Source: Sinohyriopsis cumingii (lineage: Eukaryota; Mollusca; Bivalvia; Unionida; Unionidae). Taken from it: a stretch of DNA of 64,000 bases. The first letter of the stretch is position 1. Every line of letters starts with the position of its first letter. The stretch lies in contig CM068839.1 of the NCBI GenBank assembly GCA_028554795.2, forward strand, positions 40,453,006-40,517,005, in the 5' to 3' direction. A program made the translations under genes and the position numbers. Positions 1 through 64,000 of the stretch are shown piece after piece. Under the pieces are notes generated by a model that saw only the letters and a program-made list of their open reading frames with translations, searched no databases and was not told the origin of the DNA.

Positions 1-179
1 AGACTGCTTTTTTGCTGCCTTTTAATGCAGCTTTTAAGTCCAGTATCAATCTCAAGAACGACTGTGCTGCCAAAAAGGTATCTCAAGACAGGTGTTCTCT
101 TAATACACATCATTATACGACAAAATTTATTAGTGTGTAAGAATCTGGTCATAAGTGACTGCTAGTCTCCAGAAACAGT

Positions 180-297
180 GGCCTTTCAAATCAGAATTTT
201 ACTGTATTACTTTGTAATTTTACTTGATTCAAAATGAAATAGGCCTTTCAAACCAGATTTTTCTGTATTACTTTGTAATTTTACTTGATTTAAAATT
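180..297. repeat. Direct duplication, 62-bp unit x2
   Basis: Two adjacent copies start with GGCCTTTCAAA at 180 and 242 and continue through CTGTATTACTTTGTAATTT. They differ by a few substitutions. No coding signal. Confidence 0.85.
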
Positions 298-303
298 CAT
301 GAA

Positions 304-1570
304 TCCAAAGTCATCTTGCTATTGCTAAAAGAATTTTCACCAAACCTCAAAAGTGCTTTCTTTTCTTCACCCAATCCCCACTAATGTATTGCCTTAAACT
401 GTCAACTTGCTTCAAAGGAACTCCCCCTATAAGCTTCCTGTTGTCTGAAACAGTATTTGGTTGGTAGGCTTTAATGACACTTTTAGCAAATGATTAGCTA
501 TATTAAAGCCATTAGCTACTGATTACCAGTCTGATGCCACACCAACTAAACTACAACAGCATCCCTTGAAACAGCTCAATGAAAATTATTGTTTCACACA
601 CACCGTATTGCTGTGCAATAGCATCTTCCTCAATCACATAACTGATGAGAACCAGTCTGATGCCAGTTTACTTATCAGCAGCATGGATTAGAGAGGAAAT
701 CTGCTACTATAAATAAGAGTAGCAGCAAACAGCACTGTGTCTGTTCGTCACATGCTACACTAACTTTTGGATATTATTTTCATTTCTTTTTCCATTTCCT
801 GAGAAACAAATTAATTTTAACAACAAGCAAAACAGTAGTGAGATGATTCAGGTTTTAAACATTTCTACATTCAATGTATTCATTTTAAAAAAACAAAAAA
901 CATTTTAACATTTTCAATGGATAACACTTGACCTAAAGAGGACTGACCAGCTTTTGCGAATGGGAGTTTCAGCATGAAGCACGGAGTCACCAAAGGTAGT
1001 ATTTTCAAAAACTTATCTATTCTTGTTGTTTATTTACTCTGTGTCTATAAATGAAACAAATATTCTTCTCTTTAAACACCAAAAACCTCCTTCTTGCAAT
1101 CTCCTTTTAAAGTTATTTCCATGTATTTTTGTAACCCATGAAATGAAATTAATAACAGAAACAGACATTACATTTATAATTGTATATACAATTACATAGT
1201 CTAGCTAGGGTAACTGATGAAAATATCTACATCAGAACTTCAGTTATCCATCACCCTATTAACCGTCAGTCTCTGTTAACCATCAGGGCACTGTACTCCA
1301 AAATATTAAAAACAGGTACATGTACATATGTAGATATTATGATTTTTGGATGAACCTGTCTATTGTATAATACTTTTAATGTACATATTCTGTTACCTGT
1401 CTATTCTCATATCCATCATGGTCTCGGTCCAGCAACTTGATAGATAATCGAAGTTCTACTGTATCTTAAAAAAGCTATACCTTTGCAAATTTGCTGGTGT
1501 ATACATGCTACAAAACTCAGCTCTGCCTTTTCATTATACATCTACAAATCCGTGTCATCAATTTTTATTC
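304..1570. other. No recognisable gene
   Basis: AT-rich non-coding sequence with many stops in all frames. A short motif (CCAGTCTGATGCCA) recurs near 527 and 653. I see no RNA gene or repeat array. Confidence 0.5.
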
Positions 1571-1656
1571 TACTGTACCTGTATATATGAGCACAGACCC
1601 TGATCTGGTAATGCATTAAGCATGGCAGATCAGTGGCATATGCTCTTTGTAGATGG
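1571..1656. mobile_element. Single-hairpin remnant of the double-hairpin foldback family
   Basis: CACAGACCCTGATCTGG, an apex with ATGCATTA, and CATGGCAGATCAG match one internal hairpin of the family best seen at 20751-20959. The outer inverted ends are barely recognisable, so this is a decayed or internally deleted copy. Confidence 0.4.
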
Positions 1657-1860
1657 GTGTTTTTTTTTATACTTTGATAACAATGGCAAATTCATACTGA
1701 TACTGCATCAAGATTCACAAAATAAAAACGTATTCTATATTCCCACTGAAAAAGGAGATAGCTATTTGATTTTTGGTTAATTTTCTAATTACTAATGCTG
1801 GACAAACAAAGTTTCTTTCAAACAGTCACAAGTACACCACAAGCACTATAGAGTAAAAAT

Positions 1861-4200
1861 GATTTAATATATTCATCCATGTAGCTAGCTTGTGTTACAA
1901 ATAAGAGGACTAACACCAATGATTTAATACATTCATCCATGTAGCTAGCTGGTGTTACAAATAAGAGGACTAACACCAATGATTTAATACATTCATCCAT
2001 GTAGCTAGCTGGTGTTACAAATAAGAGGACTAACACCAATGATTTAATATATTCATCCATGTAGCTAGCTGGTGTTACAAATAAGAGGACTAACACCAAT
2101 GATTTAATATATTCATCCATGTAGCTAGCTGGTGTTACAAATAAGAGGACTAACACCAATGATTTAATATATTCATCCATGTAGCTAGCTGGTGTTACAA
2201 ATAAGAGGACTAACACCAATGATTTAATATATTCATCCATGTAGCTAGCTGGTGTTACAAATAAGAGGACTAACACCAATGATTTAATACATTCATCCAT
2301 GTAGCTAGCTGGTGTTACAAATAAGAGGACTAACACCAATGATTTAATACATTCATCCATGTAGGTAGCTGGTGTTACAAATAAGAGGACTAACACCAAT
2401 GATTTAATACATTCATCCATGTAGGTAGCTGGTGTTACAAATAAGAGGACTAACACCAATGATTTAATACATTCATCCATGTAGCTAGCTGGTGTTACAA
2501 ATAAGAGGACTAACACCAATGATTTAATACATTCATCCATGTAGCTAGCTGGTGTTACAAATAAGAGGACTAACACCAATGATTTAATATATTCATCCAT
2601 GTAGCTAGCTGGTGTTACAAATAAGAGGACTAACACCAATGATTTAATACATTCATCCATGTAGCTAGCTGGTGTTACAAATAAGAGGACTAACACCAAT
2701 GATTTAATACATTCATCCATGTAGCTAGCTGGTGTTACAAATAAGAGGACTAACACCAATGATTTAATATATTCATCCATGTAGCTAGCTGGTGTTACAA
2801 ATAAGAGGACTAACACCAATGATTTAATATATTCATCCATGTAGCTAGCTGGTGTTACAAATAAGAGGACTAACACCAATGATTTAATACATTCATCCAT
2901 GTAGGTAGCTGGTGTTACAAATAAGAGGACTAACACCAATGATTTAATATATTCATCCATGTAGCTAGCTGGTGTTACAAATAAGAGGACTAACACCAAT
3001 GATTTAATACATTCATCCATGTAGCTAGCTGGTGTTACAAATAAGAGGACTAACACCAATGATTTAATATATTCATCCATGTAGCTAGCTGGTGTTACAA
3101 ATAAGAGGACTAACACCAATGATTTAATACATTCATCCATGTAGCTAGCTGGTGTTACAAATAAGAGGACTAACACCAATGATTTAATACATTCATCCAT
3201 GTAGCTAGCTGGTGTTACAAATAAGAGGACTAACACCAATGATTTAATACATTCATCCATGTAGCTAGCTGGTGTTACAAATAAGAGGACTAACACCAAT
3301 GATTTAATACATTCATCCATGTAGCTAGCTGGTGTTACAAATAAGAGGACTAACACCAATGATTTAATACATTCATCCATGTAGCTAGCTGGTGTTACAA
3401 ATAAGAGGACTAACACCAATGATTTAATATATTCATCCATGTAGCTAGCTGGTGTTACAAATAAGAGGACTAACACCAATGATTTAATACATTCATCCAT
3501 GTAGGTAGCTGGTGTTACAAATAAGAGGACTAACACCAATGATTTAATACATTCATCCATGTAGCTAGCTGGTGTTACAAATAAGAGGACTAACACCAAT
3601 GATTTAATACATTCATCCATGTAGCTAGCTGGTGTTACAAATAAGAGGACTAACACCAATGATTTAATACATTCATCCATGTAGCTAGCTGGTGTTACAA
3701 ATAAGAGGACTAACACCAATGATTTAATATATTCATCCATGTAGCTAGCTGGTGTTACAAATAAGAGGACTAACACCAATGATTTAATACATTCATCCAT
3801 GTAGCTAGCTGGTGTTACAAATAAAAGGACTAACACCAATGATTTAATACATTCATCCATGTAGCTAGCTGGTGTTACAAATAAGAGGACTAACACCAAT
3901 GATTTAATATATTCATCCATGTAGCTAGCTGGTGTTACAAATAAGAGGACTAACACCAATGATTTAATATATTCATCCATGTAGCTAGCTGGTGTTACAA
4001 ATAAGAGGACTAACACCAATGATTTAATATATTCATCCATGTAGCTAGCTGGTGTTACAAATAAGAGGACTAACACCAATGATTTAATATATTCATCCAT
4101 GTAGCTAGCTGGTGTTACAAATAAGAGGACTAACACCAATGATTTAATATATTCATCCATGTAGCTAGCTGGTGTTACAAATAAGAGGACTAACACCAAT
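1861..4200. repeat. 60-bp satellite, 39 near-identical copies
   Basis: Exactly 39 head-to-tail 60-bp units, each starting GATTTAATAY. Nearly all variation is at two sites: T/C at unit base 10, and GTAGCTAGCT versus GTAGGTAGCT. The G variant appears only on C-type units, at 2341, 2401, 2881 and 3481. Each unit holds an inverted repeat, TGGTGTTA then a 13-nt spacer then TAACACCA, and the 8-bp palindrome AGCTAGCT. The first unit has a base change (TTGTGTTA) that breaks the hairpin arm. Because 60 is divisible by 3, the minus strand is open for 818 codons with a 20-residue period; this is probably not a protein gene. Confidence 0.97.
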
Positions 4201-4235
4201 GAAAAAGTCATGCAAATATTTGCTACATTACAGTC

Positions 4236-4292
4236 AACCTGTTTATCAAGGACATTCAATGGGCCATAACACATGTCCTTTATGGGCAGGTT
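4236..4292. mobile_element. Small foldback sequence, AACCTGT-type arms
   Basis: AACCTGTTTATCAAGGACAT (4236-4255) pairs with 4273-4292 over 20 positions with four mismatches, leaving a 17-nt loop. A similar arm sequence occurs at 26260-26318, suggesting a dispersed foldback family. It lies 36 bp beyond the end of the 60-bp satellite. Confidence 0.45.
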
Positions 4293-4300
4293 TCCTTTAT

Positions 4301-5007
4301 ATAGAGGTTTTTATATTGAGGTTAACACAATAAAATAAGCTAATGGAGATAACTCTGAACATTGATTTTTGTATGCTATCAATAGTGTGAAGTATGAACC
4401 ATTGTTTCACAAGACAATGAAAAACAAGTACCCGTGTAAACTTCCTTTTGACACAATCTTGCATGGATCTGCAAATATTCATTTCTGAATGGGACAAATT
4501 TACTGAACTTTTATAGATTTTGAAAAAATACATCTATACACAGAAATTGTTTCCATAACAGTTCACTTAAATATGTAAGAATAAACATGTAACAGATTTA
4601 CACTAATGCATTTTTCAAATAAGAAAGGAAAACAAATTTGGGAATAGTCAAGACAGTATTTTACAATGCCTAAGAAATTTATATCAATGATCATAATGAA
4701 GTTAAAACCTCAGTTAAGCCCAACAATATGTATAGAACCAGTCTACAAAGAATGACAGTAAAAAGATGTCATAGTAAAACCTAACAGTGACTAACAACAG
4801 TATTACAGAAGCACCAAACATAATGTCTCTAAGGTTTTACTTCATGAATAGAAAATGGTAACTTGTTTGATGCATACATGTCTAGTGTTTTATTCAAACA
4901 TTATGATATGAACAGAATTTTTGTGGAAAAATGGCAGTATTAGCTGATCTCAAACTCAAGATAGCAAACACTGGAGTACAGATTATTTATAAAGACTGTT
5001 ATACTGT
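4301..5007. other. No recognisable gene
   Basis: AT-rich sequence without a supported coding frame, RNA gene or repeat array. Confidence 0.5.
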
Positions 5008-5556
5008 TATACTCTAGAGAATGGAGGCCCTATCTTTGTGAAGTTATATACACTGGTTCCTTGATACTCAGAGAAAGTAAACCCCTATCCTTGTGACGTT
5101 ACATGGTTAAAATGCACATTGGTACTTTGATACTCGAGAATGGAGGACCTATGGTGAAGTTACAAGCTTAATAAACACATTGGTTCCTTCATTCTCTAAA
5201 GAAGGCAGGCCCTAGCCTTGAAGTTACAAGCTTAATAAACACATTGGTTCCTTGATTCTCTGAAGAAGGCAGGCCCTAGCCTTGAAGTTACAAGCTTAAT
5301 AAACACATTGGTTCCTTGATTATCTAAAGAAGGAAGGCCCTATTCTTGTGCAGTTACAAGCTTAATAAACACATTGGTTCCTTGATTCTCTAAAGAAGGA
5401 AGGCCCTATCCTTGAAGTTACAAGCTAATAAATGCATTGGTTCCTTGATACTCTAAAGAAGGAAGGCCCTATCCTTGTGCAGTTACAAGCTTAATAAACA
5501 CATTGGTTCCTTGATACTCTAAAAAAGGAAGGCCCTATCCTTGAAGTTACAAGCTA
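5008..5556. repeat. Degenerate 61-66 bp minisatellite, about 8 copies
   Basis: Copies are marked by CATTGGTTCCTTGAT near 5117, 5178, 5242, 5306, 5372, 5435 and 5501. Spacing varies because TGC is present or absent in the CCTTGTGCAGTTACAAGC segment. It is clearly related to the more uniform array at 6438-7236. Confidence 0.9.
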
Positions 5557-5813
5557 ATCGTTATGACCCTATGGTTTTAAACTATGGAACAGAACAAAAT
5601 GAGAACCCAACAAGTTGAATAAAATCAACAGATAATTTATTTCTCTAAGTTACAAAGTGAAAAGTTAAGAGACACTACAGCATGTGAACTAAATCCAAAA
5701 AAAAATCTTAAATGTCCTATCACAATTCTAAAAGTATAGAATTTTGTGAATGAATTCCAATCTTCAAGAATGTCACAATGATAGTCATGAATGTATTTGA
5801 ATTAGTTCTCAAT

Positions 5814-5957
5814 AATCCCAAACTACTGTACGAGTTGAAAGAGTCAATGAACACTTTGTATAATCCCAAACTACTGTACGAGTCCAAAGAGTCAATGAAC
5901 ACTTTGTATAATCCCAAACTACTGTACGAGTCCAAAGAGTCAATGAACACTTTGTAA
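5814..5957. repeat. 48-bp tandem repeat x3
   Basis: Units start AATCCCAAACTACTGTACGA at 5814, 5862 and 5910. The first differs by GTTGAAA in place of GTCCAAA. Confidence 0.93.
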
Positions 5958-6082
5958 TTCCAATTGATAATTCAGATAAATATTTCCTCTCAAATTATAT
6001 CTTATCACAACTATAAACTCTGATCACAGATTCCCAAATACTGATATTACACAGGAATTAATAATTTGTTTACTAAACCACT

Positions 6083-6086
<4 letters not shown>

Positions 6087-6166
<80 letters not shown>
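6087..6166. repeat. (AT)40 microsatellite
   Basis: Eighty bases of uninterrupted AT dinucleotide between the two related minisatellites. Confidence 0.98.
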
Positions 6167-6168
<2 letters not shown>

Positions 6169-6269
6169 TTACCTACAATACAATAATCATTCTAATGGAA
6201 AATCTCAACAACCTGTAAACAAGGTTTGGTCATGACCTCAAATTCTAATAAACATCTTCGTTATCATTT

Positions 6270-6403
6270 ACAATCATGAAAAACATCAGGTTTGCAAAAG
6301 CTCCACTAACACTTATAACAAAAGTCAGGTATGTAAAAACTCCACTTAAAGTCATGACAAAAGCCACATATGCAAAAAACTCCACTTGCAATCATAAAAA
6401 GTA
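6270..6403. repeat. Degenerate 40-50 bp tandem repeat, about 3 copies
   Basis: Recurring blocks of the form TCATGA..AAA..CA.GT.TGCAAAA.CTCCACT at about 6276, 6318 and 6355. Unit length is irregular. Confidence 0.6.
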
Positions 6404-6437
6404 AGGTACACAACACAAACCATTTACATAACAAAAT

Positions 6438-7236
6438 ATATTCACTGGTCCCCTGATACTCTAGAGAAAGAAGGCCTTATCCTTGTGCAGTCACAAGCTT
6501 AATAAACACATTGGTCCCCTGATACTCTACAGAAAGAAGGCCCTATCCTTGTGCAGTCACAAGCTTAATAAACACATTGGTCCCCTGATACTCTAGAGAA
6601 AGAAGGCCCTATCCTTGTGCAGTCACAAGCTTAATAAACACATTGGTTCCCTGATACTCTAGAGAAAGAAGGCCCTATCCTTGTGCAGTCACAAGCTTAA
6701 TAAACACATTGGTTCCCTGATACTCTAGAGAAAGAAGGCCCTATCCTTGTGCAGTCACAAGCTTAATAAACACATTGGTTCCCTGATACTCTAGAGAAAG
6801 AAGGCCCTATCCTTGTGCAGTCACAAGCTTAATAAACACATTGGTCCCCTGATACTCTAGAGAAAGAAGGCCCTATCCTTGTGCAGTCACAAGCTTAATA
6901 AACACATTGGTCCCCTGATACTCTAGAGAAAGAAGGCCCTATCCTTGTGCAGTCACAAACTTAATAAACACATTGGTCCCCTGATACTCTACAGAAAGAA
7001 GGCCCTATCCTTGTGCAGTCACAAGCTTAATAACACATTGGTCCCCTGATACTCTAGAGAAAGAATGCCCTATCCTTGTGCAGTCACAAGCTTAATAAAC
7101 ACATTGGTTCCCTGATACTCTAGAGAAAGAAGGCCCTATCCTTGTGCAGTCACAAGCTTAATAAACACATTGGTTCCCTGATACTCTAGAGAAAGAAGGC
7201 CCTATCCTTGTGCAGTCACAAGCTTAATATACAGAA
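6438..7236. repeat. 66-bp minisatellite, about 12 copies
   Basis: Uniform units run from CACATTGGTCCCCTGATACT to CAGTCACAAGCTTAATAAA, for example CCTTGTGCAG at 6481 and 6547. One unit near 7030 lacks an A. Two segregating forms alternate: GGTCCCC and GGTTCCC. Sister array of 5008-5556. Confidence 0.96.
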
Positions 7237-7355
7237 TGGTCCAAAGATACTTATTCAAGCTGTCTCCTTTTAAGTGAGTGCTCCCTATTTATAATGCTAT
7301 TCATGTGAATGTGTATATAACAATAGTGCACACAGCACCAAAATTGGTTACTTAG

Positions 7356-7635
7356 TCACTGTGTGTGCATGTGATTTGGATTTTCATATCGCTAATATGT
7401 CTGTGCAGTGTGGCAGTTTACAGTGTTGTCTAGCATTGGGGCATCATGTCTCACCCAGTCACATTATCCTGACACCAGGCCAACCAGTCCTAACACTAAC
7501 CTCTTAATGGCAAGCACCTAGCAAGACAGCTGTTATTATCATAATTCTAATTCTTTGGTATGACTCAGCCAAGGTTTGAACCCGTGACATCCCGCATCCA
7601 CAGGGAATGTTCTAACCACTAGGCCACTGCAGCGG
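7356..7635 (-). mobile_element. SINE-A copy 1 (tRNA-derived)
   Basis: On the minus strand the tRNA-like head comes first: a box A-like GTGGCCTAGTGGTTAGAAC, then a box B-like GGGTTCAAACC. The body follows and the copy ends in a GTG/CAC-rich tail. Flanking sequences TTGGTTACTTAG (7344-7355) and TTGGTTATTTAG (7636-7647) form a 12-bp target-site duplication with one mismatch. Related copies lie at 46542, 47637 and 55643. Non-autonomous; RNA polymerase III transcription is inferred from the box A/B matches. Confidence 0.82.
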
Positions 7636-7739
7636 TTGGTTATTTAGCATGTGAAATAAATTACAACTAACTCTTACAATCAAAAACCAAAGCTAAAGGG
7701 AAATAATTCAAGTAGCAATGATAAATACTAGATAGTCAG

Positions 7740-7990
7740 ATCAAAGTTTCATTTTAATCCAATGTATCTTTCAAAAGTTACTCAACTGAAATTTCCAGTC
7801 ACACTGGGTCCATGATGCCATTAAATCTGACTTAAAAACAGTGAAATCAAACTTTACTTATGTCTTTTTAATGTAAAGCTCCACACCAAATTTAATTTCA
7901 ATCGATCAAGTCTTTAAAATGATATCTAGTGGACATGAATTCATGACAAATATTATGTAATGGAACTGTATGGGATGAGATGTGATAGGT
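7740..7990. repeat. Dispersed repeat family R5, copy 1
   Basis: Contains ACCAAATTTAATTTCAATCG then ATCAAGTCTTTAAAATG and ends near GTATGGGATGAG. The same order of blocks occurs at 49850-50030 and 58548-58745. No coding capacity seen; the class of element is unknown to me. Confidence 0.55.
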
Positions 7991-8096
7991 AAAGAGAACG
8001 CAGTATTTTCCCTCCACAGAATACGAGAAAAAAAGAAAGAATAGTTTGATTTGTGAGTTTAATTCTGGTGTTCAGTACATGTTAGACTATATATAT

Positions 8097-8281
8097 GGTG
8101 CCAACATAATTGGTGGAGGAAAACCCCAGGACATGCATGGGGAAAAAAACAAAACATGATAAGCTTCTGGCAAGCTTTCTCATATACCAACTTTGGCTGA
8201 TTGAAGATTTGAACCCACGTGGACACATTGGAGATGTCAGAGATCCATAAAGGTGAATGCCTTCAACTGCTCAGGCACCCA
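8097..8281 (-). mobile_element. SINE-B, old decayed copy
   Basis: Shares GGTGGAGGAA, TTCTGGCAAGCTTTCTCAT and TTTGAACCCACGTGGA with the well-preserved copies (for example 42053-42303) in the same order. It lacks the AAC tail and has several indels. Confidence 0.7.
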
Positions 8282-8309
8282 AGGCCTTTAAATAAGAATA
8301 AAGAATACA

Positions 8310-8490
8310 TACCATATATCCTTACTTATAAGTTGAGTCCAACTGCACAGACCCAGATCTGATGTTGAATAATGTGCGAGTAGATATGGGTTTATGCACT
8401 TGGTTAGGAGTCATCAATAGAATAAATAAAGACTCTGATCTGCCAGTACATTATGCAGTTGTAGATTAGGGTCAGTGTTGTTTGCCGTAC
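8310..8490 (-). mobile_element. Double-hairpin foldback element, reverse orientation
   Basis: Starts ACCATATATC and CTTATAAGTTGAGTCCAACT. It then has the CACAGACCCAGATCTG hairpin, the linker GGTTAGGAGTCATC and the second hairpin (GACTCTGATCTGCCAGTACA). The far end is truncated. The strand label denotes order of the two hairpins relative to 20751-20959. Confidence 0.75.
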
Positions 8491-9664
8491 ATTTGTGTGA
8501 TAAATTTAACACTTATTAATCTGCCCAAAGAACCAATCCATTCTTATATAATGCCTAATAAAACACAATTTTTACATGTAGTCTGCAAAGGACCAATCTG
8601 AATATATGGGTATAGTGTGTAATAATATTTTTCTTCTGTGTCTGAACATTATACCACTGACGCTTTTGCAAAGTCATTAATCTTCCCTCAAAACAAACAA
8701 TAAACCAGTTCTTCCCTATTATTTATGGAACAAGTAACAAAGGATGCAGTGAGCCAGAAAAGTCTAGTAAAATCAAACAAGAAATTTTTTCATCTGGTAA
8801 TGCAAAGATGCCATGTATTGGGGAATAAAGGACAAAATTTATGATCAACAAACAGATAAATGATGTTCTATTTTGTCAAAGGTGCAATCATGGAAAAACC
8901 AGCAAAATTTCAGCAGACAGAAGTGATTATTCATCTGATTGTTTAAATTATTACAAATACCAAGGATTCTAATTTGAAATTTTTAAAATCCTTTCAGAGT
9001 ACATTCCCTGGACAAACACATAATTTTTAAACTGATAAGCATGCACCATTTTAAAAGAAACCTTTTCCCTCATATGGAAATGGATGTTGAACAGACCAAA
9101 GCAATCTCTTGCATGTCATAAGCAGTGACCAATGGGGCAAAACCTTTGCTGGAGACCTTTTCACTGATGATTTTCCAGTTAAAGGCCTGGCCATTTTAAT
9201 ACAGTGCATTTATAATCCCTTTGAAGTGAATAAGACTTTACTGGCCAAAAAGGATTTCAGGAATCCAATAGGTCACTGTTTCTTCTTTTCAAATGCTAAA
9301 TGTTAAAACCATTCTGTGATATTTCTGTGAACTAATGAGATTTTCAAATCTGCTGGTCTATGAGCAATACAACTAAATACTGGACTTTGTATATAAAGGA
9401 ATGAATCTATTTTTGGATCCATTTAAATTTTTAGTTGTCATTTCGGGGATATGTAATACCTGTTCTGCATTGAATAGCCATGATTGTGCTGATTTGCTGT
9501 TGAACCCTATATATATATTCTTGAAGAAACTTATTCAAAAACTGTTTTGTCATCATCAGAGAGCCATATAAACTGAATTCCACTACTTTTTGTTAAGAAG
9601 TTTCTATTATAAACATCAGAATTTGCCAAAGATGAACCACAGTAGCAAATACTATGAACAAAAC
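8491..9664. other. No recognisable gene
   Basis: AT-rich. A 65-codon open frame at 9109-9306 (+) has no recognisable domain, and I see no splice context for it; I do not call it a gene. Confidence 0.5.
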
Positions 9665-9823
9665 TAGCAATTGGAATTACTACACATGTATAATATTAGC
9701 AACTGGAATTAATACACATGTACAATACTAGCAAACTGAATTAATAAACATGTACAATAGTAGCAAACTGAATTAATACACATGTACAATACTAGCAAAC
9801 TGAATTACTATATATGTACAATA
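9665..9823. repeat. 32-bp tandem repeat, 5 copies
   Basis: Units begin TAGCAA at 9665, 9697, 9729, 9761 and 9793, and each contains a version of GAATTAATACACATGTACAA with point changes. Confidence 0.9.
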
Positions 9824-11090
9824 CAAACAGTTTGAATGATTTCTGTTTCATAATAAATAAATTTTTTACTTAAGAACAGTTTTTGGATGAATTCTGAATT
9901 ATAGGAACTGAATACCTGTGAAAGAACAAAACTGTCAGCTCAGAAGATTGGCATTCTAAATCATTAGGATTTCTTATCAACTCAAATATCACAAATATGT
10001 AGGTGACTGAAAACAAGACAACTGCATTTTTTGTCATAATATGTATACTCTTCATATTATGAAAAAACCCAGCAAATTTGAACAGTAATCAGAATCTGAT
10101 GGTGATGTTGCAATAATAATGATTGGTCCATATAAGCCCATGAAATTTTTGTGCAGTATTCTCTTTAGTGATTGGCTGCAATCATGAGAAATTTTTTTTT
10201 AACCCCGCCTTCAAGAATATTTTGTTTTCATTGAACAATTTTGGCTGCTATTTTTTGATTTGACTTGCAAAAGGGAATTGGGAAAAAATGGTCTTGTCTG
10301 TTTCAATATTGTCAATTTACCCTCAAAGGGGTTTGTTATGTCATGTGTAACATATTGTAACATGAAAAATGGCAAAACCCCTAAGACAAGAACAATAACA
10401 ACAAACAAAACTACCAGTATTGCTTAGATGATAACAAGGGTGGGGGTGAAGATGGATGGGCAGTACATCTGCAGCATGGAATCAACCCCTATATACAAGC
10501 TTGATTTAAATGTGAACTTACTGAAGTAAATAAACTCACCTTTGTTCATATAAGAATGTAGACATAAACCGGTCTCCCCAACTGACAGAACATTATCCAA
10601 CCATTATGCAGTAAAAGAGATTTGTTTACGTCTTCTATACAATCTAATGTTCCAAATCAAATATTACAAATATCCAGTCACAAATACATTACAGTAAATA
10701 TGTGTATTTCTGCATCCAGTAATCTTCTTTTCACAAAAATATTGCAACAATGTACTGTTTTGTTGTGATGTGGAATTTAAACATAAGCACTGTCACTGTG
10801 TTGTGTAGGCCAACTCAAATGGATACTGTTCACCGTATCAAACAATTTGACATCACATGCATTTATGCTGACAAATGTTTTGTCTTTTGTAAAATGTTCT
10901 ATTTGGCTGTACGCTTATTCTTTGATTTATAGTTATCAAAAATGTATAATATACTTTTAATATTTCAACATTGTTTGGAAATATTTTTTATGCACAACAA
11001 ATGAAAGGTAAATGTCTCTCAGAATGAACAAAATTATTCATTCTTCTATCTAAATAATTTCTACTGAAATAAAACTATGTGATAAAAAGA
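9824..11090. other. No recognisable gene
   Basis: Several 60-65 codon frames occur on both strands, but none shows a domain or compositional signal that distinguishes it from chance. Confidence 0.5.
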
Positions 11091-11195
11091 ATCTCAAATG
11101 GGTAATGATTTAATATTAAATTTATGAAATGCAAAAGCTGGACATTATTCAACTCGTTTCATAAATTCAATATTAAATAGTTACCCATTTGAGAT
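11091..11195. mobile_element. 105-bp near-perfect hairpin
   Basis: Arm 1 (11091-11129) begins ATCTCAAATGGGTAA. Arm 2 (11157-11195) is its reverse complement with only three mismatches over 39 bp. The loop is 27 nt. The size and lack of coding sequence fit a very small MITE, or a hairpin-RNA precursor. No second copy was seen in this window. Confidence 0.75.
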
Positions 11196-11346
11196 CCTCT
11201 ATAAACAAATCAGGGATATTTATATGAATAAGGAAGAGCTGAATATCTTGTAGTTCACTTCAAATATTTTTATTTAAAAAAAATCCACAAGCATTTTAGC
11301 ATCCTTCACAAGTTTACTGCCATGTACCAATAGTTTTTACATAAAT

Positions 11347-12927
11347 CTCCTGTTTGTTTGTACCCCACTACTACCGATTTCAATAATAAAAATCTTTAAT
11401 GTGATGAAAAGTGCACAGAATGTACTCAAATCATTCATTGATATGTAGCTTTTTGTAAGTAACTGCTACTATTAAAATGAAGTTTTTTGATGGGTAAAAC
11501 TAATTTTAATTAAGCAATACTTACCTGTTGTGGAAGACAACAAATCACAAATGGTGCAACGGTTTTTCTGAGTGCACCTGGAGCACTTGATGCAGTCTGT
11601 GTGTGTATCTTACGAGGCCTTATTGTGGCCACAATGACCCACATTCTGTTTTGCTGACATGATTTGTGTATGTGTTTGTGTGTGTGATCTCTTGTTGTTG
11701 CAAAGCTCAACCACACATGAATAAACAAATGATGGAAATTATTGTTGAACTATGTCCTTATTTATGGAAAGAAACAAGATATTCCAGTTCTGATCATTTG
11801 TTTATTGAGATAACATGCAAGTACATGTGCATGAATGTCAAAAAATGGAGGAAACGATGTCCTCAGCATTTGAGTGGGATCTGTTATTGTTCCTAGGGAC
11901 TTACCCATACCATTCAGTTAAAGAAAAGTGAGTAGAACATGAGGTAGTTTCTGAATTTCCGCAAAGAATGAAGTTCCAAGGGAGAAAACAAAAAGCTACA
12001 ATATGACTTTTAGAAACAAATGGAGAGTAGTAACACTGAGAATTATTAAACACTGTAGAGAAAGAGAGACCGCTAACTGTGGTATATTAGTTTTCCACAG
12101 GCATAATTTCTCGGTCACAACAGCTTCAGATGTCTGTACAGCATGGTGTCCATGAAAAGAATGATATATAGGTACATCTACCTTCTGAAAATGACCATGC
12201 AACAGAGTTGTGTGCAAAAGGTCAAAGGGTCATACTGACTTTTTCTCCACCCTGGCGGGATGTATTAACATGACATGGACAGTATATTTTTGGCATGAAA
12301 ATAGATTGGCTAAGCAACTGCGACAGGATAAGTAATTGCTGCGATTAAATTATAGTTTTCCTAACCTGATTATGACCAGGCAGGGTGTCCCTAACATTGG
12401 AATTCTCTGTGCATTTCATGCTTAACAGACTTTCCATACTAACATGGTGCCATATTGTGTATGTGGGTGAGTCTATTTTCCTCAGACAACAGAGTGATGT
12501 ACTTCATTCTATTCAGTAACTGCATGGTAATTCCATAAATTAGTAAAATGCTGAGAGTTTAGAGTTATACCCCTTTGCAGACATGAAATTACACTGCTTG
12601 TTAAATCCACATGAAAGGCAAATTTGTAGTTGTCATTCTTTACCTGGATTCGACATAAATATCAGAAGCAGACATAGTATTTTCCTTCTGTGTGCATACA
12701 TGTGTAGTTATGTTTACACCCTTCATTGAAAATGGACTTGTCCAGAAACTGGAAATGACTGGTGAGCAGGGTCATCTTTTACACTGAAAACTTCATTTGG
12801 AATGAATTATGGTTATAATCAGGTTTGAAATTATAAATCAAAAAATGAACTACGTTCTGTGCATCTTGTATTTCATTTGTGCTTTTTGTTTTTTTAAATC
12901 AGTTGGGGGGTACAAACAAACAGGGAG
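11347..12927. mobile_element. 1.58-kb element with imperfect inverted ends
   Basis: The left end reads CTCCTGTTTGTTTGTACCCC. The right end, reverse-complemented, reads CTCCCTGTTTGTTTGTACC and continues to pair imperfectly for about 90-100 bp (GATTT, then TGCACAGAAYGTA). The same terminus occurs at both ends of 60130-60747. The interior has no transposase I can recognise, only frames of 60-76 codons. Most likely a non-autonomous DNA transposon or foldback element; a fortuitous pair of two separate solo ends is the alternative. Confidence 0.6.
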
Positions 12928-15661
12928 GTGTATTCAGACTATAACATGTTCTCAACAGTTATTTGGTCAAGATTTCCCCCTCTGTGAATAGTCTTCAGAT
13001 TTCTGGTGATATCATTTCTTCTGTCATGTACTATTTTAAAATCCACTTTGCACAAAACGCCAATGCAAACTCTGGACGTTTGCCATTCACCTGCGTTACT
13101 CTGATTTGCACGCAATTTTTACCCTGCTTTAATATTGTAAGCCAATGGTTGTTAGCAAGGGGGAGAAAACACACATTTCAGCACTTTGATATCAACTGAC
13201 CAGAATAAAATATGAACTGCCCTAAAATATTCCTCTAAAAATGAGAAATACAGCACAAATATAATTAAACAAGCCCCAAAAAATGAACATGCTTTGGCAA
13301 GTGTTTCTGCCAAAATCATGTTTTGGTTGACCTTTCCTTTCTATCTCATCAAGGCTGACAATTTTTTATTAAGGTGACAAGCCATGATGGACCTCCTTTG
13401 ATGCCTTTATTAATTATAACACTTCAATAAACTGGCCTTAAACTCTCCAAATTACAACAGTAAAGTAATCAATTTACAGCTTGTTGTGTACACAAGCCAA
13501 CTTTGTGTAACAATTCCTAATTGGATTAGCAATCACTCAGCATGCATCACTGTACTGGTTGTTGCACTGTTGGAACAGTTCCAGTCCTTGTGACTTCTTG
13601 TGACTGTTTCTGTAATGTGTGGATAGAACATGTAACAACAGTTTCTCAGAATAAAGAATAATAAATCTTTCAATTTTTTTTAAAGCAGTAGAGTTCAACA
13701 ATAAAACAGTACATGCTGCAGATAGTCTTTAAAAGAGTATTCCAGTTTTTTTGTGCTGTGCAAACCATGATGCAATTTTTTTTAAATGTGTCTGTAGCAT
13801 GAGCTTCATGCTGATGTTGATAACACTGGAATCCTGAGCAAATCATGCCTGCCAATGCTTGCAACATATTCCATCTGCCTTCAATTTGCCATTTAGGTCT
13901 TAAACAAAACTGAACAAATATTTTTAAAGAAAACACTAAAGATGATGACATGAAGCTTTTCTATCTTGGCTTTTCTTTCCCTGATATAATTCTGGCCTTT
14001 TTCAGATTTTGTTATCTCTCCAAACTTCAATCAATTCAGAAAAGCTATCTCTGATATCCTAGCACACTGACAAATGAAACAGCTTTCCTTCTGAATCAAT
14101 AGATATAACAGCAAGTTCAACAATACCAACCCTTAAAAAAAGGTCTGTGCCTGGGGGAAATCAATTAGAAAAGATAAAATACTAGCAACTGATCAAAGGT
14201 TTGTGTGATGAGCTCTCCTACGGATGATTCTGTGCATAAAAAGTACTGTTCTACTAATGACTTTGCAATGTATCTACACTGCACACGGTCTGCGAAAAAG
14301 CCACTTGATCTAATGACCCTCTCCCTGCCTCACAAAAAAATGAATATTTCCTTTCAAAATGCAAATTAGAGCTACAGTACTTCTATGGTTCCACATCTCA
14401 AATCCAATTGTTTTATTACATTTTATCACCCACCTTATGCTGAGAACATTGCCAAATCAAATGTATTACACATATTGTCGTCCAGCCATACCTGCATATT
14501 TAATGCTTGATCATTAAGGAGGGGGGGGCCTATTTTTTACAACATGAAAGCCTGTTTTATATTTTTTTATATACAGGGTACCGGTATAAATTTCATCTTT
14601 GATCTCTGCAAAGGACTTCAGGGGAGGGAACCACAAATGATACTGACTTTTGCACATGTTACCATGTGGACAAAGTTTTGTATTAAGTTTAGTCTAATTC
14701 CATCCAGCTATGAGTCACAGATATATGGTTAGATAGATGGGGGGGGGGAAGGATCAAAATACATCCAACAATAAAGTGTAGGAATAGCATGATCTTAAAA
14801 CATTTATGTGAAGTACAACACTGGTGGCTTATCGTGGGGATGAGAAGCATCAGCTGTGAATAAGGAATTAGAATTCTGTCCGTTTTTACTACAATTCTCA
14901 ACTTTTCTCCTTAAATTATGAACCTACATTTTCTTGCTTAAAATACATCAGACCATAGGGTCTCAAACTATTACACACGGTCCACTCGAGGGGTGCAGGT
15001 TTGCCATACAAAAAATTCTACTCTAAAAGGGCTGTGGATGTAATAAGTCTGATAACTACTGCTTTGGACAATATGTGTATCAATAATTTTTGTCTGAGGG
15101 AGAGATAATGGAAATAATTCAAAGTTGCATTTAAGTTTTAAAATTTAACATACTGATGCCTTTTTATTCTTTTAACAAATTTAAGTAATTTCTCATACAT
15201 GAGAAAATATTTAATCTCATGAAAATTATAGGACTGAACATTCTATGACTATATCATGAAGTTTTCAAAGCTGCTAACATGATTTTATTTTTCCTTTTCT
15301 CATGAAACTTCAATTAACTGAAACAAACTTTGTTATCCTCTGTTGCTAAGGCAGCACCAAGATAAACTCTTTTACTATTCATATAACCTAGCTAGTACAT
15401 ATTGTTATAGTAATTCTATCTTTATTGCTAGAACATTGATTTTCTGATGCTTACAACAAGATGTTGTCTAGCATCAAGATCAAATTACTATGATAATTAC
15501 TTTTTTGTTATATACCTATCAATTTTCTGATAATAAAATCCCTATATATGTAGTGGAGAAACAATAGAAACTGCTTAACATTTCAATCTTCGCAATACAA
15601 ATTTCATCTTAAATTATAAACCAAATTAAAAATCAAATTTCACTGGATCAGCTGATACATG
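12928..15661. other. No recognisable gene
   Basis: Contains short G tracts (14520-14529 and 14740-14748) and scattered 60-90 codon frames on both strands without domains. No array, tRNA or hairpin stood out. Confidence 0.5.
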
Positions 15662-16405
15662 CAAGAATATCATGGTTTTATGAATCAATGTGTAAAGCCC
15701 CAGTGTCATTCAAGAATATCATGGTTTTATGAATCAATGTGTAAAGCCCCAGTGCCATTCAAGAATGTCATGGTTTTATGAATCACTGTGTAAAGCCCCA
15801 GTGCCATTCAAGAATGTCATGGTTTTATGAATCACTGTGTAAAGCCCCAGTGTCATTCAAGAATATCATGGTTTTATGAATCAATGTATAAAGCCCCAGT
15901 GCCATTCAAGAATATCATGGTTTTATGAATCAATGTGTAAAGCCCCAGTGCCATTCAAGAATATCTTGGTTTTATGAATCAATGTGTAAAGCCCCAGTGC
16001 CATTCAAGAATATCATGGTTTTATGAATCAATGTGTAAAGCCCCAGTGTCATTCAAGAATATCATGGTTTTATGAATCAATGTGTAAAGCCTCAGTGTCA
16101 TTCAAGAATATCATGGTTTTATGAATCAATGTGTAAAGCCCCAGTGTCATTCAAGAATATCATGGCTTTATGAATCAATGTGTAAAGCCCCAGTGTCATT
16201 CAAGAATATCATGGCTTTATGAATCAATGTGTAAAGCCCCAGTGTCATTCAAGAATATCATGGCTTTATGAATCAATGTGTAAAGCCCCAGTGCCATTCA
16301 AGAATATCATGGTTTTATGAATCAATGTGTAAAGCCCCAGTGTCATTCAAGAATATCATGGTTTTATGAATCACTGTGTAAAGCCCCAGTGTCATTCAAG
16401 AATAT
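15662..16405. repeat. 49-bp minisatellite, about 15 copies
   Basis: Units start CAAGAATATCATGGTTTTAT at 15662 and 15711 and so on. Variable sites include GTGTCATT/GTGCCATT, ATCAATG/ATCACTG and GGTTTT/GGCTTT. Three consecutive GGCTTT units near 16160-16265 show local copying. Confidence 0.96.
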
Positions 16406-16849
16406 GGTCCTACAGAATCAGAAAACATAGGTATAGTTTTCCAACTTCTGGGAAATGACTCTGGCTCTTTTACTGTAGGTATATGAGGAAATTTAATATT
16501 ACTCAGGTCAGTATAGAAACCATATTTACACAAGTACAATGCACATGCAACTATGAACGGCATAAACATGGTTCTGACACTGTGCTGGCAGATCAGGGTT
16601 GGTACAGTTCCCTGAACATCAAAAAGGCAGAAAAAACAGCATCATGCCTGATCTGTCAGTTTATGATGCAAAAACCAAACTGGGAAGACACTGCTTGCAG
16701 TTGGAAGCTCATTCTCCATAATGAACATGTTATAATGACTTTATTTAAAGAGCTTAACACAACTAGCTAAGAACTAATCTGCCTTGAGGTCACCATACAA
16801 AGGAATTTATTTATTTTAGTTGCATCTCTGAAGCCACTGGATATATTGG
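16406..16849. other. Non-coding sequence, possible foldback remnant
   Basis: GCTGGCAGATCAGGGTTGG (about 16591) and GCCTGATCTGTCAG (about 16645) resemble the hairpin arms of the double-hairpin family but the order is broken. A 95-codon frame here has no recognisable domain. Confidence 0.35.
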
Positions 16850-16897
16850 GTTTGGAAGAAGGAAATAGAGTGGGCATTTCTAATCTCAACTGGAATA

Positions 16898-17449
16898 CTA
16901 TTCCAGAGCAAAGTTCCAAGGTATTGGAAACTTTTTTAAAAATAATTCCTTATCTGGTTTGGGAATTTTATACTGTTTGGTGGACATGGATTGCAGATGG
17001 AGAGTATTGCCAGGTAGCCTATACTGGAATAGTGATTGTAAATATTCTGGAGCACTATTATTAGATATCCTGTACATTAATTTGGCTTTTCTCAAACAGA
17101 TTCGGTCTTTAATATGTAAAATTTTTAACTTACCAGCTAAATCTTCCTTGTTTTCTTTCTGGATTGATATTAGCTTAAATGCTCTTTTTTGAAGCTGTGC
17201 CAGCTTTGCTAAGTTTTTATCATCTGAACTACCCCATACTGTATTACTGTAGTCTAAATAGGGTTGTATGTAAATGTTATAAAATAGTTTTCTATGCCTT
17301 TCAGGGAGAAAAGGTCTTATCCTATTGAGAAGCCATAAACTTGAGTGGACTTTTCTACTGATCTGTTTAATACATTCAGTCCATGAAAGGTTATCTACCA
17401 AAATACCAAGTATTCTATCAAGACAGACCATTTGCAAATTTGTATCCAT
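16898..17449 (-). pseudogene. LINE ORF2 fragment: RT thumb and C-terminal region
   Basis: A 183-codon open stretch. Near residue 14 it has LGILVDNLSWTECIKQI, followed by LNRIRPFLPERHRKLFYNIY, YLDYSNTVWG and LQKRAFKLI. These are the standard blocks downstream of the catalytic palm in CR1/Jockey-like reverse transcriptases. The frame ends with a stop at the 16898 side, probably the natural end of ORF2. Upstream it is separated from the palm by a stop near 17450, so the Met that opens this frame is not a real start. Confidence 0.88.
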
Positions 17450-17935
17450 TCATGTCAGACATAGTTCGTCACTATCAAGATTTGTCCTTTTATGCCGTGT
17501 TGAGATAAGTACTATTTTAGTTTTACCGTATTTACCACCATGCCATTGCAGATGCACCAGTTGTCCAGTTTGTTTAGGGCATTCTGTAAAGAAATTTCAA
17601 GTTCATGCTTTGTGTTTTGGATGTCTGACAATGTTGTGTCATCTGCACTGAGATCTGTAGATTATAATTGAGTCCATTAGTAAAAGTGGTGGGTCATTAA
17701 TAAATAAAATAAATAGTAATGGACCTAGAAATGAGCCTTGTGGTACTCCATATCTAACTGTTCCAGATTCAGACAGAACATTATTTATATAAACATGTTG
17801 TGTTCTCTCACTGAAGTATTAAGTAAACCATCTGACTGCTTTCATCACATTTGTAGATTTTCAGTTTCTTCAAAAGGATTTCATGATCCACCACGTCAAA
17901 AGCTTTCCTGAAATCTACAAAACTTGGTCAAGTGC
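17450..17935 (-). pseudogene. LINE ORF2 fragment: RT catalytic palm, interrupted
   Basis: Pieces in shifting frames carry VDFRKAFDVVDH (about 17883-17918), GVPQGSFLGPLLFILFIND (about 17690-17750) and the ADDT catalytic core (17635-17645). Stops interrupt the sequence near 17811 and 17500, and there are frameshifts between the blocks. Retention of the catalytic aspartates among stops suggests relatively recent inactivation. Confidence 0.85.
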
Positions 17936-18496
17936 TTAAAGCCATTTATCAGTTAGGGAGATCAAGGCAGTCTCACATGAATGTTTCTGTCTAAAGCCTG
18001 ATTGATTAGGGTGTAACAGCAAGTGTTTGATTAAATATGACATGAATGAGTCATGGGCATGTTTTTCAATCAATTTTGACAAGTTTGGTAGTATTGGCTG
18101 GTAGTTATCAGAATCATCCTTAGAACCAAATTTGTGAATAGGAGTTACTTTTGCAGTTTTCCATATTTTGGAGACAGATGAGGTTGCAATACTTAAATTG
18201 ATTATAAATGTTACGCTATCTAAAATAGCAGAGGCAGAAGATTTAAGTCGTGGACCAGTCTGATCAAGATCTGTAGCTTTTTTGGTATTAAATTCACTAA
18301 GACCTTTTTTAACAAAGTTTTTTGATACTGGTGGGAAAGAGAAACATACCTCCTTAGAGATTTTGCGGCTGCAGAACTTTTTCAGTTCATTAAAGTTGTT
18401 TTCTATCACTGGTTCTTTTAACTTTGTGATAATGTTGGTGGAAAAATCATTTGAAAACATTTGCAATGTCAGTGTCATCAGTGACAATGGTGTCAT
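17936..18496 (-). pseudogene. LINE ORF2 fragment: RT N-terminal (fingers) region
   Basis: A 186-codon frame holding KKATDLDQTGP, VSKIWKTAKVTPIHKFGSKD, DNYQPI.PNLSKLIEK and NQSGFRQKHSCETAL. The motifs correspond to RT blocks 0-2a. The run ends at a stop just before the VDFRKAF block. Its first Met overlaps the preceding fragment by 4 bp and marks a frameshift, not gene coupling. Confidence 0.88.
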
Positions 18497-18917
18497 TTAC
18501 CATAAGTTGAGTGAATTTTATTTGTCTGATTATTGTGTTCCTCCAATGAGTTCAATGAAGAATTTCCAAATGGAGTTTGTGTTGTTCTTTTTGTTTTCAA
18601 GCAATGATTGATAATACGTTTTTTAGCTTTTTTAATCATACTTATTTTATTTCTCCATACTTTGTAATGTGCATTGTTTCCCATAGCCTTGAATTGGTCT
18701 CGGTTTTTTATAGCATCTAGGATTTTAGTAGGAAGCCAATTAGGCTGGATTTCATTCTTTACTGGATGTACTTTCAGTGGTACATGCTTAGAGACTACAT
18801 CCATAAATAAGTCAGTCCACACCCTCAGAGCTTCAACTATGTCATCCAAATTTTGGATCCTATTCCATGGAACTTTATATAGGTCACTGAGAAATTGTTC
18901 TTCATTAAAATATTTGA
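18493..18917 (-). pseudogene. LINE ORF2 fragment: endonuclease-RT linker
   Basis: About 18849 back to 18493 is open and basic (WLPTKILDAIKNRDQFKAM). A single-base frameshift near 18918 joins it to the sequence after the endonuclease (FLSDLYKVPWNRI). Similar linkers with a PW..I motif are usual between endonuclease and RT in this LINE group. Confidence 0.75.
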
Positions 18918-19570
18918 AGATCTGTAAGCAATAATTTTGTGCTTATTTTTCTCACTTCTCTTGCAGTTAACGTTCTTGTCAAAAATGTAGGATAGTGGTC
19001 ACTAAGTCCAACATTCAGTACATTAACACAAGCCACATTGTCTGGTAGATTGGTATAAATGTGATCAATAAGAGGAATTGATTTTTCTGTTACCCTTGTA
19101 GGTTCATTTACCAGCTGGTCTAGGCCTATAAATGATTCAATAAATTCCATCCTGTTGTTCCTTATTTGAGTACTGAGAAGGTCCTTGTTTATATCGTGGA
19201 GTATATATGTTTCTTTCTCCTGTGCAAGAACATTTTCCATTTGTTTCAAAACGTTATCATTCCAAATTGCTTTGGTGGAAGGTGGCCTATAAATGAAACC
19301 AACATGTGATGATTTTGCATTATTTTGAGAAATTTCCACCCAGATACTTTCAATTTCATGTGACTCCAAGTAAAGTCGCCTTTCTACATTTACATTTTCC
19401 TTAATGTATACAACATGACCTCCCCCTGCTGTCTCTGTCCCTGCATACCGGTAATAGTTTATTGTAGCCTTGACAGTAAAATATATTATCATTATGGTTA
19501 GCATTTAGTTTGTTGCTTTCAGCAGTTAAGTTGTCACCTAGATATGGAAGCATCTCTATGAACTACAAGC
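18905..19570 (-). pseudogene. LINE ORF2 fragment: APE-type endonuclease, partial
   Basis: Contains AGGGHVVYIKENV, SIWVEI, VGFIYRPPSTKAIWND, YILHDINKDLL, LIDHIYTNLPD and GLSDHYP, the ordered motifs of apurinic-like endonuclease domains. The GDFN-type motif is altered to HDIN, and a frameshift lies near 19460. The N-terminal catalytic part is missing, as expected for a 5'-truncated insertion. Confidence 0.88.
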
Positions 19571-19623
19571 TTTGGCATGCACTAATAAGGATTCTGTTCT
19601 TGTTCAATAAATAAAACAGCTTC

Positions 19624-19905
19624 AGCAACTCAGTTCAACAAGGTCTTGCTGTCAAGCAACAGAATATACTAATATAATTGTAACTCAGTTCAACAAGTCT
19701 TGCTGTCAAGAGCAACAGAATATACTAATATAACTGTAACTCAGTTCAACAAGTCTTGCTGTCAAGAGCAACAGAATATACTAATATAATTGTAACGCAG
19801 TTCAACAAGTCTTGCTGTCAAGAGCAACAGAATATACTAATATAATTGTAACTCAGTTCAACAAGTCTTGCTGTCAAGAGCAACAGAATATACTAATATA
19901 ATTGT
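19624..19905. repeat. 56-bp minisatellite, 5 copies
   Basis: Units contain CTCAGTTCAACAAGTCTTGC and end ACTAATATAATTG. Copies 2-5 are regular (19681, 19737 and onwards). The first differs by AAGGTCTT and a 2-bp loss in the GTCAAGAGCAAC segment. Confidence 0.94.
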
Positions 19906-20750
19906 CTGCTGACTGAAGTATCTCGAAGAAAATTCAAGTTCAAGAAATGAAGTTGGGATGAGTACAAAATCTCATTTGCTCAACAGACATTTAAGTATGA
20001 AATTTACTGGTTAGCAAAAATAAGAAATGTTTCCATTTTTCAGGTAAATCTTCAAGAATTCTAACATCAATCATTTGAACATTAGCCATCACTCAACTAT
20101 TTGGTCAACTGGCAGATTTTTATAATCATTTTTGCTAGTCAAAATAGTATGTTTCTCAGAATTAAATTTTCAAATAAAACACAGAAAGAATGCTACTGCG
20201 AACAAAGAAAAAAAATTCCTTCCTTCCCAAAAATCAAACTCCCTGTTAAAAAAATCCTGTATATGTCCCCATCTTTTGTCCCTATGTTGCACTGTTTGCT
20301 GCCTCAAAAACCCCAATCAACTGAAAAAATCCAACAGAAATATTTGAGCTCACAGCAATTGTCGTTTTCTGAGTTTTATCAGACTTGGATTCTGTTGCTT
20401 ATAATTACTTTTTTCCTGCAAATAAATAAGAGAATAAAACATGCTTGACTCTTCCACCCCACAAATTAAAATAGCACTATCTTTTCAGTGAGAGAACAGA
20501 AAGCAGACCATTTCAGCAAAACAACACTGATCTCAAATTTAAACCTTCATTTAAAAATCCTGGATCTGTTCCTGTCATAAGTCAAGGTTACTAATGACTG
20601 TAAAAACTATATTTGAAGTACTTTACCAATCTTTAACTTGATGCTGTAAAAATTGTTTTTGTACCTGAAAAATAAAAGAGGTGTATTTAAAAAAAAAAAC
20701 AAAGTGTACCTTTTCAAACATATTTTTAATGTCCTGTAGAAATATACTAT
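19906..20750. other. No recognisable gene
   Basis: A 115-codon frame at 20101-20448 (+) overlaps a second open frame and shows no domain. Compositionally it matches the AT-rich background. Confidence 0.45.
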
Positions 20751-20959
20751 TATATACTCACTTATAAGTCGAGTAAAACTGCACAACATAGCTCCTTATC
20801 TGCCGTGGCATAATGCAACTGCCAACCTGAGTTTATGTTCTTTGTTTGACTGATAACTCCTAATAAACTGCACAGACCCAGATCTACCAGAACATTATAT
20901 GACAGAAGATCTGGGTCTGTGCAGTTTGCAGTTGGACTCGTCTTATAAGCAAGTATATA
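20751..20959 (+). mobile_element. Double-hairpin foldback element, best copy
   Basis: The outer inverted repeats (20751-20783 and 20927-20959) pair over 33 bp with about five mismatches and begin TATATACT. Inside are two further hairpins. Hairpin 2 has perfect 21-bp arms, AAACTGCACAGACCCAGATC plus T at 20865-20885 and its complement at 20907-20927, around a 21-nt loop. Hairpin 1 (about 20783-20850) is decayed here. The linker reads TGATAACTCCTAATAAACTG. No protein coding; it would need a transposase in trans. Confidence 0.88.
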
Positions 20960-21043
20960 CAGGCTACCAATAATACATCAAACATGCACACAAAGTTTCT
21001 AAAGCCTACATGGGAAAAATAATATACAAATCAACCATTACCT

Positions 21044-21249
21044 TATGTACTCACTTATAAGTAGAGTCAAACTGCAAACAACAAAGATCTTGATCTCCTG
21101 TTGCATAATGCACCTGCAGATCAGGATTTGTGATGTTTGTTCGACTGATTACTCCTAACAAACTGCACAGACCTAGATCTGCCAGCACATTATTCGATGG
21201 CAGATCTGGGTCTGTGCAATTTGTGTTTGACCTTATAAGTCAGTACATA
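21044..21249 (+). mobile_element. Double-hairpin foldback element
   Basis: The ends are TATGTACTCACTTATAAG and, at the other side, ACTTATAAG..CAGTACATA reading outward. Hairpin 1 has arms TTGATCTCC and GCAGATCAGGA around TGCATAATGCA. Hairpin 2 has CAGACCTAGATCTGCCA and TGGCAGATCTGGGTCTG. The linker ATTACTCCTAACAAACTGCA is intact. Confidence 0.88.
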
Positions 21250-21331
21250 TGGTATCCACATGCAGATAAATTTAACCCCAAACATACACTTTGTCCTACA
21301 GGTCATTATAATCTATCCCATAATAAAATAC

Positions 21332-21541
21332 TATATATACTCCTTTATAGGTTGGGTTTAACTGCAGACAACATAGACCCCGACCAGCCTTCTTGTAATG
21401 CACAAGAAGATCGGGGTTTATATTGCTTGTTGTAATTATTACGCCTAACAAACTGCATAGACCCAGATCTGCTGGAACACTGTGACAGATCTGGGTCTAT
21501 GTTAGTTTGCAGTTGGACCCGATTTATAAGCAAGTATATAT
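21332..21541 (+). mobile_element. Double-hairpin foldback element
   Basis: Third copy in a row, about 290 bp from the second. Ends are TATATATACTCCTTTATAG and its partner GCAAGTATATA. Hairpin 1 carries CATAGACCCCGACCAG and a matching GATCGGGGTTTAT. Hairpin 2 carries GCATAGACCCAGATCTG and CAGATCTGGGTCTATG. Confidence 0.86.
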
Positions 21542-21613
21542 TGCATGTTTTTATATGCTTTAGATATTTTCCCACACGCTGCAATATTCTTGTTAAATTG
21601 ATGTTTATTTGGT

Positions 21614-21828
21614 TGATACAAAAATGTATCTGATAGGTACAAATGATGATATAACAATGCATCTAATAGGTACAAGGGTTGATACAAAGTGTCTCTGATA
21701 AGTACAAGGATTAATACAAAAATGTATCTGAATGGTACAAGCACTGATACAAAAATGTGTCTGAAAGGTACAGTGGTTTATACAAAAATGTGTCAGATAG
21801 GTACAAAGGTCAATACAATAATGTGTGG
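21614..21828. repeat. 33-bp minisatellite, about 6.5 copies
   Basis: Degenerate units of the form GATACAAAAATGTATCTGATAG followed by GTACAAG. The 33-bp length keeps frames open on the minus strand with an 11-residue period, which should not be read as a protein. Confidence 0.85.
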
Positions 21829-22449
21829 ACATTAAATATAGAATTAAATTAATGTGACAAGAAGTACTGAAAATGATTGAGCAGTACTCTGATGATTCTG
21901 CCAATTTGAATCATTTTGATTCCCTCCATATCCAAGGTCATCTTTACAAACTGACACATTTAATAAGGCAAGGGTTTCCATCTGTCATGAATTCACATCC
22001 ATTATACTGTTTTTGCCAGTGGTTCTCTTGCCATCTGCCTTATTATTATCACCAAGTTATAATTACTTCCTGAAATTGTCTTTGTCACTGTTGCAATGAA
22101 TTAACGTAATACACTACACTTTGCTGAAACAATTTTAGGTACATATTTTGTTTCCATCAGCAATTTCCCAAGTACAACATTAGGGTAATTTTACTAAGCT
22201 GCTTTATTAATATATTAGTTCTTAACAACATTTTAATGTTACTTTGTTTTCCTCTGTCACCTTCAAATTATTTAGATAGGTATCCATCTAATAAAATCAC
22301 ATCATTTTCTAACCGAATGAAGTTTCAATTCAAGTTTGTATGTCGATTTGAAATGCAATACCACAATTTTGGAAGAATATTTCTAACTTGTATGAAACTG
22401 ACAATCAAATTAAAATGGAAAAGTTTACGTGGCAGGAGGTAGTAGCCTA
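21829..22449. other. No recognisable gene
   Basis: Short open frames on the plus strand (66-68 codons) without domains. AT-rich background. Confidence 0.45.
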
Positions 22450-22795
22450 CTGCCGAGCTCTGCAGCATCAATGTCATGTAAGATACACTAAAGTGGGTGG
22501 TATTATAGAAAGGTAGACAGATGTAGCTCTACAATGATAGCAAAATACCTGGAATTTTTAGTTGCACTACAGAGGGAAAAACCTCATTTTTTGGACCTGA
22601 TTTTTTTCTACCCAAAATTCACCTGTGGTCGGAATCTGATTTTGTGTCCGGATTTTAGACTTTTTGGTCTCAAATCTAAGGCAGAATGGTATGAACTGCA
22701 AACAGACAGATGAACCTTTGCAAAAAGTAGGATAAGATGGGCATTTGGAATAAAGGGTGGTCTCGATACAAAAATTAAGGATCTGTTAAGCAAAC
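22450..22795 (-). mobile_element. Partial copy of the TTAA-flanked element
   Basis: Matches the inverted complement of 43060-43380. Shared blocks are AAGATACAC.AAAGTGGGTG, GACAGATGTAGCTCTAC, GTCCGGATTTTAGACTTTTT and CCTTTGCAAAAAGTAGGATA. Neither TTAACTCATTC terminus is present, so it is truncated at both ends. Confidence 0.8.
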
Positions 22796-24310
<1,515 letters not shown>

Positions 24311-24383
24311 TCATTATTTTCTCAAGATAAATGTTGAAACTAGAAATATATCCACAGAACTATAATGGCCCAGCCAATAACTG

Positions 24384-24541
24384 TACCATAATGCACTGGC
24401 ACACACTGGTCAACATGGTTTGTTAGAAGCAATAAATAACACAAATAACATAGCACCTTATCTGCCAGAGCATTGTACACTGGCAAATCTGATCGGGATC
24501 TATGTTGTTTGCAGATGGACTGACTATATACAAGTATATTA
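24384..24541 (-). mobile_element. Double-hairpin foldback element, partial
   Basis: Reverse orientation. TACCATA, a degraded first hairpin and the linker GGTTTGTTAGAAGCAATAAA precede a hairpin with TTATCTGCCAGAG and CTGGCAAATCTGATC. The end reads GCAGATGGACTGACTATATA. Confidence 0.7.
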
Positions 24542-25329
24542 TGGGGGGGGGGGCAGTGGGTTAGAGGCAGCAGTTGAGGGATATGTGTGGTGTGTGTGTC
24601 TTTGAGTGGGGAATCATGTCATAACAAGAGGTAAAAGATACACAGCAGTGAAACAAGGTTTGGCATGCACACTGTCAACAGGTTACAAATAGCCTACAGT
24701 TGATTTGGGAAAGGTTGGGTTTCTAATCATTTCAATTAAATGGCATCATTTCTCTAACTGTATACCAAGTGAAAATGTATACATTTTAGCAACTGTTGCA
24801 GCCTCAACAGCTGGCAGTAATGGTCTCCAAGTACAACATTATAATAAGGAAATGCTGTAGATACAGTCAAACCTGTCCTAATGGTGACCTGAGTTTATCA
24901 GTCACTTGGTCACAAAAAGCGATTTTATTTATTTCCCCTCAGCAAATTTCATATATATATATATATATATGCTGTGTAATCAGGTGTCACTTGTCTTCTA
25001 CATCCAGGTGTGTTTCTTAACCAAGCAATGGTTTCACCCTGCCTTCTGCAGTCACTAGAGCATATCAGCAGTGATGCTCAAAGTATGCAAATGAAACTTC
25101 TTTTGATGGACAAGACATTGTATATATAAATGTATATTATATGAACTGATTTTTAAATGTTTCATATTTTGATTGTACTTAATGTAATCCAGTTAAACTC
25201 AAAGGTTTCTGACAAAGCCAGATTGATCAAGCTGACAGCAGGTCAACCAACAGTCATGTGATACAACAAAACCATTGTTGACACATGCTCTATTACTGAT
25301 GAATCTTTCTCCAAGTTGCTGGTATACCG
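24542..25329. other. No recognisable gene
   Basis: Holds a G10 tract (24544-24553), a GT-rich stretch and a short (TA)n at 24949-24970. GTCAAACCTGTCCTAATGG at about 24868 resembles an arm of the AACCTGT foldback family. Confidence 0.45.
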
Positions 25330-25596
25330 CCTGCTTTTCTGTAATTTTGCATCATTTTCATAGTTGATTTTTCACTGCAGGATGATATTTTATGTTTTAT
25401 ATATGTTTATGTTTTCACAGATGCCTATGCATGTATTCCAGGCTTGATACTTTGAATTCTAAAATTACTTAATTATTTAGTGTCAAGCCAGATTCTTCAC
25501 ATGTTGTATATACTGTATATATTGTACATAACAGACAGAAGGCCTCAAGGTAGATTAGTTCTGTAACTAATTGAGTTACCTTCACTAAATAAAGTC

Positions 25597-25632
<36 letters not shown>

Positions 25633-25633
25633 T
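25330..25633 (+). mobile_element. Probable LINE 3' tail with (ATT)n
   Basis: A stretch ending GTTACCTTCACTAAATAAAG followed by (ATT)n at 25598-25633. A 3' UTR with AATAAA running directly into (ATT)n is a common end of CR1-like LINEs. No coding part remains, so the family is inferred only. Confidence 0.5.
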
Positions 25634-25774
25634 TGGTGAGTTTAAGCAACTGCTTAATCCATCAATTGTTTAAATTATCTCAACTGACCTAGCAAAAAGC
25701 TGTTTCACAATTATAGTTAAGCTGTCAATTAGTAAGTTTATTTAGGAGCCATTTCTACTGTTAATGAGATATGT

Positions 25775-25785
25775 GTGTGTGTTTT

Positions 25786-25818
<33 letters not shown>

Positions 25819-25852
25819 ATCTGTGTCTGTGAGAGAAAGAGAGAGAGAGACA
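25775..25852. repeat. (TG)n/(GA)n compound microsatellite
   Basis: TG-rich stretch with interruptions, passing into GA repeats. Confidence 0.95.
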
Positions 25853-26259
25853 GATGTATAAACAAGTACATGTACATAACTGTAGTTTTCTTGATTTGAT
25901 TGGGGTGGATTTAAATTATCAGAATGGTTTTATGAGACATTCAACGAAAGGCAAAGTCAGTTACTGATAAATGCAGTTATTCCTCTACTGGAGAGAAGAT
26001 AACACCTCTTGTCATTGGAAAGTTAAAAAAATCAAAATGAATATACAATATCCTTGTGTGAATGTGAAACTTTATTGAATTTTGTTATTTTTCTTGTTTG
26101 CTAACTAGCTAAATTAAATACATATATCTTGGTAGCATACTATGACTGCTAATAATACAGATAAAATAATAATAATGACAATACTACTAATAATAATGCA
26201 AATGCTATTAGGTTCATTGTACATACAGTACAATTTTGTCATGAACTAAGCTGAGAGCT
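25853..26259. other. No recognisable gene
   Basis: AT-rich, with a loose AAT-rich stretch near 26155-26200. Confidence 0.45.
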
Positions 26260-26318
26260 AAACCTGTCTACAAAGGCCATTTCTGTCTTTTCCTAGGGTG
26301 GTTGCTGTAGACAGGTTT
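26260..26318. mobile_element. Small foldback sequence, perfect 13-bp arms
   Basis: AAACCTGTCTACA (26260-26272) and TGTAGACAGGTTT (26306-26318) are exact inverted complements around a 33-nt spacer. Similar arm sequence at 4236-4292. Confidence 0.55.
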
Positions 26319-26564
26319 GACTTATTTACTTCTGTTCATCACTTAAAATGGAACAAATTTTCAGTCAATTTTTTCTTGTGCACATAATTATATACTATAT
26401 TTTGGTACCAAAATATCAGAAGGAGAAAATTCTTTCATTTTATACATGCTATAATTATTCTGATTGTAATGCCTGCCTGTATGATTGATATTTGATTGTA
26501 AGTACACATGTATGTCTATTAGCGCTGATATCCATATTGTTTGTATGTTTGTTCATCTGTATGT

Positions 26565-26737
26565 GTGGGTTTAATGTTATTTTTCATCACATGATAGGTT
26601 TATACATGGCAGCTGGAATATTTGGTCTGAAAAAAAATTAGAAGAATCACCAAGCTGAGACAAAGACAGAGGTGTGAGCTATCAGTGAACTAAAAAGGCA
26701 AGTACCTTTAAGACCACTTGGCCACCCGAGGCCATGA
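26565..26737 (-). mobile_element. SINE-B, old copy with internal loss
   Basis: GGGTTTAATGTTATTTTTCA and CATGGCAGCTGGAAT match the SINE-B 3' region. GACAGAGGTGTGAG and ACCACTTGGCCACCCGAGGC match the tRNA-like head. The middle is replaced or deleted. The 34-bp array starts at its head end. Confidence 0.75.
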
Positions 26738-27481
26738 TATCCAGATTGCAAAACATGTATATTAAGATGGATATCCAGATTGTAAAACATGTATATTTGC
26801 ACTGATATCCAGACTGTAAAACATGTATATTTGCACTGATATCCAGGTTGCAAAACATATATATTAGCATTGATCTCCAGATTGTAAAACATATATATTA
26901 GCACTGATATCCAGATTGTAAAACATGTATATTTGCACTGATATCCAGATTGTAAAACATGTATATTAGCACTGATATCCAGATTGTAAAACATGTATAT
27001 TAGCACTGATATTCAGATTGTAAAACATGTATATTAGCACTGATATCCAGATTGTAAAACATGTATATTAGCACTGATATTCAGATTGTAAAACATGTAT
27101 ATTAGCACTGATATCCAGATTGTAAAACATGTATATTAGCACTGATATCCAGATTGTAAAACATGTATATTTGCACTGATATCCAGATTGTAAAACATGT
27201 ATATTAGCACTGATATTCAGATTGTAAAACATGTATATTAGCATTGATATTCAGATTGTAAAACATGTATATTAACATTGATATCCTGATTGTAAAACAT
27301 GTATATTAACATTGATATCCTGATTGTAAAACATGTATATTAACATTGATATCCAGATTGTAAAGCATGTCCATTAGCATTGATATCCAGATTTTAAATC
27401 ATGGCTATTAATGTGGACATCCAGTTTGTAAAGCATGACTATTTACATTAAAATCCAGATTGTAAAACCAATCAAATAACA
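26738..27481. repeat. 34-bp minisatellite, about 21 copies
   Basis: Units read GCACTGATATCCAGATTGTA then AAACATGTATATTA. Sites vary between ATCC/ATTC, TTTGCA/TTAGCA and ATGT/ATAT, and units become more divergent towards 27480. The array resumes for about one unit beyond the SINE at 27498-27755. Confidence 0.95.
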
Positions 27482-27497
27482 CTGATATCTGGATTGT

Positions 27498-27755
27498 AGT
27501 TGTTGTAGTTGTAGTTGTTGTAGGGTTTAATGCCATTTTTCAGCACACGATAGGCTTTACATGGCAGCCAGTATTAATGGTGGAAGAAGAACTGAGGAAA
27601 ACCCTAGGAAAGAACCACCGACCACGAGAAGCTACTGGCAAGCTTTCTCACATACCCACAACGGCCAAATCTGAAACTTGAACCCACGCAGACAGAGGTC
27701 AGATGGTAGTGATCCATAACGGAGAGTGCTTTAGGCCACTCGGTCACGCGGGGCC
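27498..27755 (-). mobile_element. SINE-B copy inserted into the 34-bp array
   Basis: Full-length copy with a GTTGTAGTTGTAGTTGTTG tail side and head CACTCGGTCACGCGGGGCC. Flanked by CTGATATCTGGATTGT at 27482-27497 and again at 27756-27771. Both flanks carry the rare TCTGG variant of the array unit (normally TCCAG), so this is a true target-site duplication and not two ordinary array units. Confidence 0.92.
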
Positions 27756-27799
27756 CTGATATCTGGATTGTAAAGCATGTCTATTAACACTGAAATCCG

Positions 27800-28379
27800 G
27801 ACTGTTATGCATGCTTTGTAGCATGAGTTACAATGCACCTTGCATCAAATCTTTAAACTGAATTGTCAAGTTCAGCTTTATTGGTAGTGTGCAAAATAAT
27901 CCAGTAATTAGGTTGGAAACATCCTTCATACCGGGGAAACATGGCCAGATTAACAAATTGAGAGATATTCTTTCTCAATAAATGACAGATGCAATTGCTG
28001 AAAAAGAAATATTTTTTATGTATTGCTGAATGAAAATACAACAAATGGCTTGTAATCTTCAAATTACTGTGCAGATGTGATCACCATTACACAGACTAAT
28101 GTGCTACAGTGGTGTAATTGTGTTCTGCTAGGGGAATTAGACAAGTGAGAGCGTTTTTCTTTTATACATTTAATTCAATATGAAGCCTTCTAGTTCTACA
28201 TGCTGACTCTCTCTGGTGCCATGGTTGACCTTAGCTTATAAATGATCCTCAAGGGACCTCTTAAAAAGCATTTGCTGTGGACCTTTCTAGACTATGGCTT
28301 TTGGTCAGATTTTGTCTTCACCTGATGTCAATATGACTTAATGTCCATGAGGAACAGTAACAACAAAAACTTATTGATG
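27800..28379. other. No recognisable gene
   Basis: AT-rich with no supported coding frame or array. Confidence 0.45.
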
Positions 28380-28880
28380 GCTGCCATGATCTCCATATTT
28401 GTGGTCAGACAGAACTATTTTTATTTGGGTCCAATTATAAATTTCACACTTGGTCTGAGCTCTGGTGAAAACCCCATACTGAAACGAGTCTATTTCGGAG
28501 GAGTTGCATGATTTCAAGATGGCTCCATCATGGCCATATTGGGTGTTAAATACCATTTTATTAAGGACCAACTAGACTGCATAAGAAATCTTCTGATGAA
28601 AGCCAATGTTAATATGAATTTCTATCTGAGAAAAGTAGCTGCAACAAATTTTTTTTGCATGCCATTGTGACTGCCATACTGATAGTAATGTCAGCAAATT
28701 TTTCACTTAAAACCAACCATACACTGTAATAAGTATTATAGGTAAACCCCAATATATGACTTTCCATTCAGGAGTAGCAATATTGAGATTTCAAGATGGC
28801 TGTCATAATGGTCATACTGGAATTAAGATTAGCACCGTTTTCATTTGAGACTGACTAGAAGTCATCTGTGAAAAATCCTA
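28380..28880. repeat. Degenerate tandem pair, about 282-bp unit
   Basis: GATTTCAAGATGGCTCCATC (about 28509) recurs as GATTTCAAGATGGCTGTCAT (about 28791) with loosely similar flanks (GGAGTTGCATG / GGAGTAGCAAT). Ancient duplication. Confidence 0.5.
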
Positions 28881-28884
28881 TATC

Positions 28885-29100
28885 AACTGCATAATGGACA
28901 GGTACACCTTCTGAAGGGTGAACCTTGACTGGAATGTGTACTCTACCAGTGTCCACTGACAGTGGAGCACATTCTTGTCAAGTGTGTCAATTTCCACCTT
29001 GTGAGACACAACTATTTCAGCATGAACTGTATGCCACCTGAGAAAGTCATGGACTTTTGAAGGGACTGTGGGTTATACAACAAATGTTAATCATGTTTGA
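28885..29100 (+). pseudogene. LINE ORF2 C-terminal fragment with zinc-knuckle-like motif
   Basis: In the frame ending at a stop near 29061 I read VHLLKGEP, a stop, then LECVLYQCPLTVEHILVKC and RHNYFSMNCM. The C-x4-C-x6-H-x4-C spacing with TVEHIL is typical of the extreme C terminus of I/Nimb- or Jockey-like LINE proteins. Upstream coding is lost; an in-frame TGA near 28927 breaks it. A short 3' UTR leads into the microsatellite at 29136. The clade is uncertain. Confidence 0.65.
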
Positions 29101-29134
29101 AGATTTTATATGTGTTGCATTTGTTATTTTATGA

Positions 29135-29135
<1 letters not shown>

Positions 29136-29190
<55 letters not shown>
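29136..29190. repeat. (TG)n(TA)n microsatellite
   Basis: TG repeats pass directly into TA repeats. Confidence 0.96.
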
Positions 29191-29193
<3 letters not shown>

Positions 29194-29637
29194 TGACCTT
29201 GAGAATTTACTTCCCACACCATTTCTGGTTTTTGTGCTTTACCTTGGTTAGGTACACAGTAGCTTCTTAGTGGTAAATACATGTACATTCATAGAAACAT
29301 TTTTGCTCATCTTCACATAAAACCTAATTCAACTTTCTAGCAATTACCTAACTTTTGAAGTCTAATATGAGTTTTGTAACATTATGGTCAATATGATAAT
29401 TCTACAATATGGTTAAGATGATTGTACAATACAGTTATTATGATTGTTTTATAATTGGCATATTACATTAAATATGACAGTTTCATAACTGGACCAAAAG
29501 AAGTTAATATTATTATAGTTATGTAAATTGACACAGTACAGAAAATATGATAGTTTTGTAATTGGGCCAATATGGTTTCTACTCATTTATAAATTAAGTG
29601 AATGGATTCAACATTGTCTATAATATTTTTTGTTTGG
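29191..29637. other. No recognisable gene; loose 36-bp periodicity
   Basis: Between 29380 and 29575, blocks such as CAATATGGTTAAGATGATTG recur loosely, suggesting an eroded minisatellite. Confidence 0.35.
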
Positions 29638-29808
29638 TATTTTATAGCACATCAACCCAAGAAGCTTACTAAGTTCATAGACAATCAGAGTAAAGTGCCT
29701 TACCCAAGGATACACTACAGTAGCCAATGCAGGCTGATCAAATGTTACGATTCTAACTGGTCTTCTTTTGGAAGCAAGTTTCGGCATGCTAACCACTGTG
29801 CCACCACA
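29638..29808 (-). mobile_element. SINE-C (tRNA-derived, one copy)
   Basis: On the minus strand it starts GTGGTGGCACAGTGGTTAGC, a clear box A-like head. Box B is weak. Further in is GTATCCTTGGGTAAGGCACT, a core motif I know from many metazoan SINEs. The same core, decayed, follows the head of SINE-D (61316-61480). The 3' boundary is uncertain. Confidence 0.6.
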
Positions 29809-30007
29809 TCTTCTGTCTCAATTAGTCCCCTGTTTTTCCTTATCCATGTGTGCATAGGACATTATTCCCAAAACTGTGTGATTCTGCAAGTGAGCTGACA
29901 AGTTTGAGACTACAAGCATCGGTGATGTTTGTTGTCAATTTCTACACCTCTGAAGATAATGACCAATACTCCCTGATCATTACTTGAAACAAAGGTTCAG
30001 GAATATA

Positions 30008-30014
30008 TATATAT

Positions 30015-30079
<65 letters not shown>

Positions 30080-30106
30080 CAGAGAGAGAGACAGAGAGAG
30101 AGAGAG
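30008..30106. repeat. (TA)n(GA)n microsatellite
   Basis: Short TA run then about 90 bases of GA with rare interruptions. The Ser/Leu-rich frames antisense to it are artefacts. Confidence 0.97.
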
Positions 30107-30490
30107 TCTAATCTTATTATTACAGAACTGCTGCACAAATGAGGACCATATAGGGCATAATAATGCAAAAGAATTGCTACAAGTGAGGACTATAATAATG
30201 AAAGATATTGCTGTAAATGATTAATGAGGACAAGAGGTTATAGTAATTAGAGCTGAAACAAATATCCAAATATCTGAATTAGAATAATTTATTCAGTAAA
30301 AATAGGAATAGAAAATTAGTATTTGAATATTCGTCTTTTTTACCCAGCAAGTTTGACAAAGTTTTGTTACAGACCCAAACAAGGCAAAATGTAAACCATG
30401 CAACGTTAAATTAACTGGTTTTCAAGGGAACAACTTAAAACCTGCTAAATCAACTGAAATTCAGACTCATAAAATCATAATATTAAGATT
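30107..30490. other. No recognisable gene
   Basis: GAATTGCTACAAGTGAGGAC and related blocks near 30125, 30173 and 30209 form a faint 40-50 bp repeat. TTGCTGTAAATGAGGAATGA near 31773 belongs to the same sequence. Confidence 0.35.
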
Positions 30491-30588
30491 CTGAATGGTC
30501 ACATTGCTTTCAACATGATCATTTCTATTCATTCTACTCCTGAATGGTCACATTGCTTTCAACATCATCATTTCTATTCATTCTACTC
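30491..30588. repeat. 49-bp duplication x2
   Basis: CTGAATGGTCACATTGCTTT starts at 30491 and 30540. The copies differ at about one base (ATGATCA/ATCATCA). Confidence 0.92.
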
Positions 30589-32220
30589 CTAAAATGATAT
30601 GGTGTACTATGACAAGTTGATGAAGAACATGGTACAATGCAAGAGTCATATCAAAGTCAACTAAATCTTTTGTATTAATCAACCAGAGTTCAGAACAGTA
30701 CTCATACATTCATTGTCCAAAGCAGCTGTGGTCAATCCTGCATACTGTCTCCACTCTGCACCCAGATCATCTTGCCTTGGAATGTTAACACCAATATAAT
30801 TCTGCGTTTGGTCTTGTATTCAAATTTTGAAGTCCTACACAAATATGGAATTACCAATCTGCTTAAATATCTGACATGATTCTCTCTTTTATTTCTTAAA
30901 AGTCAGATATGCAGATGCAAGCGTCATATATTGACCACCATGTACATTGGCAAGTTTACATGACTTTGGAAGACGGTCATTGAGGATGTACAAATCAAGA
31001 CTGTGATTTTATAATAAAACTTAATACAAAGCTATAGTTATCAGGAATTATTTCAATTTGTTAAGGGATTATTGCACTTTTTCTTTCCTATGCTGTTTTG
31101 AAGATCATTTAACTGTTTGTTGAGAATCAATTTTTACTCCCAAAGTCAAATGGTCTACTCCCAAACTTGGCTGAGGCAGAAAACCTTGGCAGAGGTTACA
31201 CTATACTAGTTATATAATCCTCGAGGTCATTTAACATGTATTGCAATTTAATCATATTTACAAGATGATTTTATTACTCATGTATGGTTCTCATTTAAAA
31301 CAAATATATACCAAGTCTTCATGAGTCTCTTATGTTATAGCAGAAAATCCCAATGTCTGAGTTAGACATTTTATTGTTGGTCAGATAATTAAATTCAATT
31401 ATATTGTCCATGGGATTCTGATTGTGCACAAAATCACTTCCCTGAGCAATATTTATGACAATTCCTGAATTAAACTAAATAGGTAATTGAGTTTCTGTCC
31501 TTTACTACTTATCTTCAGCACTAAAGTAACATTTATGCTAATGGATTGATTTTGAAGTTAAACAAGGTTAATAACATCTCATTCATTGGATCTTTCATTC
31601 TAATCCTCAGAAGATTTATCAAAGACAAATGCAATTTCACTGAAATGATTTCATATTACTTAGCTCTCAGTGTTTCTTTTTTTAAAACTTGGCTTGAATG
31701 GAACTGGGGGTTTCAATAACAACATTTCAGATGGAAAATTTGGTATTCATTTCATCACCAATAATGCACAATCTTGCTGTAAATGAGGAATGAGGACCAG
31801 AGGGTTTAATAAAACACAGTACTGCTCTCAAAGCAGCAATTTATCAGGGAGCAAATGAAATTCTTTAAAATGAGCGAGGATCAATATTTATCACATTTTC
31901 AAGCAGCATCTTTGTAAAAAGTAATTAATCAGTCACAATAAGCAGATTTGCTGACTAACATGAGATCAATTCTTATTTCATCGAAACCTCTGCAATCTAA
32001 TTCTTTTTAGTATTACAATGTTCATCTATAAACCACACATTGTGTGCAAACATTAAAAGCATGGAGTTTTTAGTTAAAAAAATAAAACAATGCAGCCCAG
32101 ATGTTCAGGAATGGCTTGAATCTTCCATTAAAAAAAAAAATGCACTGAATATATCGATCAAATATATAAAGCAAATTTAAGGAAAATATGTTATTCTTCA
32201 ATATTTATTAGTAAAATAAA
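30589..32220. other. No recognisable gene
   Basis: AT-rich, stop-dense in all frames. No repeat array or RNA gene recognised. Confidence 0.45.
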
Positions 32221-32318
32221 ATCTGATGACTTTTCCACATCATGGCACCAGTCCATCAGTGACAATAAAATCTGATGACTTTTCCAGGTCATGGCACCAG
32301 TCCATCAATGACACTAAA
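32221..32318. repeat. 49-bp duplication x2
   Basis: ATCTGATGACTTTTCCA starts at 32221 and 32270, both continuing CATGGCACCAGTCCATCA. Three base differences. Confidence 0.92.
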
Positions 32319-33710
32319 ACTGGTCTGTTAGAAATCTAACTTTGCATGGGAACATCTCATTACGATAACCCCTCTGTCATGGACAATGGACTGGCCCAAT
32401 GTCTGAGTGCCCACAACATGGTCAAAAGACACTGATTTTCCAAATGTCCACTCTCAATACTGACATTGGCAACAGACTGTCCCAATGTCCTTACCGTAGT
32501 TAACACTGACAATGGCCACTGATTGTTTTTTTTTCATCAACGTGGATAACTGACCCAAACTGTCCAAAAGTCCATTCTTAAACATCAACAATAGATAATG
32601 ATTATTAAAGTGCTCACATTGCAAACTGCAATGGGCCTACTGAGAGACAGTATCATCTCAGAAATTCCCATACAAGACAATATTCACTGCTATCTCTAAA
32701 TGACCCTTGACACTTTACCATACTCATTGGTCTTGTTATTATGACTCTATGGTCACAAACTAAGTAACAGAAACAAAAGCAAAACCATCAAGTTTTGTAA
32801 AACTTAGAAAACAATTTAATTATCCAAGTTATGAATGAAAATGTGAGAGGAACTTACACTATTATGAAGTGAATTCTAACTAGTCCTTATCAAGGTCCAT
32901 GAAAGTCCTAAATGAATGAAAAGTTCCTTATAAATTTCAAAACCAGAAATGTACTGGTCCTCCAAAAACTGTAACATTGCCAAACTGGCGTTGTCCAGAA
33001 TTCCTTAAAATAATTTATAACAGTTCCAGAATAATATTAAAGTCCAAATAATGAACACTGTTTCCACTGGATAGTCCAAACAAATGTTTTTACTCTCGAA
33101 AAATATATAAGTACAACATAAAACACGTCTGCAGACTTACATCAGGAACACAATACAGTCCAAATAATCAGCACTTTTTATTTCCAATTAACAGTTTTTC
33201 CTCATGAATAATACCTGCAGCAATATTGGTCATGGTGATATTATTATCAATGTAACTCCATACTTTAACTTTTTTTTCACCTAACTTCGGCAAAATTCAT
33301 GATATTATGTGGTTATATCGTTGTATAAAGTCAATAAGAGATATATGGGGGGGGGCAGAACAGGACATTTTTGTCCATGGTATGTAACATATCCAGTATT
33401 CACTCAGAACAAGCACAGGAAACCTCATAAATCTCTCTCAAATCATTAAATGTTTACCAGTAAAGACAGATTTATTCTTTTTCCCCTAATTAAATCCACT
33501 TTTTAATCCATACTGACCTTTGTAGAGACAAATGCCAGATGATGATCCTTTTATTATAGAACCATTTGTGAATGAAGATAATGGTTATCAATTAAATCAG
33601 AGATCCCATCATACAGGCAACAGACAGTTAGTCTATAGCGATCTATTGTTATGTATTGATAGGGAGGATTTATTATCATAGCATACTGATTTTTATACAA
33701 GATATATTAC
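32319..33710. other. No recognisable gene
   Basis: Non-coding; a G-rich tract at about 33347-33355 is the only notable feature. Confidence 0.45.
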
Positions 33711-33822
33711 TACCATAATGTTAACATGCAAGTCCAACTGCACTGATCCAGATAATGTGCTAGCAGATCAGGCTCTATGTTGTCTGCAGTTGGGATCAAT
33801 TTATAAGTTAACATATATGGTA
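33711..33822. mobile_element. Short single-hairpin member of the foldback family
   Basis: Bounded by TACCATA (33711-33717) and TATGGTA (ends 33822). It keeps the outer arms AAGTCCAACTGCA and TGCAGTTGGGATC but has only one internal hairpin, apparently a hybrid of hairpin 2 (left arm) and hairpin 1 (right arm). An internal deletion of about 100 bp explains it. Confidence 0.72.
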
Positions 33823-35329
<1,507 letters not shown>

Positions 35330-35443
35330 TTTCAGTAAGGATAGGTTATAAATGACAACTGGTGAAGAACCTGGAAAATTCCCAGGAAGAACCAATGATA
35401 CAAAGGAAGCTAATGGCAAGATTTCTCACATACCTTCAAAGAC
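35330..35443 (-). mobile_element. SINE-B fragment
   Basis: GGATAGGTTATAAATGACA, GGTGAAGAACCTGG, AGCTAATGGCAAG and TTTCTCACATACC align in order with the SINE-B body. The head is missing and the 59-bp array begins exactly where the copy stops. Confidence 0.7.
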
Positions 35444-36500
35444 CGAGTAAAGGGAATTATTGAACATGAGCTTTGAGAGTACAGACTGAGGAAATCTGTC
35501 AGTGAGTAAAAGGAATTACTGAACATGATCTTTGAGAGTACGGACTGAGGAAATCAGTCAGTGAGTAAAGGGAATTATTGAACATGAGATCTGAGAGTAT
35601 GGACTGAGGAGATCAGTCAGTGAGTAAAGGGAATTATTGAACATGAGTTTTGAGAGTACAGACTGAGGAATTCAGTTGGTGAGTAAAGGGAATTACTGAA
35701 CATGAGCTTTGAGAGTATGGAAATCAGTCAGTGAGTAAAGGGAATTACTGAACATGAGATTTGAGAGTATGGACTAAGGAGATCAGTCAGTGAGTAAAGG
35801 GAATTATTGAACATGAGATTTGAGAGTATGGACTGAGGAAATCAGTTAGTGAGTAAAGAGAATTATTGAACATGAGATTTGAGAGTATGGACTGAGGAAA
35901 TCAGTCAGTGAGTAAAGAGAATTATTGAACATGGGATTTGAGAGTATGGACTGAGGAAATCAGTCAGTGAGTAAAGGAATTATTGAACATGGGATTTGAG
36001 AGTATGGACTGAGGAAATCAGTCATTGAGTAAAGGGAATTACTGAACATGAGACTTGAGAGTATGGACTGAGGAAATCAGTCAGTGAGTAAAGGGAATTA
36101 TTGAACACGAGATTTGAGAGTATGGACTGAGGAAATCAGTCAGTGAGTAAAGGGAATTATTGAACATGAGATTTGAGAGTACAGACTGAGGAAATCAGTC
36201 AGTGAGTAAAGGGAATTATTGAACACGAGATTTGAGAGTATGGACTGAGGAAATCAGTCAGTGAGTAAAGGGAATTATTGAACATGAGATTTGAGAGTAT
36301 GGACTGAGGAAATCAGTCAGTGAGTAAAAGGAATTATTGAACACGAGATTTGAGAGTATGGACTGAGGGAATCAGTCAGTGAGTAAAGGGAATTATTGAA
36401 CATGAGATTTGAGAGTATGGACTGAGGAGATCAGTCAGTGAGTAAAGGGAATTATTGAACATGAGATTTGAGAGTATGGACTGAGGAGATCAGTCAGTAA
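35444..36500. repeat. 59-bp minisatellite, about 18 copies
   Basis: Units start GAGTAAAGGGAATTATTGAA and continue through GAGAGTATGGACTGAGG, for example at 36086 and 36145. One unit near 35720 has lost about 8 bp. Units are more divergent at the left edge. Confidence 0.96.
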
Positions 36501-36812
36501 GTAATTATTTTCATTATGGTCCAGAACAGCATGGGTCATTAAATCAAGCACTGACACAAAAGTAAATCTCATATACATGGTTGTTTCCAAATTTCATTAT
36601 TTCATACAAGAACAAAAACACGTTATCAATATTCCATTATCATGCTTTTAGTTTCCAAAAAGAAGGATGTTAATAGTGGTTTTGCTTTGCTAATCGGGCT
36701 CAACCAGATGAGTTTATTAGGACAATAAAACTAGCAGTATTATCCTAAAAAGATTTTAAAAAAAGAACAACTGATATTATGATTCTAGTTCATTTTACAA
36801 AATCTTGGCTAG
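36501..36812. other. No recognisable gene
   Basis: AT-rich spacer between the 59-bp array and a foldback element. Confidence 0.45.
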
Positions 36813-37020
36813 TACCATATACGCTGAGTCCAACTCAAAGAAGACAGGCCCTGATCTGCCATTACATAAAGCACTGGCAGATCAGGGTATATGTTGTTTA
36901 TTCAACTAATTACTCCTAACAAGCCACAATGACACAGATCTGCCAACACATTATGCAATGGTAGATCTGGATCTATGCATTCTGCTTTTGGTTCTGACTG
37001 GTACATGAATATATACAGTA
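36813..37020 (+). mobile_element. Double-hairpin foldback element
   Basis: Begins TACCATATACGCTGAGTCCA. Hairpin 1 has GGCCCTGATCTGCCA and TGGCAGATCAGGG; the linker is AATTACTCCTAACAAGCC; hairpin 2 has ACACAGATCTGCCAAC and TGGTAGATCTGGATCT. The right outer arm is poorly kept. Confidence 0.82.
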
Positions 37021-38404
37021 AGTGCCTTGGTGACATGCTGCCATAATGGTATCACTTTATTGTGTTTTTACTGCTCTAAATTTTAATATTCAAGAAATTA
37101 CAAAAATGCTGCATTAGCGCTGGTCTCAATTGCTATTGTGAATTGTATCTGGCGCCACACTTAAGAAATGTATTAATGCAAGCAACCTGAAAAATAAAGA
37201 AAATTTCTCTTATGTGTGATTTAATAATTCATTACCATTCTTTTCTACAAACATGCCAAAAGTGTGCAATCAATTCATCTTCTCGTGATAAAGGTATTCA
37301 TAATGTTAAAACTGCTGTCCCATGGTTTTCCTTTTGCAGGGGTACACAGACTCCAATTTTTCAGCCATTTCTGGTCATTCACCTTTCAGGCAATTATATT
37401 AAACATCTGGAATCATGACAAGTTCTCTTTTTCATGAAGAATTTTGAATAATTATTTTATTATTTCATGGAAAAAATTACAATTGCCAATAACAATGCTG
37501 ACAACAGTAGGTCCTGGATGTGGTTGTTTAAGAGTAACCACCACTACAGGGTAATACCATCATCTGGCCATTCTTTTTGGGTGCCAAAAATGCCCACTGA
37601 GGGCTCCGAGGGTGAATGACATAAATACTGTTCAGGTTAACCAAGAAAAGACAGATATTACATAAATAAAACAGGTATGAAATTAATAAAACAGGTATGA
37701 AATAAATAAAACTCACATAAAAGAAACACTCCTTATTCATTTGTCAGGCTTTTCACATTAATACATTTTTAGACGCAGCACTGAATTTCATTTGCAATGT
37801 GATTTGAAAGCAACTGTAGCAATGGATCAGAATTATACTTTTAATATGGACCTAATATATAGATCCATATTATCTGTTTCATGCATCTATTTACAGATAA
37901 CAACTGAAGAAAGAAAAGCACAGCTGGTAAAACACAAAAGACTTTCAACTGTAATTTTCAAATCCAGGATCAGAGAGTTATAGAAATTAATCACTGAAGG
38001 AATCAAGTGACATGAACAGCAACGACTGATGTAATAGAAGGACATTATGTGAACTGGATTCAACCGTCAACAATGAAATGAATTATAACCTGTCCAAAGA
38101 AAATAGCTGCTGACAAACACGAAATGCAATCACTCAAAACCTATCTTCATGCATCAGTAAAAACTGGTTAGCTTTATATATAAATGAACAATGACGATTT
38201 ATGAAGTCTGGAAGCAAGTTCAGAAAAAGGGAATAAGAAACAAAGACCACAATTAATTGAAATGCATGTCCATGGATAAGTAAGATATTTCTGAGGACTA
38301 CATTTTATGCATGACAAAAATATTTAAATAGAACCACTTGAAAACTGTAACCCTTCTGACAATCATTTTCACTGTTTACGGAATTATTCTAAGGTAGTAT
38401 CTAG
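37021..38404. other. Sequence upstream of the receptor gene
   Basis: No clear coding exon, CpG-rich promoter or transposon. A TATA-like TTTATATATAAAT near 38174 lies about 230 bp before the ATG but cannot be called a promoter from sequence alone. A stop codon (TAG) sits directly before the receptor ATG in frame, so any upstream exon must be non-coding or joined by splicing. Confidence 0.4.
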
Positions 38405-39601
38405 ATGTCTTCTTTCACAAACAAAATCGACAATATGGCTGATGGTGAAACAGCTATAAGACTGGAAGTGGATCCTGTAAACACAAACGATACCCATGTT
38501 ACTAACTCTTACATCTATCCATACATTTACTGGAATAACTCAGAAATATACAATTACTACCTTCCTTCTGAGGAAATCAGCAGCTCTGAAAACCAGATGC
38601 ATATAGCCCTAGTTTTTCACACCTACTTCACACCAATTTTAATTATCATTGGTGCAGTTGGAAACACCTTAACAATTTTTACACTGCACCGAAAAAACAT
38701 GTGCAACTGGTCTATATGCTACTACGTGACTGTCTATGCTGTTGGGAATATCTTTGTTTTGTTCCTTGCCACTGGTCTAGCTTGGGTAAGTTCCGTGGCG
38801 AACATAAAGTATGTAAGTGATATAACTGACTGGGGCTGCAAGCTGTGGCAGTTTATTCTACGTGTAATAACATATTCTGGTATATGGCTAGTAGTTGCTA
38901 TGATGATTGACCAGTACATTTATATATGGCATCCATTCAAAGTTGGGGTAATGTGCAATGTTTTTATGGCAAAGTTTGCAACAGTGATGATTTTTGTCGG
39001 ACTAATTGTGGTAAGCGTTCATTCCATGTGGACCTTTGAATTGCTGCCTAATGGATGTTACATTCTTCACACACCAAATGACCTTCATGCCCTGATCTGG
39101 CCATGGGTTGCTGTCAGTTTTTACTCATTCATTCCAATTCTGATCCTAATTGTACTGATAATGCTCAATATCTGTGGATTATTCATAAAAAATCCCTGTA
39201 AGAGATCCTCAGCACAACTTCAGTTGCCAGTGGATTTCACATTGTCGGTCCTCGTTCTTGCCGCCCTATTTGTGCTGTTTGTCACCCCTGCTACTATTAT
39301 CCACATTATTGAGTTCACCTTGCCAGTGTCATGGTTGAACCATGCTGACTTTATACAAAAATTTCAAACAGCTAAAATTGTGTGTACTTTTCTTGTGTCT
39401 CTAAACCCTGTGTTAGGCTTCTACATACTGGTTTCCTTTTCCAGTAAGTTTAGATCGGAACTACGTGGTTTCACACTATCATGCTGGCAAGAAGGATCTT
39501 GCTTTAGAAGATTTACCCAAATTTATGAGATGCAAGTCAATTCCAATGGTAGCTCTACTCAGCTAGAATACGAGCACAACTCAGAAACTACTCCACTATA
39601 A
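38405..39601 (+). CDS. Class A (rhodopsin-like) seven-transmembrane G-protein-coupled receptor, intronless, divergent
   Basis: A 398-residue receptor with an extracellular N terminus of about 68 residues carrying sequons N28-D-T and N44-N-S. Seven hydrophobic segments lie near residues 70-94, 104-128, 144-172, 189-211, 229-258, 278-304 and 322-344. Class A landmarks are the GAVGNTLTIF helix 1 motif (N87), C145 at the top of helix 3 with C218 in loop 2 as the likely disulfide, P244 in helix 5 and P295 in helix 6. Helix 7 reads SLNPVLGFYILVSFSSKFR, which aligns best with the NSxxNFxxY...KFR form of invertebrate neuropeptide receptors. Unusual: DRY is DQY (169-171), the helix 2 Asp appears as N115, and the helix 6 Trp is V293. 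The C tail has Cys residues at 360 and 366. Signalling through a G protein at the plasma membrane is the family role; the ligand is unknown. ATG 38405 is the first in-frame start after a TAG; M11 is an alternative. Confidence 0.93.
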   Translation: MSSFTNKIDNMADGETAIRLEVDPVNTNDTHVTNSYIYPYIYWNNSEIYNYYLPSEEISSSENQMHIALVFHTYFTPILIIIGAVGNTLTIFTLHRKNMCNWSICYYVTVYAVGNIFVLFLATGLAWVSSVANIKYVSDITDWGCKLWQFILRVITYSGIWLVVAMMIDQYIYIWHPFKVGVMCNVFMAKFATVMIFVGLIVVSVHSMWTFELLPNGCYILHTPNDLHALIWPWVAVSFYSFIPILILIVLIMLNICGLFIKNPCKRSSAQLQLPVDFTLSVLVLAALFVLFVTPATIIHIIEFTLPVSWLNHADFIQKFQTAKIVCTFLVSLNPVLGFYILVSFSSKFRSELRGFTLSCWQEGSCFRRFTQIYEMQVNSNGSSTQLEYEHNSETTPL

Positions 39602-39800
39602 CAAAGAGCACTACTCTGAGGCAACATAAATATTCCAACATACTTACAAAGTTTGGAGATTTCTCAACTAAGAATAATTTCACACACCGGTCGTACCATT
39701 ATAAATGTCCATGTATGGCTATGTGCTTTTAAAATATTGCATCTCTTCTAAACCAACTTAGAATTGTAAGAATTAAAATACAATTCAAACTCCATGCATA

Positions 39801-39806
39801 AATAAA
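39801..39806 (+). promoter_or_regulatory. Possible polyadenylation signal of the receptor
   Basis: AATAAA 200 nt after the receptor stop codon and just before the 35-bp array. In AT-rich DNA the hexamer is frequent by chance. Confidence 0.3.
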
Positions 39807-39847
39807 TGTATCAATACTTCTTACACTTCAAAATTACAAGCTACAGA

Positions 39848-41291
39848 ATAGATTAAATGTGAACATCTCAAAATTATGTAGACTATATTAAATATGGACA
39901 TTTCAACATGGTGTAGACTATATTAAATATGGACATTTCAACATGGTGTAGACTATATTAAATATGGACATTTCAACATGGTGTAGACTATATTAAATAT
40001 GGACATTTCAACATGGTGTAGACTAAACTTGAACATCTCAACATGATGTGGACATCTCAACATCTACTGGACTAGATTAAATGTTAAACATCGCAACATG
40101 ATATGACTGGATTAAATGTTCACATCGCAACATGATATGACTGGATTAAATGTTCACATCACAACATGATATGACTGGATTAAATGTGAAAATCTCAAAA
40201 TTTTTTTGACTATATTAAATATGGACATTTCAACATGATGCAGACTAGATTAAACTTGAGCCTCTCAACATGATGTGGACATCTCAACATCTACTGATTA
40301 AATGTGAACATCTCTAACATGATATGGCTGGATTAAATGTGAACATCACAAAATGATGTGGACTAGATTCAATGTGAACACCACAACATGATGTGGACTA
40401 GATTCAATGTGAACACCACAACCTGACGTAGACTAAATTCAATATGAACACCAAAACCTGATGTGGACTTGATTCAATGTGAACACCACAACCTGATGTG
40501 GACTAGATTCAATGTGAACACCACAACCTGATGTGGACTTGATTCAATGTGAACACCACAACCTGATGTGGACTAGATTCAATGTGAACACCACAACCTG
40601 ATGTGGACTACATTAAATGTGAACACAACATGATGTGGACTAGATAAAAAATGTGAACATATCATGATGTGCATTAGATTAAAAATGAACATCTCAACTT
40701 GATGTGGACTAAATTAAATGTGAACATCTTAACATGATGTGGACTATATTAAATGTGAACATCTCAACATGATGTGGACTATATTAACTGTGAGCATAAC
40801 ATCATGTGAACTAGATTAAAAATGTGAACATCTTAACATGATGTGAACTAGATTAAATGTGAACATCTCAACTTGATGTGGACTATATTAAATGTGAACA
40901 TCTCAACATGATGTGGACTAGATTAAATGTGAACATCTCAACTTGATGTGGACTATATTAAATGTGAACATCTCAACATGATGTGGACTATATTAACTGT
41001 GAGCATAACATCATGTGGACTAGATTAAAAATGTGAACATCTTAACATCATGTGGACTAGATTAAATGTGAACATCTCAACTTGATGTGGACTATATTAA
41101 CTGTGAGCATAACATCATGTGGACTAGATTAAAAATGTGAACATTTTAACATCATGTGGACTAGATTAAATGTGAACATCTCAACATGATGTGGACTGTA
41201 TTAACTGTGAGCATCTTAACATGATGTGGACTAGATTAAAAATGTGAACATCTCAACTTGATGTGGACTAAATTTCCTGTGAGCATCTCAA
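39848..41291. repeat. 35-bp degenerate minisatellite, about 41 copies
   Basis: Units resemble GTGGACTAGATTAAATGTGA then ACATCTCAACATGAT. There are distinct sub-blocks: TATGGACATTTCAACATGG units at 39880-40020, GAACACCACAACCTGATG units at 40370-40610, and ACTGTGAGCATAACATC units at 40780-41150. It starts about 250 bp after the receptor stop codon. Confidence 0.93.
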
Positions 41292-42037
41292 CAAGAACAG
41301 GATAATTCATCATAATGTGCTGAATATTGGCACACTCTTGTAAATACAATTTCCATTCCACCTCTAAAAATGCAACTGGGTTCAGAACGACTACAGACTA
41401 TTTAGCAAAATGTCTGCTTTGAAACTGTTTGATGATGACATACTTTTTCATAATTAAATTGAAATTTCTGCCTAAAACTGTTCTATTGAATTTGCCATGT
41501 TCTTTAAAAGTTTTTTTCTTTCAATCTTTCTGTGACTACACTCTCATTCATCAGCTGTAACCATCCATGATAATAAAATCTGAATCTCATATCAGGTTGT
41601 TCTTGCTATTACCGATTAGGAAATGTTGTGAATCAATAATTCCTACTCATGATATTATTAATTTCAAGCAAGAAGATATCCCAATTTTACCAAGCTGGCA
41701 TTTTCTTTATCCAGACAGTGAACAATTGCAAGCTTAAAGTAAAAAGCTTTAATATTAACCTTAATCAAATGTGTAGAAGGATGTACCATACGTAGACATG
41801 CATACAGGCATCCCAATGTTGAGCTTCCACCAAGACAAGCTTGACAAAACTCCAGTACAAATGTTCACTGCTATGCAAGGCAAACATGAGCTGATCTAAA
41901 ATCCATGAAAAACTCTCCAGCTCATGAAGAAAGTGAGAGGCTTGCCTGGTCTGAGTTGACTTTCTTTCCCTATTACTGAATCTCGTACAAGTTGTCTGAT
42001 ACTGTGATTCTGTTTCAATCATGATATATACTTCCTG
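41292..42037. other. No recognisable gene
   Basis: AT-rich non-coding sequence; nothing supported. Confidence 0.45.
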
Positions 42038-42052
42038 AAAACAAAGCATTAT

Positions 42053-42303
42053 GTTGTTGTTGTTGTTGTTGTTGTAGGGTTTAACGCCATTTTTCAGCAC
42101 ACGATAGGCTATACATGGTGGCCAGTATTAATGGTGGAGGAAGAACCTGGGTAAACCCCGGAAAGTACTACCGACCCACGAGAAGCTACTGACAAGCTTT
42201 CTCACATACCCACATTAGCCGAATCCAAGACTCGAACCCACATAGACAGAGGTGAGATGTCAGTGATCCATAAAGGAGAGCGCTTTAGACTACTCGGGGC
42301 CTC
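42053..42303 (-). mobile_element. SINE-B, full-length copy with perfect target-site duplication
   Basis: Plus-strand reading runs from GTTGTTGTTGTTGTTGTTGT to ACTACTCGGGGCCTC. On the minus strand the head is tRNA-like with box A GAGTAGTCTAAAGCGCTCTC and box B TGGGTTCGAGTCTTGG. It is flanked by AAAACAAAGCATTAT at 42038-42052 and 42304-42318, a perfect 15-bp duplication. The 3' end GGCGTTAAACCCTAC plus (AAC)n may be shared with a partner LINE; none is visible here. Confidence 0.95.
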
Positions 42304-42318
42304 AAAACAAAGCATTAT

Positions 42319-42801
42319 CAGTAAGCAGAAACTCACAAGGTACCATACCTCTGTGACACGACAGTACCTATAAAAGTATCCAATAAAACCGTCAAAGCCG
42401 GTAACAGCATCCAAAATTTTTAGTGAATGCCTAAAATCCAAGATATGCAATGGCAATAGAACAAATGGTGTGCAAATCAGTGTAATATTCAATATCACAG
42501 AAGGGGGCCGTAACGACAAATTCCAAATGTGTGAAAATGGTTCATCTTACAATGCTAGTTCATCGTTGAGGTGATGCAATATATTAAACTGGAATTACCC
42601 CACTATATACTTGTAACCAAATTGTATTACTGTCTGAAAACAAGATAATCATGAACTGCACATTACATGCTTATTCCATATTTATCAGTCTTCTGTGTAA
42701 ATAACTGAAATGTTTGTGTAGAAGTAACTTTTCTTCTTTCAGTCCTAGTGATCATGACATTTGTCCTTTTGAGCATGAAGTCAGTAGTTTACTTCCTTAC
42801 T
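42319..42801. other. No recognisable gene
   Basis: Frames open here on the minus strand run across the SINE and have no domain. Confidence 0.45.
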
Positions 42802-42805
42802 TTAA

Positions 42806-43404
42806 CTCATTCGGCCCCAAAGACTTTTGTCATTTTTGCCTGAAATGTGGGTAGGAAATGCATTTTGGAGGTTATTTCTGAATACATTCAAATACATCTG
42901 CTTCCAAGAGTTTTTAGCTTAGACTGATGCCGAGTTGTGCTAGAAATGTTTTTCATTGGCTATTTGGCTCATGCATGTATAGAAGGGTAAAAGTTGGAGT
43001 GGGTTTTTCTTTTACTTATTGGACACATCATTTTAAACTCCTGACCACTTCTTACACCCAATTCCCAATTTATCCTACTTTTTGCAAAGGTTAACCTGTC
43101 TGTGTGCAGTTCAGTCTAGTTTGCCTTGGATCATAGGCCAAAAAGTCTAAAATCCGGACAGAAAATCCAATTCCGATAACAGGCAAAAAAAAATTGTTAA
43201 AATAAATCGGGTTTCAAAAGATATGTTTTCCCCTCTTCATTTTGTAATGCAAGCAGAAAGTCCACATTATCTGGTAGAGCTACATCTGTCTGCTTTATTG
43301 TAATACCACCCACTTTGGTGTATCTTAAATGACCTTGATGCTACAGAGCTTGGAAATAGGGTACAGCCTCATCACCCCTACAGGTAGGATTGGGGCTGAA
43401 TGAG
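42806..43404. mobile_element. 599-bp non-autonomous DNA transposon with TTAA target duplication
   Basis: Left end CTCATTCGGCCCCAA (42806-42820) and right end TTGGGGCTGAATGAG (43390-43404) are inverted complements with one mismatch over 15 bp. TTAA flanks both sides (42802-42805 and 43405-43408). TTAA specificity is known for piggyBac and Kolobok superfamilies; I cannot choose between them. No transposase is present. A truncated relative lies at 22450-22795. Confidence 0.85.
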
Positions 43405-43408
43405 TTAA

Positions 43409-46400
43409 GTGCAAAGCATCCACAAAGTATTGACCAAATCTCATATAAAATACAGTTTTATGGGTGTGTTTAAAATTGGGGGGGGGGGGTATATTTAGAT
43501 TTAATTTTGCAATACTTACCCATCACTTATGTATAGCTTATACTTTTTGTGTCCAAAAACCTCATCTATTCAATGTGAATGCATCCATCCTCTGAGTGGA
43601 TAATTTTCAACAAGACATGGTCCACTTGTGCATCTCACATGCCATTGTGCAGATCAGTCATCTTTGTCATAGGCAATGATTACACTAGGTCATCAGAGCC
43701 TAGTGGGAGGAGGCATCAGCAATAGGAATACCACCCAATCTAATCCCCTTCCCTAGTCTGAACCTGGTCGAAAGACTCAATCCTGCATAAAATGTGACGA
43801 GTGGGGAGGTGGGTGATTCACATCTTTATCTCCATACCACGAAGCCTCGGAATGTTGACCAGTGAATTGTTGGCATCCGTTATGGAATGACAGGTGGCCA
43901 CTGACCAGTCACTGGAAAGAAATGACCAGAGACAAGACAATGATCACTTATACAGACAAGCTGACAAGTGGCCAGTCAGCAATCAATGATCAGCCACCGC
44001 CAACTCGGTCACTAGTCATATATATGTGATAGCTTGGTATCTCTCAGCAGCTCCTGTGGCAACTTGCCTTTCCCATTTGAGATTTGGCTAGGTTGATTGG
44101 AATTATGGTTGCCAGTGAACCTGGAGTGCCATACTCTATACACACCCCTGTACAATGAGCCCTTGACACAGAGAAGGACAACAATCTGAAATTGTATACG
44201 GGCAAACTGACAGTCCAATGGTTTTGACAAAGTTCACAAACTTTTTCACAATTCAAATTGGCACTTCACTGTTCACGCTGCCTCTGTACCCCTGCCTCAT
44301 GTAATATTAACATAATATGAGGTGGTGAAGATTTAATATGATTTAGCTTATCAACAGCAGATTATTGATCATCAGGAGAAAGACTGTGGCACATCAATTT
44401 CCTTTAACTAAAAGCAGATCTCCATTTCACCATGCTTCTGCCCAGGAATTAACAGTCAACAAGTAAGACTACTTATGAACAATACTGTTCCCCTTTAAGA
44501 AAATGGGTGACTGGGTTGAGGAAGTCTCTAATATGACTTTGGGAACAGTGTAGGGCAATAGATATTTGACTCAGTGCTGGTCATCTGACAATCATATTGA
44601 ACATGGAAGCTGATTTTCTATCATGCAAATTAAACCACGATTGTGAATACATGTAAAATGTTGAAATTTCCATGAAATGGAAAATAATTTTGTAAATGTG
44701 ATATTGACCTTTTGTTGCCTAAGACCAAACTGTAAACTGCAAAGATATATTTCATACAAACCAGACATTGATGCCTTTTCTGTATCTTAAAGTAATGTCC
44801 CTTTACCATATGTTATCCCCCCTTTCAGCATACCGAATTCTTGATGATAATTAAATTCCATGAACCTATAGTACCCACAGGGATCACATACCCACCTATC
44901 AGCTCTGTCTCTCATCTTGTATCCTGTGACCTCATTAAAGACTGACCAGTCATGTGACCTATGCAGCATCTAGTATGATCCCAAAGGGTACGATAATTTC
45001 AATGAAATTATCATCAAACTTCAACCTAGTAAGTATCATTTAATTTTCAAATTAAATTTTGAACAGTAAAGTACTGAAATTGTACATACAGAAAAGTTTG
45101 GAATATATCATTTACACTGATACAAATTAGGGTGGCTGAATTCACAGTGTAAGATAATTAGCAAAGCTGTGAGAGGTCAGATTCTAAACTTGTTAGTAAA
45201 TATGTATTCATTAGGAGAAGTTAAGTGGGTATTATCAATAGTTTTCCCTTACTTTACTGACAGAAAGGGATACATGTGGTCAGCATGGTCAACTGTCAAG
45301 TCTGATTTTATGTGTTGCAACTTGCTTGGGAAACAAACAAATATTTGAATGCCAATTTTCTATATGAAAATTCCTAAAAAGTATGGCACTCCCTTGCTTA
45401 TGTGGTAGTCGGGGGCACATTACTGCTGACCAAATTATGTAACAAACAGCACTGTAGTGAGAGCTGTGATATATATGAAACTGCTTTATATTGAGAATAA
45501 CCTGATATATAGAGCTGTACTGTATCAAATACTATCAAACTTTTGTTAAATAATTGTGTTTTTAAAAATGAAATGAAGATATAAAGACTAAGTTTCTCCT
45601 TGTTCTCTTTAAACCCTTATTGTTATACATTGGTATGAATTAGGTCATGGAATCCATTGTAGTACCAAATAATATTCTGAATTGCATTATAACAAGGTAC
45701 ATTTAATGGGCTAGACCTGTACTGCTTTGAATGTTTGCTTATTCATTTCAACTATACACCATAGCACTAACTGAATAAAAACAATATAGTTCCAAAGAAC
45801 CCTAGTATTGATTCTAGGAAAAAAACTTAATTTGTCCGATGTTATTGAGTTTGGACCAGACTTCCTTAAGTAAATGCATATTTCCCTGGACATAGTTACT
45901 GTTCCAATGACCGTAGTGAATTCAATTTATTACAGACAAGTGTAAGTTTTCTTCAATCACAGATGATAAAAGGTTCAGTCATCCACAAAATGTTCATATT
46001 TTGGTCTTTGTTATATTTCATAAGGTTAAAAAAAAATCAAACTTGAATCTTCATCATGACTGCAAAACCCATGATCACAATGTATTGGAAAATGTTTAAA
46101 ATAGACAGACAATGTGAAAGTATGAGTGGATTATCTATATGTTAACTACTTCACTATATAAAGAAAGAAGGAAACTATGGAAAGGTTTAATATGTCTGAA
46201 CCTTCATTCTGCATTATAAATCTTTGCAGAAGGAATCTAACAGCTAGGTTAATCAAACTGGAGATAATTAGAAAGAACAAGAGACCCAAGTGGGAGTGAC
46301 ATTGCTGGCTCACATAACTTGCTGAGTAAAACTTAACCATTACATATAGTGGGCCTTGATAGTATTGTAAGACCACAACCATATACAAAGCACCTCCCCA

Positions 46401-46499
46401 TTCTTTATATCGTGTCAATTTTACGTAGTTTATTATACTCTGATATAAGTTATTTCTGAAGATAAACATGTAACTAATAAGCAGTCTCTTGCTTAAAAA
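43409..46499. other. No recognisable gene
   Basis: Contains a G10-11 tract near 43480-43490 and a stretch of CCAGTCA/GACCAG words near 43855-43990 without regular period. Many 60-80 codon frames on the minus strand show no domains. A 120-codon frame at 46146-46508 (-) has no recognisable motif. Confidence 0.5.
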
Positions 46500-46541
46500 T
46501 GAACTCATCCAAGATCTTAATAGAACTGAATGAGAAACAGT

Positions 46542-46933
46542 GTGTGTGTGTGTGTATAAGTGCGCATGTGTGTGTGTGTGTGTGTGTTAAGTGTGTCTGT
46601 GTGTGTCTGTATGTGTGTGTGTGTGTGAGAGATTTCGATTTTTAACATAGCTTTAAAACATTTTCAGTCATATCGCTACGATGTCTGCAGAGTGGCAGTT
46701 TATAGTGAAGTCTAACGCTGGGGCTACACCACAGACATCAAGCATCATGTCCCACCTAGTCACATTATCATAACACCTTAGGCTGACAATTCCTAACACT
46801 AACCTCTTAATGTTGAGTGCCAGGAGAGGCAGCTGCTAGTATCATTTTTGTAAGTCCTTAATATGACTCGGCTCTGGTTTGAACCCATGACCTCCTGCAT
46901 TTGAGGCAGATGCTCTAACCACTAAAGTCAACA
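46542..46933 (-). mobile_element. SINE-A copy 2
   Basis: The (TG)n-rich block 46542-46628 is the CA-type tail on the minus strand. The body shares GTCTGCAGAGTGGCAGTTTA and CACCTAGTCACATTATCAT with the other copies. The box B-like block is GGTTTGAACCCATGACC in plus reading. A short duplication AAACAGT (46535-46541 and 46934-46940) probably marks the target site. Confidence 0.82.
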
Positions 46934-47636
46934 AAACAGTCAAAATAGTCCCTTACTTTAATGAGGTAACAAACTCAGCCAATCTGATGCAAAAACAAAT
47001 AAGTTTATTTAGCAGAAGTGAGGCATACTCTGGTCTTCAAAGCGGTCAGCCAGTTAGATACAAGATCATCTCATAAATATGCGTTTTGGTCTTGCTCATA
47101 ATGGAACTTGTCCAGTGAGATACAAGATTATGTCATAAATTTCAAATATGCTTGACTGTTGTTCATAATCAGACTTGTCCAATATGTGAATGGTACCAGA
47201 AAATTTTACTAAGATAGATAGAAATCTGATCACAAAATATAGCTGCTAGAGTGTTCATGAACAATAATATTCAAGATCACCTTATTAAAATGTGTGAATC
47301 TCTCTCATAATTGTAATCTCTGAGAAGACCTCAAGACGATGACGTAGGTCAATAAACCAGGTTTCATAAAAAGTATTATCAGAAATAGTCTTTAAAGTGG
47401 TATCATGCCTCATATAATAACCTCACTATTATTGCTTGAGCTTACTTTGTACTGATATCATCAAATAGCTTAATTATAGAAGTTCAAATTTAATCAAAAC
47501 CAAAAAAGAGATATTGCTTTAAGTGTTAACAAGCTCAAACAATCAGCTGTAAAATGAATATACTGTATACCGACCTTGTTCATTACTGAACTCATTCAAA
47601 ATCTTGATGATATGAAACCACATTCAAAATCTGATG
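46934..47636. other. Non-coding, with a loose 65-75 bp repeat
   Basis: TAGATACAAGATCATCTCAT near 47055 recurs as GAGATACAAGATTATGTCAT near 47117, each followed by a block ending in CATAAT.G.ACTTGTCCA. Otherwise unrecognised. Confidence 0.45.
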
Positions 47637-48041
47637 AAGTGTGTGTTTGGGATTTTTAATGTAGCTTTAACAGTATTTTTAAGCATATCACTACGATGTC
47701 TGCAGTGTGACAGTTTATAGTCATGTCTAGCACTTGGGCACCATGTGGCAGACATATAGCATGATGTCCCATCCAGTCACATTATCCTGACACCAGGCCG
47801 ACCAGTCCTAACACTAACCTCTTAATGCTGAACGCCAAGTCACATTATCATTACACAACAAGTCAACAAGTATTACACAACAAGTCAACAAGTATTACCA
47901 CTAACCTCTTAATACTGAGCGCCAAGCAAGGCAGCTGCAAATACCAATTTTATAAATCTTTGGTATAACTCGGCTGGGGTTTGAACCCATGACCTCCCGC
48001 ATCCAGGGCTGACACTCTAACCACAAGGCTACCAGAGCGGT
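47637..48041 (-). mobile_element. SINE-A copy 3, with internal expansion
   Basis: Same body and head as the other SINE-A copies. It is about 100 bp longer because short blocks (ACAACAAGTCAACAAGTATT) are duplicated near 47855-47900. Flanked by the 13-bp duplication TTCAAAATCTGAT at 47623-47635 and 48042-48054. Confidence 0.88.
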
Positions 48042-48054
48042 TTCAAAATCTGAT

Positions 48055-48619
48055 CAAACTAAGAGATGAAATATGGCATTCAAAATGGTCACAAGCATTT
48101 GCCAATGGAAGCATAATGAATATGGGACAAATAATTTGCCCTTAGAGCCCGGTGAGCTCAATAAAAAAAATGTACTCTCATGCGACATTAGAACAAATCA
48201 GTGTTGTCTATCCATGACTCTCTAATACGAAAATGTCCCTAGGGACTTCAAACACAAAATTCTCTCCTTTGACAAATTCTAAATTCTAAGTTACCCAGCA
48301 AAATCAATATGAAGTCCTCAACAATTAAAATTGTAAAGTGTTTATTGTTTGTAAGTTGAGAACTTAATCTGACAGTTTCTGTCTAAAGGTCCAAACACTA
48401 CTCCCAATATCATGGATTTCAAGAGTTATTTCCATGGCTTACCATTACAGAAACATGAACCAATGCATTTTATGTCCTCAACAAAACATCATTATGTTAT
48501 TTTGCTCATAAACCTTTGTAATTAAACTGTAAAGTCATGGCTAATTACCAACCCAAGGTAATAAAGTTCTGCTTACTGAACTGATCCAAATGTGGTTGAG
48601 ATTTACTACTACATGCATG
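48055..48619. other. No recognisable gene
   Basis: AT-rich background between a SINE and a foldback element. Confidence 0.45.
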
Positions 48620-48815
48620 AACCATATAAAATTGATTATAAACTCCACATACCCAGATCTGTCCAATGCATTATGCAGTGGCAGATCTGGGTTGGTGCAG
48701 TTTGTTAGGAGTGATCAGTAGAACAAATGACATATTCTGATGTGGAGGTGCATTATGCTATGGCATATCAGAATCTCTGTTGGCAGTTTGCATTGACTTA
48801 TTAGTACAGATGGTA
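48620..48815 (-). mobile_element. Double-hairpin foldback element, reverse orientation
   Basis: Starts ACCATATAAA and ends TGGTA. Hairpin 2 reads ACCCAGATCTGTCCA, GCATTATGC, GTGGCAGATCTGGGT. The linker is TTTGTTAGGAGTGATCAGTA. Hairpin 1 is degraded (TATTCTGATGTGGAGGTGCA). Confidence 0.8.
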
Positions 48816-48996
48816 CCAAATTTACTTAACATACATCAATACTTGTTTCAGTTGTTATACTTACAAGCTATATGCATTGCAAAAAAATTCTTTTCACTAC
48901 TTTCAATCTTAATATCGTATGGTTGGTAGATATCTATATCTAAAATATTGTTGAGATATACATGTACTGATCTTCCAAGTCTGATCAAAACTCGTT

Positions 48997-49027
<31 letters not shown>

Positions 49028-49040
49028 ATATATATATATA
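48997..49040. repeat. (TCTG)n(TC)n(TA)n microsatellite
   Basis: A compound simple repeat that runs into the TA-rich terminus of the next foldback element. Confidence 0.93.
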
Positions 49041-49250
49041 TTCACTTACAAGTTGAATTGAACTGTAAACAACAAAGATTCTGATCTGCTGTAGCTTAAT
49101 GTACCTGTCAATCAGGGTCTATATTGTTTGTTCCACTGATTTCTCCAAACAAACTGCACAGACCCAGATCTGCTGGTGAATTATGCAACATCAGATCAGG
49201 GTCTGTTCAGTTTGCAGTAAGACTCAACTTGTAAGCTAGCATATATGGTA
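49037..49250 (+). mobile_element. Double-hairpin foldback element
   Basis: Left arm TTCACTTACAAGTTGAATTG and right arm AGACTCAACTTGTAAG with terminal TATATGGTA. Hairpin 1 has GATTCTGATCTGCTG and CAATCAGGGTCTAT. The linker is TTTCTCCAAACAAACTGCA. Hairpin 2 has CACAGACCCAGATCTGC and ATCAGATCAGGGTCTG. Confidence 0.85.
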
Positions 49251-49397
49251 CACTTTTTCAATCCGTGTAGTGCTTTCACATTTACTGAGAAGAAACAGAA
49301 TAGCAAAGTTGTAACTCGAACAAGAAAAATAACTCTGAATAATATTGCTAGCAACTGCTGAAAATCAAATTAAGACTTGATTCTCTTTAATGCAGTC

Positions 49398-49648
49398 GTT
49401 GTTGTTGTTGTGGGGTTTAACGCCATTGTTGAGCACACAGTAGGCTATACATAGCAGCCAGTATAAATGGTGGAGGAAGAACCCGGGAAAACCTCCGGAA
49501 AAAACCACCGACCCACGAGAAGCTACTGGCAAGCTTTCTCACATACCCACATTGGCCAAATCCGAGACTCGAACCCATGCAGACAGAGGTGAGATGGCAA
49601 TGATCCATATCAGAGAGCGCTTTAGATCACTTGGCTACTCATGGCCCC
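49398..49648 (-). mobile_element. SINE-B, full-length copy
   Basis: GTTGTTGTTGTTGTGGGGTT to the head GGCTACTCATGGCCCC (plus reading). The probable target duplication CTTTAATGCAGTC (49385-49397) recurs with a 2-bp insertion at 49649-49663. The head keeps box B as ACTCGAACCCATGC (plus reading). Confidence 0.93.
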
Positions 49649-49849
49649 CTTTAATGTACAGTCAGCCTCAGGTCAAATATGGCTTCAATCCATTAAGTTA
49701 TTTTATGGCAAAGTACCAAATTGAATGGCAAGAACTTAAATCAAACAGTGACCATAACTATCCATACATTTCTGGAAAATGATGAAAATGACTCTGTTAC
49801 AGGTTTTCACATTACAAAATTTGATTTAAATTCATGAATAAGTTCAAAG

Positions 49850-50030
49850 TCTAAGAAGGGGCATAACTCCATAAACCTCTGCCTGAAAATGGTGAAAATT
49901 GAATCTGACCAATATCATCTCAATCTAATGTCTCATCACATTTGATTTCAATTGATTAGGTCCTTCAAAGTTACTAAGCACAAACAAAATCTGCTGTGGA
50001 GATGATGGGATGGGATGGACAAACACCACT
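49850..50030. repeat. Dispersed repeat family R5, copy 2
   Basis: AAGGGGCATAACTCCATAAA, AATGGTGAAAATTGAATCTG, TTGATTTCAATTGATTAGGT and GATGGGATGGGATGGACA occur in the same order as in 58548-58745. Confidence 0.6.
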
Positions 50031-51311
50031 AGCACAATATGCATCTCTACTGACATGGCAGGGCATAAAAAGAGATGGGCACAAGTTTCATGGAAGATGC
50101 ATTGTGAGGAAGATCTTGTGGTCTTCAACTCTGATGATGTCAGAATTAATGCTTATACATAATTAATTGTTGGTCTGAACTGGTAATGCCCTCAAACAAC
50201 AAGAACACTGCTAATTTAGCTCTCAATTACGGAACAGAACCACATTGATTTTCCCCCTGCATCATGCTTTAATAGATTAATGAAACTTGTTTTCATGCAA
50301 TAAAACAGACCAAAACCCTTGTGAAATTTTGGGGGCAAATTAATTTGGCAATTAGGAAAGGGTTAAATGTAGACTGAAAAATGAGACAATTTATTTCAAC
50401 ATGGCAATGGCATAAAAATCATTAAAACAGCACAGAGTGCAGCTGAGATAATATGTGTCAATACTGTCAAATATCACAATTACTGAGCATAAACTTTAAA
50501 CCAACAAAAAGAACCTTCAGTCAAGACTGAAAATAATTTTAAAAAATCAACATGAGTAATTAGTTAAAACAAATGGAATCAATTGCCACAATTTAATATC
50601 CTCTGTCCATGATACTGCATACTATCATAAATCTCCAACAATAAGTCATTCCCTGCTTTTAACAAATTGTGGCAACTATTTTAAAATTAGAAAGCTGTAT
50701 CCAATGTTAAGCTCACTTCTATTGTAAAACAAATTTATCAAACAGGTCCCTGAACTTATCATAGACAAAATACAGTAAACAAAATGAATAAATCTGAAAG
50801 CTTTCTCAGTGTTGCTTTTTTCAATGGTAGTCTGAGGACGCAATGTTTGATAGAGAACAGTGCAAGATATGCATGATTCTGAAAAGATGATAAATCACAA
50901 ACAGGCCAACTCCAATGTTTTCATAAGCCAATGGAAAGACAATTTGTCTTGCAAATCCGCAGAATGGAATGATGCATGCTGAGAAGCTGGATTAAAGAAC
51001 TGTTCCACCAGTGCAAGTGGTGGAATGATGCATGCTGGGATTAAAGAACTGTTAGTCAAGCTAGCTGACATGTGTACACAAAAAGCTCTAAACTGATAAC
51101 CGTACTGTTGCAATTTGACAAGTTTAGAACCAAAGGTGGGATTTTTTTTAAGGTGTTTAAAGCAATAAAGGGATAAAAGGTGGTCCATGATGGTTTTTAA
51201 GTCCCTGATTACTAATCAGCTGACTATTGGCTAAAATGAGACATAACGATGATACTGACCCAAAAAATGATTACAGCAAAATCACTTAAGTATCTTGATT
51301 CTTCTGTAACA
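50031..51311. other. No recognisable gene; one local duplication
   Basis: GGAATGATGCATGCTG...GGATTAAAGAACTGTT occurs twice between 50965 and 51052. Otherwise unremarkable AT-rich sequence. Confidence 0.45.
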
Positions 51312-51467
51312 AACACATGCACTTGGAAAACCTTGATTTAGACTGGATCAAACACATGCACTTGGAAAACCTTGATTTAGACTGGATCAAACACATGCAC
51401 TTGGAAAACCTTGATTTAGACTGGATCAAACACATGCACTTGGAAGACCTTGATTTAGACTGGATCA
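51312..51467. repeat. 39-bp tandem repeat, 4 copies
   Basis: Units start AACACATGCACTTGGAAAAC at 51312, 51351, 51390 and 51429. Nearly identical (one A/G change in the last). Confidence 0.95.
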
Positions 51468-51471
51468 AAAA

Positions 51472-51660
51472 GTGAATAAGGTGGCACTTTCAGATGCTTG
51501 TTTTGTTATGGAGCATAATTTGCTATTCATCACAGCAGATCATTTTACTAAATTGGGTAAAGTTACGTTTCCATTTCTGACAACACACATTGTCCCTCAT
51601 GTCCTAGTCCCCAGCTGGGACAGAAAAACACAAAACATTATAGGAGTCAGAAATTTAGCT
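51472..51660 (+). pseudogene. Possible hAT/DUF4371-type transposase fragment
   Basis: The first 35 or so residues of this frame include LSDACFVMEHNLLFITADHF and TKLGKVTFPF. From memory this style (EHNLPF..ADHF..L....FPDS) is common in BED-finger/hAT-like proteins of invertebrates. The resemblance then stops, which suggests a fragment. It directly follows the 39-bp array. Weak call, made by eye. Confidence 0.35.
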
Positions 51661-51975
51661 TCATGATAGAGAATTCACAACAGGCAAAAAATTGCTCTGG
51701 TTTTGTTTTAAAACACCTAAAGATATACAAAATTTATGTCAATAAAAAATCTACTGGTTTGGAAGTTAATCTACTGATCACAGTTCTAAAATCGAATTAC
51801 TAGATGTCTGGGTTCTATCACATATATGTCTTTGCTATAAGCCTAAAACCGACAAAGTACATTGACTGTAGCTTGTGGCCCAAAAAATGTGGTGGCACTG
51901 GTCATGGGAGTGCAAGGTAAGAGTATGGGTCACAAACAGCTTTGCTAATCTGATGTTTAAAAAATTAAAATATTG

Positions 51976-52162
51976 GTTGGTTTTTGTTGTTTTGGGTTTA
52001 ACGCCATTTCACAGCTCAAGATAGACTGTAAATGGCACAGGACCGGTAGAGGAAGAACCTGGGAAAACCCTGGCAAGAACCACATCCGACAGGAAGATAC
52101 TGATAAGCTTTCTCACATACCTACACTGGCCAAACCCAAGACTGGAACCCATGTGGATAGAG
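51976..52162 (-). mobile_element. SINE-B, divergent partial copy
   Basis: GGGTTTAACGCCATTTCACA, GAGGAAGAACCTGGGAAAAC, AAGCTTTCTCACATACCTAC and GGAACCCATGTGGAT follow the SINE-B order. The box A half of the head is absent. Confidence 0.85.
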
Positions 52163-52429
52163 TTTGGCTGAAGTTTGACCTAATGATTTTGACATTGATA
52201 TTTGTGAGTGTCCACCAATACATCATATGCCCACACTTTAGATTAAGCTGAATATTATAATTTGTTTACTTTCATTTCACTACCATTTTACCCCACCCTC
52301 TTTGAATCTGGAATATAACTTGGATAGGCTCTATGTGAAGGTTGTGGCCAGCTTCATGTGAAATGTTACAGGTGTAATTGGACAAATGAAGTGAGATTCA
52401 TGTTCCATGGCAACTACCTTATGCAAAAT

Positions 52430-53060
52430 TTGCATAAAGACTATCCTAACAAACATTCCTAGCAAGTCTGATCAAAATGTGGCTTAGATGTTCTGGAGAA
52501 AAAGTAGAAAAAAGGTTTTCCACATGGTTGCTATAAAAAATAAAATTGTGCTGCTTGAGCCATGCTAACAACATTTTAAAATTTAACATTTTAAAAGGCA
52601 TGTTCTAAGACACTCCAACCAAATCTGACTGACCAGTTTGCCAAGTGACCATGCCACTAACAGGAATCCATATTGGAAATATCTTACAGAAATATGTCTT
52701 AAAAAACATTACTACCAATTTCTATGTTTGAAATTGGCCAGGCAATTCTTGCACAGAAGTTACAAATAGGTTTACCGTGTGGAATCCACAATATTGCCAG
52801 GGAAGCTACCCCAGTCAAAAAAAGTTTGATGAAGCATGTCCTAAGAAACACTCCTACAAAGATTTTCTTTATTCAAATTTGAGTCAGCTAATCCAGAGAT
52901 GTCAAAAACAGATTTTTGAACTGATTGTTAAGGAAGATGCACCACTGTTAGGGAAGCTAGTTCAAAATAATTTTGAATGAGCATGTGCTATATGATATTT
53001 GATCAAAATTGGCCAGCTATTTTGGAGAACTAAAAAAATATATTGTAGATTTTTGTTGGT
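52430..53060. repeat. Eroded ~140-bp tandem repeat, about 5 units
   Basis: CTAACAAACATTCCTAGCAA (52446), CTAAGACACTCCAACCAAAT (52605), TTAAAAAACATTACTACCAA (52700), CTAAGAAACACTCCTACAAA (52841) and a last faint block at 52985 are each followed by a TTGGCCAG..ATTCTGGAGA-like block. Only visible as a motif rhythm. Confidence 0.5.
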
Positions 53061-54246
53061 TGAATTCATGCCATTGCTTGGGAATCCAACCTGAAACACA
53101 TACATACTGGCCAAGAGGTTTTTGTTTGGAAGTTGAAAACAGGAATATTGATGGCTGACACATGGCAGACAACTTACAAATGATGGCACATGCTGGGTGC
53201 TGGGTTATACCACAAATCACATGGCTTTATAGCCACATGAACAAAATAATTAAAGCTTTGAAAATTCATGTAATAATTGTATTTCTCCAATTACAAGTAA
53301 TGGGAACTCAACTATAATTTTAAAATTTTCACAAAAACTTGCAATTTGCTCACACAAATATACTCCCAACTCTGCGCTCCAGCCCTAACACAGAATGAAC
53401 TGTGTCTGTAGTTAAAAACCAAACAGAACTCTTGTGAAAATGGTACTACTACAATGACTGGTCAACATAATGGATGGCTAACATGCATATTTTCGGATGA
53501 TGACCACAATGTTTCACAACAATCCACTAAAAACTGCAAATCAATCTCTAGACCACAATCGCAAAAAATCTCATAAGTCACTTTGGCAGGACTGATACTT
53601 TACTAGTCAATTTTTCCCCCAGAAATCCAAGATAATACAGTTATTATGATGACAATGATTATTATTATTATTATCATTACTATTATTAATACATATATTA
53701 TTAGAGAACAACTTTCCAAATTTAATATTAAAACCATTCTGCTTCGAAATATTCTTAAACATATGTCTTAATGTTTGTAACAAGAAAATAGTTATATTCA
53801 CACTGAATTAAATGCTAGTTGTGGTTTATTATTAACAAGGTGATTACCCGAGTACACACCCACTGATAATAAATGGGGTAATTAAATGAGCCATCCGGTA
53901 CCCATTTACCACATAATGTACAAATATTTTACCAGTTCATGTAGCCCCATCAACCCATGGCTTGTGAAAAAGCAGCACTTGCTTTGCTTCTTGGTTGATG
54001 AATATAAGACATGAACTTGTCCAGTAAATGTCTGACTTAATCTCTTAGCTTTTTTTTCCACACGTGACAACCCCAAGTGCTACTGCTCCGTAGCAAGTCA
54101 ATGAGAGTGGTTAACTGATCTTGCCAAATGACACATGTTTAGTTGCCACCTTGAATAGACTTCACAAACTGCATGAACAAAACCCAAGCTCAGTCTCTAC
54201 ATAAACACAGCATATGACAGTGAGGCCAAGTAAAGGGAGTTAGATG
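53061..54246. other. No recognisable gene
   Basis: Contains a short ATT-rich stretch (53655-53700). No coding signal. Confidence 0.45.
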
Positions 54247-54259
54247 ATACTTGCAATGA

Positions 54260-54504
54260 TTTTTGTTGTGAGGGTTTAACACCACTTTTCAGCACAAGAT
54301 AGGCTATACATGGCAGCCATTATTAATGGTGGAAGAACCCGGGAAAACCCCGGAAAGAACCACCGACCCACGAGAAGCTACTGGCAAGCTTTCTCACATA
54401 CCTACATTGGCCGAATCCGAGACTCAAACCCATGCAGACAGAGGTGAGATGGCAGTGATCCGTAACGGAGAGCACTTTAGACCACTCGGCCACTCAAGGC
54501 CCCA
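54260..54504 (-). mobile_element. SINE-B, full-length copy with perfect target-site duplication
   Basis: Flanked by ATACTTGCAATGA at 54247-54259 and 54505-54517, a perfect 13-bp duplication. On the minus strand the head reads GAGTGGCCGAGTGGTCTAAA, strongly reminiscent of tRNA-Leu/Ser box A, with box B ATGGGTTTGAGTCTCGG. The AAC tail is short here. Confidence 0.95.
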
Positions 54505-54517
54505 ATACTTGCAATGA

Positions 54518-55642
54518 CTACATCATAACAATTTGTAAGACGACAGTTTCGTCAACTGTTTGTTCATTTTATTTACTTGATATTTTGATTCAAATAAATA
54601 CCAAATGAGTTCTTTTATTTCCACTTCAACCACTTAAAAATAAATGTTTTCATGCAGTTCATGCCAGTGTCAATCTAAAACAAAGCTGTTTAGGTCTGTA
54701 CACATTTAATAAAATTTCCCTTTGATCAGGTTCCCGGGTAACCAATCATTAAGATTGAAGGGTATCCAATAGAACGTTTACAAAAATTTTCACAACTCTA
54801 ATGGTAATCTATATAATTTTTTACTTCTTCGCTTTTAAGATGCTTTTTTATTTAATACCTCTGCAAAGCTTCTTTTTTTTAAATGTAGATGCACATGAAG
54901 AAATACATTTGATTCCAACGTAAAATATCCTCAGGATTATAATAAAACGATATTGTGAAAAAGCTATCTGTGATCCCCATATTTTAGTATTAAATATATT
55001 TTCAAATGCATGTTATATCGGTAGTCTTCTGCATTAAATGTTATTAATTAATGTGTATTGGATATTAATGACTATTGGATATTAATGTGTATTGGATATA
55101 TGGGCATTTCCAGCAGTAACCTATTTTTTCAAATTCAATAAAAATTTTATGTAACATTGTTTAGTAAAACAAGCTATTTAAGTTTAGGAATGAAATCCTC
55201 CACACTGCTGGTTCCAAACCCTCCCTGGCCAGACATAGTGGGTTTTTTTTGAGAAGCATTTAACTCCCATTTCCCAATCATGATATAGTCAATACTGTCT
55301 TAAAAGTACGAATAAAAACCAAATGTACTGACATCCACCCAATCAAACTACAGAGAGAATGTCTGCCATGAATTTATTTTAATAAGGACAGAAAGAATGA
55401 GCTTTAGGACATTGATAACTGCATCATGGTTTACAAAAACTAAACTGGCAGATTGATAATTGCATCGTGGCTTACAAAAAACACTACATATCAAGCAGAA
55501 TTCCCCTGGAGTAAAGAGCTTAATATGAAACCCCCAGTCTAATAGATGGAAGCCTGATTAAGGTAAGGAATAGTTAATGAAAAAGGATATCACATGTGGC
55601 CCCAAGGTATTCATCCTGGCTGCAACTGAACTCATCCAGATA
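54518..55642. other. No recognisable gene
   Basis: A tiny tandem stretch (TGTATTGGATATTAATG-like, 55050-55095) is the only structure seen. Confidence 0.45.
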
Positions 55643-55643
55643 A

Positions 55644-55683
<40 letters not shown>

Positions 55684-55990
55684 TTTGGATTTTTAATGTA
55701 ACTTTAAAAAAATTTCAGTCATATCACAACAATGTCTGCAGTGTGGCAGTTTATAGTGATGTCTAGCACTAGGGCATCATGCCGCAGACACGTAGCATGA
55801 CGACCCACCTAGTCACATTATCCTGACACCAGACTGACCAGTCCTAACACTAACCACTTAATGCCGAGTGCCAAGTGAGGCAGCTGTTAGTAACATTTTT
55901 GTAAGTCTTTGGTATGACTCAGCTGGAGATCGAACCCACGACCTCCTGCATCCAAGGCAGATGCTGTAACCACAAGGCAACCAGAGCAGT
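55643..55990 (-). mobile_element. SINE-A copy 4
   Basis: (TG)n at 55647-55682 forms the tail. The body has GTCTGCAGTGTGGCAGTTTA and CACCTAGTCACATTATCCTG. The head has box A GTTGCCTTGTGGTTACAGC and box B GTGGGTTCGATCTCC on the minus strand, the best-preserved box B of the four copies. A target duplication is not clear. Confidence 0.85.
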
Positions 55991-56286
55991 GATACAAGAA
56001 ATATTTAACATAAGTGGTCTCAGTAAAATACATAAAACAGTTCTGTAGGAGCTATTCTACACGCAAAAAAATAGTCTTTCATAATTCAACAGACTGGTAC
56101 ACAGATAGTATATATTTACAGAATAACCTTACACATTACAGTACTAATGGTAGCAGCAAATTAAAAGATAATGCAACATTAGATAGAAAATAATACAGTA
56201 CAAAAGCAGATTAAAACACAATTTAAGTTGTTGGAACTTGTGTCAAATCCCACTCTATCCTACTGTGACAACAAAATATGTTTATA

Positions 56287-57436
56287 TTAAAAGAAAGTAC
56301 AACAGTAGATAAAAGACAATATAACAGTAGATAAAAGACAGTACAAAAGTAGATAGAAGACAGTACAGCAGTAGATAAGACAATACAACAGTACATAAGA
56401 TAGTACAACAGTAGATAAGACAGTACAACAGTTGATAAGACAGCACAACAGTTGATAAAGGACAATACAACAACAGAAAAAAGACAGCACAACAGTAGAT
56501 AAGACAGCACAACAGTAGATAAAACAGTACAACAGTAGATAAGACAGTACAACAGTAAATAAGACAGTACAACAGTGGATAAGACAGTACAACAGCAGAT
56601 AAGACAGTACAACAGTTGATAAGACAGCACAACAGTTGCTAAAGGACAATACAACAACAGAAAAAAGACAGTACAACAGTTGATAAGACATTACAGCAGT
56701 TGATGAAAAGACTACAACTGTAGATAAAAGACACAAGTACAACAGTAGATAAAAAACAGTACAACAGATAAGGCAGTATAACAGTAGATAAGACAGTGCA
56801 GCATCAGGTATAAGACAGTACAACAGTAGTTATAAGACAGTACAACAATAGATCTAAGAGTACAACAGTAAATATAAGAGTGCAACAGTAGATATAAGAC
56901 AATACAACAGTAGTTAAAAAACAGTACAACAGTAGACATAAGAGTACAACAGTAGATATAAGAAAATACAACAGTAGATAAAAAAACAGTACAACAGTAG
57001 ATAAGACAGTACAATAGTAAATAAGACAGTACAACAGAAGATATGACAATACAGCAGTAGATAAGACAGTACAACAGTAGATATAAGAGTGCAACAGTAC
57101 ATATACAACAATACAACAGTAGATAAGTCAATACAACAGTAGATAAGACAGTACAGCAGCAGATGTAAGACAATACAACAGTAGATAAGACAGTATAGCA
57201 GCAGATATAAGATAGTACAACAGTAGATATAAGACAGTACAACAGTAGATAAGACAGTGCAACAGTAGATAAGACAGTACAACAATAGATATAAGACAGT
57301 ACAACAGTAGATATAAGACAGTACAACACTAGATATAAGAGTGCAAGAGTAGATATAAGACAATACAACAGTACATATAAGACAATACAACAGTAGAAAA
57401 AAGACAGTAAAACAGTAAATACAAGACAGCACAACA
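56287..57436. repeat. 18-22 bp minisatellite, more than 50 units
   Basis: Units are variations of AGACAGTACAACAGTAGATA, with or without an extra TA or AA. Because the unit lacks stops in any minus-strand frame, all three minus frames stay open for 96-247 codons and read as Leu/Cys/Tyr-rich. These are not membrane-protein genes. Confidence 0.96.
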
Positions 57437-58547
57437 TAAAATTAATAAACAACACAATTTAAAAGAATTCGCAATGACAGTTATTAAAGCTGATTAAAGT
57501 GCAGTGGTTTATCACACGCAGTTAACAGTGTTCATGGGGTAAGAAAAACGACATCAAGAGAAATGAGGATGCTAAAAGTTAAAACAGATGAAGGTACTTC
57601 CTTAAAAATGGCATTATGGTTGCAGGATTTAAGTCTGACTATCTTAGTCAAGGAGGTAATAATATAGCTGAGGTGCTATTAAAAGCTAAATAGATACAAG
57701 ACATTTAGAAGTAATTAAAGACACCTTCCAATATACCATATTTACTATATCTGATCACAAGTTTACCAAAAACTCTTCTATTGATGTCTCTGATAATAGG
57801 CCCATACCCTACTTTTACCAAATTTATTAGGCCGTTTCCCCCCAAAAAAAAAATATCATGGGGAAAAAGACTATGAGGTACTGAACTCATTTTATTGGTT
57901 TTTATTGTATTATTGTTTACAGCAGTCTGAGGAAATGGAACTAAATGCCCAGGGAGGGACACATGATGCATGTGACCTAAGCTGACCTGACTGTATGTTG
58001 AAGCTGCCAACCTTGATAATGTTCATTTAAAATGCCAGTTCCCAATTTTTCAGAGCTATATGCCCTGAAACTGGGTCTGAAATAGAATCTTTAACAGCTT
58101 TACACCTGACAAGATTTGTCCTCCACCCATAAAATGAAGTACAAGATATAACCAGACAGATTAATCAAGTTGCAGTCAGAGAAGCAAATTCTGATTTATC
58201 CAAGGTACACAGTACATATTTAGGATGTTATCCTTCAAAATAGGTCATCTGCCTTTTCACTGGTCATCGGCTAACTCCATAGTTTTGATTATATTTGTTC
58301 ACTACAGAGAATCATTAAATTGACTTCCATCTGTTTTCCTTTTTATTAAAAAAAAAACAAAGCACAAAATCAAAGCGACAGATTTGTAAAACCAAACTCA
58401 AAATTTTATCTGCTAAATTTTGGAATACAGTTAAACAATGAAAAGCTTGAAGTAAAAGCAGTGAGTGAATTTTCATGTAATATTTTTTATAGCCTTGAAA
58501 ATGTGTCCAGATAACACAGATGCCCCTATCCAATATGATGCAACTGA
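57437..58547. other. No recognisable gene
   Basis: AT-rich. A 101-codon frame at 57705-58010 (-) shows no domain. Confidence 0.45.
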
Positions 58548-58745
58548 AGGGCAAAGTTCAAATGTCAGGCAAGGGACATGACTCCATTAAAAAAAATTCT
58601 TCAGAAAATGGTAAAAATCAAGTGGACCATAGACTTCTTGATGTAAAGACTCGAACCAAATTCAGTTTCAATCCATCAAGTCCTATAGAAGCTATTCAGT
58701 GAAAATACAATTCATGGTGGACAGGACATGTTGGGACAGGTTAGG
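58548..58745. repeat. Dispersed repeat family R5, copy 3
   Basis: GAAAATGGTAAAAATCAAGT, TGATGTAAAGACTCGAACCA, GTTTCAATCCATCAAGTCCT and a terminal GGACAGGACATGTTGGGACA. A block order shared with 49850-50030 and, more loosely, 7740-7990. Confidence 0.6.
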
Positions 58746-58851
58746 CAGAGTAATACTACATGCTCATTTCCACCCCCCACCCCACCCCACCCCACACACA
58801 TAGTGAGGACATAAAACTGCATGGTATCTATCACAAGAATTACCTTCAGTA

Positions 58852-59060
58852 TCGTATATACTCACATACAAGTCGAATCCTACTGCAAACTTCATAAACT
58901 CAGATCTACCATCATATAATGTATGAGTCAATGCAGTTTGTGAGGAGTAATCTATAAAAGAAACAACACAGACCCTGATCTGCCAGTGCATTATGCAATA
59001 GAATATCAGGGACTATGCTGCTTGCAGTTGGATCCATCTTATGAATGAGTATCTATGGTA
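58852..59060 (-). mobile_element. Double-hairpin foldback element, reverse orientation
   Basis: TATATACTCACATACAAGTC at the left, and TTGGATCCATCTTATGAATG at the right, ending TATGGTA. The linker is GTTTGTGAGGAGTAATCTAT. Hairpin 1 has AGACCCTGATCTGCCAGTGC and a partner with TATCAGGGACTAT. Hairpin 2 is eroded. Confidence 0.82.
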
Positions 59061-59235
59061 CTAGTCATTCAATTCTATACTTTACCTGCAAACAACACCA
59101 AGTCTCAACAGCAGAAAACAGAAACCCAGAATTGTCAATGCATGATGTGCCAGCAAATCATGGTCCAAATTGTTTGCTTGAATTCAAAATAGAAAGAATA
59201 GTATAGACTTAGATCTGTGCCATTCAGAAATAGGT

Positions 59236-59528
59236 GCATGTTAAACCTAGATGAAAATGGCTAAAGAAGCAGGTCTGCCATCTATCTTAAGCCAACATGT
59301 CAGTGCATATTAAATCCAGACAAACATGGCACACAAGCAGGTCTGTAATATATCTTAAGCCAACATGTCAGTGCATGTTAAATCCAGATAAACATGGTAC
59401 ACAAGCAGGTCTGCCATCTATCTTAAGCCAACATGTCAGTGCATGTTAAATCCAGACAAACATGGCACACAAGCAGGTCTGCCATTTACCTTATGCCAAC
59501 ACATCAGTGCATGTTAAATCCAGATGAA
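59236..59528. repeat. 68-bp minisatellite, about 4 copies
   Basis: CTTAAGCCAACATGTCAGTG starts at 59286, 59354 and 59422, with a diverged fourth start at 59490. Each includes AAGCAGGTCTGCCAT. Confidence 0.93.
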
Positions 59529-59936
59529 CACATAGTGACATGTCAAAACGGCTATAACTCTAAACAAAAGTACCATGACATAGTGACATGTCAAAATGGC
59601 TATAACTCTAAACAAAAGTACCATGACATAGTGACATGTCAAAATGGCTATAACTCTGAACAAAAGTACCATGACATAGTGACATGTCAAAATGGCTATA
59701 ACTGTAAACAAAAGTACCATGACATAGTGACATGTCAAAATGGCTATAACTCTAAACAAAAGTACCATGACATAGTGACATGTCAAAATGGCTATAACTC
59801 TAAACAAAAGTACCATGACAGAGTGACATGTCAAAATGGCTATAACTGTAAACAAAAGTACCATGACATAGTGACATGTCAAAATGGCTATAACTCTAAA
59901 CAAAAGTACCATGACATAGTGACATGTCAAAATGCA
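59529..59936. repeat. 48-bp minisatellite, 8.5 copies
   Basis: Units start ACATAGTGACATGTCAAAAT and contain GGCTATAACTCTAAAC. It abuts the 68-bp array without spacer. Length divisible by 3 keeps both strands open (a 16-residue period on plus); I do not regard this as coding. Confidence 0.96.
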
Positions 59937-60129
59937 CATCTATGTACGACAGTCATAATGTGCATAGGTTCACTACAATACATCCACGACTGTAAAACCA
60001 GATTCGCTAACAAAGCTGTCAATAACACTGCACCAAGTTGTGTGCCAAAATGAGGCAAATACTCCAACACAAACCTTGTGATTTGTCAATGTGTCAATGT
60101 GTTCAGACAATGACTAGTATATGTACAGT

Positions 60130-60747
60130 CTCCCATTTGTTTGTACCACCTACTGATTTTAAAAACAAAAAGTATCAAGGATATTTTACAAAATGCATAA
60201 AACTAAGTCATTTTATTCAACAATTTATTGTTTCTAACCTGACAATTGCAGGGTATGGCTAACACTATCAACATATTGGTATTTCAGACCAAAAGGAAGC
60301 TCTAGATATAAACAAGCAGAAAGACTGCTCGCCGTCCTTTTCTGGTTTCTAGTACAGTTTATTTCAGTAAAAACTCTGTCATCTGCATCCACTATTTGCA
60401 ATTTCTGGTTTTAATATTTCTAAAACAAATTGGGCAAATAAAAAGCATGAACTCTTAGAGATGTAACTCCAAAATTATGGAAATATTGAGATTTTCAAAG
60501 ACCACGAATTACATCATATATGTTGCTTGAAAACAGACTTGCCCATGCAAATATGGTGACCATCTTGCTGAAGAAAACTCCTGTTTGATTCGAAATGCCA
60601 ACAATCTGACAGTGTCTTGAACCCCTGGTAACAGTCAGGTTAGAAACTATAAACTGATTAATGAAATGACTTACGTTTATTTTATTTTATTATATCCTTT
60701 ATGCTTTTGTATTTTGAAATTGGTAGGGAGGTACAAACAAATGGGAG
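60130..60747. mobile_element. 618-bp foldback element with ~170-bp inverted ends
   Basis: The left end CTCCCATTTGTTTGTACCAC and the right end, reverse-complemented, CTCCCATTTGTTTGTACCTC continue to align through blocks AGTCATTTYATT, GTTTCTAACCTGAC and TTGGYATTTCRRA for about 170 bp. Same terminus as 11347-12927. No open frame of note, so non-autonomous. Confidence 0.8.
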
Positions 60748-60942
60748 TGTGTGTGAATAGCATAGTCACACAAAGATTGTGTGAGAGACAAAAGGATGGA
60801 TATTAACAAATTTACATCAAGAATCCTTTAGGCCCTCAACTCATACAGCCTGCAGTATAAAAACCTAAATAATGTCTCACTGCCATACGAGCTCCTCTCC
60901 ACAAAGCAACCCACTGCCCTGAATAATGTGTGACAGATAATA

Positions 60943-61196
60943 CACACACATGCACAAGTGTACATGTCCATGTTCCAGTTCAGCTAATTCTGTTTGATGC
61001 TGTACACATGTATGCACAAGTGTGCTAATACACACACATGCACTAGTGTACATGTCCAAGTTCCAGTTCAGCTAATTCTGTTTGATGCTGTACACACACA
61101 TGCACAAGTGTGCTAATGCACACACATGCACAAGTGTACATGTCCAAGTTCCAGTTCAGCTAATTCTGTTTGATGCTGTACAGTATGCACACCAGT
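60943..61196. repeat. 88-bp tandem repeat, about 3 copies
   Basis: TTCCAGTTCAGCTAATTCTG occurs at 60973, 61061 and 61149, each surrounded by CACACATGCACAAGTGTACA. Confidence 0.94.
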
Positions 61197-61315
61197 GTAG
61201 ATGGGCTCCCTAGGATGCGGCAGTGTATTCTTTAATCTGTTTTCTTGGTGGGTTTTACATTTGTGAAGTTAAAATTATAAAGAAAAAAAAAGATTATTTA
61301 CATACACTTCTATAA

Positions 61316-61480
61316 AAGAGCTATGGTAACTCAGTTGGAAAAGAATAAAATTCATAATCAAAGAGTTGTGGGTTAACAATCCAGTCCAGCCCAAGTTGGC
61401 TGTTTCAGTGTTTCCTTTGGAATAGCACTTAGCTCACATTTCCTCTAAAAATGTCATTGAAACCAACAAAAAAACAAATC
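61316..61480 (+). mobile_element. SINE-D (tRNA-derived, one copy)
   Basis: GAGCTATGGTAACTCAGTTG gives a box A-like start. ATTCATAATC has the spacing of a Met-type (CAT) anticodon loop. TGTGGGTTAACAATCC is a decayed box B. GTTTCCTTTGGAATAGCACT resembles the CCTTGGGNAAGGCACTT core of SINE-C. It ends in an A-rich tail (AACCAACAAAAAAACAAATC). The only SINE in the window that lies on the plus strand. Confidence 0.68.
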
Positions 61481-64000
61481 ACAACAATGAATATCCAAAT
61501 GGAGTATCTGGCAATAGGTCAAAATATCACCAGCATCAGACATGTCCAGCATCTATTTTGGTAACTACAGTAGCAGTTATACACAGCCAATATTACAACT
61601 GATCAAAATGGACAAAAAAGTAAAATGTTCCTACTGGCGGGAAACATTTCTTTTTTCGACTAAAATGACTATGGCTTGGTGTTATTCTGAATGCAAAACA
61701 ATAAACTGGATTAGACTGTATCATTGTACTTTAGCCAAGATGTCTAGACAAATAAATCTTAGAATTGACATCTTTAGGAAATGGAAATCTTGAATAATTT
61801 CTTACCACTAGGTGTTAAGTACACATCCAGAGTAATTAAATTTGGCATTCAATAAGCAGAAGATATTTTTGTCCTATCAACTGTATGAAAAAAAGAAGAT
61901 TGAAAAGAGAATTTTCTGTACAGATGAGGGTTGATGCTTTGTAAGGAGATAACCCCCATAACGAAGATGAATTTTTTATAAATTTTAGAAGAATATGATC
62001 AAATATTTTCTCTGGCCATGCTATTTAATCCAAACAATCTTAATTTAATAGCATCACCTTCCAAACGTTTCTTCTGCAAGACTCCAGACAAGAGTCCCTC
62101 AAAGGGACAAATGTTCTACTGCCATAAAAGAATTCCTGGTAATTCAAGTCCATTCTTCTGCCCTTTGATTCTTTTTAACTTTTGAGAATTGAAACCTTCT
62201 CTGATATTCTTGAGAAACTTGAATATACCAAATTTGGTAACACCATTTATCCCTGAACAGGATATCATGACTGGAAGATAATTTAGCTAGAAGTCTCATA
62301 CAAGATTAAGATATACCCACATGCCAAGTTTGGTTGTATTTTTTAAATTGCATTGATTTCATTTAGGGTCAACTATATATCATGTGAAGTCCTTAGATAA
62401 AAATCCATTATGAATGACACCACTTTTGTCAAGGATAAGTAGCAATAAAAAGATTTTCATGGTGGTTACAATATACAATAAAGAATCCATTATGAATGAC
62501 ACCACTTGTCCAGGATAAGAAGCAATGCAAAGATTTTCATGGTGGTTATAATAGTATCAATATGAGATGTCATTTAGAACCAACGAGATATAAGAGGGGT
62601 GTAGGGGTAGGGGTAAAATATTTAAATATAATATTACATAGCTTGCTCTTTCTGGGACATAAATTAGCCTTGATTGTATGAGATATGACTTCATCCTACC
62701 ACTGGGTGAATTCCCGAAAGAGCTGAAGTCAACTGTGCACCACTGACCCATGTGCAACAGTCCTCAACTTCTTTCTTCCAAGACATAGGTTACTAGTGGG
62801 ATATCAGTGCTGGGTGGGTGGACGGAATGTAGCAGTGGCAACAAGTATTACATCATTAAAACTAGTTTTACCCCCACCCCACTGTATATAAATATCAGCA
62901 GTTTGTTACCTGTTACTGTTGTGCAGCTGAATTTGCCAGTCTGATGAGAGACTGATGACTCCAAAACTGGTCAAAGAAAAACAAAATCCTGACCTTTACT
63001 CCTGAACTGTCTACTATTATAGGATGCTGTCTCTGTGTTGGTCCCTTCAGAGGCAGCCATACTGAAACATAATGCCATAACTTGGAGTGTAAGTTGATCT
63101 TGATCATTCACAGCACAGATACAGCTGAGACTGCAGATCATTACAGGAAGTGGAGCTACTTGGGAAGCCATTGTTTTTGCTAAGAAACCTGGCTGGCAAA
63201 GGAGAGACACTGGCTCATACTTGCCAATCAACTATATACAGCTCTGTTCAAGACAGGGAATAAAGATCACTCTTTCATCTCACTGACACCAAAGACAGCA
63301 AGAAAAACATCAAGAGGGTAAGGTTCTCAAAATAAGCTTTGCCCAAGGCTTAATGGCTTTTTTAGTTAAAGACCACAAGACAAGTGATTCCATCTAGGTA
63401 TTTGAGAGCAAGACACCAGTCTCTGCAGCTTGAAATGCCTGATACACCATGGGTGTGGAGGGTCTCCTGGTTTGAATGACGCACTTAGCAGCAACTTTGT
63501 TCAAAAAATTCTGTCAGATTGTCTGAGATTAGTCAGGCATAAATATGGAGAATCTGTGTGCTGTTGTGCAGGGGACATCCAATGTACTTTAAAAGGTCCT
63601 TCCTCAGGAAGAAAGTCATGGCTCAGTCTAACAGCAGATTCAGAAGACTTTTCAAGTTACCGATGAACTATCAAAATAAAAAAGATAGACATACATGAGC
63701 TGAAAATGTGGACCAGGATTCTGTCTACTCTGTCATGAGGGACCGAGACTAATCCTCTGTCAATGAAGAAACTCATCCCCTGATAAATGAAAATGAAATG
63801 GAATCAGCTCTGATTTATCTTGGTCAAGTAAAAGGCCCAGCCCTGTCATTGTGGACAAACAGCAAGATAGGTCTTGTCTAAGGGATCCTAGCTGGCCATT
63901 GTGGAGCAATCATTTATGAAAATATTGGAGGATATTGATCAACTGTGTCCTTAAGTGGACAGTAACTACTCCTTCAACACTCATAAAAGTTCTGCATGTG
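61481..64000. other. No recognisable gene; 82-bp duplication at 62402-62557
   Basis: AATCCATTATGAATGACACC starts at 62402 and 62484, each followed by GATTTTCATGGTGGTTA. Frames of 60-86 codons elsewhere, including 63430-63666 (+), have no domain I can name. Confidence 0.5.

Follow-up and report, generated by a model that had tools for sequence, protein, structure and literature searches.

A palindromic-armed MITE family of Sinohyriopsis cumingii, probably moved by a Tc1/mariner-type transposase

The stretch of 64,000 nucleotides from the genome of the bivalve Sinohyriopsis cumingii that was analysed here (the window) contains, at 20751-20959, a unit of about 210 bp in which inverted outer ends enclose two hairpins. 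The locus raises the question of what kind of element this unit represents, and whether its hairpins have a role of their own. A preliminary description of the sequence had proposed a Foldback transposon family built of three nested inverted repeats, with an internal duplication of a palindromic monomer at its origin.

Copies in the window and in the host genome

A profile of five copies was used as the first search model. It matched 20751-20959, 21044-21249, 21334-21540 and 49035-49245 (plus strand) and 58855-59055 (minus strand), together with truncated copies. A later profile was built from 39 genomic copies and, at a cut-off of E<=1e-3, yielded 13 non-overlapping loci in the window, of which five are of full length and eight are partial or degenerate. 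This number is close to the 11 copies counted earlier and, with further copies across the host assembly, it confirms that the repeat family is real. Loci occur on both strands, as previously described; since the element is nearly palindromic, the orientation of each copy rests on a difference in score. The loci and their main parts are as follows:

20751..20962, plus strand: full-length MITE copy (profile 215.5 bits; DNA fold z -8.2)
20865..20927, plus strand: hairpin 2 of the 20751 copy, an inverted repeat with arms 20865-20885/20907-20927 (21 nt, 100%)
21040..21253, plus strand: full-length MITE copy, fold well kept (profile 208.6 bits; DNA fold z -10.0)
21074..21140, plus strand: hairpin 1 of the 21040 copy (predicted fold)
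21158..21224, plus strand: hairpin 2 of the 21040 copy, arms 21158-21184/21198-21224 (27 nt, 93%)
21039-21061/21232-21254: outer inverted repeat around the 21040 copy (23 nt, 91%)
21330..21543, plus strand: full-length MITE copy with a private palindrome, 21389-21409, in hairpin 1 (profile 151.2 bits)
49034..49249, plus strand: full-length MITE copy, its left end lying in a TA microsatellite (profile 193.5 bits; flank read)
58852..59059, minus strand: full-length MITE copy (profile 139.5 bits)
36814..37019, plus strand: MITE copy, left end with a deletion (profile 136.6 bits)
8311..8488, minus strand: left-truncated MITE copy (profile 126.3 bits)
48639..48810, minus strand: MITE copy, right end damaged (profile 126.5 bits)
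24381..24539, minus strand: truncated MITE copy (profile 67.8 bits)
33736..33821, plus strand: short derivative, one hairpin fused to the right end (profile 41.3 bits)
1510..1657, plus strand: degenerate MITE copy (profile 41.8 bits)
16535..16705, minus strand: degenerate MITE copy (profile 31.4 bits)
59106..59217, strand undecided: degenerate MITE copy (28.9 bits on plus versus 29.4 bits on minus)

None of the stop-to-stop frames of at least 120 aa overlaps any of the five full-length window copies. Elsewhere in the window, a single 398-aa open frame at 38405-39601 belongs to the rhodopsin receptor family, and its best matches among sequences of solved structures are neurotensin receptors.

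The host assembly (2.9 Gb) was searched with the 20751 copy, as had been advised, and 4,600 first-look candidates were obtained. Forty matches were scored, each spanning at least positions 11-201 of the 209 in the query. At 5 of the 39 other places, which were fetched, a second match to the element lies within about 500 bp (L003, L034, L038, L039 and, weakly, L030). Abundance was estimated from a random sample of 20 stretches of 10 kb from 14 contigs (200,000 bases, including 2,954 N). The profile found four copies in this sample and none in a decoy consisting of the same sequence backwards. By proportion, the genome would hold approximately 59,000 copies, a figure with a wide margin as it rests on four copies. 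The 13 loci in the 64 kb of the window amount to a density about 10 times that of the random sample, but the window was picked because of these copies. A MITE family of such abundance aids the annotation of the host animal's genome.

Three neighbours on the same strand, at 20751, 21040 and 21330, start 289 and 290 bp apart. Tandem duplication of this trio is not favoured, since resemblance between the linkers is not clear and the first copy is closer to relatives elsewhere. The linkers gave a score of 14.5, which was reached by 61 of 500 shuffles but slightly exceeds the 95% point for random pieces of the window, 14.0. The 20751 copy is 81-83% identical to the 39 other places in the genome versus 79% to the neighbouring copy. 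The three copies look like separate insertions.

Mean divergence from the consensus was 15.6% in 14 copies selected by their ends, 17.5% in the five full window copies, and 29.2% in one random copy. The value of 11.6% for another 41 copies is biased low, because their loci had been picked for resembling the window copy. The copies are old and non-coding and belong to an unremarkable type of mobile element, whose neat structure is apparently decaying. Two further dispersed repeats were noticed in the window. The second repeat, of about 300 bp, lies at 46615-46921, 47639-47839, 55666-55972 and 7384-7618, and also in the fetched loci L007, L014, L019 and L036. The third, of about 250 bp, lies at 23976-24186, 27508-27756, 42058-42297, 49398-49648 and 54260-54503; it reaches 93% identity with part of L020 and is therefore perhaps younger than the MITE.

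Anatomy of the element and its competing folds

A consensus was derived from 61 of 84 copies; the remaining 23 were left out as their matches stopped more than about 12 positions short of one end or both, and 41 of the 61 rows come from the loci chosen by similarity to the window copy. This consensus is 221 bp long and reads TACCATATATACTC...GAGTATATATGGTA, with TACC at its start and GGTA at its end. The consensus of 39 copies starts with TACCATATATACTCACTTATAAGTCGAGTC and ends with its near complement. The outer inverted ends are thus conserved across copies, as the preliminary description held, but their extent had been underestimated: the ends noted there make up no more than the first third of terminal inverted repeats, each about 103 bp long, which include the hairpins and are separated by about 15 bp. 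When the left 103 bp of the 61-copy consensus were compared with the reverse complement of the right 103 bp, 83 of the 103 positions were equal and no gap was needed. In the 39-copy consensus, the inverted alignment of left and right scored 101, whereas the best of 300 single-letter shuffles reached 31.

The consensus contains one hairpin at 37-101 (26 pairs) and another at 121-185 (28 pairs), each a palindrome of about 65 bp, and an outer stem in which 1-33 pairs with 189-221 (30 pairs). Both related hairpins and the outer pairing are therefore present as described, and the arms of these inverted repeats were located in window copies. All three pairings of the supposed three nested inverted repeats exist, but one inverted repeat with palindromic arms is the better account of them. 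Since the two halves match gapless over 103 bp, the simplest view is that each hairpin is part of one arm of a single long terminal inverted repeat, and the internally palindromic nature of each arm would produce the nested look.

A shorter palindromic element, two tandem or inverted copies of which were fused and spread as a dimer, might also have given rise to this structure. The two hairpins are themselves palindromes, their direct and inverted alignments score equally on the consensus (45 and 45), and the direct alignment is better in 10 of 39 single copies. Moreover, copies with a single hairpin exist, namely 33736-33821 in the window and L072. However, the inverted alignment is better in 28 of the 39 copies (one is equal), the gapless homology between the halves runs from the hairpins through to the outer ends, and L072, judged by eye, resembles a deletion that joined parts of both hairpins. 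A dimeric origin is rather unlikely, and the claim of an internally duplicated palindromic monomer is not supported; one long inverted repeat with palindromic arms remains the simplest description.

One MITE copy, L070, carries at 122-269 a tandem array of a 43-bp unit (3.4 copies, 95% matches) that consists of the linker between the hairpins together with the left arm of hairpin 2. This array is a minisatellite seeded by a transposon copy. Minisatellite arrays also occur in the window (1858-4202, 15658-16405, 26735-27468, 35445-36504, 40296-41293 and 56290-57436), where 39 near-identical 60-bp units lie inside one 830-aa stop-to-stop frame. The arrays at 5050-5555 and 6446-7242, about 900 bp apart and with units of about 64-66 bp, look related by eye. 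Derivation of the window minisatellites from the MITE was rejected, the best match among 18 arrays reaching only E 0.049.

Long inverted ends, a fold-back structure, rearranged copies, and one internal tandem amplification (that of L070) are features that the element shares with FB, Galileo, and Tetris. In a true Foldback-type transposon of this sort, the ends are long and modular and mobility depends on the fold-back structure. The present element does fold back, and its ends are long for its size (each takes up 103 of the 221 bp). The ends of Tetris hold internal repeats of about 220 bp (PMC4079207). Tandem modules of the ends, as the available text on Tetris (PMC4079207) and Galileo (PMC4168063) presents them, were not seen by eye in the consensus ends, and the only internal array noticed is that of L070. 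The element is also compact: alignments of the 39 genomic copies to the first profile extend over about 198-212 bp, and 61 copies reach both ends of the 221-bp model. The element agrees with a MITE in its size, its TA sites, and its copy number; a Foldback element in the strict sense is not favoured, and we consider it very unlikely. The earlier assignment was sound in so far as the family is transposon-like, with conserved inverted ends and related hairpins, but the name Foldback in its strict sense does not apply, as tandem modules were not seen.

Because each arm of the inverted repeat is palindromic, a single strand has two competing folds, a three-way junction and a single long hairpin. 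Folding is much stronger than in dinucleotide shuffles: the fold z was -8.2 (20751) and -10.0 (21040) as DNA and -11.9 (21330) as RNA. Across 61 copies, with 30 dinucleotide shuffles each and RNA parameters, the median was -9.7 and the weakest value was -4.8. With RNA parameters, the energy of the consensus was -135.0 kcal/mol for the three-way junction versus -119.7 kcal/mol for the single long hairpin. The three-way fold was better in 37 of the 61 copies, and the long hairpin was equal or better in the other 24; by a separate criterion, all three stems were present in 38 of 61 minimum-energy folds. The three-way fold that had been predicted is hence possible but not unique.

Target site, relatives and the search for a mover

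TA adjoins the CC/GG of the element ends, and the dinucleotide is identical on both sides in 24 of 39 copies. Alignment of these 39 copies for exact ends and target duplications, another check that had been recommended, gave TA at the ends and no clear duplication longer than TA at any tested offset or length from 1 to 10. A letter-matching test at the flanks gave 58 observed versus 55.3 expected, and a duplicated TA and a terminal TA of the element itself are indistinguishable by this test. A search with 46 joined-flank queries (from 84 copies) against 344 kb of genome sequence revealed no empty site. The element appears to insert at TA, and this TA would be either a duplicated target or the element's own terminal bases.

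At 221 bp, the element lies below 600 bp and is too short for a transposase; it has terminal inverted repeats, many copies, and a uniform size, all of which are characteristic of a MITE. The reading that we regard as very likely right is therefore that of an old family of MITEs, similar to human MER53 and MADE1, whose mobility probably came from a Tc1/mariner-type transposase, with the superfamily of the transposase taken from insertion at TA alone. Copies would be spread in a cut-and-paste manner by a TA-specific (Tc1/mariner-type) transposase that is supplied in trans and would recognise the outer part of the ends.

Plant Stowaway MITEs likewise have a TA target, are AT-rich, and form hairpins, whereas their ends begin with CTCCCTCC and those of the present family with CCATATATACTC. 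MADE1 is a simple palindrome of about 80 bp, in contrast to the 221 bp with nested palindromes found here. By its description, MADE1 is otherwise similar, being a palindromic human MITE that is the source of miR-548 and may form an imperfect stem-loop RNA (PMC3742188). MER53 is a non-autonomous, mariner-related human transposon and the source of miR-1302, with a 193-bp consensus, TA duplications, and a palindromic stem-loop (PMC2996404, PMC3742188). It resembles the present element in size, terminal inverted repeats, TA, palindromic form, and non-coding nature, this being a comparison of descriptions and not of sequences. The available text describes MER53 as a palindromic stem-loop and does not there mention palindromes within each inverted repeat.

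Short strings of the element were not found in the full text of the papers covered, though papers rarely print such strings. Among the papers listed on MITEs of molluscs, bivalves, and mussels and on nested, three-way, or long-ended MITEs, none describes the element in its title or the start of its abstract. The family is perhaps a new member of a known MITE type and perhaps lacks a name.

An autonomous element with the same ends was looked for, in line with the preliminary description; neither such an element nor a transposase with these ends was found among the end-pattern matches and pogo/Tigger-type stretches described below. A degenerate 31-bp pattern of the end had 175 exact matches in the genome, compared with 0 for the pattern backwards. 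Among the 100 matches listed of these 175, no inverted end pairs 1-5 kb apart were seen by eye. All 20 of the end-pattern places that were fetched (contigs C1-C7, 271 bases) are copies of the MITE, some with deletions.

Elements with a DDE_1 domain (pogo/Tigger) are abundant in the host genome, at no fewer than 150 places. In the six stretches that were read, inverted ends begin with CAGT in four and with CACCGCTCCC in one, and the sixth has no long-range pair. TA adjoins several of these ends, as in the MITE, but the ends themselves differ from CCATATATACTC. The MITE end profile gave nothing above noise on the six stretches, and pogo/Tigger was rejected as the source on these six of at least 150 places, as no ends like CCATATATACTC occur in them. 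Several DDE_1 places, for example C1:82902907, C2:69470076, and C14:7556297, have equal scores and 599-aa open frames. Recent activity of pogo/Tigger-like elements is suggested.

Parvovirus-like ends adopt a T-shaped fold, in which an outer stem bears two side hairpins. The outer stem and two side hairpins of the present element resemble such ends, and a single-stranded DNA virus might have left solo terminal repeats that were captured and then spread. However, the conserved inverted ends, their position at TA, and a copy number estimated at tens of thousands indicate transposition; the linker and end patterns had no exact match in IMG/VR, and phage records searched at the DNA level gave none. 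A viral origin is hardly credible. The exact pattern had no match in GTDB contigs.

Hairpin arms before and after insertion

Co-variation between hairpin arms was assessed in 61 copies with 1,000 permutations. Compensated changes numbered 10 versus 8.5 expected in hairpin 1, 26 versus 21.1 in hairpin 2, and 37 versus 35.1 in the terminal inverted repeat. Paired cells were as high in 24 of 1,000 permutations for hairpin 2 and in 21 of 1,000 for five spacer pairs, and for the outer stem the double changes were as high in 37 of 1,000. In the set of 39 copies, 38 double changes were observed in the outer stem versus 31.0 expected (29 of 500 as high), and no excess appeared in either hairpin. A separate co-variation tool, applied to 31 copies, gave 87.3% paired cells versus 87.1% after shuffling (77 of 500 as high), and 10 of the 19 doubly changed pairs were in the outer stem. 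The other four measures of this tool were reached by 25-33 of 500 shuffles, values that relatedness alone can yield.

Because relatedness alone can raise co-variation measures, the high values are read as hidden subfamilies, although a weak structural signal may contribute. The arms of the hairpins decay nearly independently once inserted. For this reason, a strong fold in the consensus of a repeat need not imply selection on the fold of each copy. No known RNA family was matched in the window at Rfam gathering scores.

The consensus bears on what kept the arms matched in the progenitor. Of 32 arm positions, 22 show a single base throughout the four arms, 4 carry no information, and 6 are split two versus two. 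Four of these six group by hairpin, one by inverted repeat, and one directly. In the stem, all three of the two-versus-two positions group by hairpin, that is, the two arms are equal and the other hairpin differs, and two of the three are adjacent.

Such matching could mean that the nested hairpins were functional and selected in the progenitor, for transposase assembly, single-strand replicative amplification, or small RNA. The lower energy of the three-way fold in the consensus, the agreement of all three stem positions within hairpins, and the high measures for paired cells in hairpin 2, for the spacer, and for double changes in the outer stem would be in keeping with this explanation. Yet compensated changes are not clearly above expectation, paired cells barely exceed the shuffled value, the single hairpin does at least as well in 24 of 61 copies, and template switching matches arms without any function. 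We consider functional hairpins unlikely. It is decidedly improbable that the palindrome within the inverted repeat is the working part, with the three-way single strand selected for amplification, which would proceed for example by replication of a folded excised strand, or for feeding small-RNA production. The role of the hairpins in transposition or RNA production that had been put forward thus gains little support, as the arms barely co-vary after insertion.

Published work reports that template switching during replication both gives rise to hairpins and preserves them (PMC8794818) and that it homogenises the arms of inverted repeats (PMC8604942), and function therefore need not be invoked. 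In the old MITE family favoured here, the palindrome arms of the progenitor may have been kept matched by replication template switching within the hairpin and not by hairpin function. The grouping by hairpin is a suggestive but not strong sign of template switching, and its support is thin. With, by extrapolation, tens of thousands of palindromes, the family provides a natural test bed for counting template-switch correction of hairpin arms. Single copies also hold palindromes of their own: the 21330 copy has a private 8-bp palindrome at 21389-21409 (two of its motifs were absent from the rest of the 86 records examined), and in L038 the tip of hairpin 2 bears a perfect 9-bp stem.
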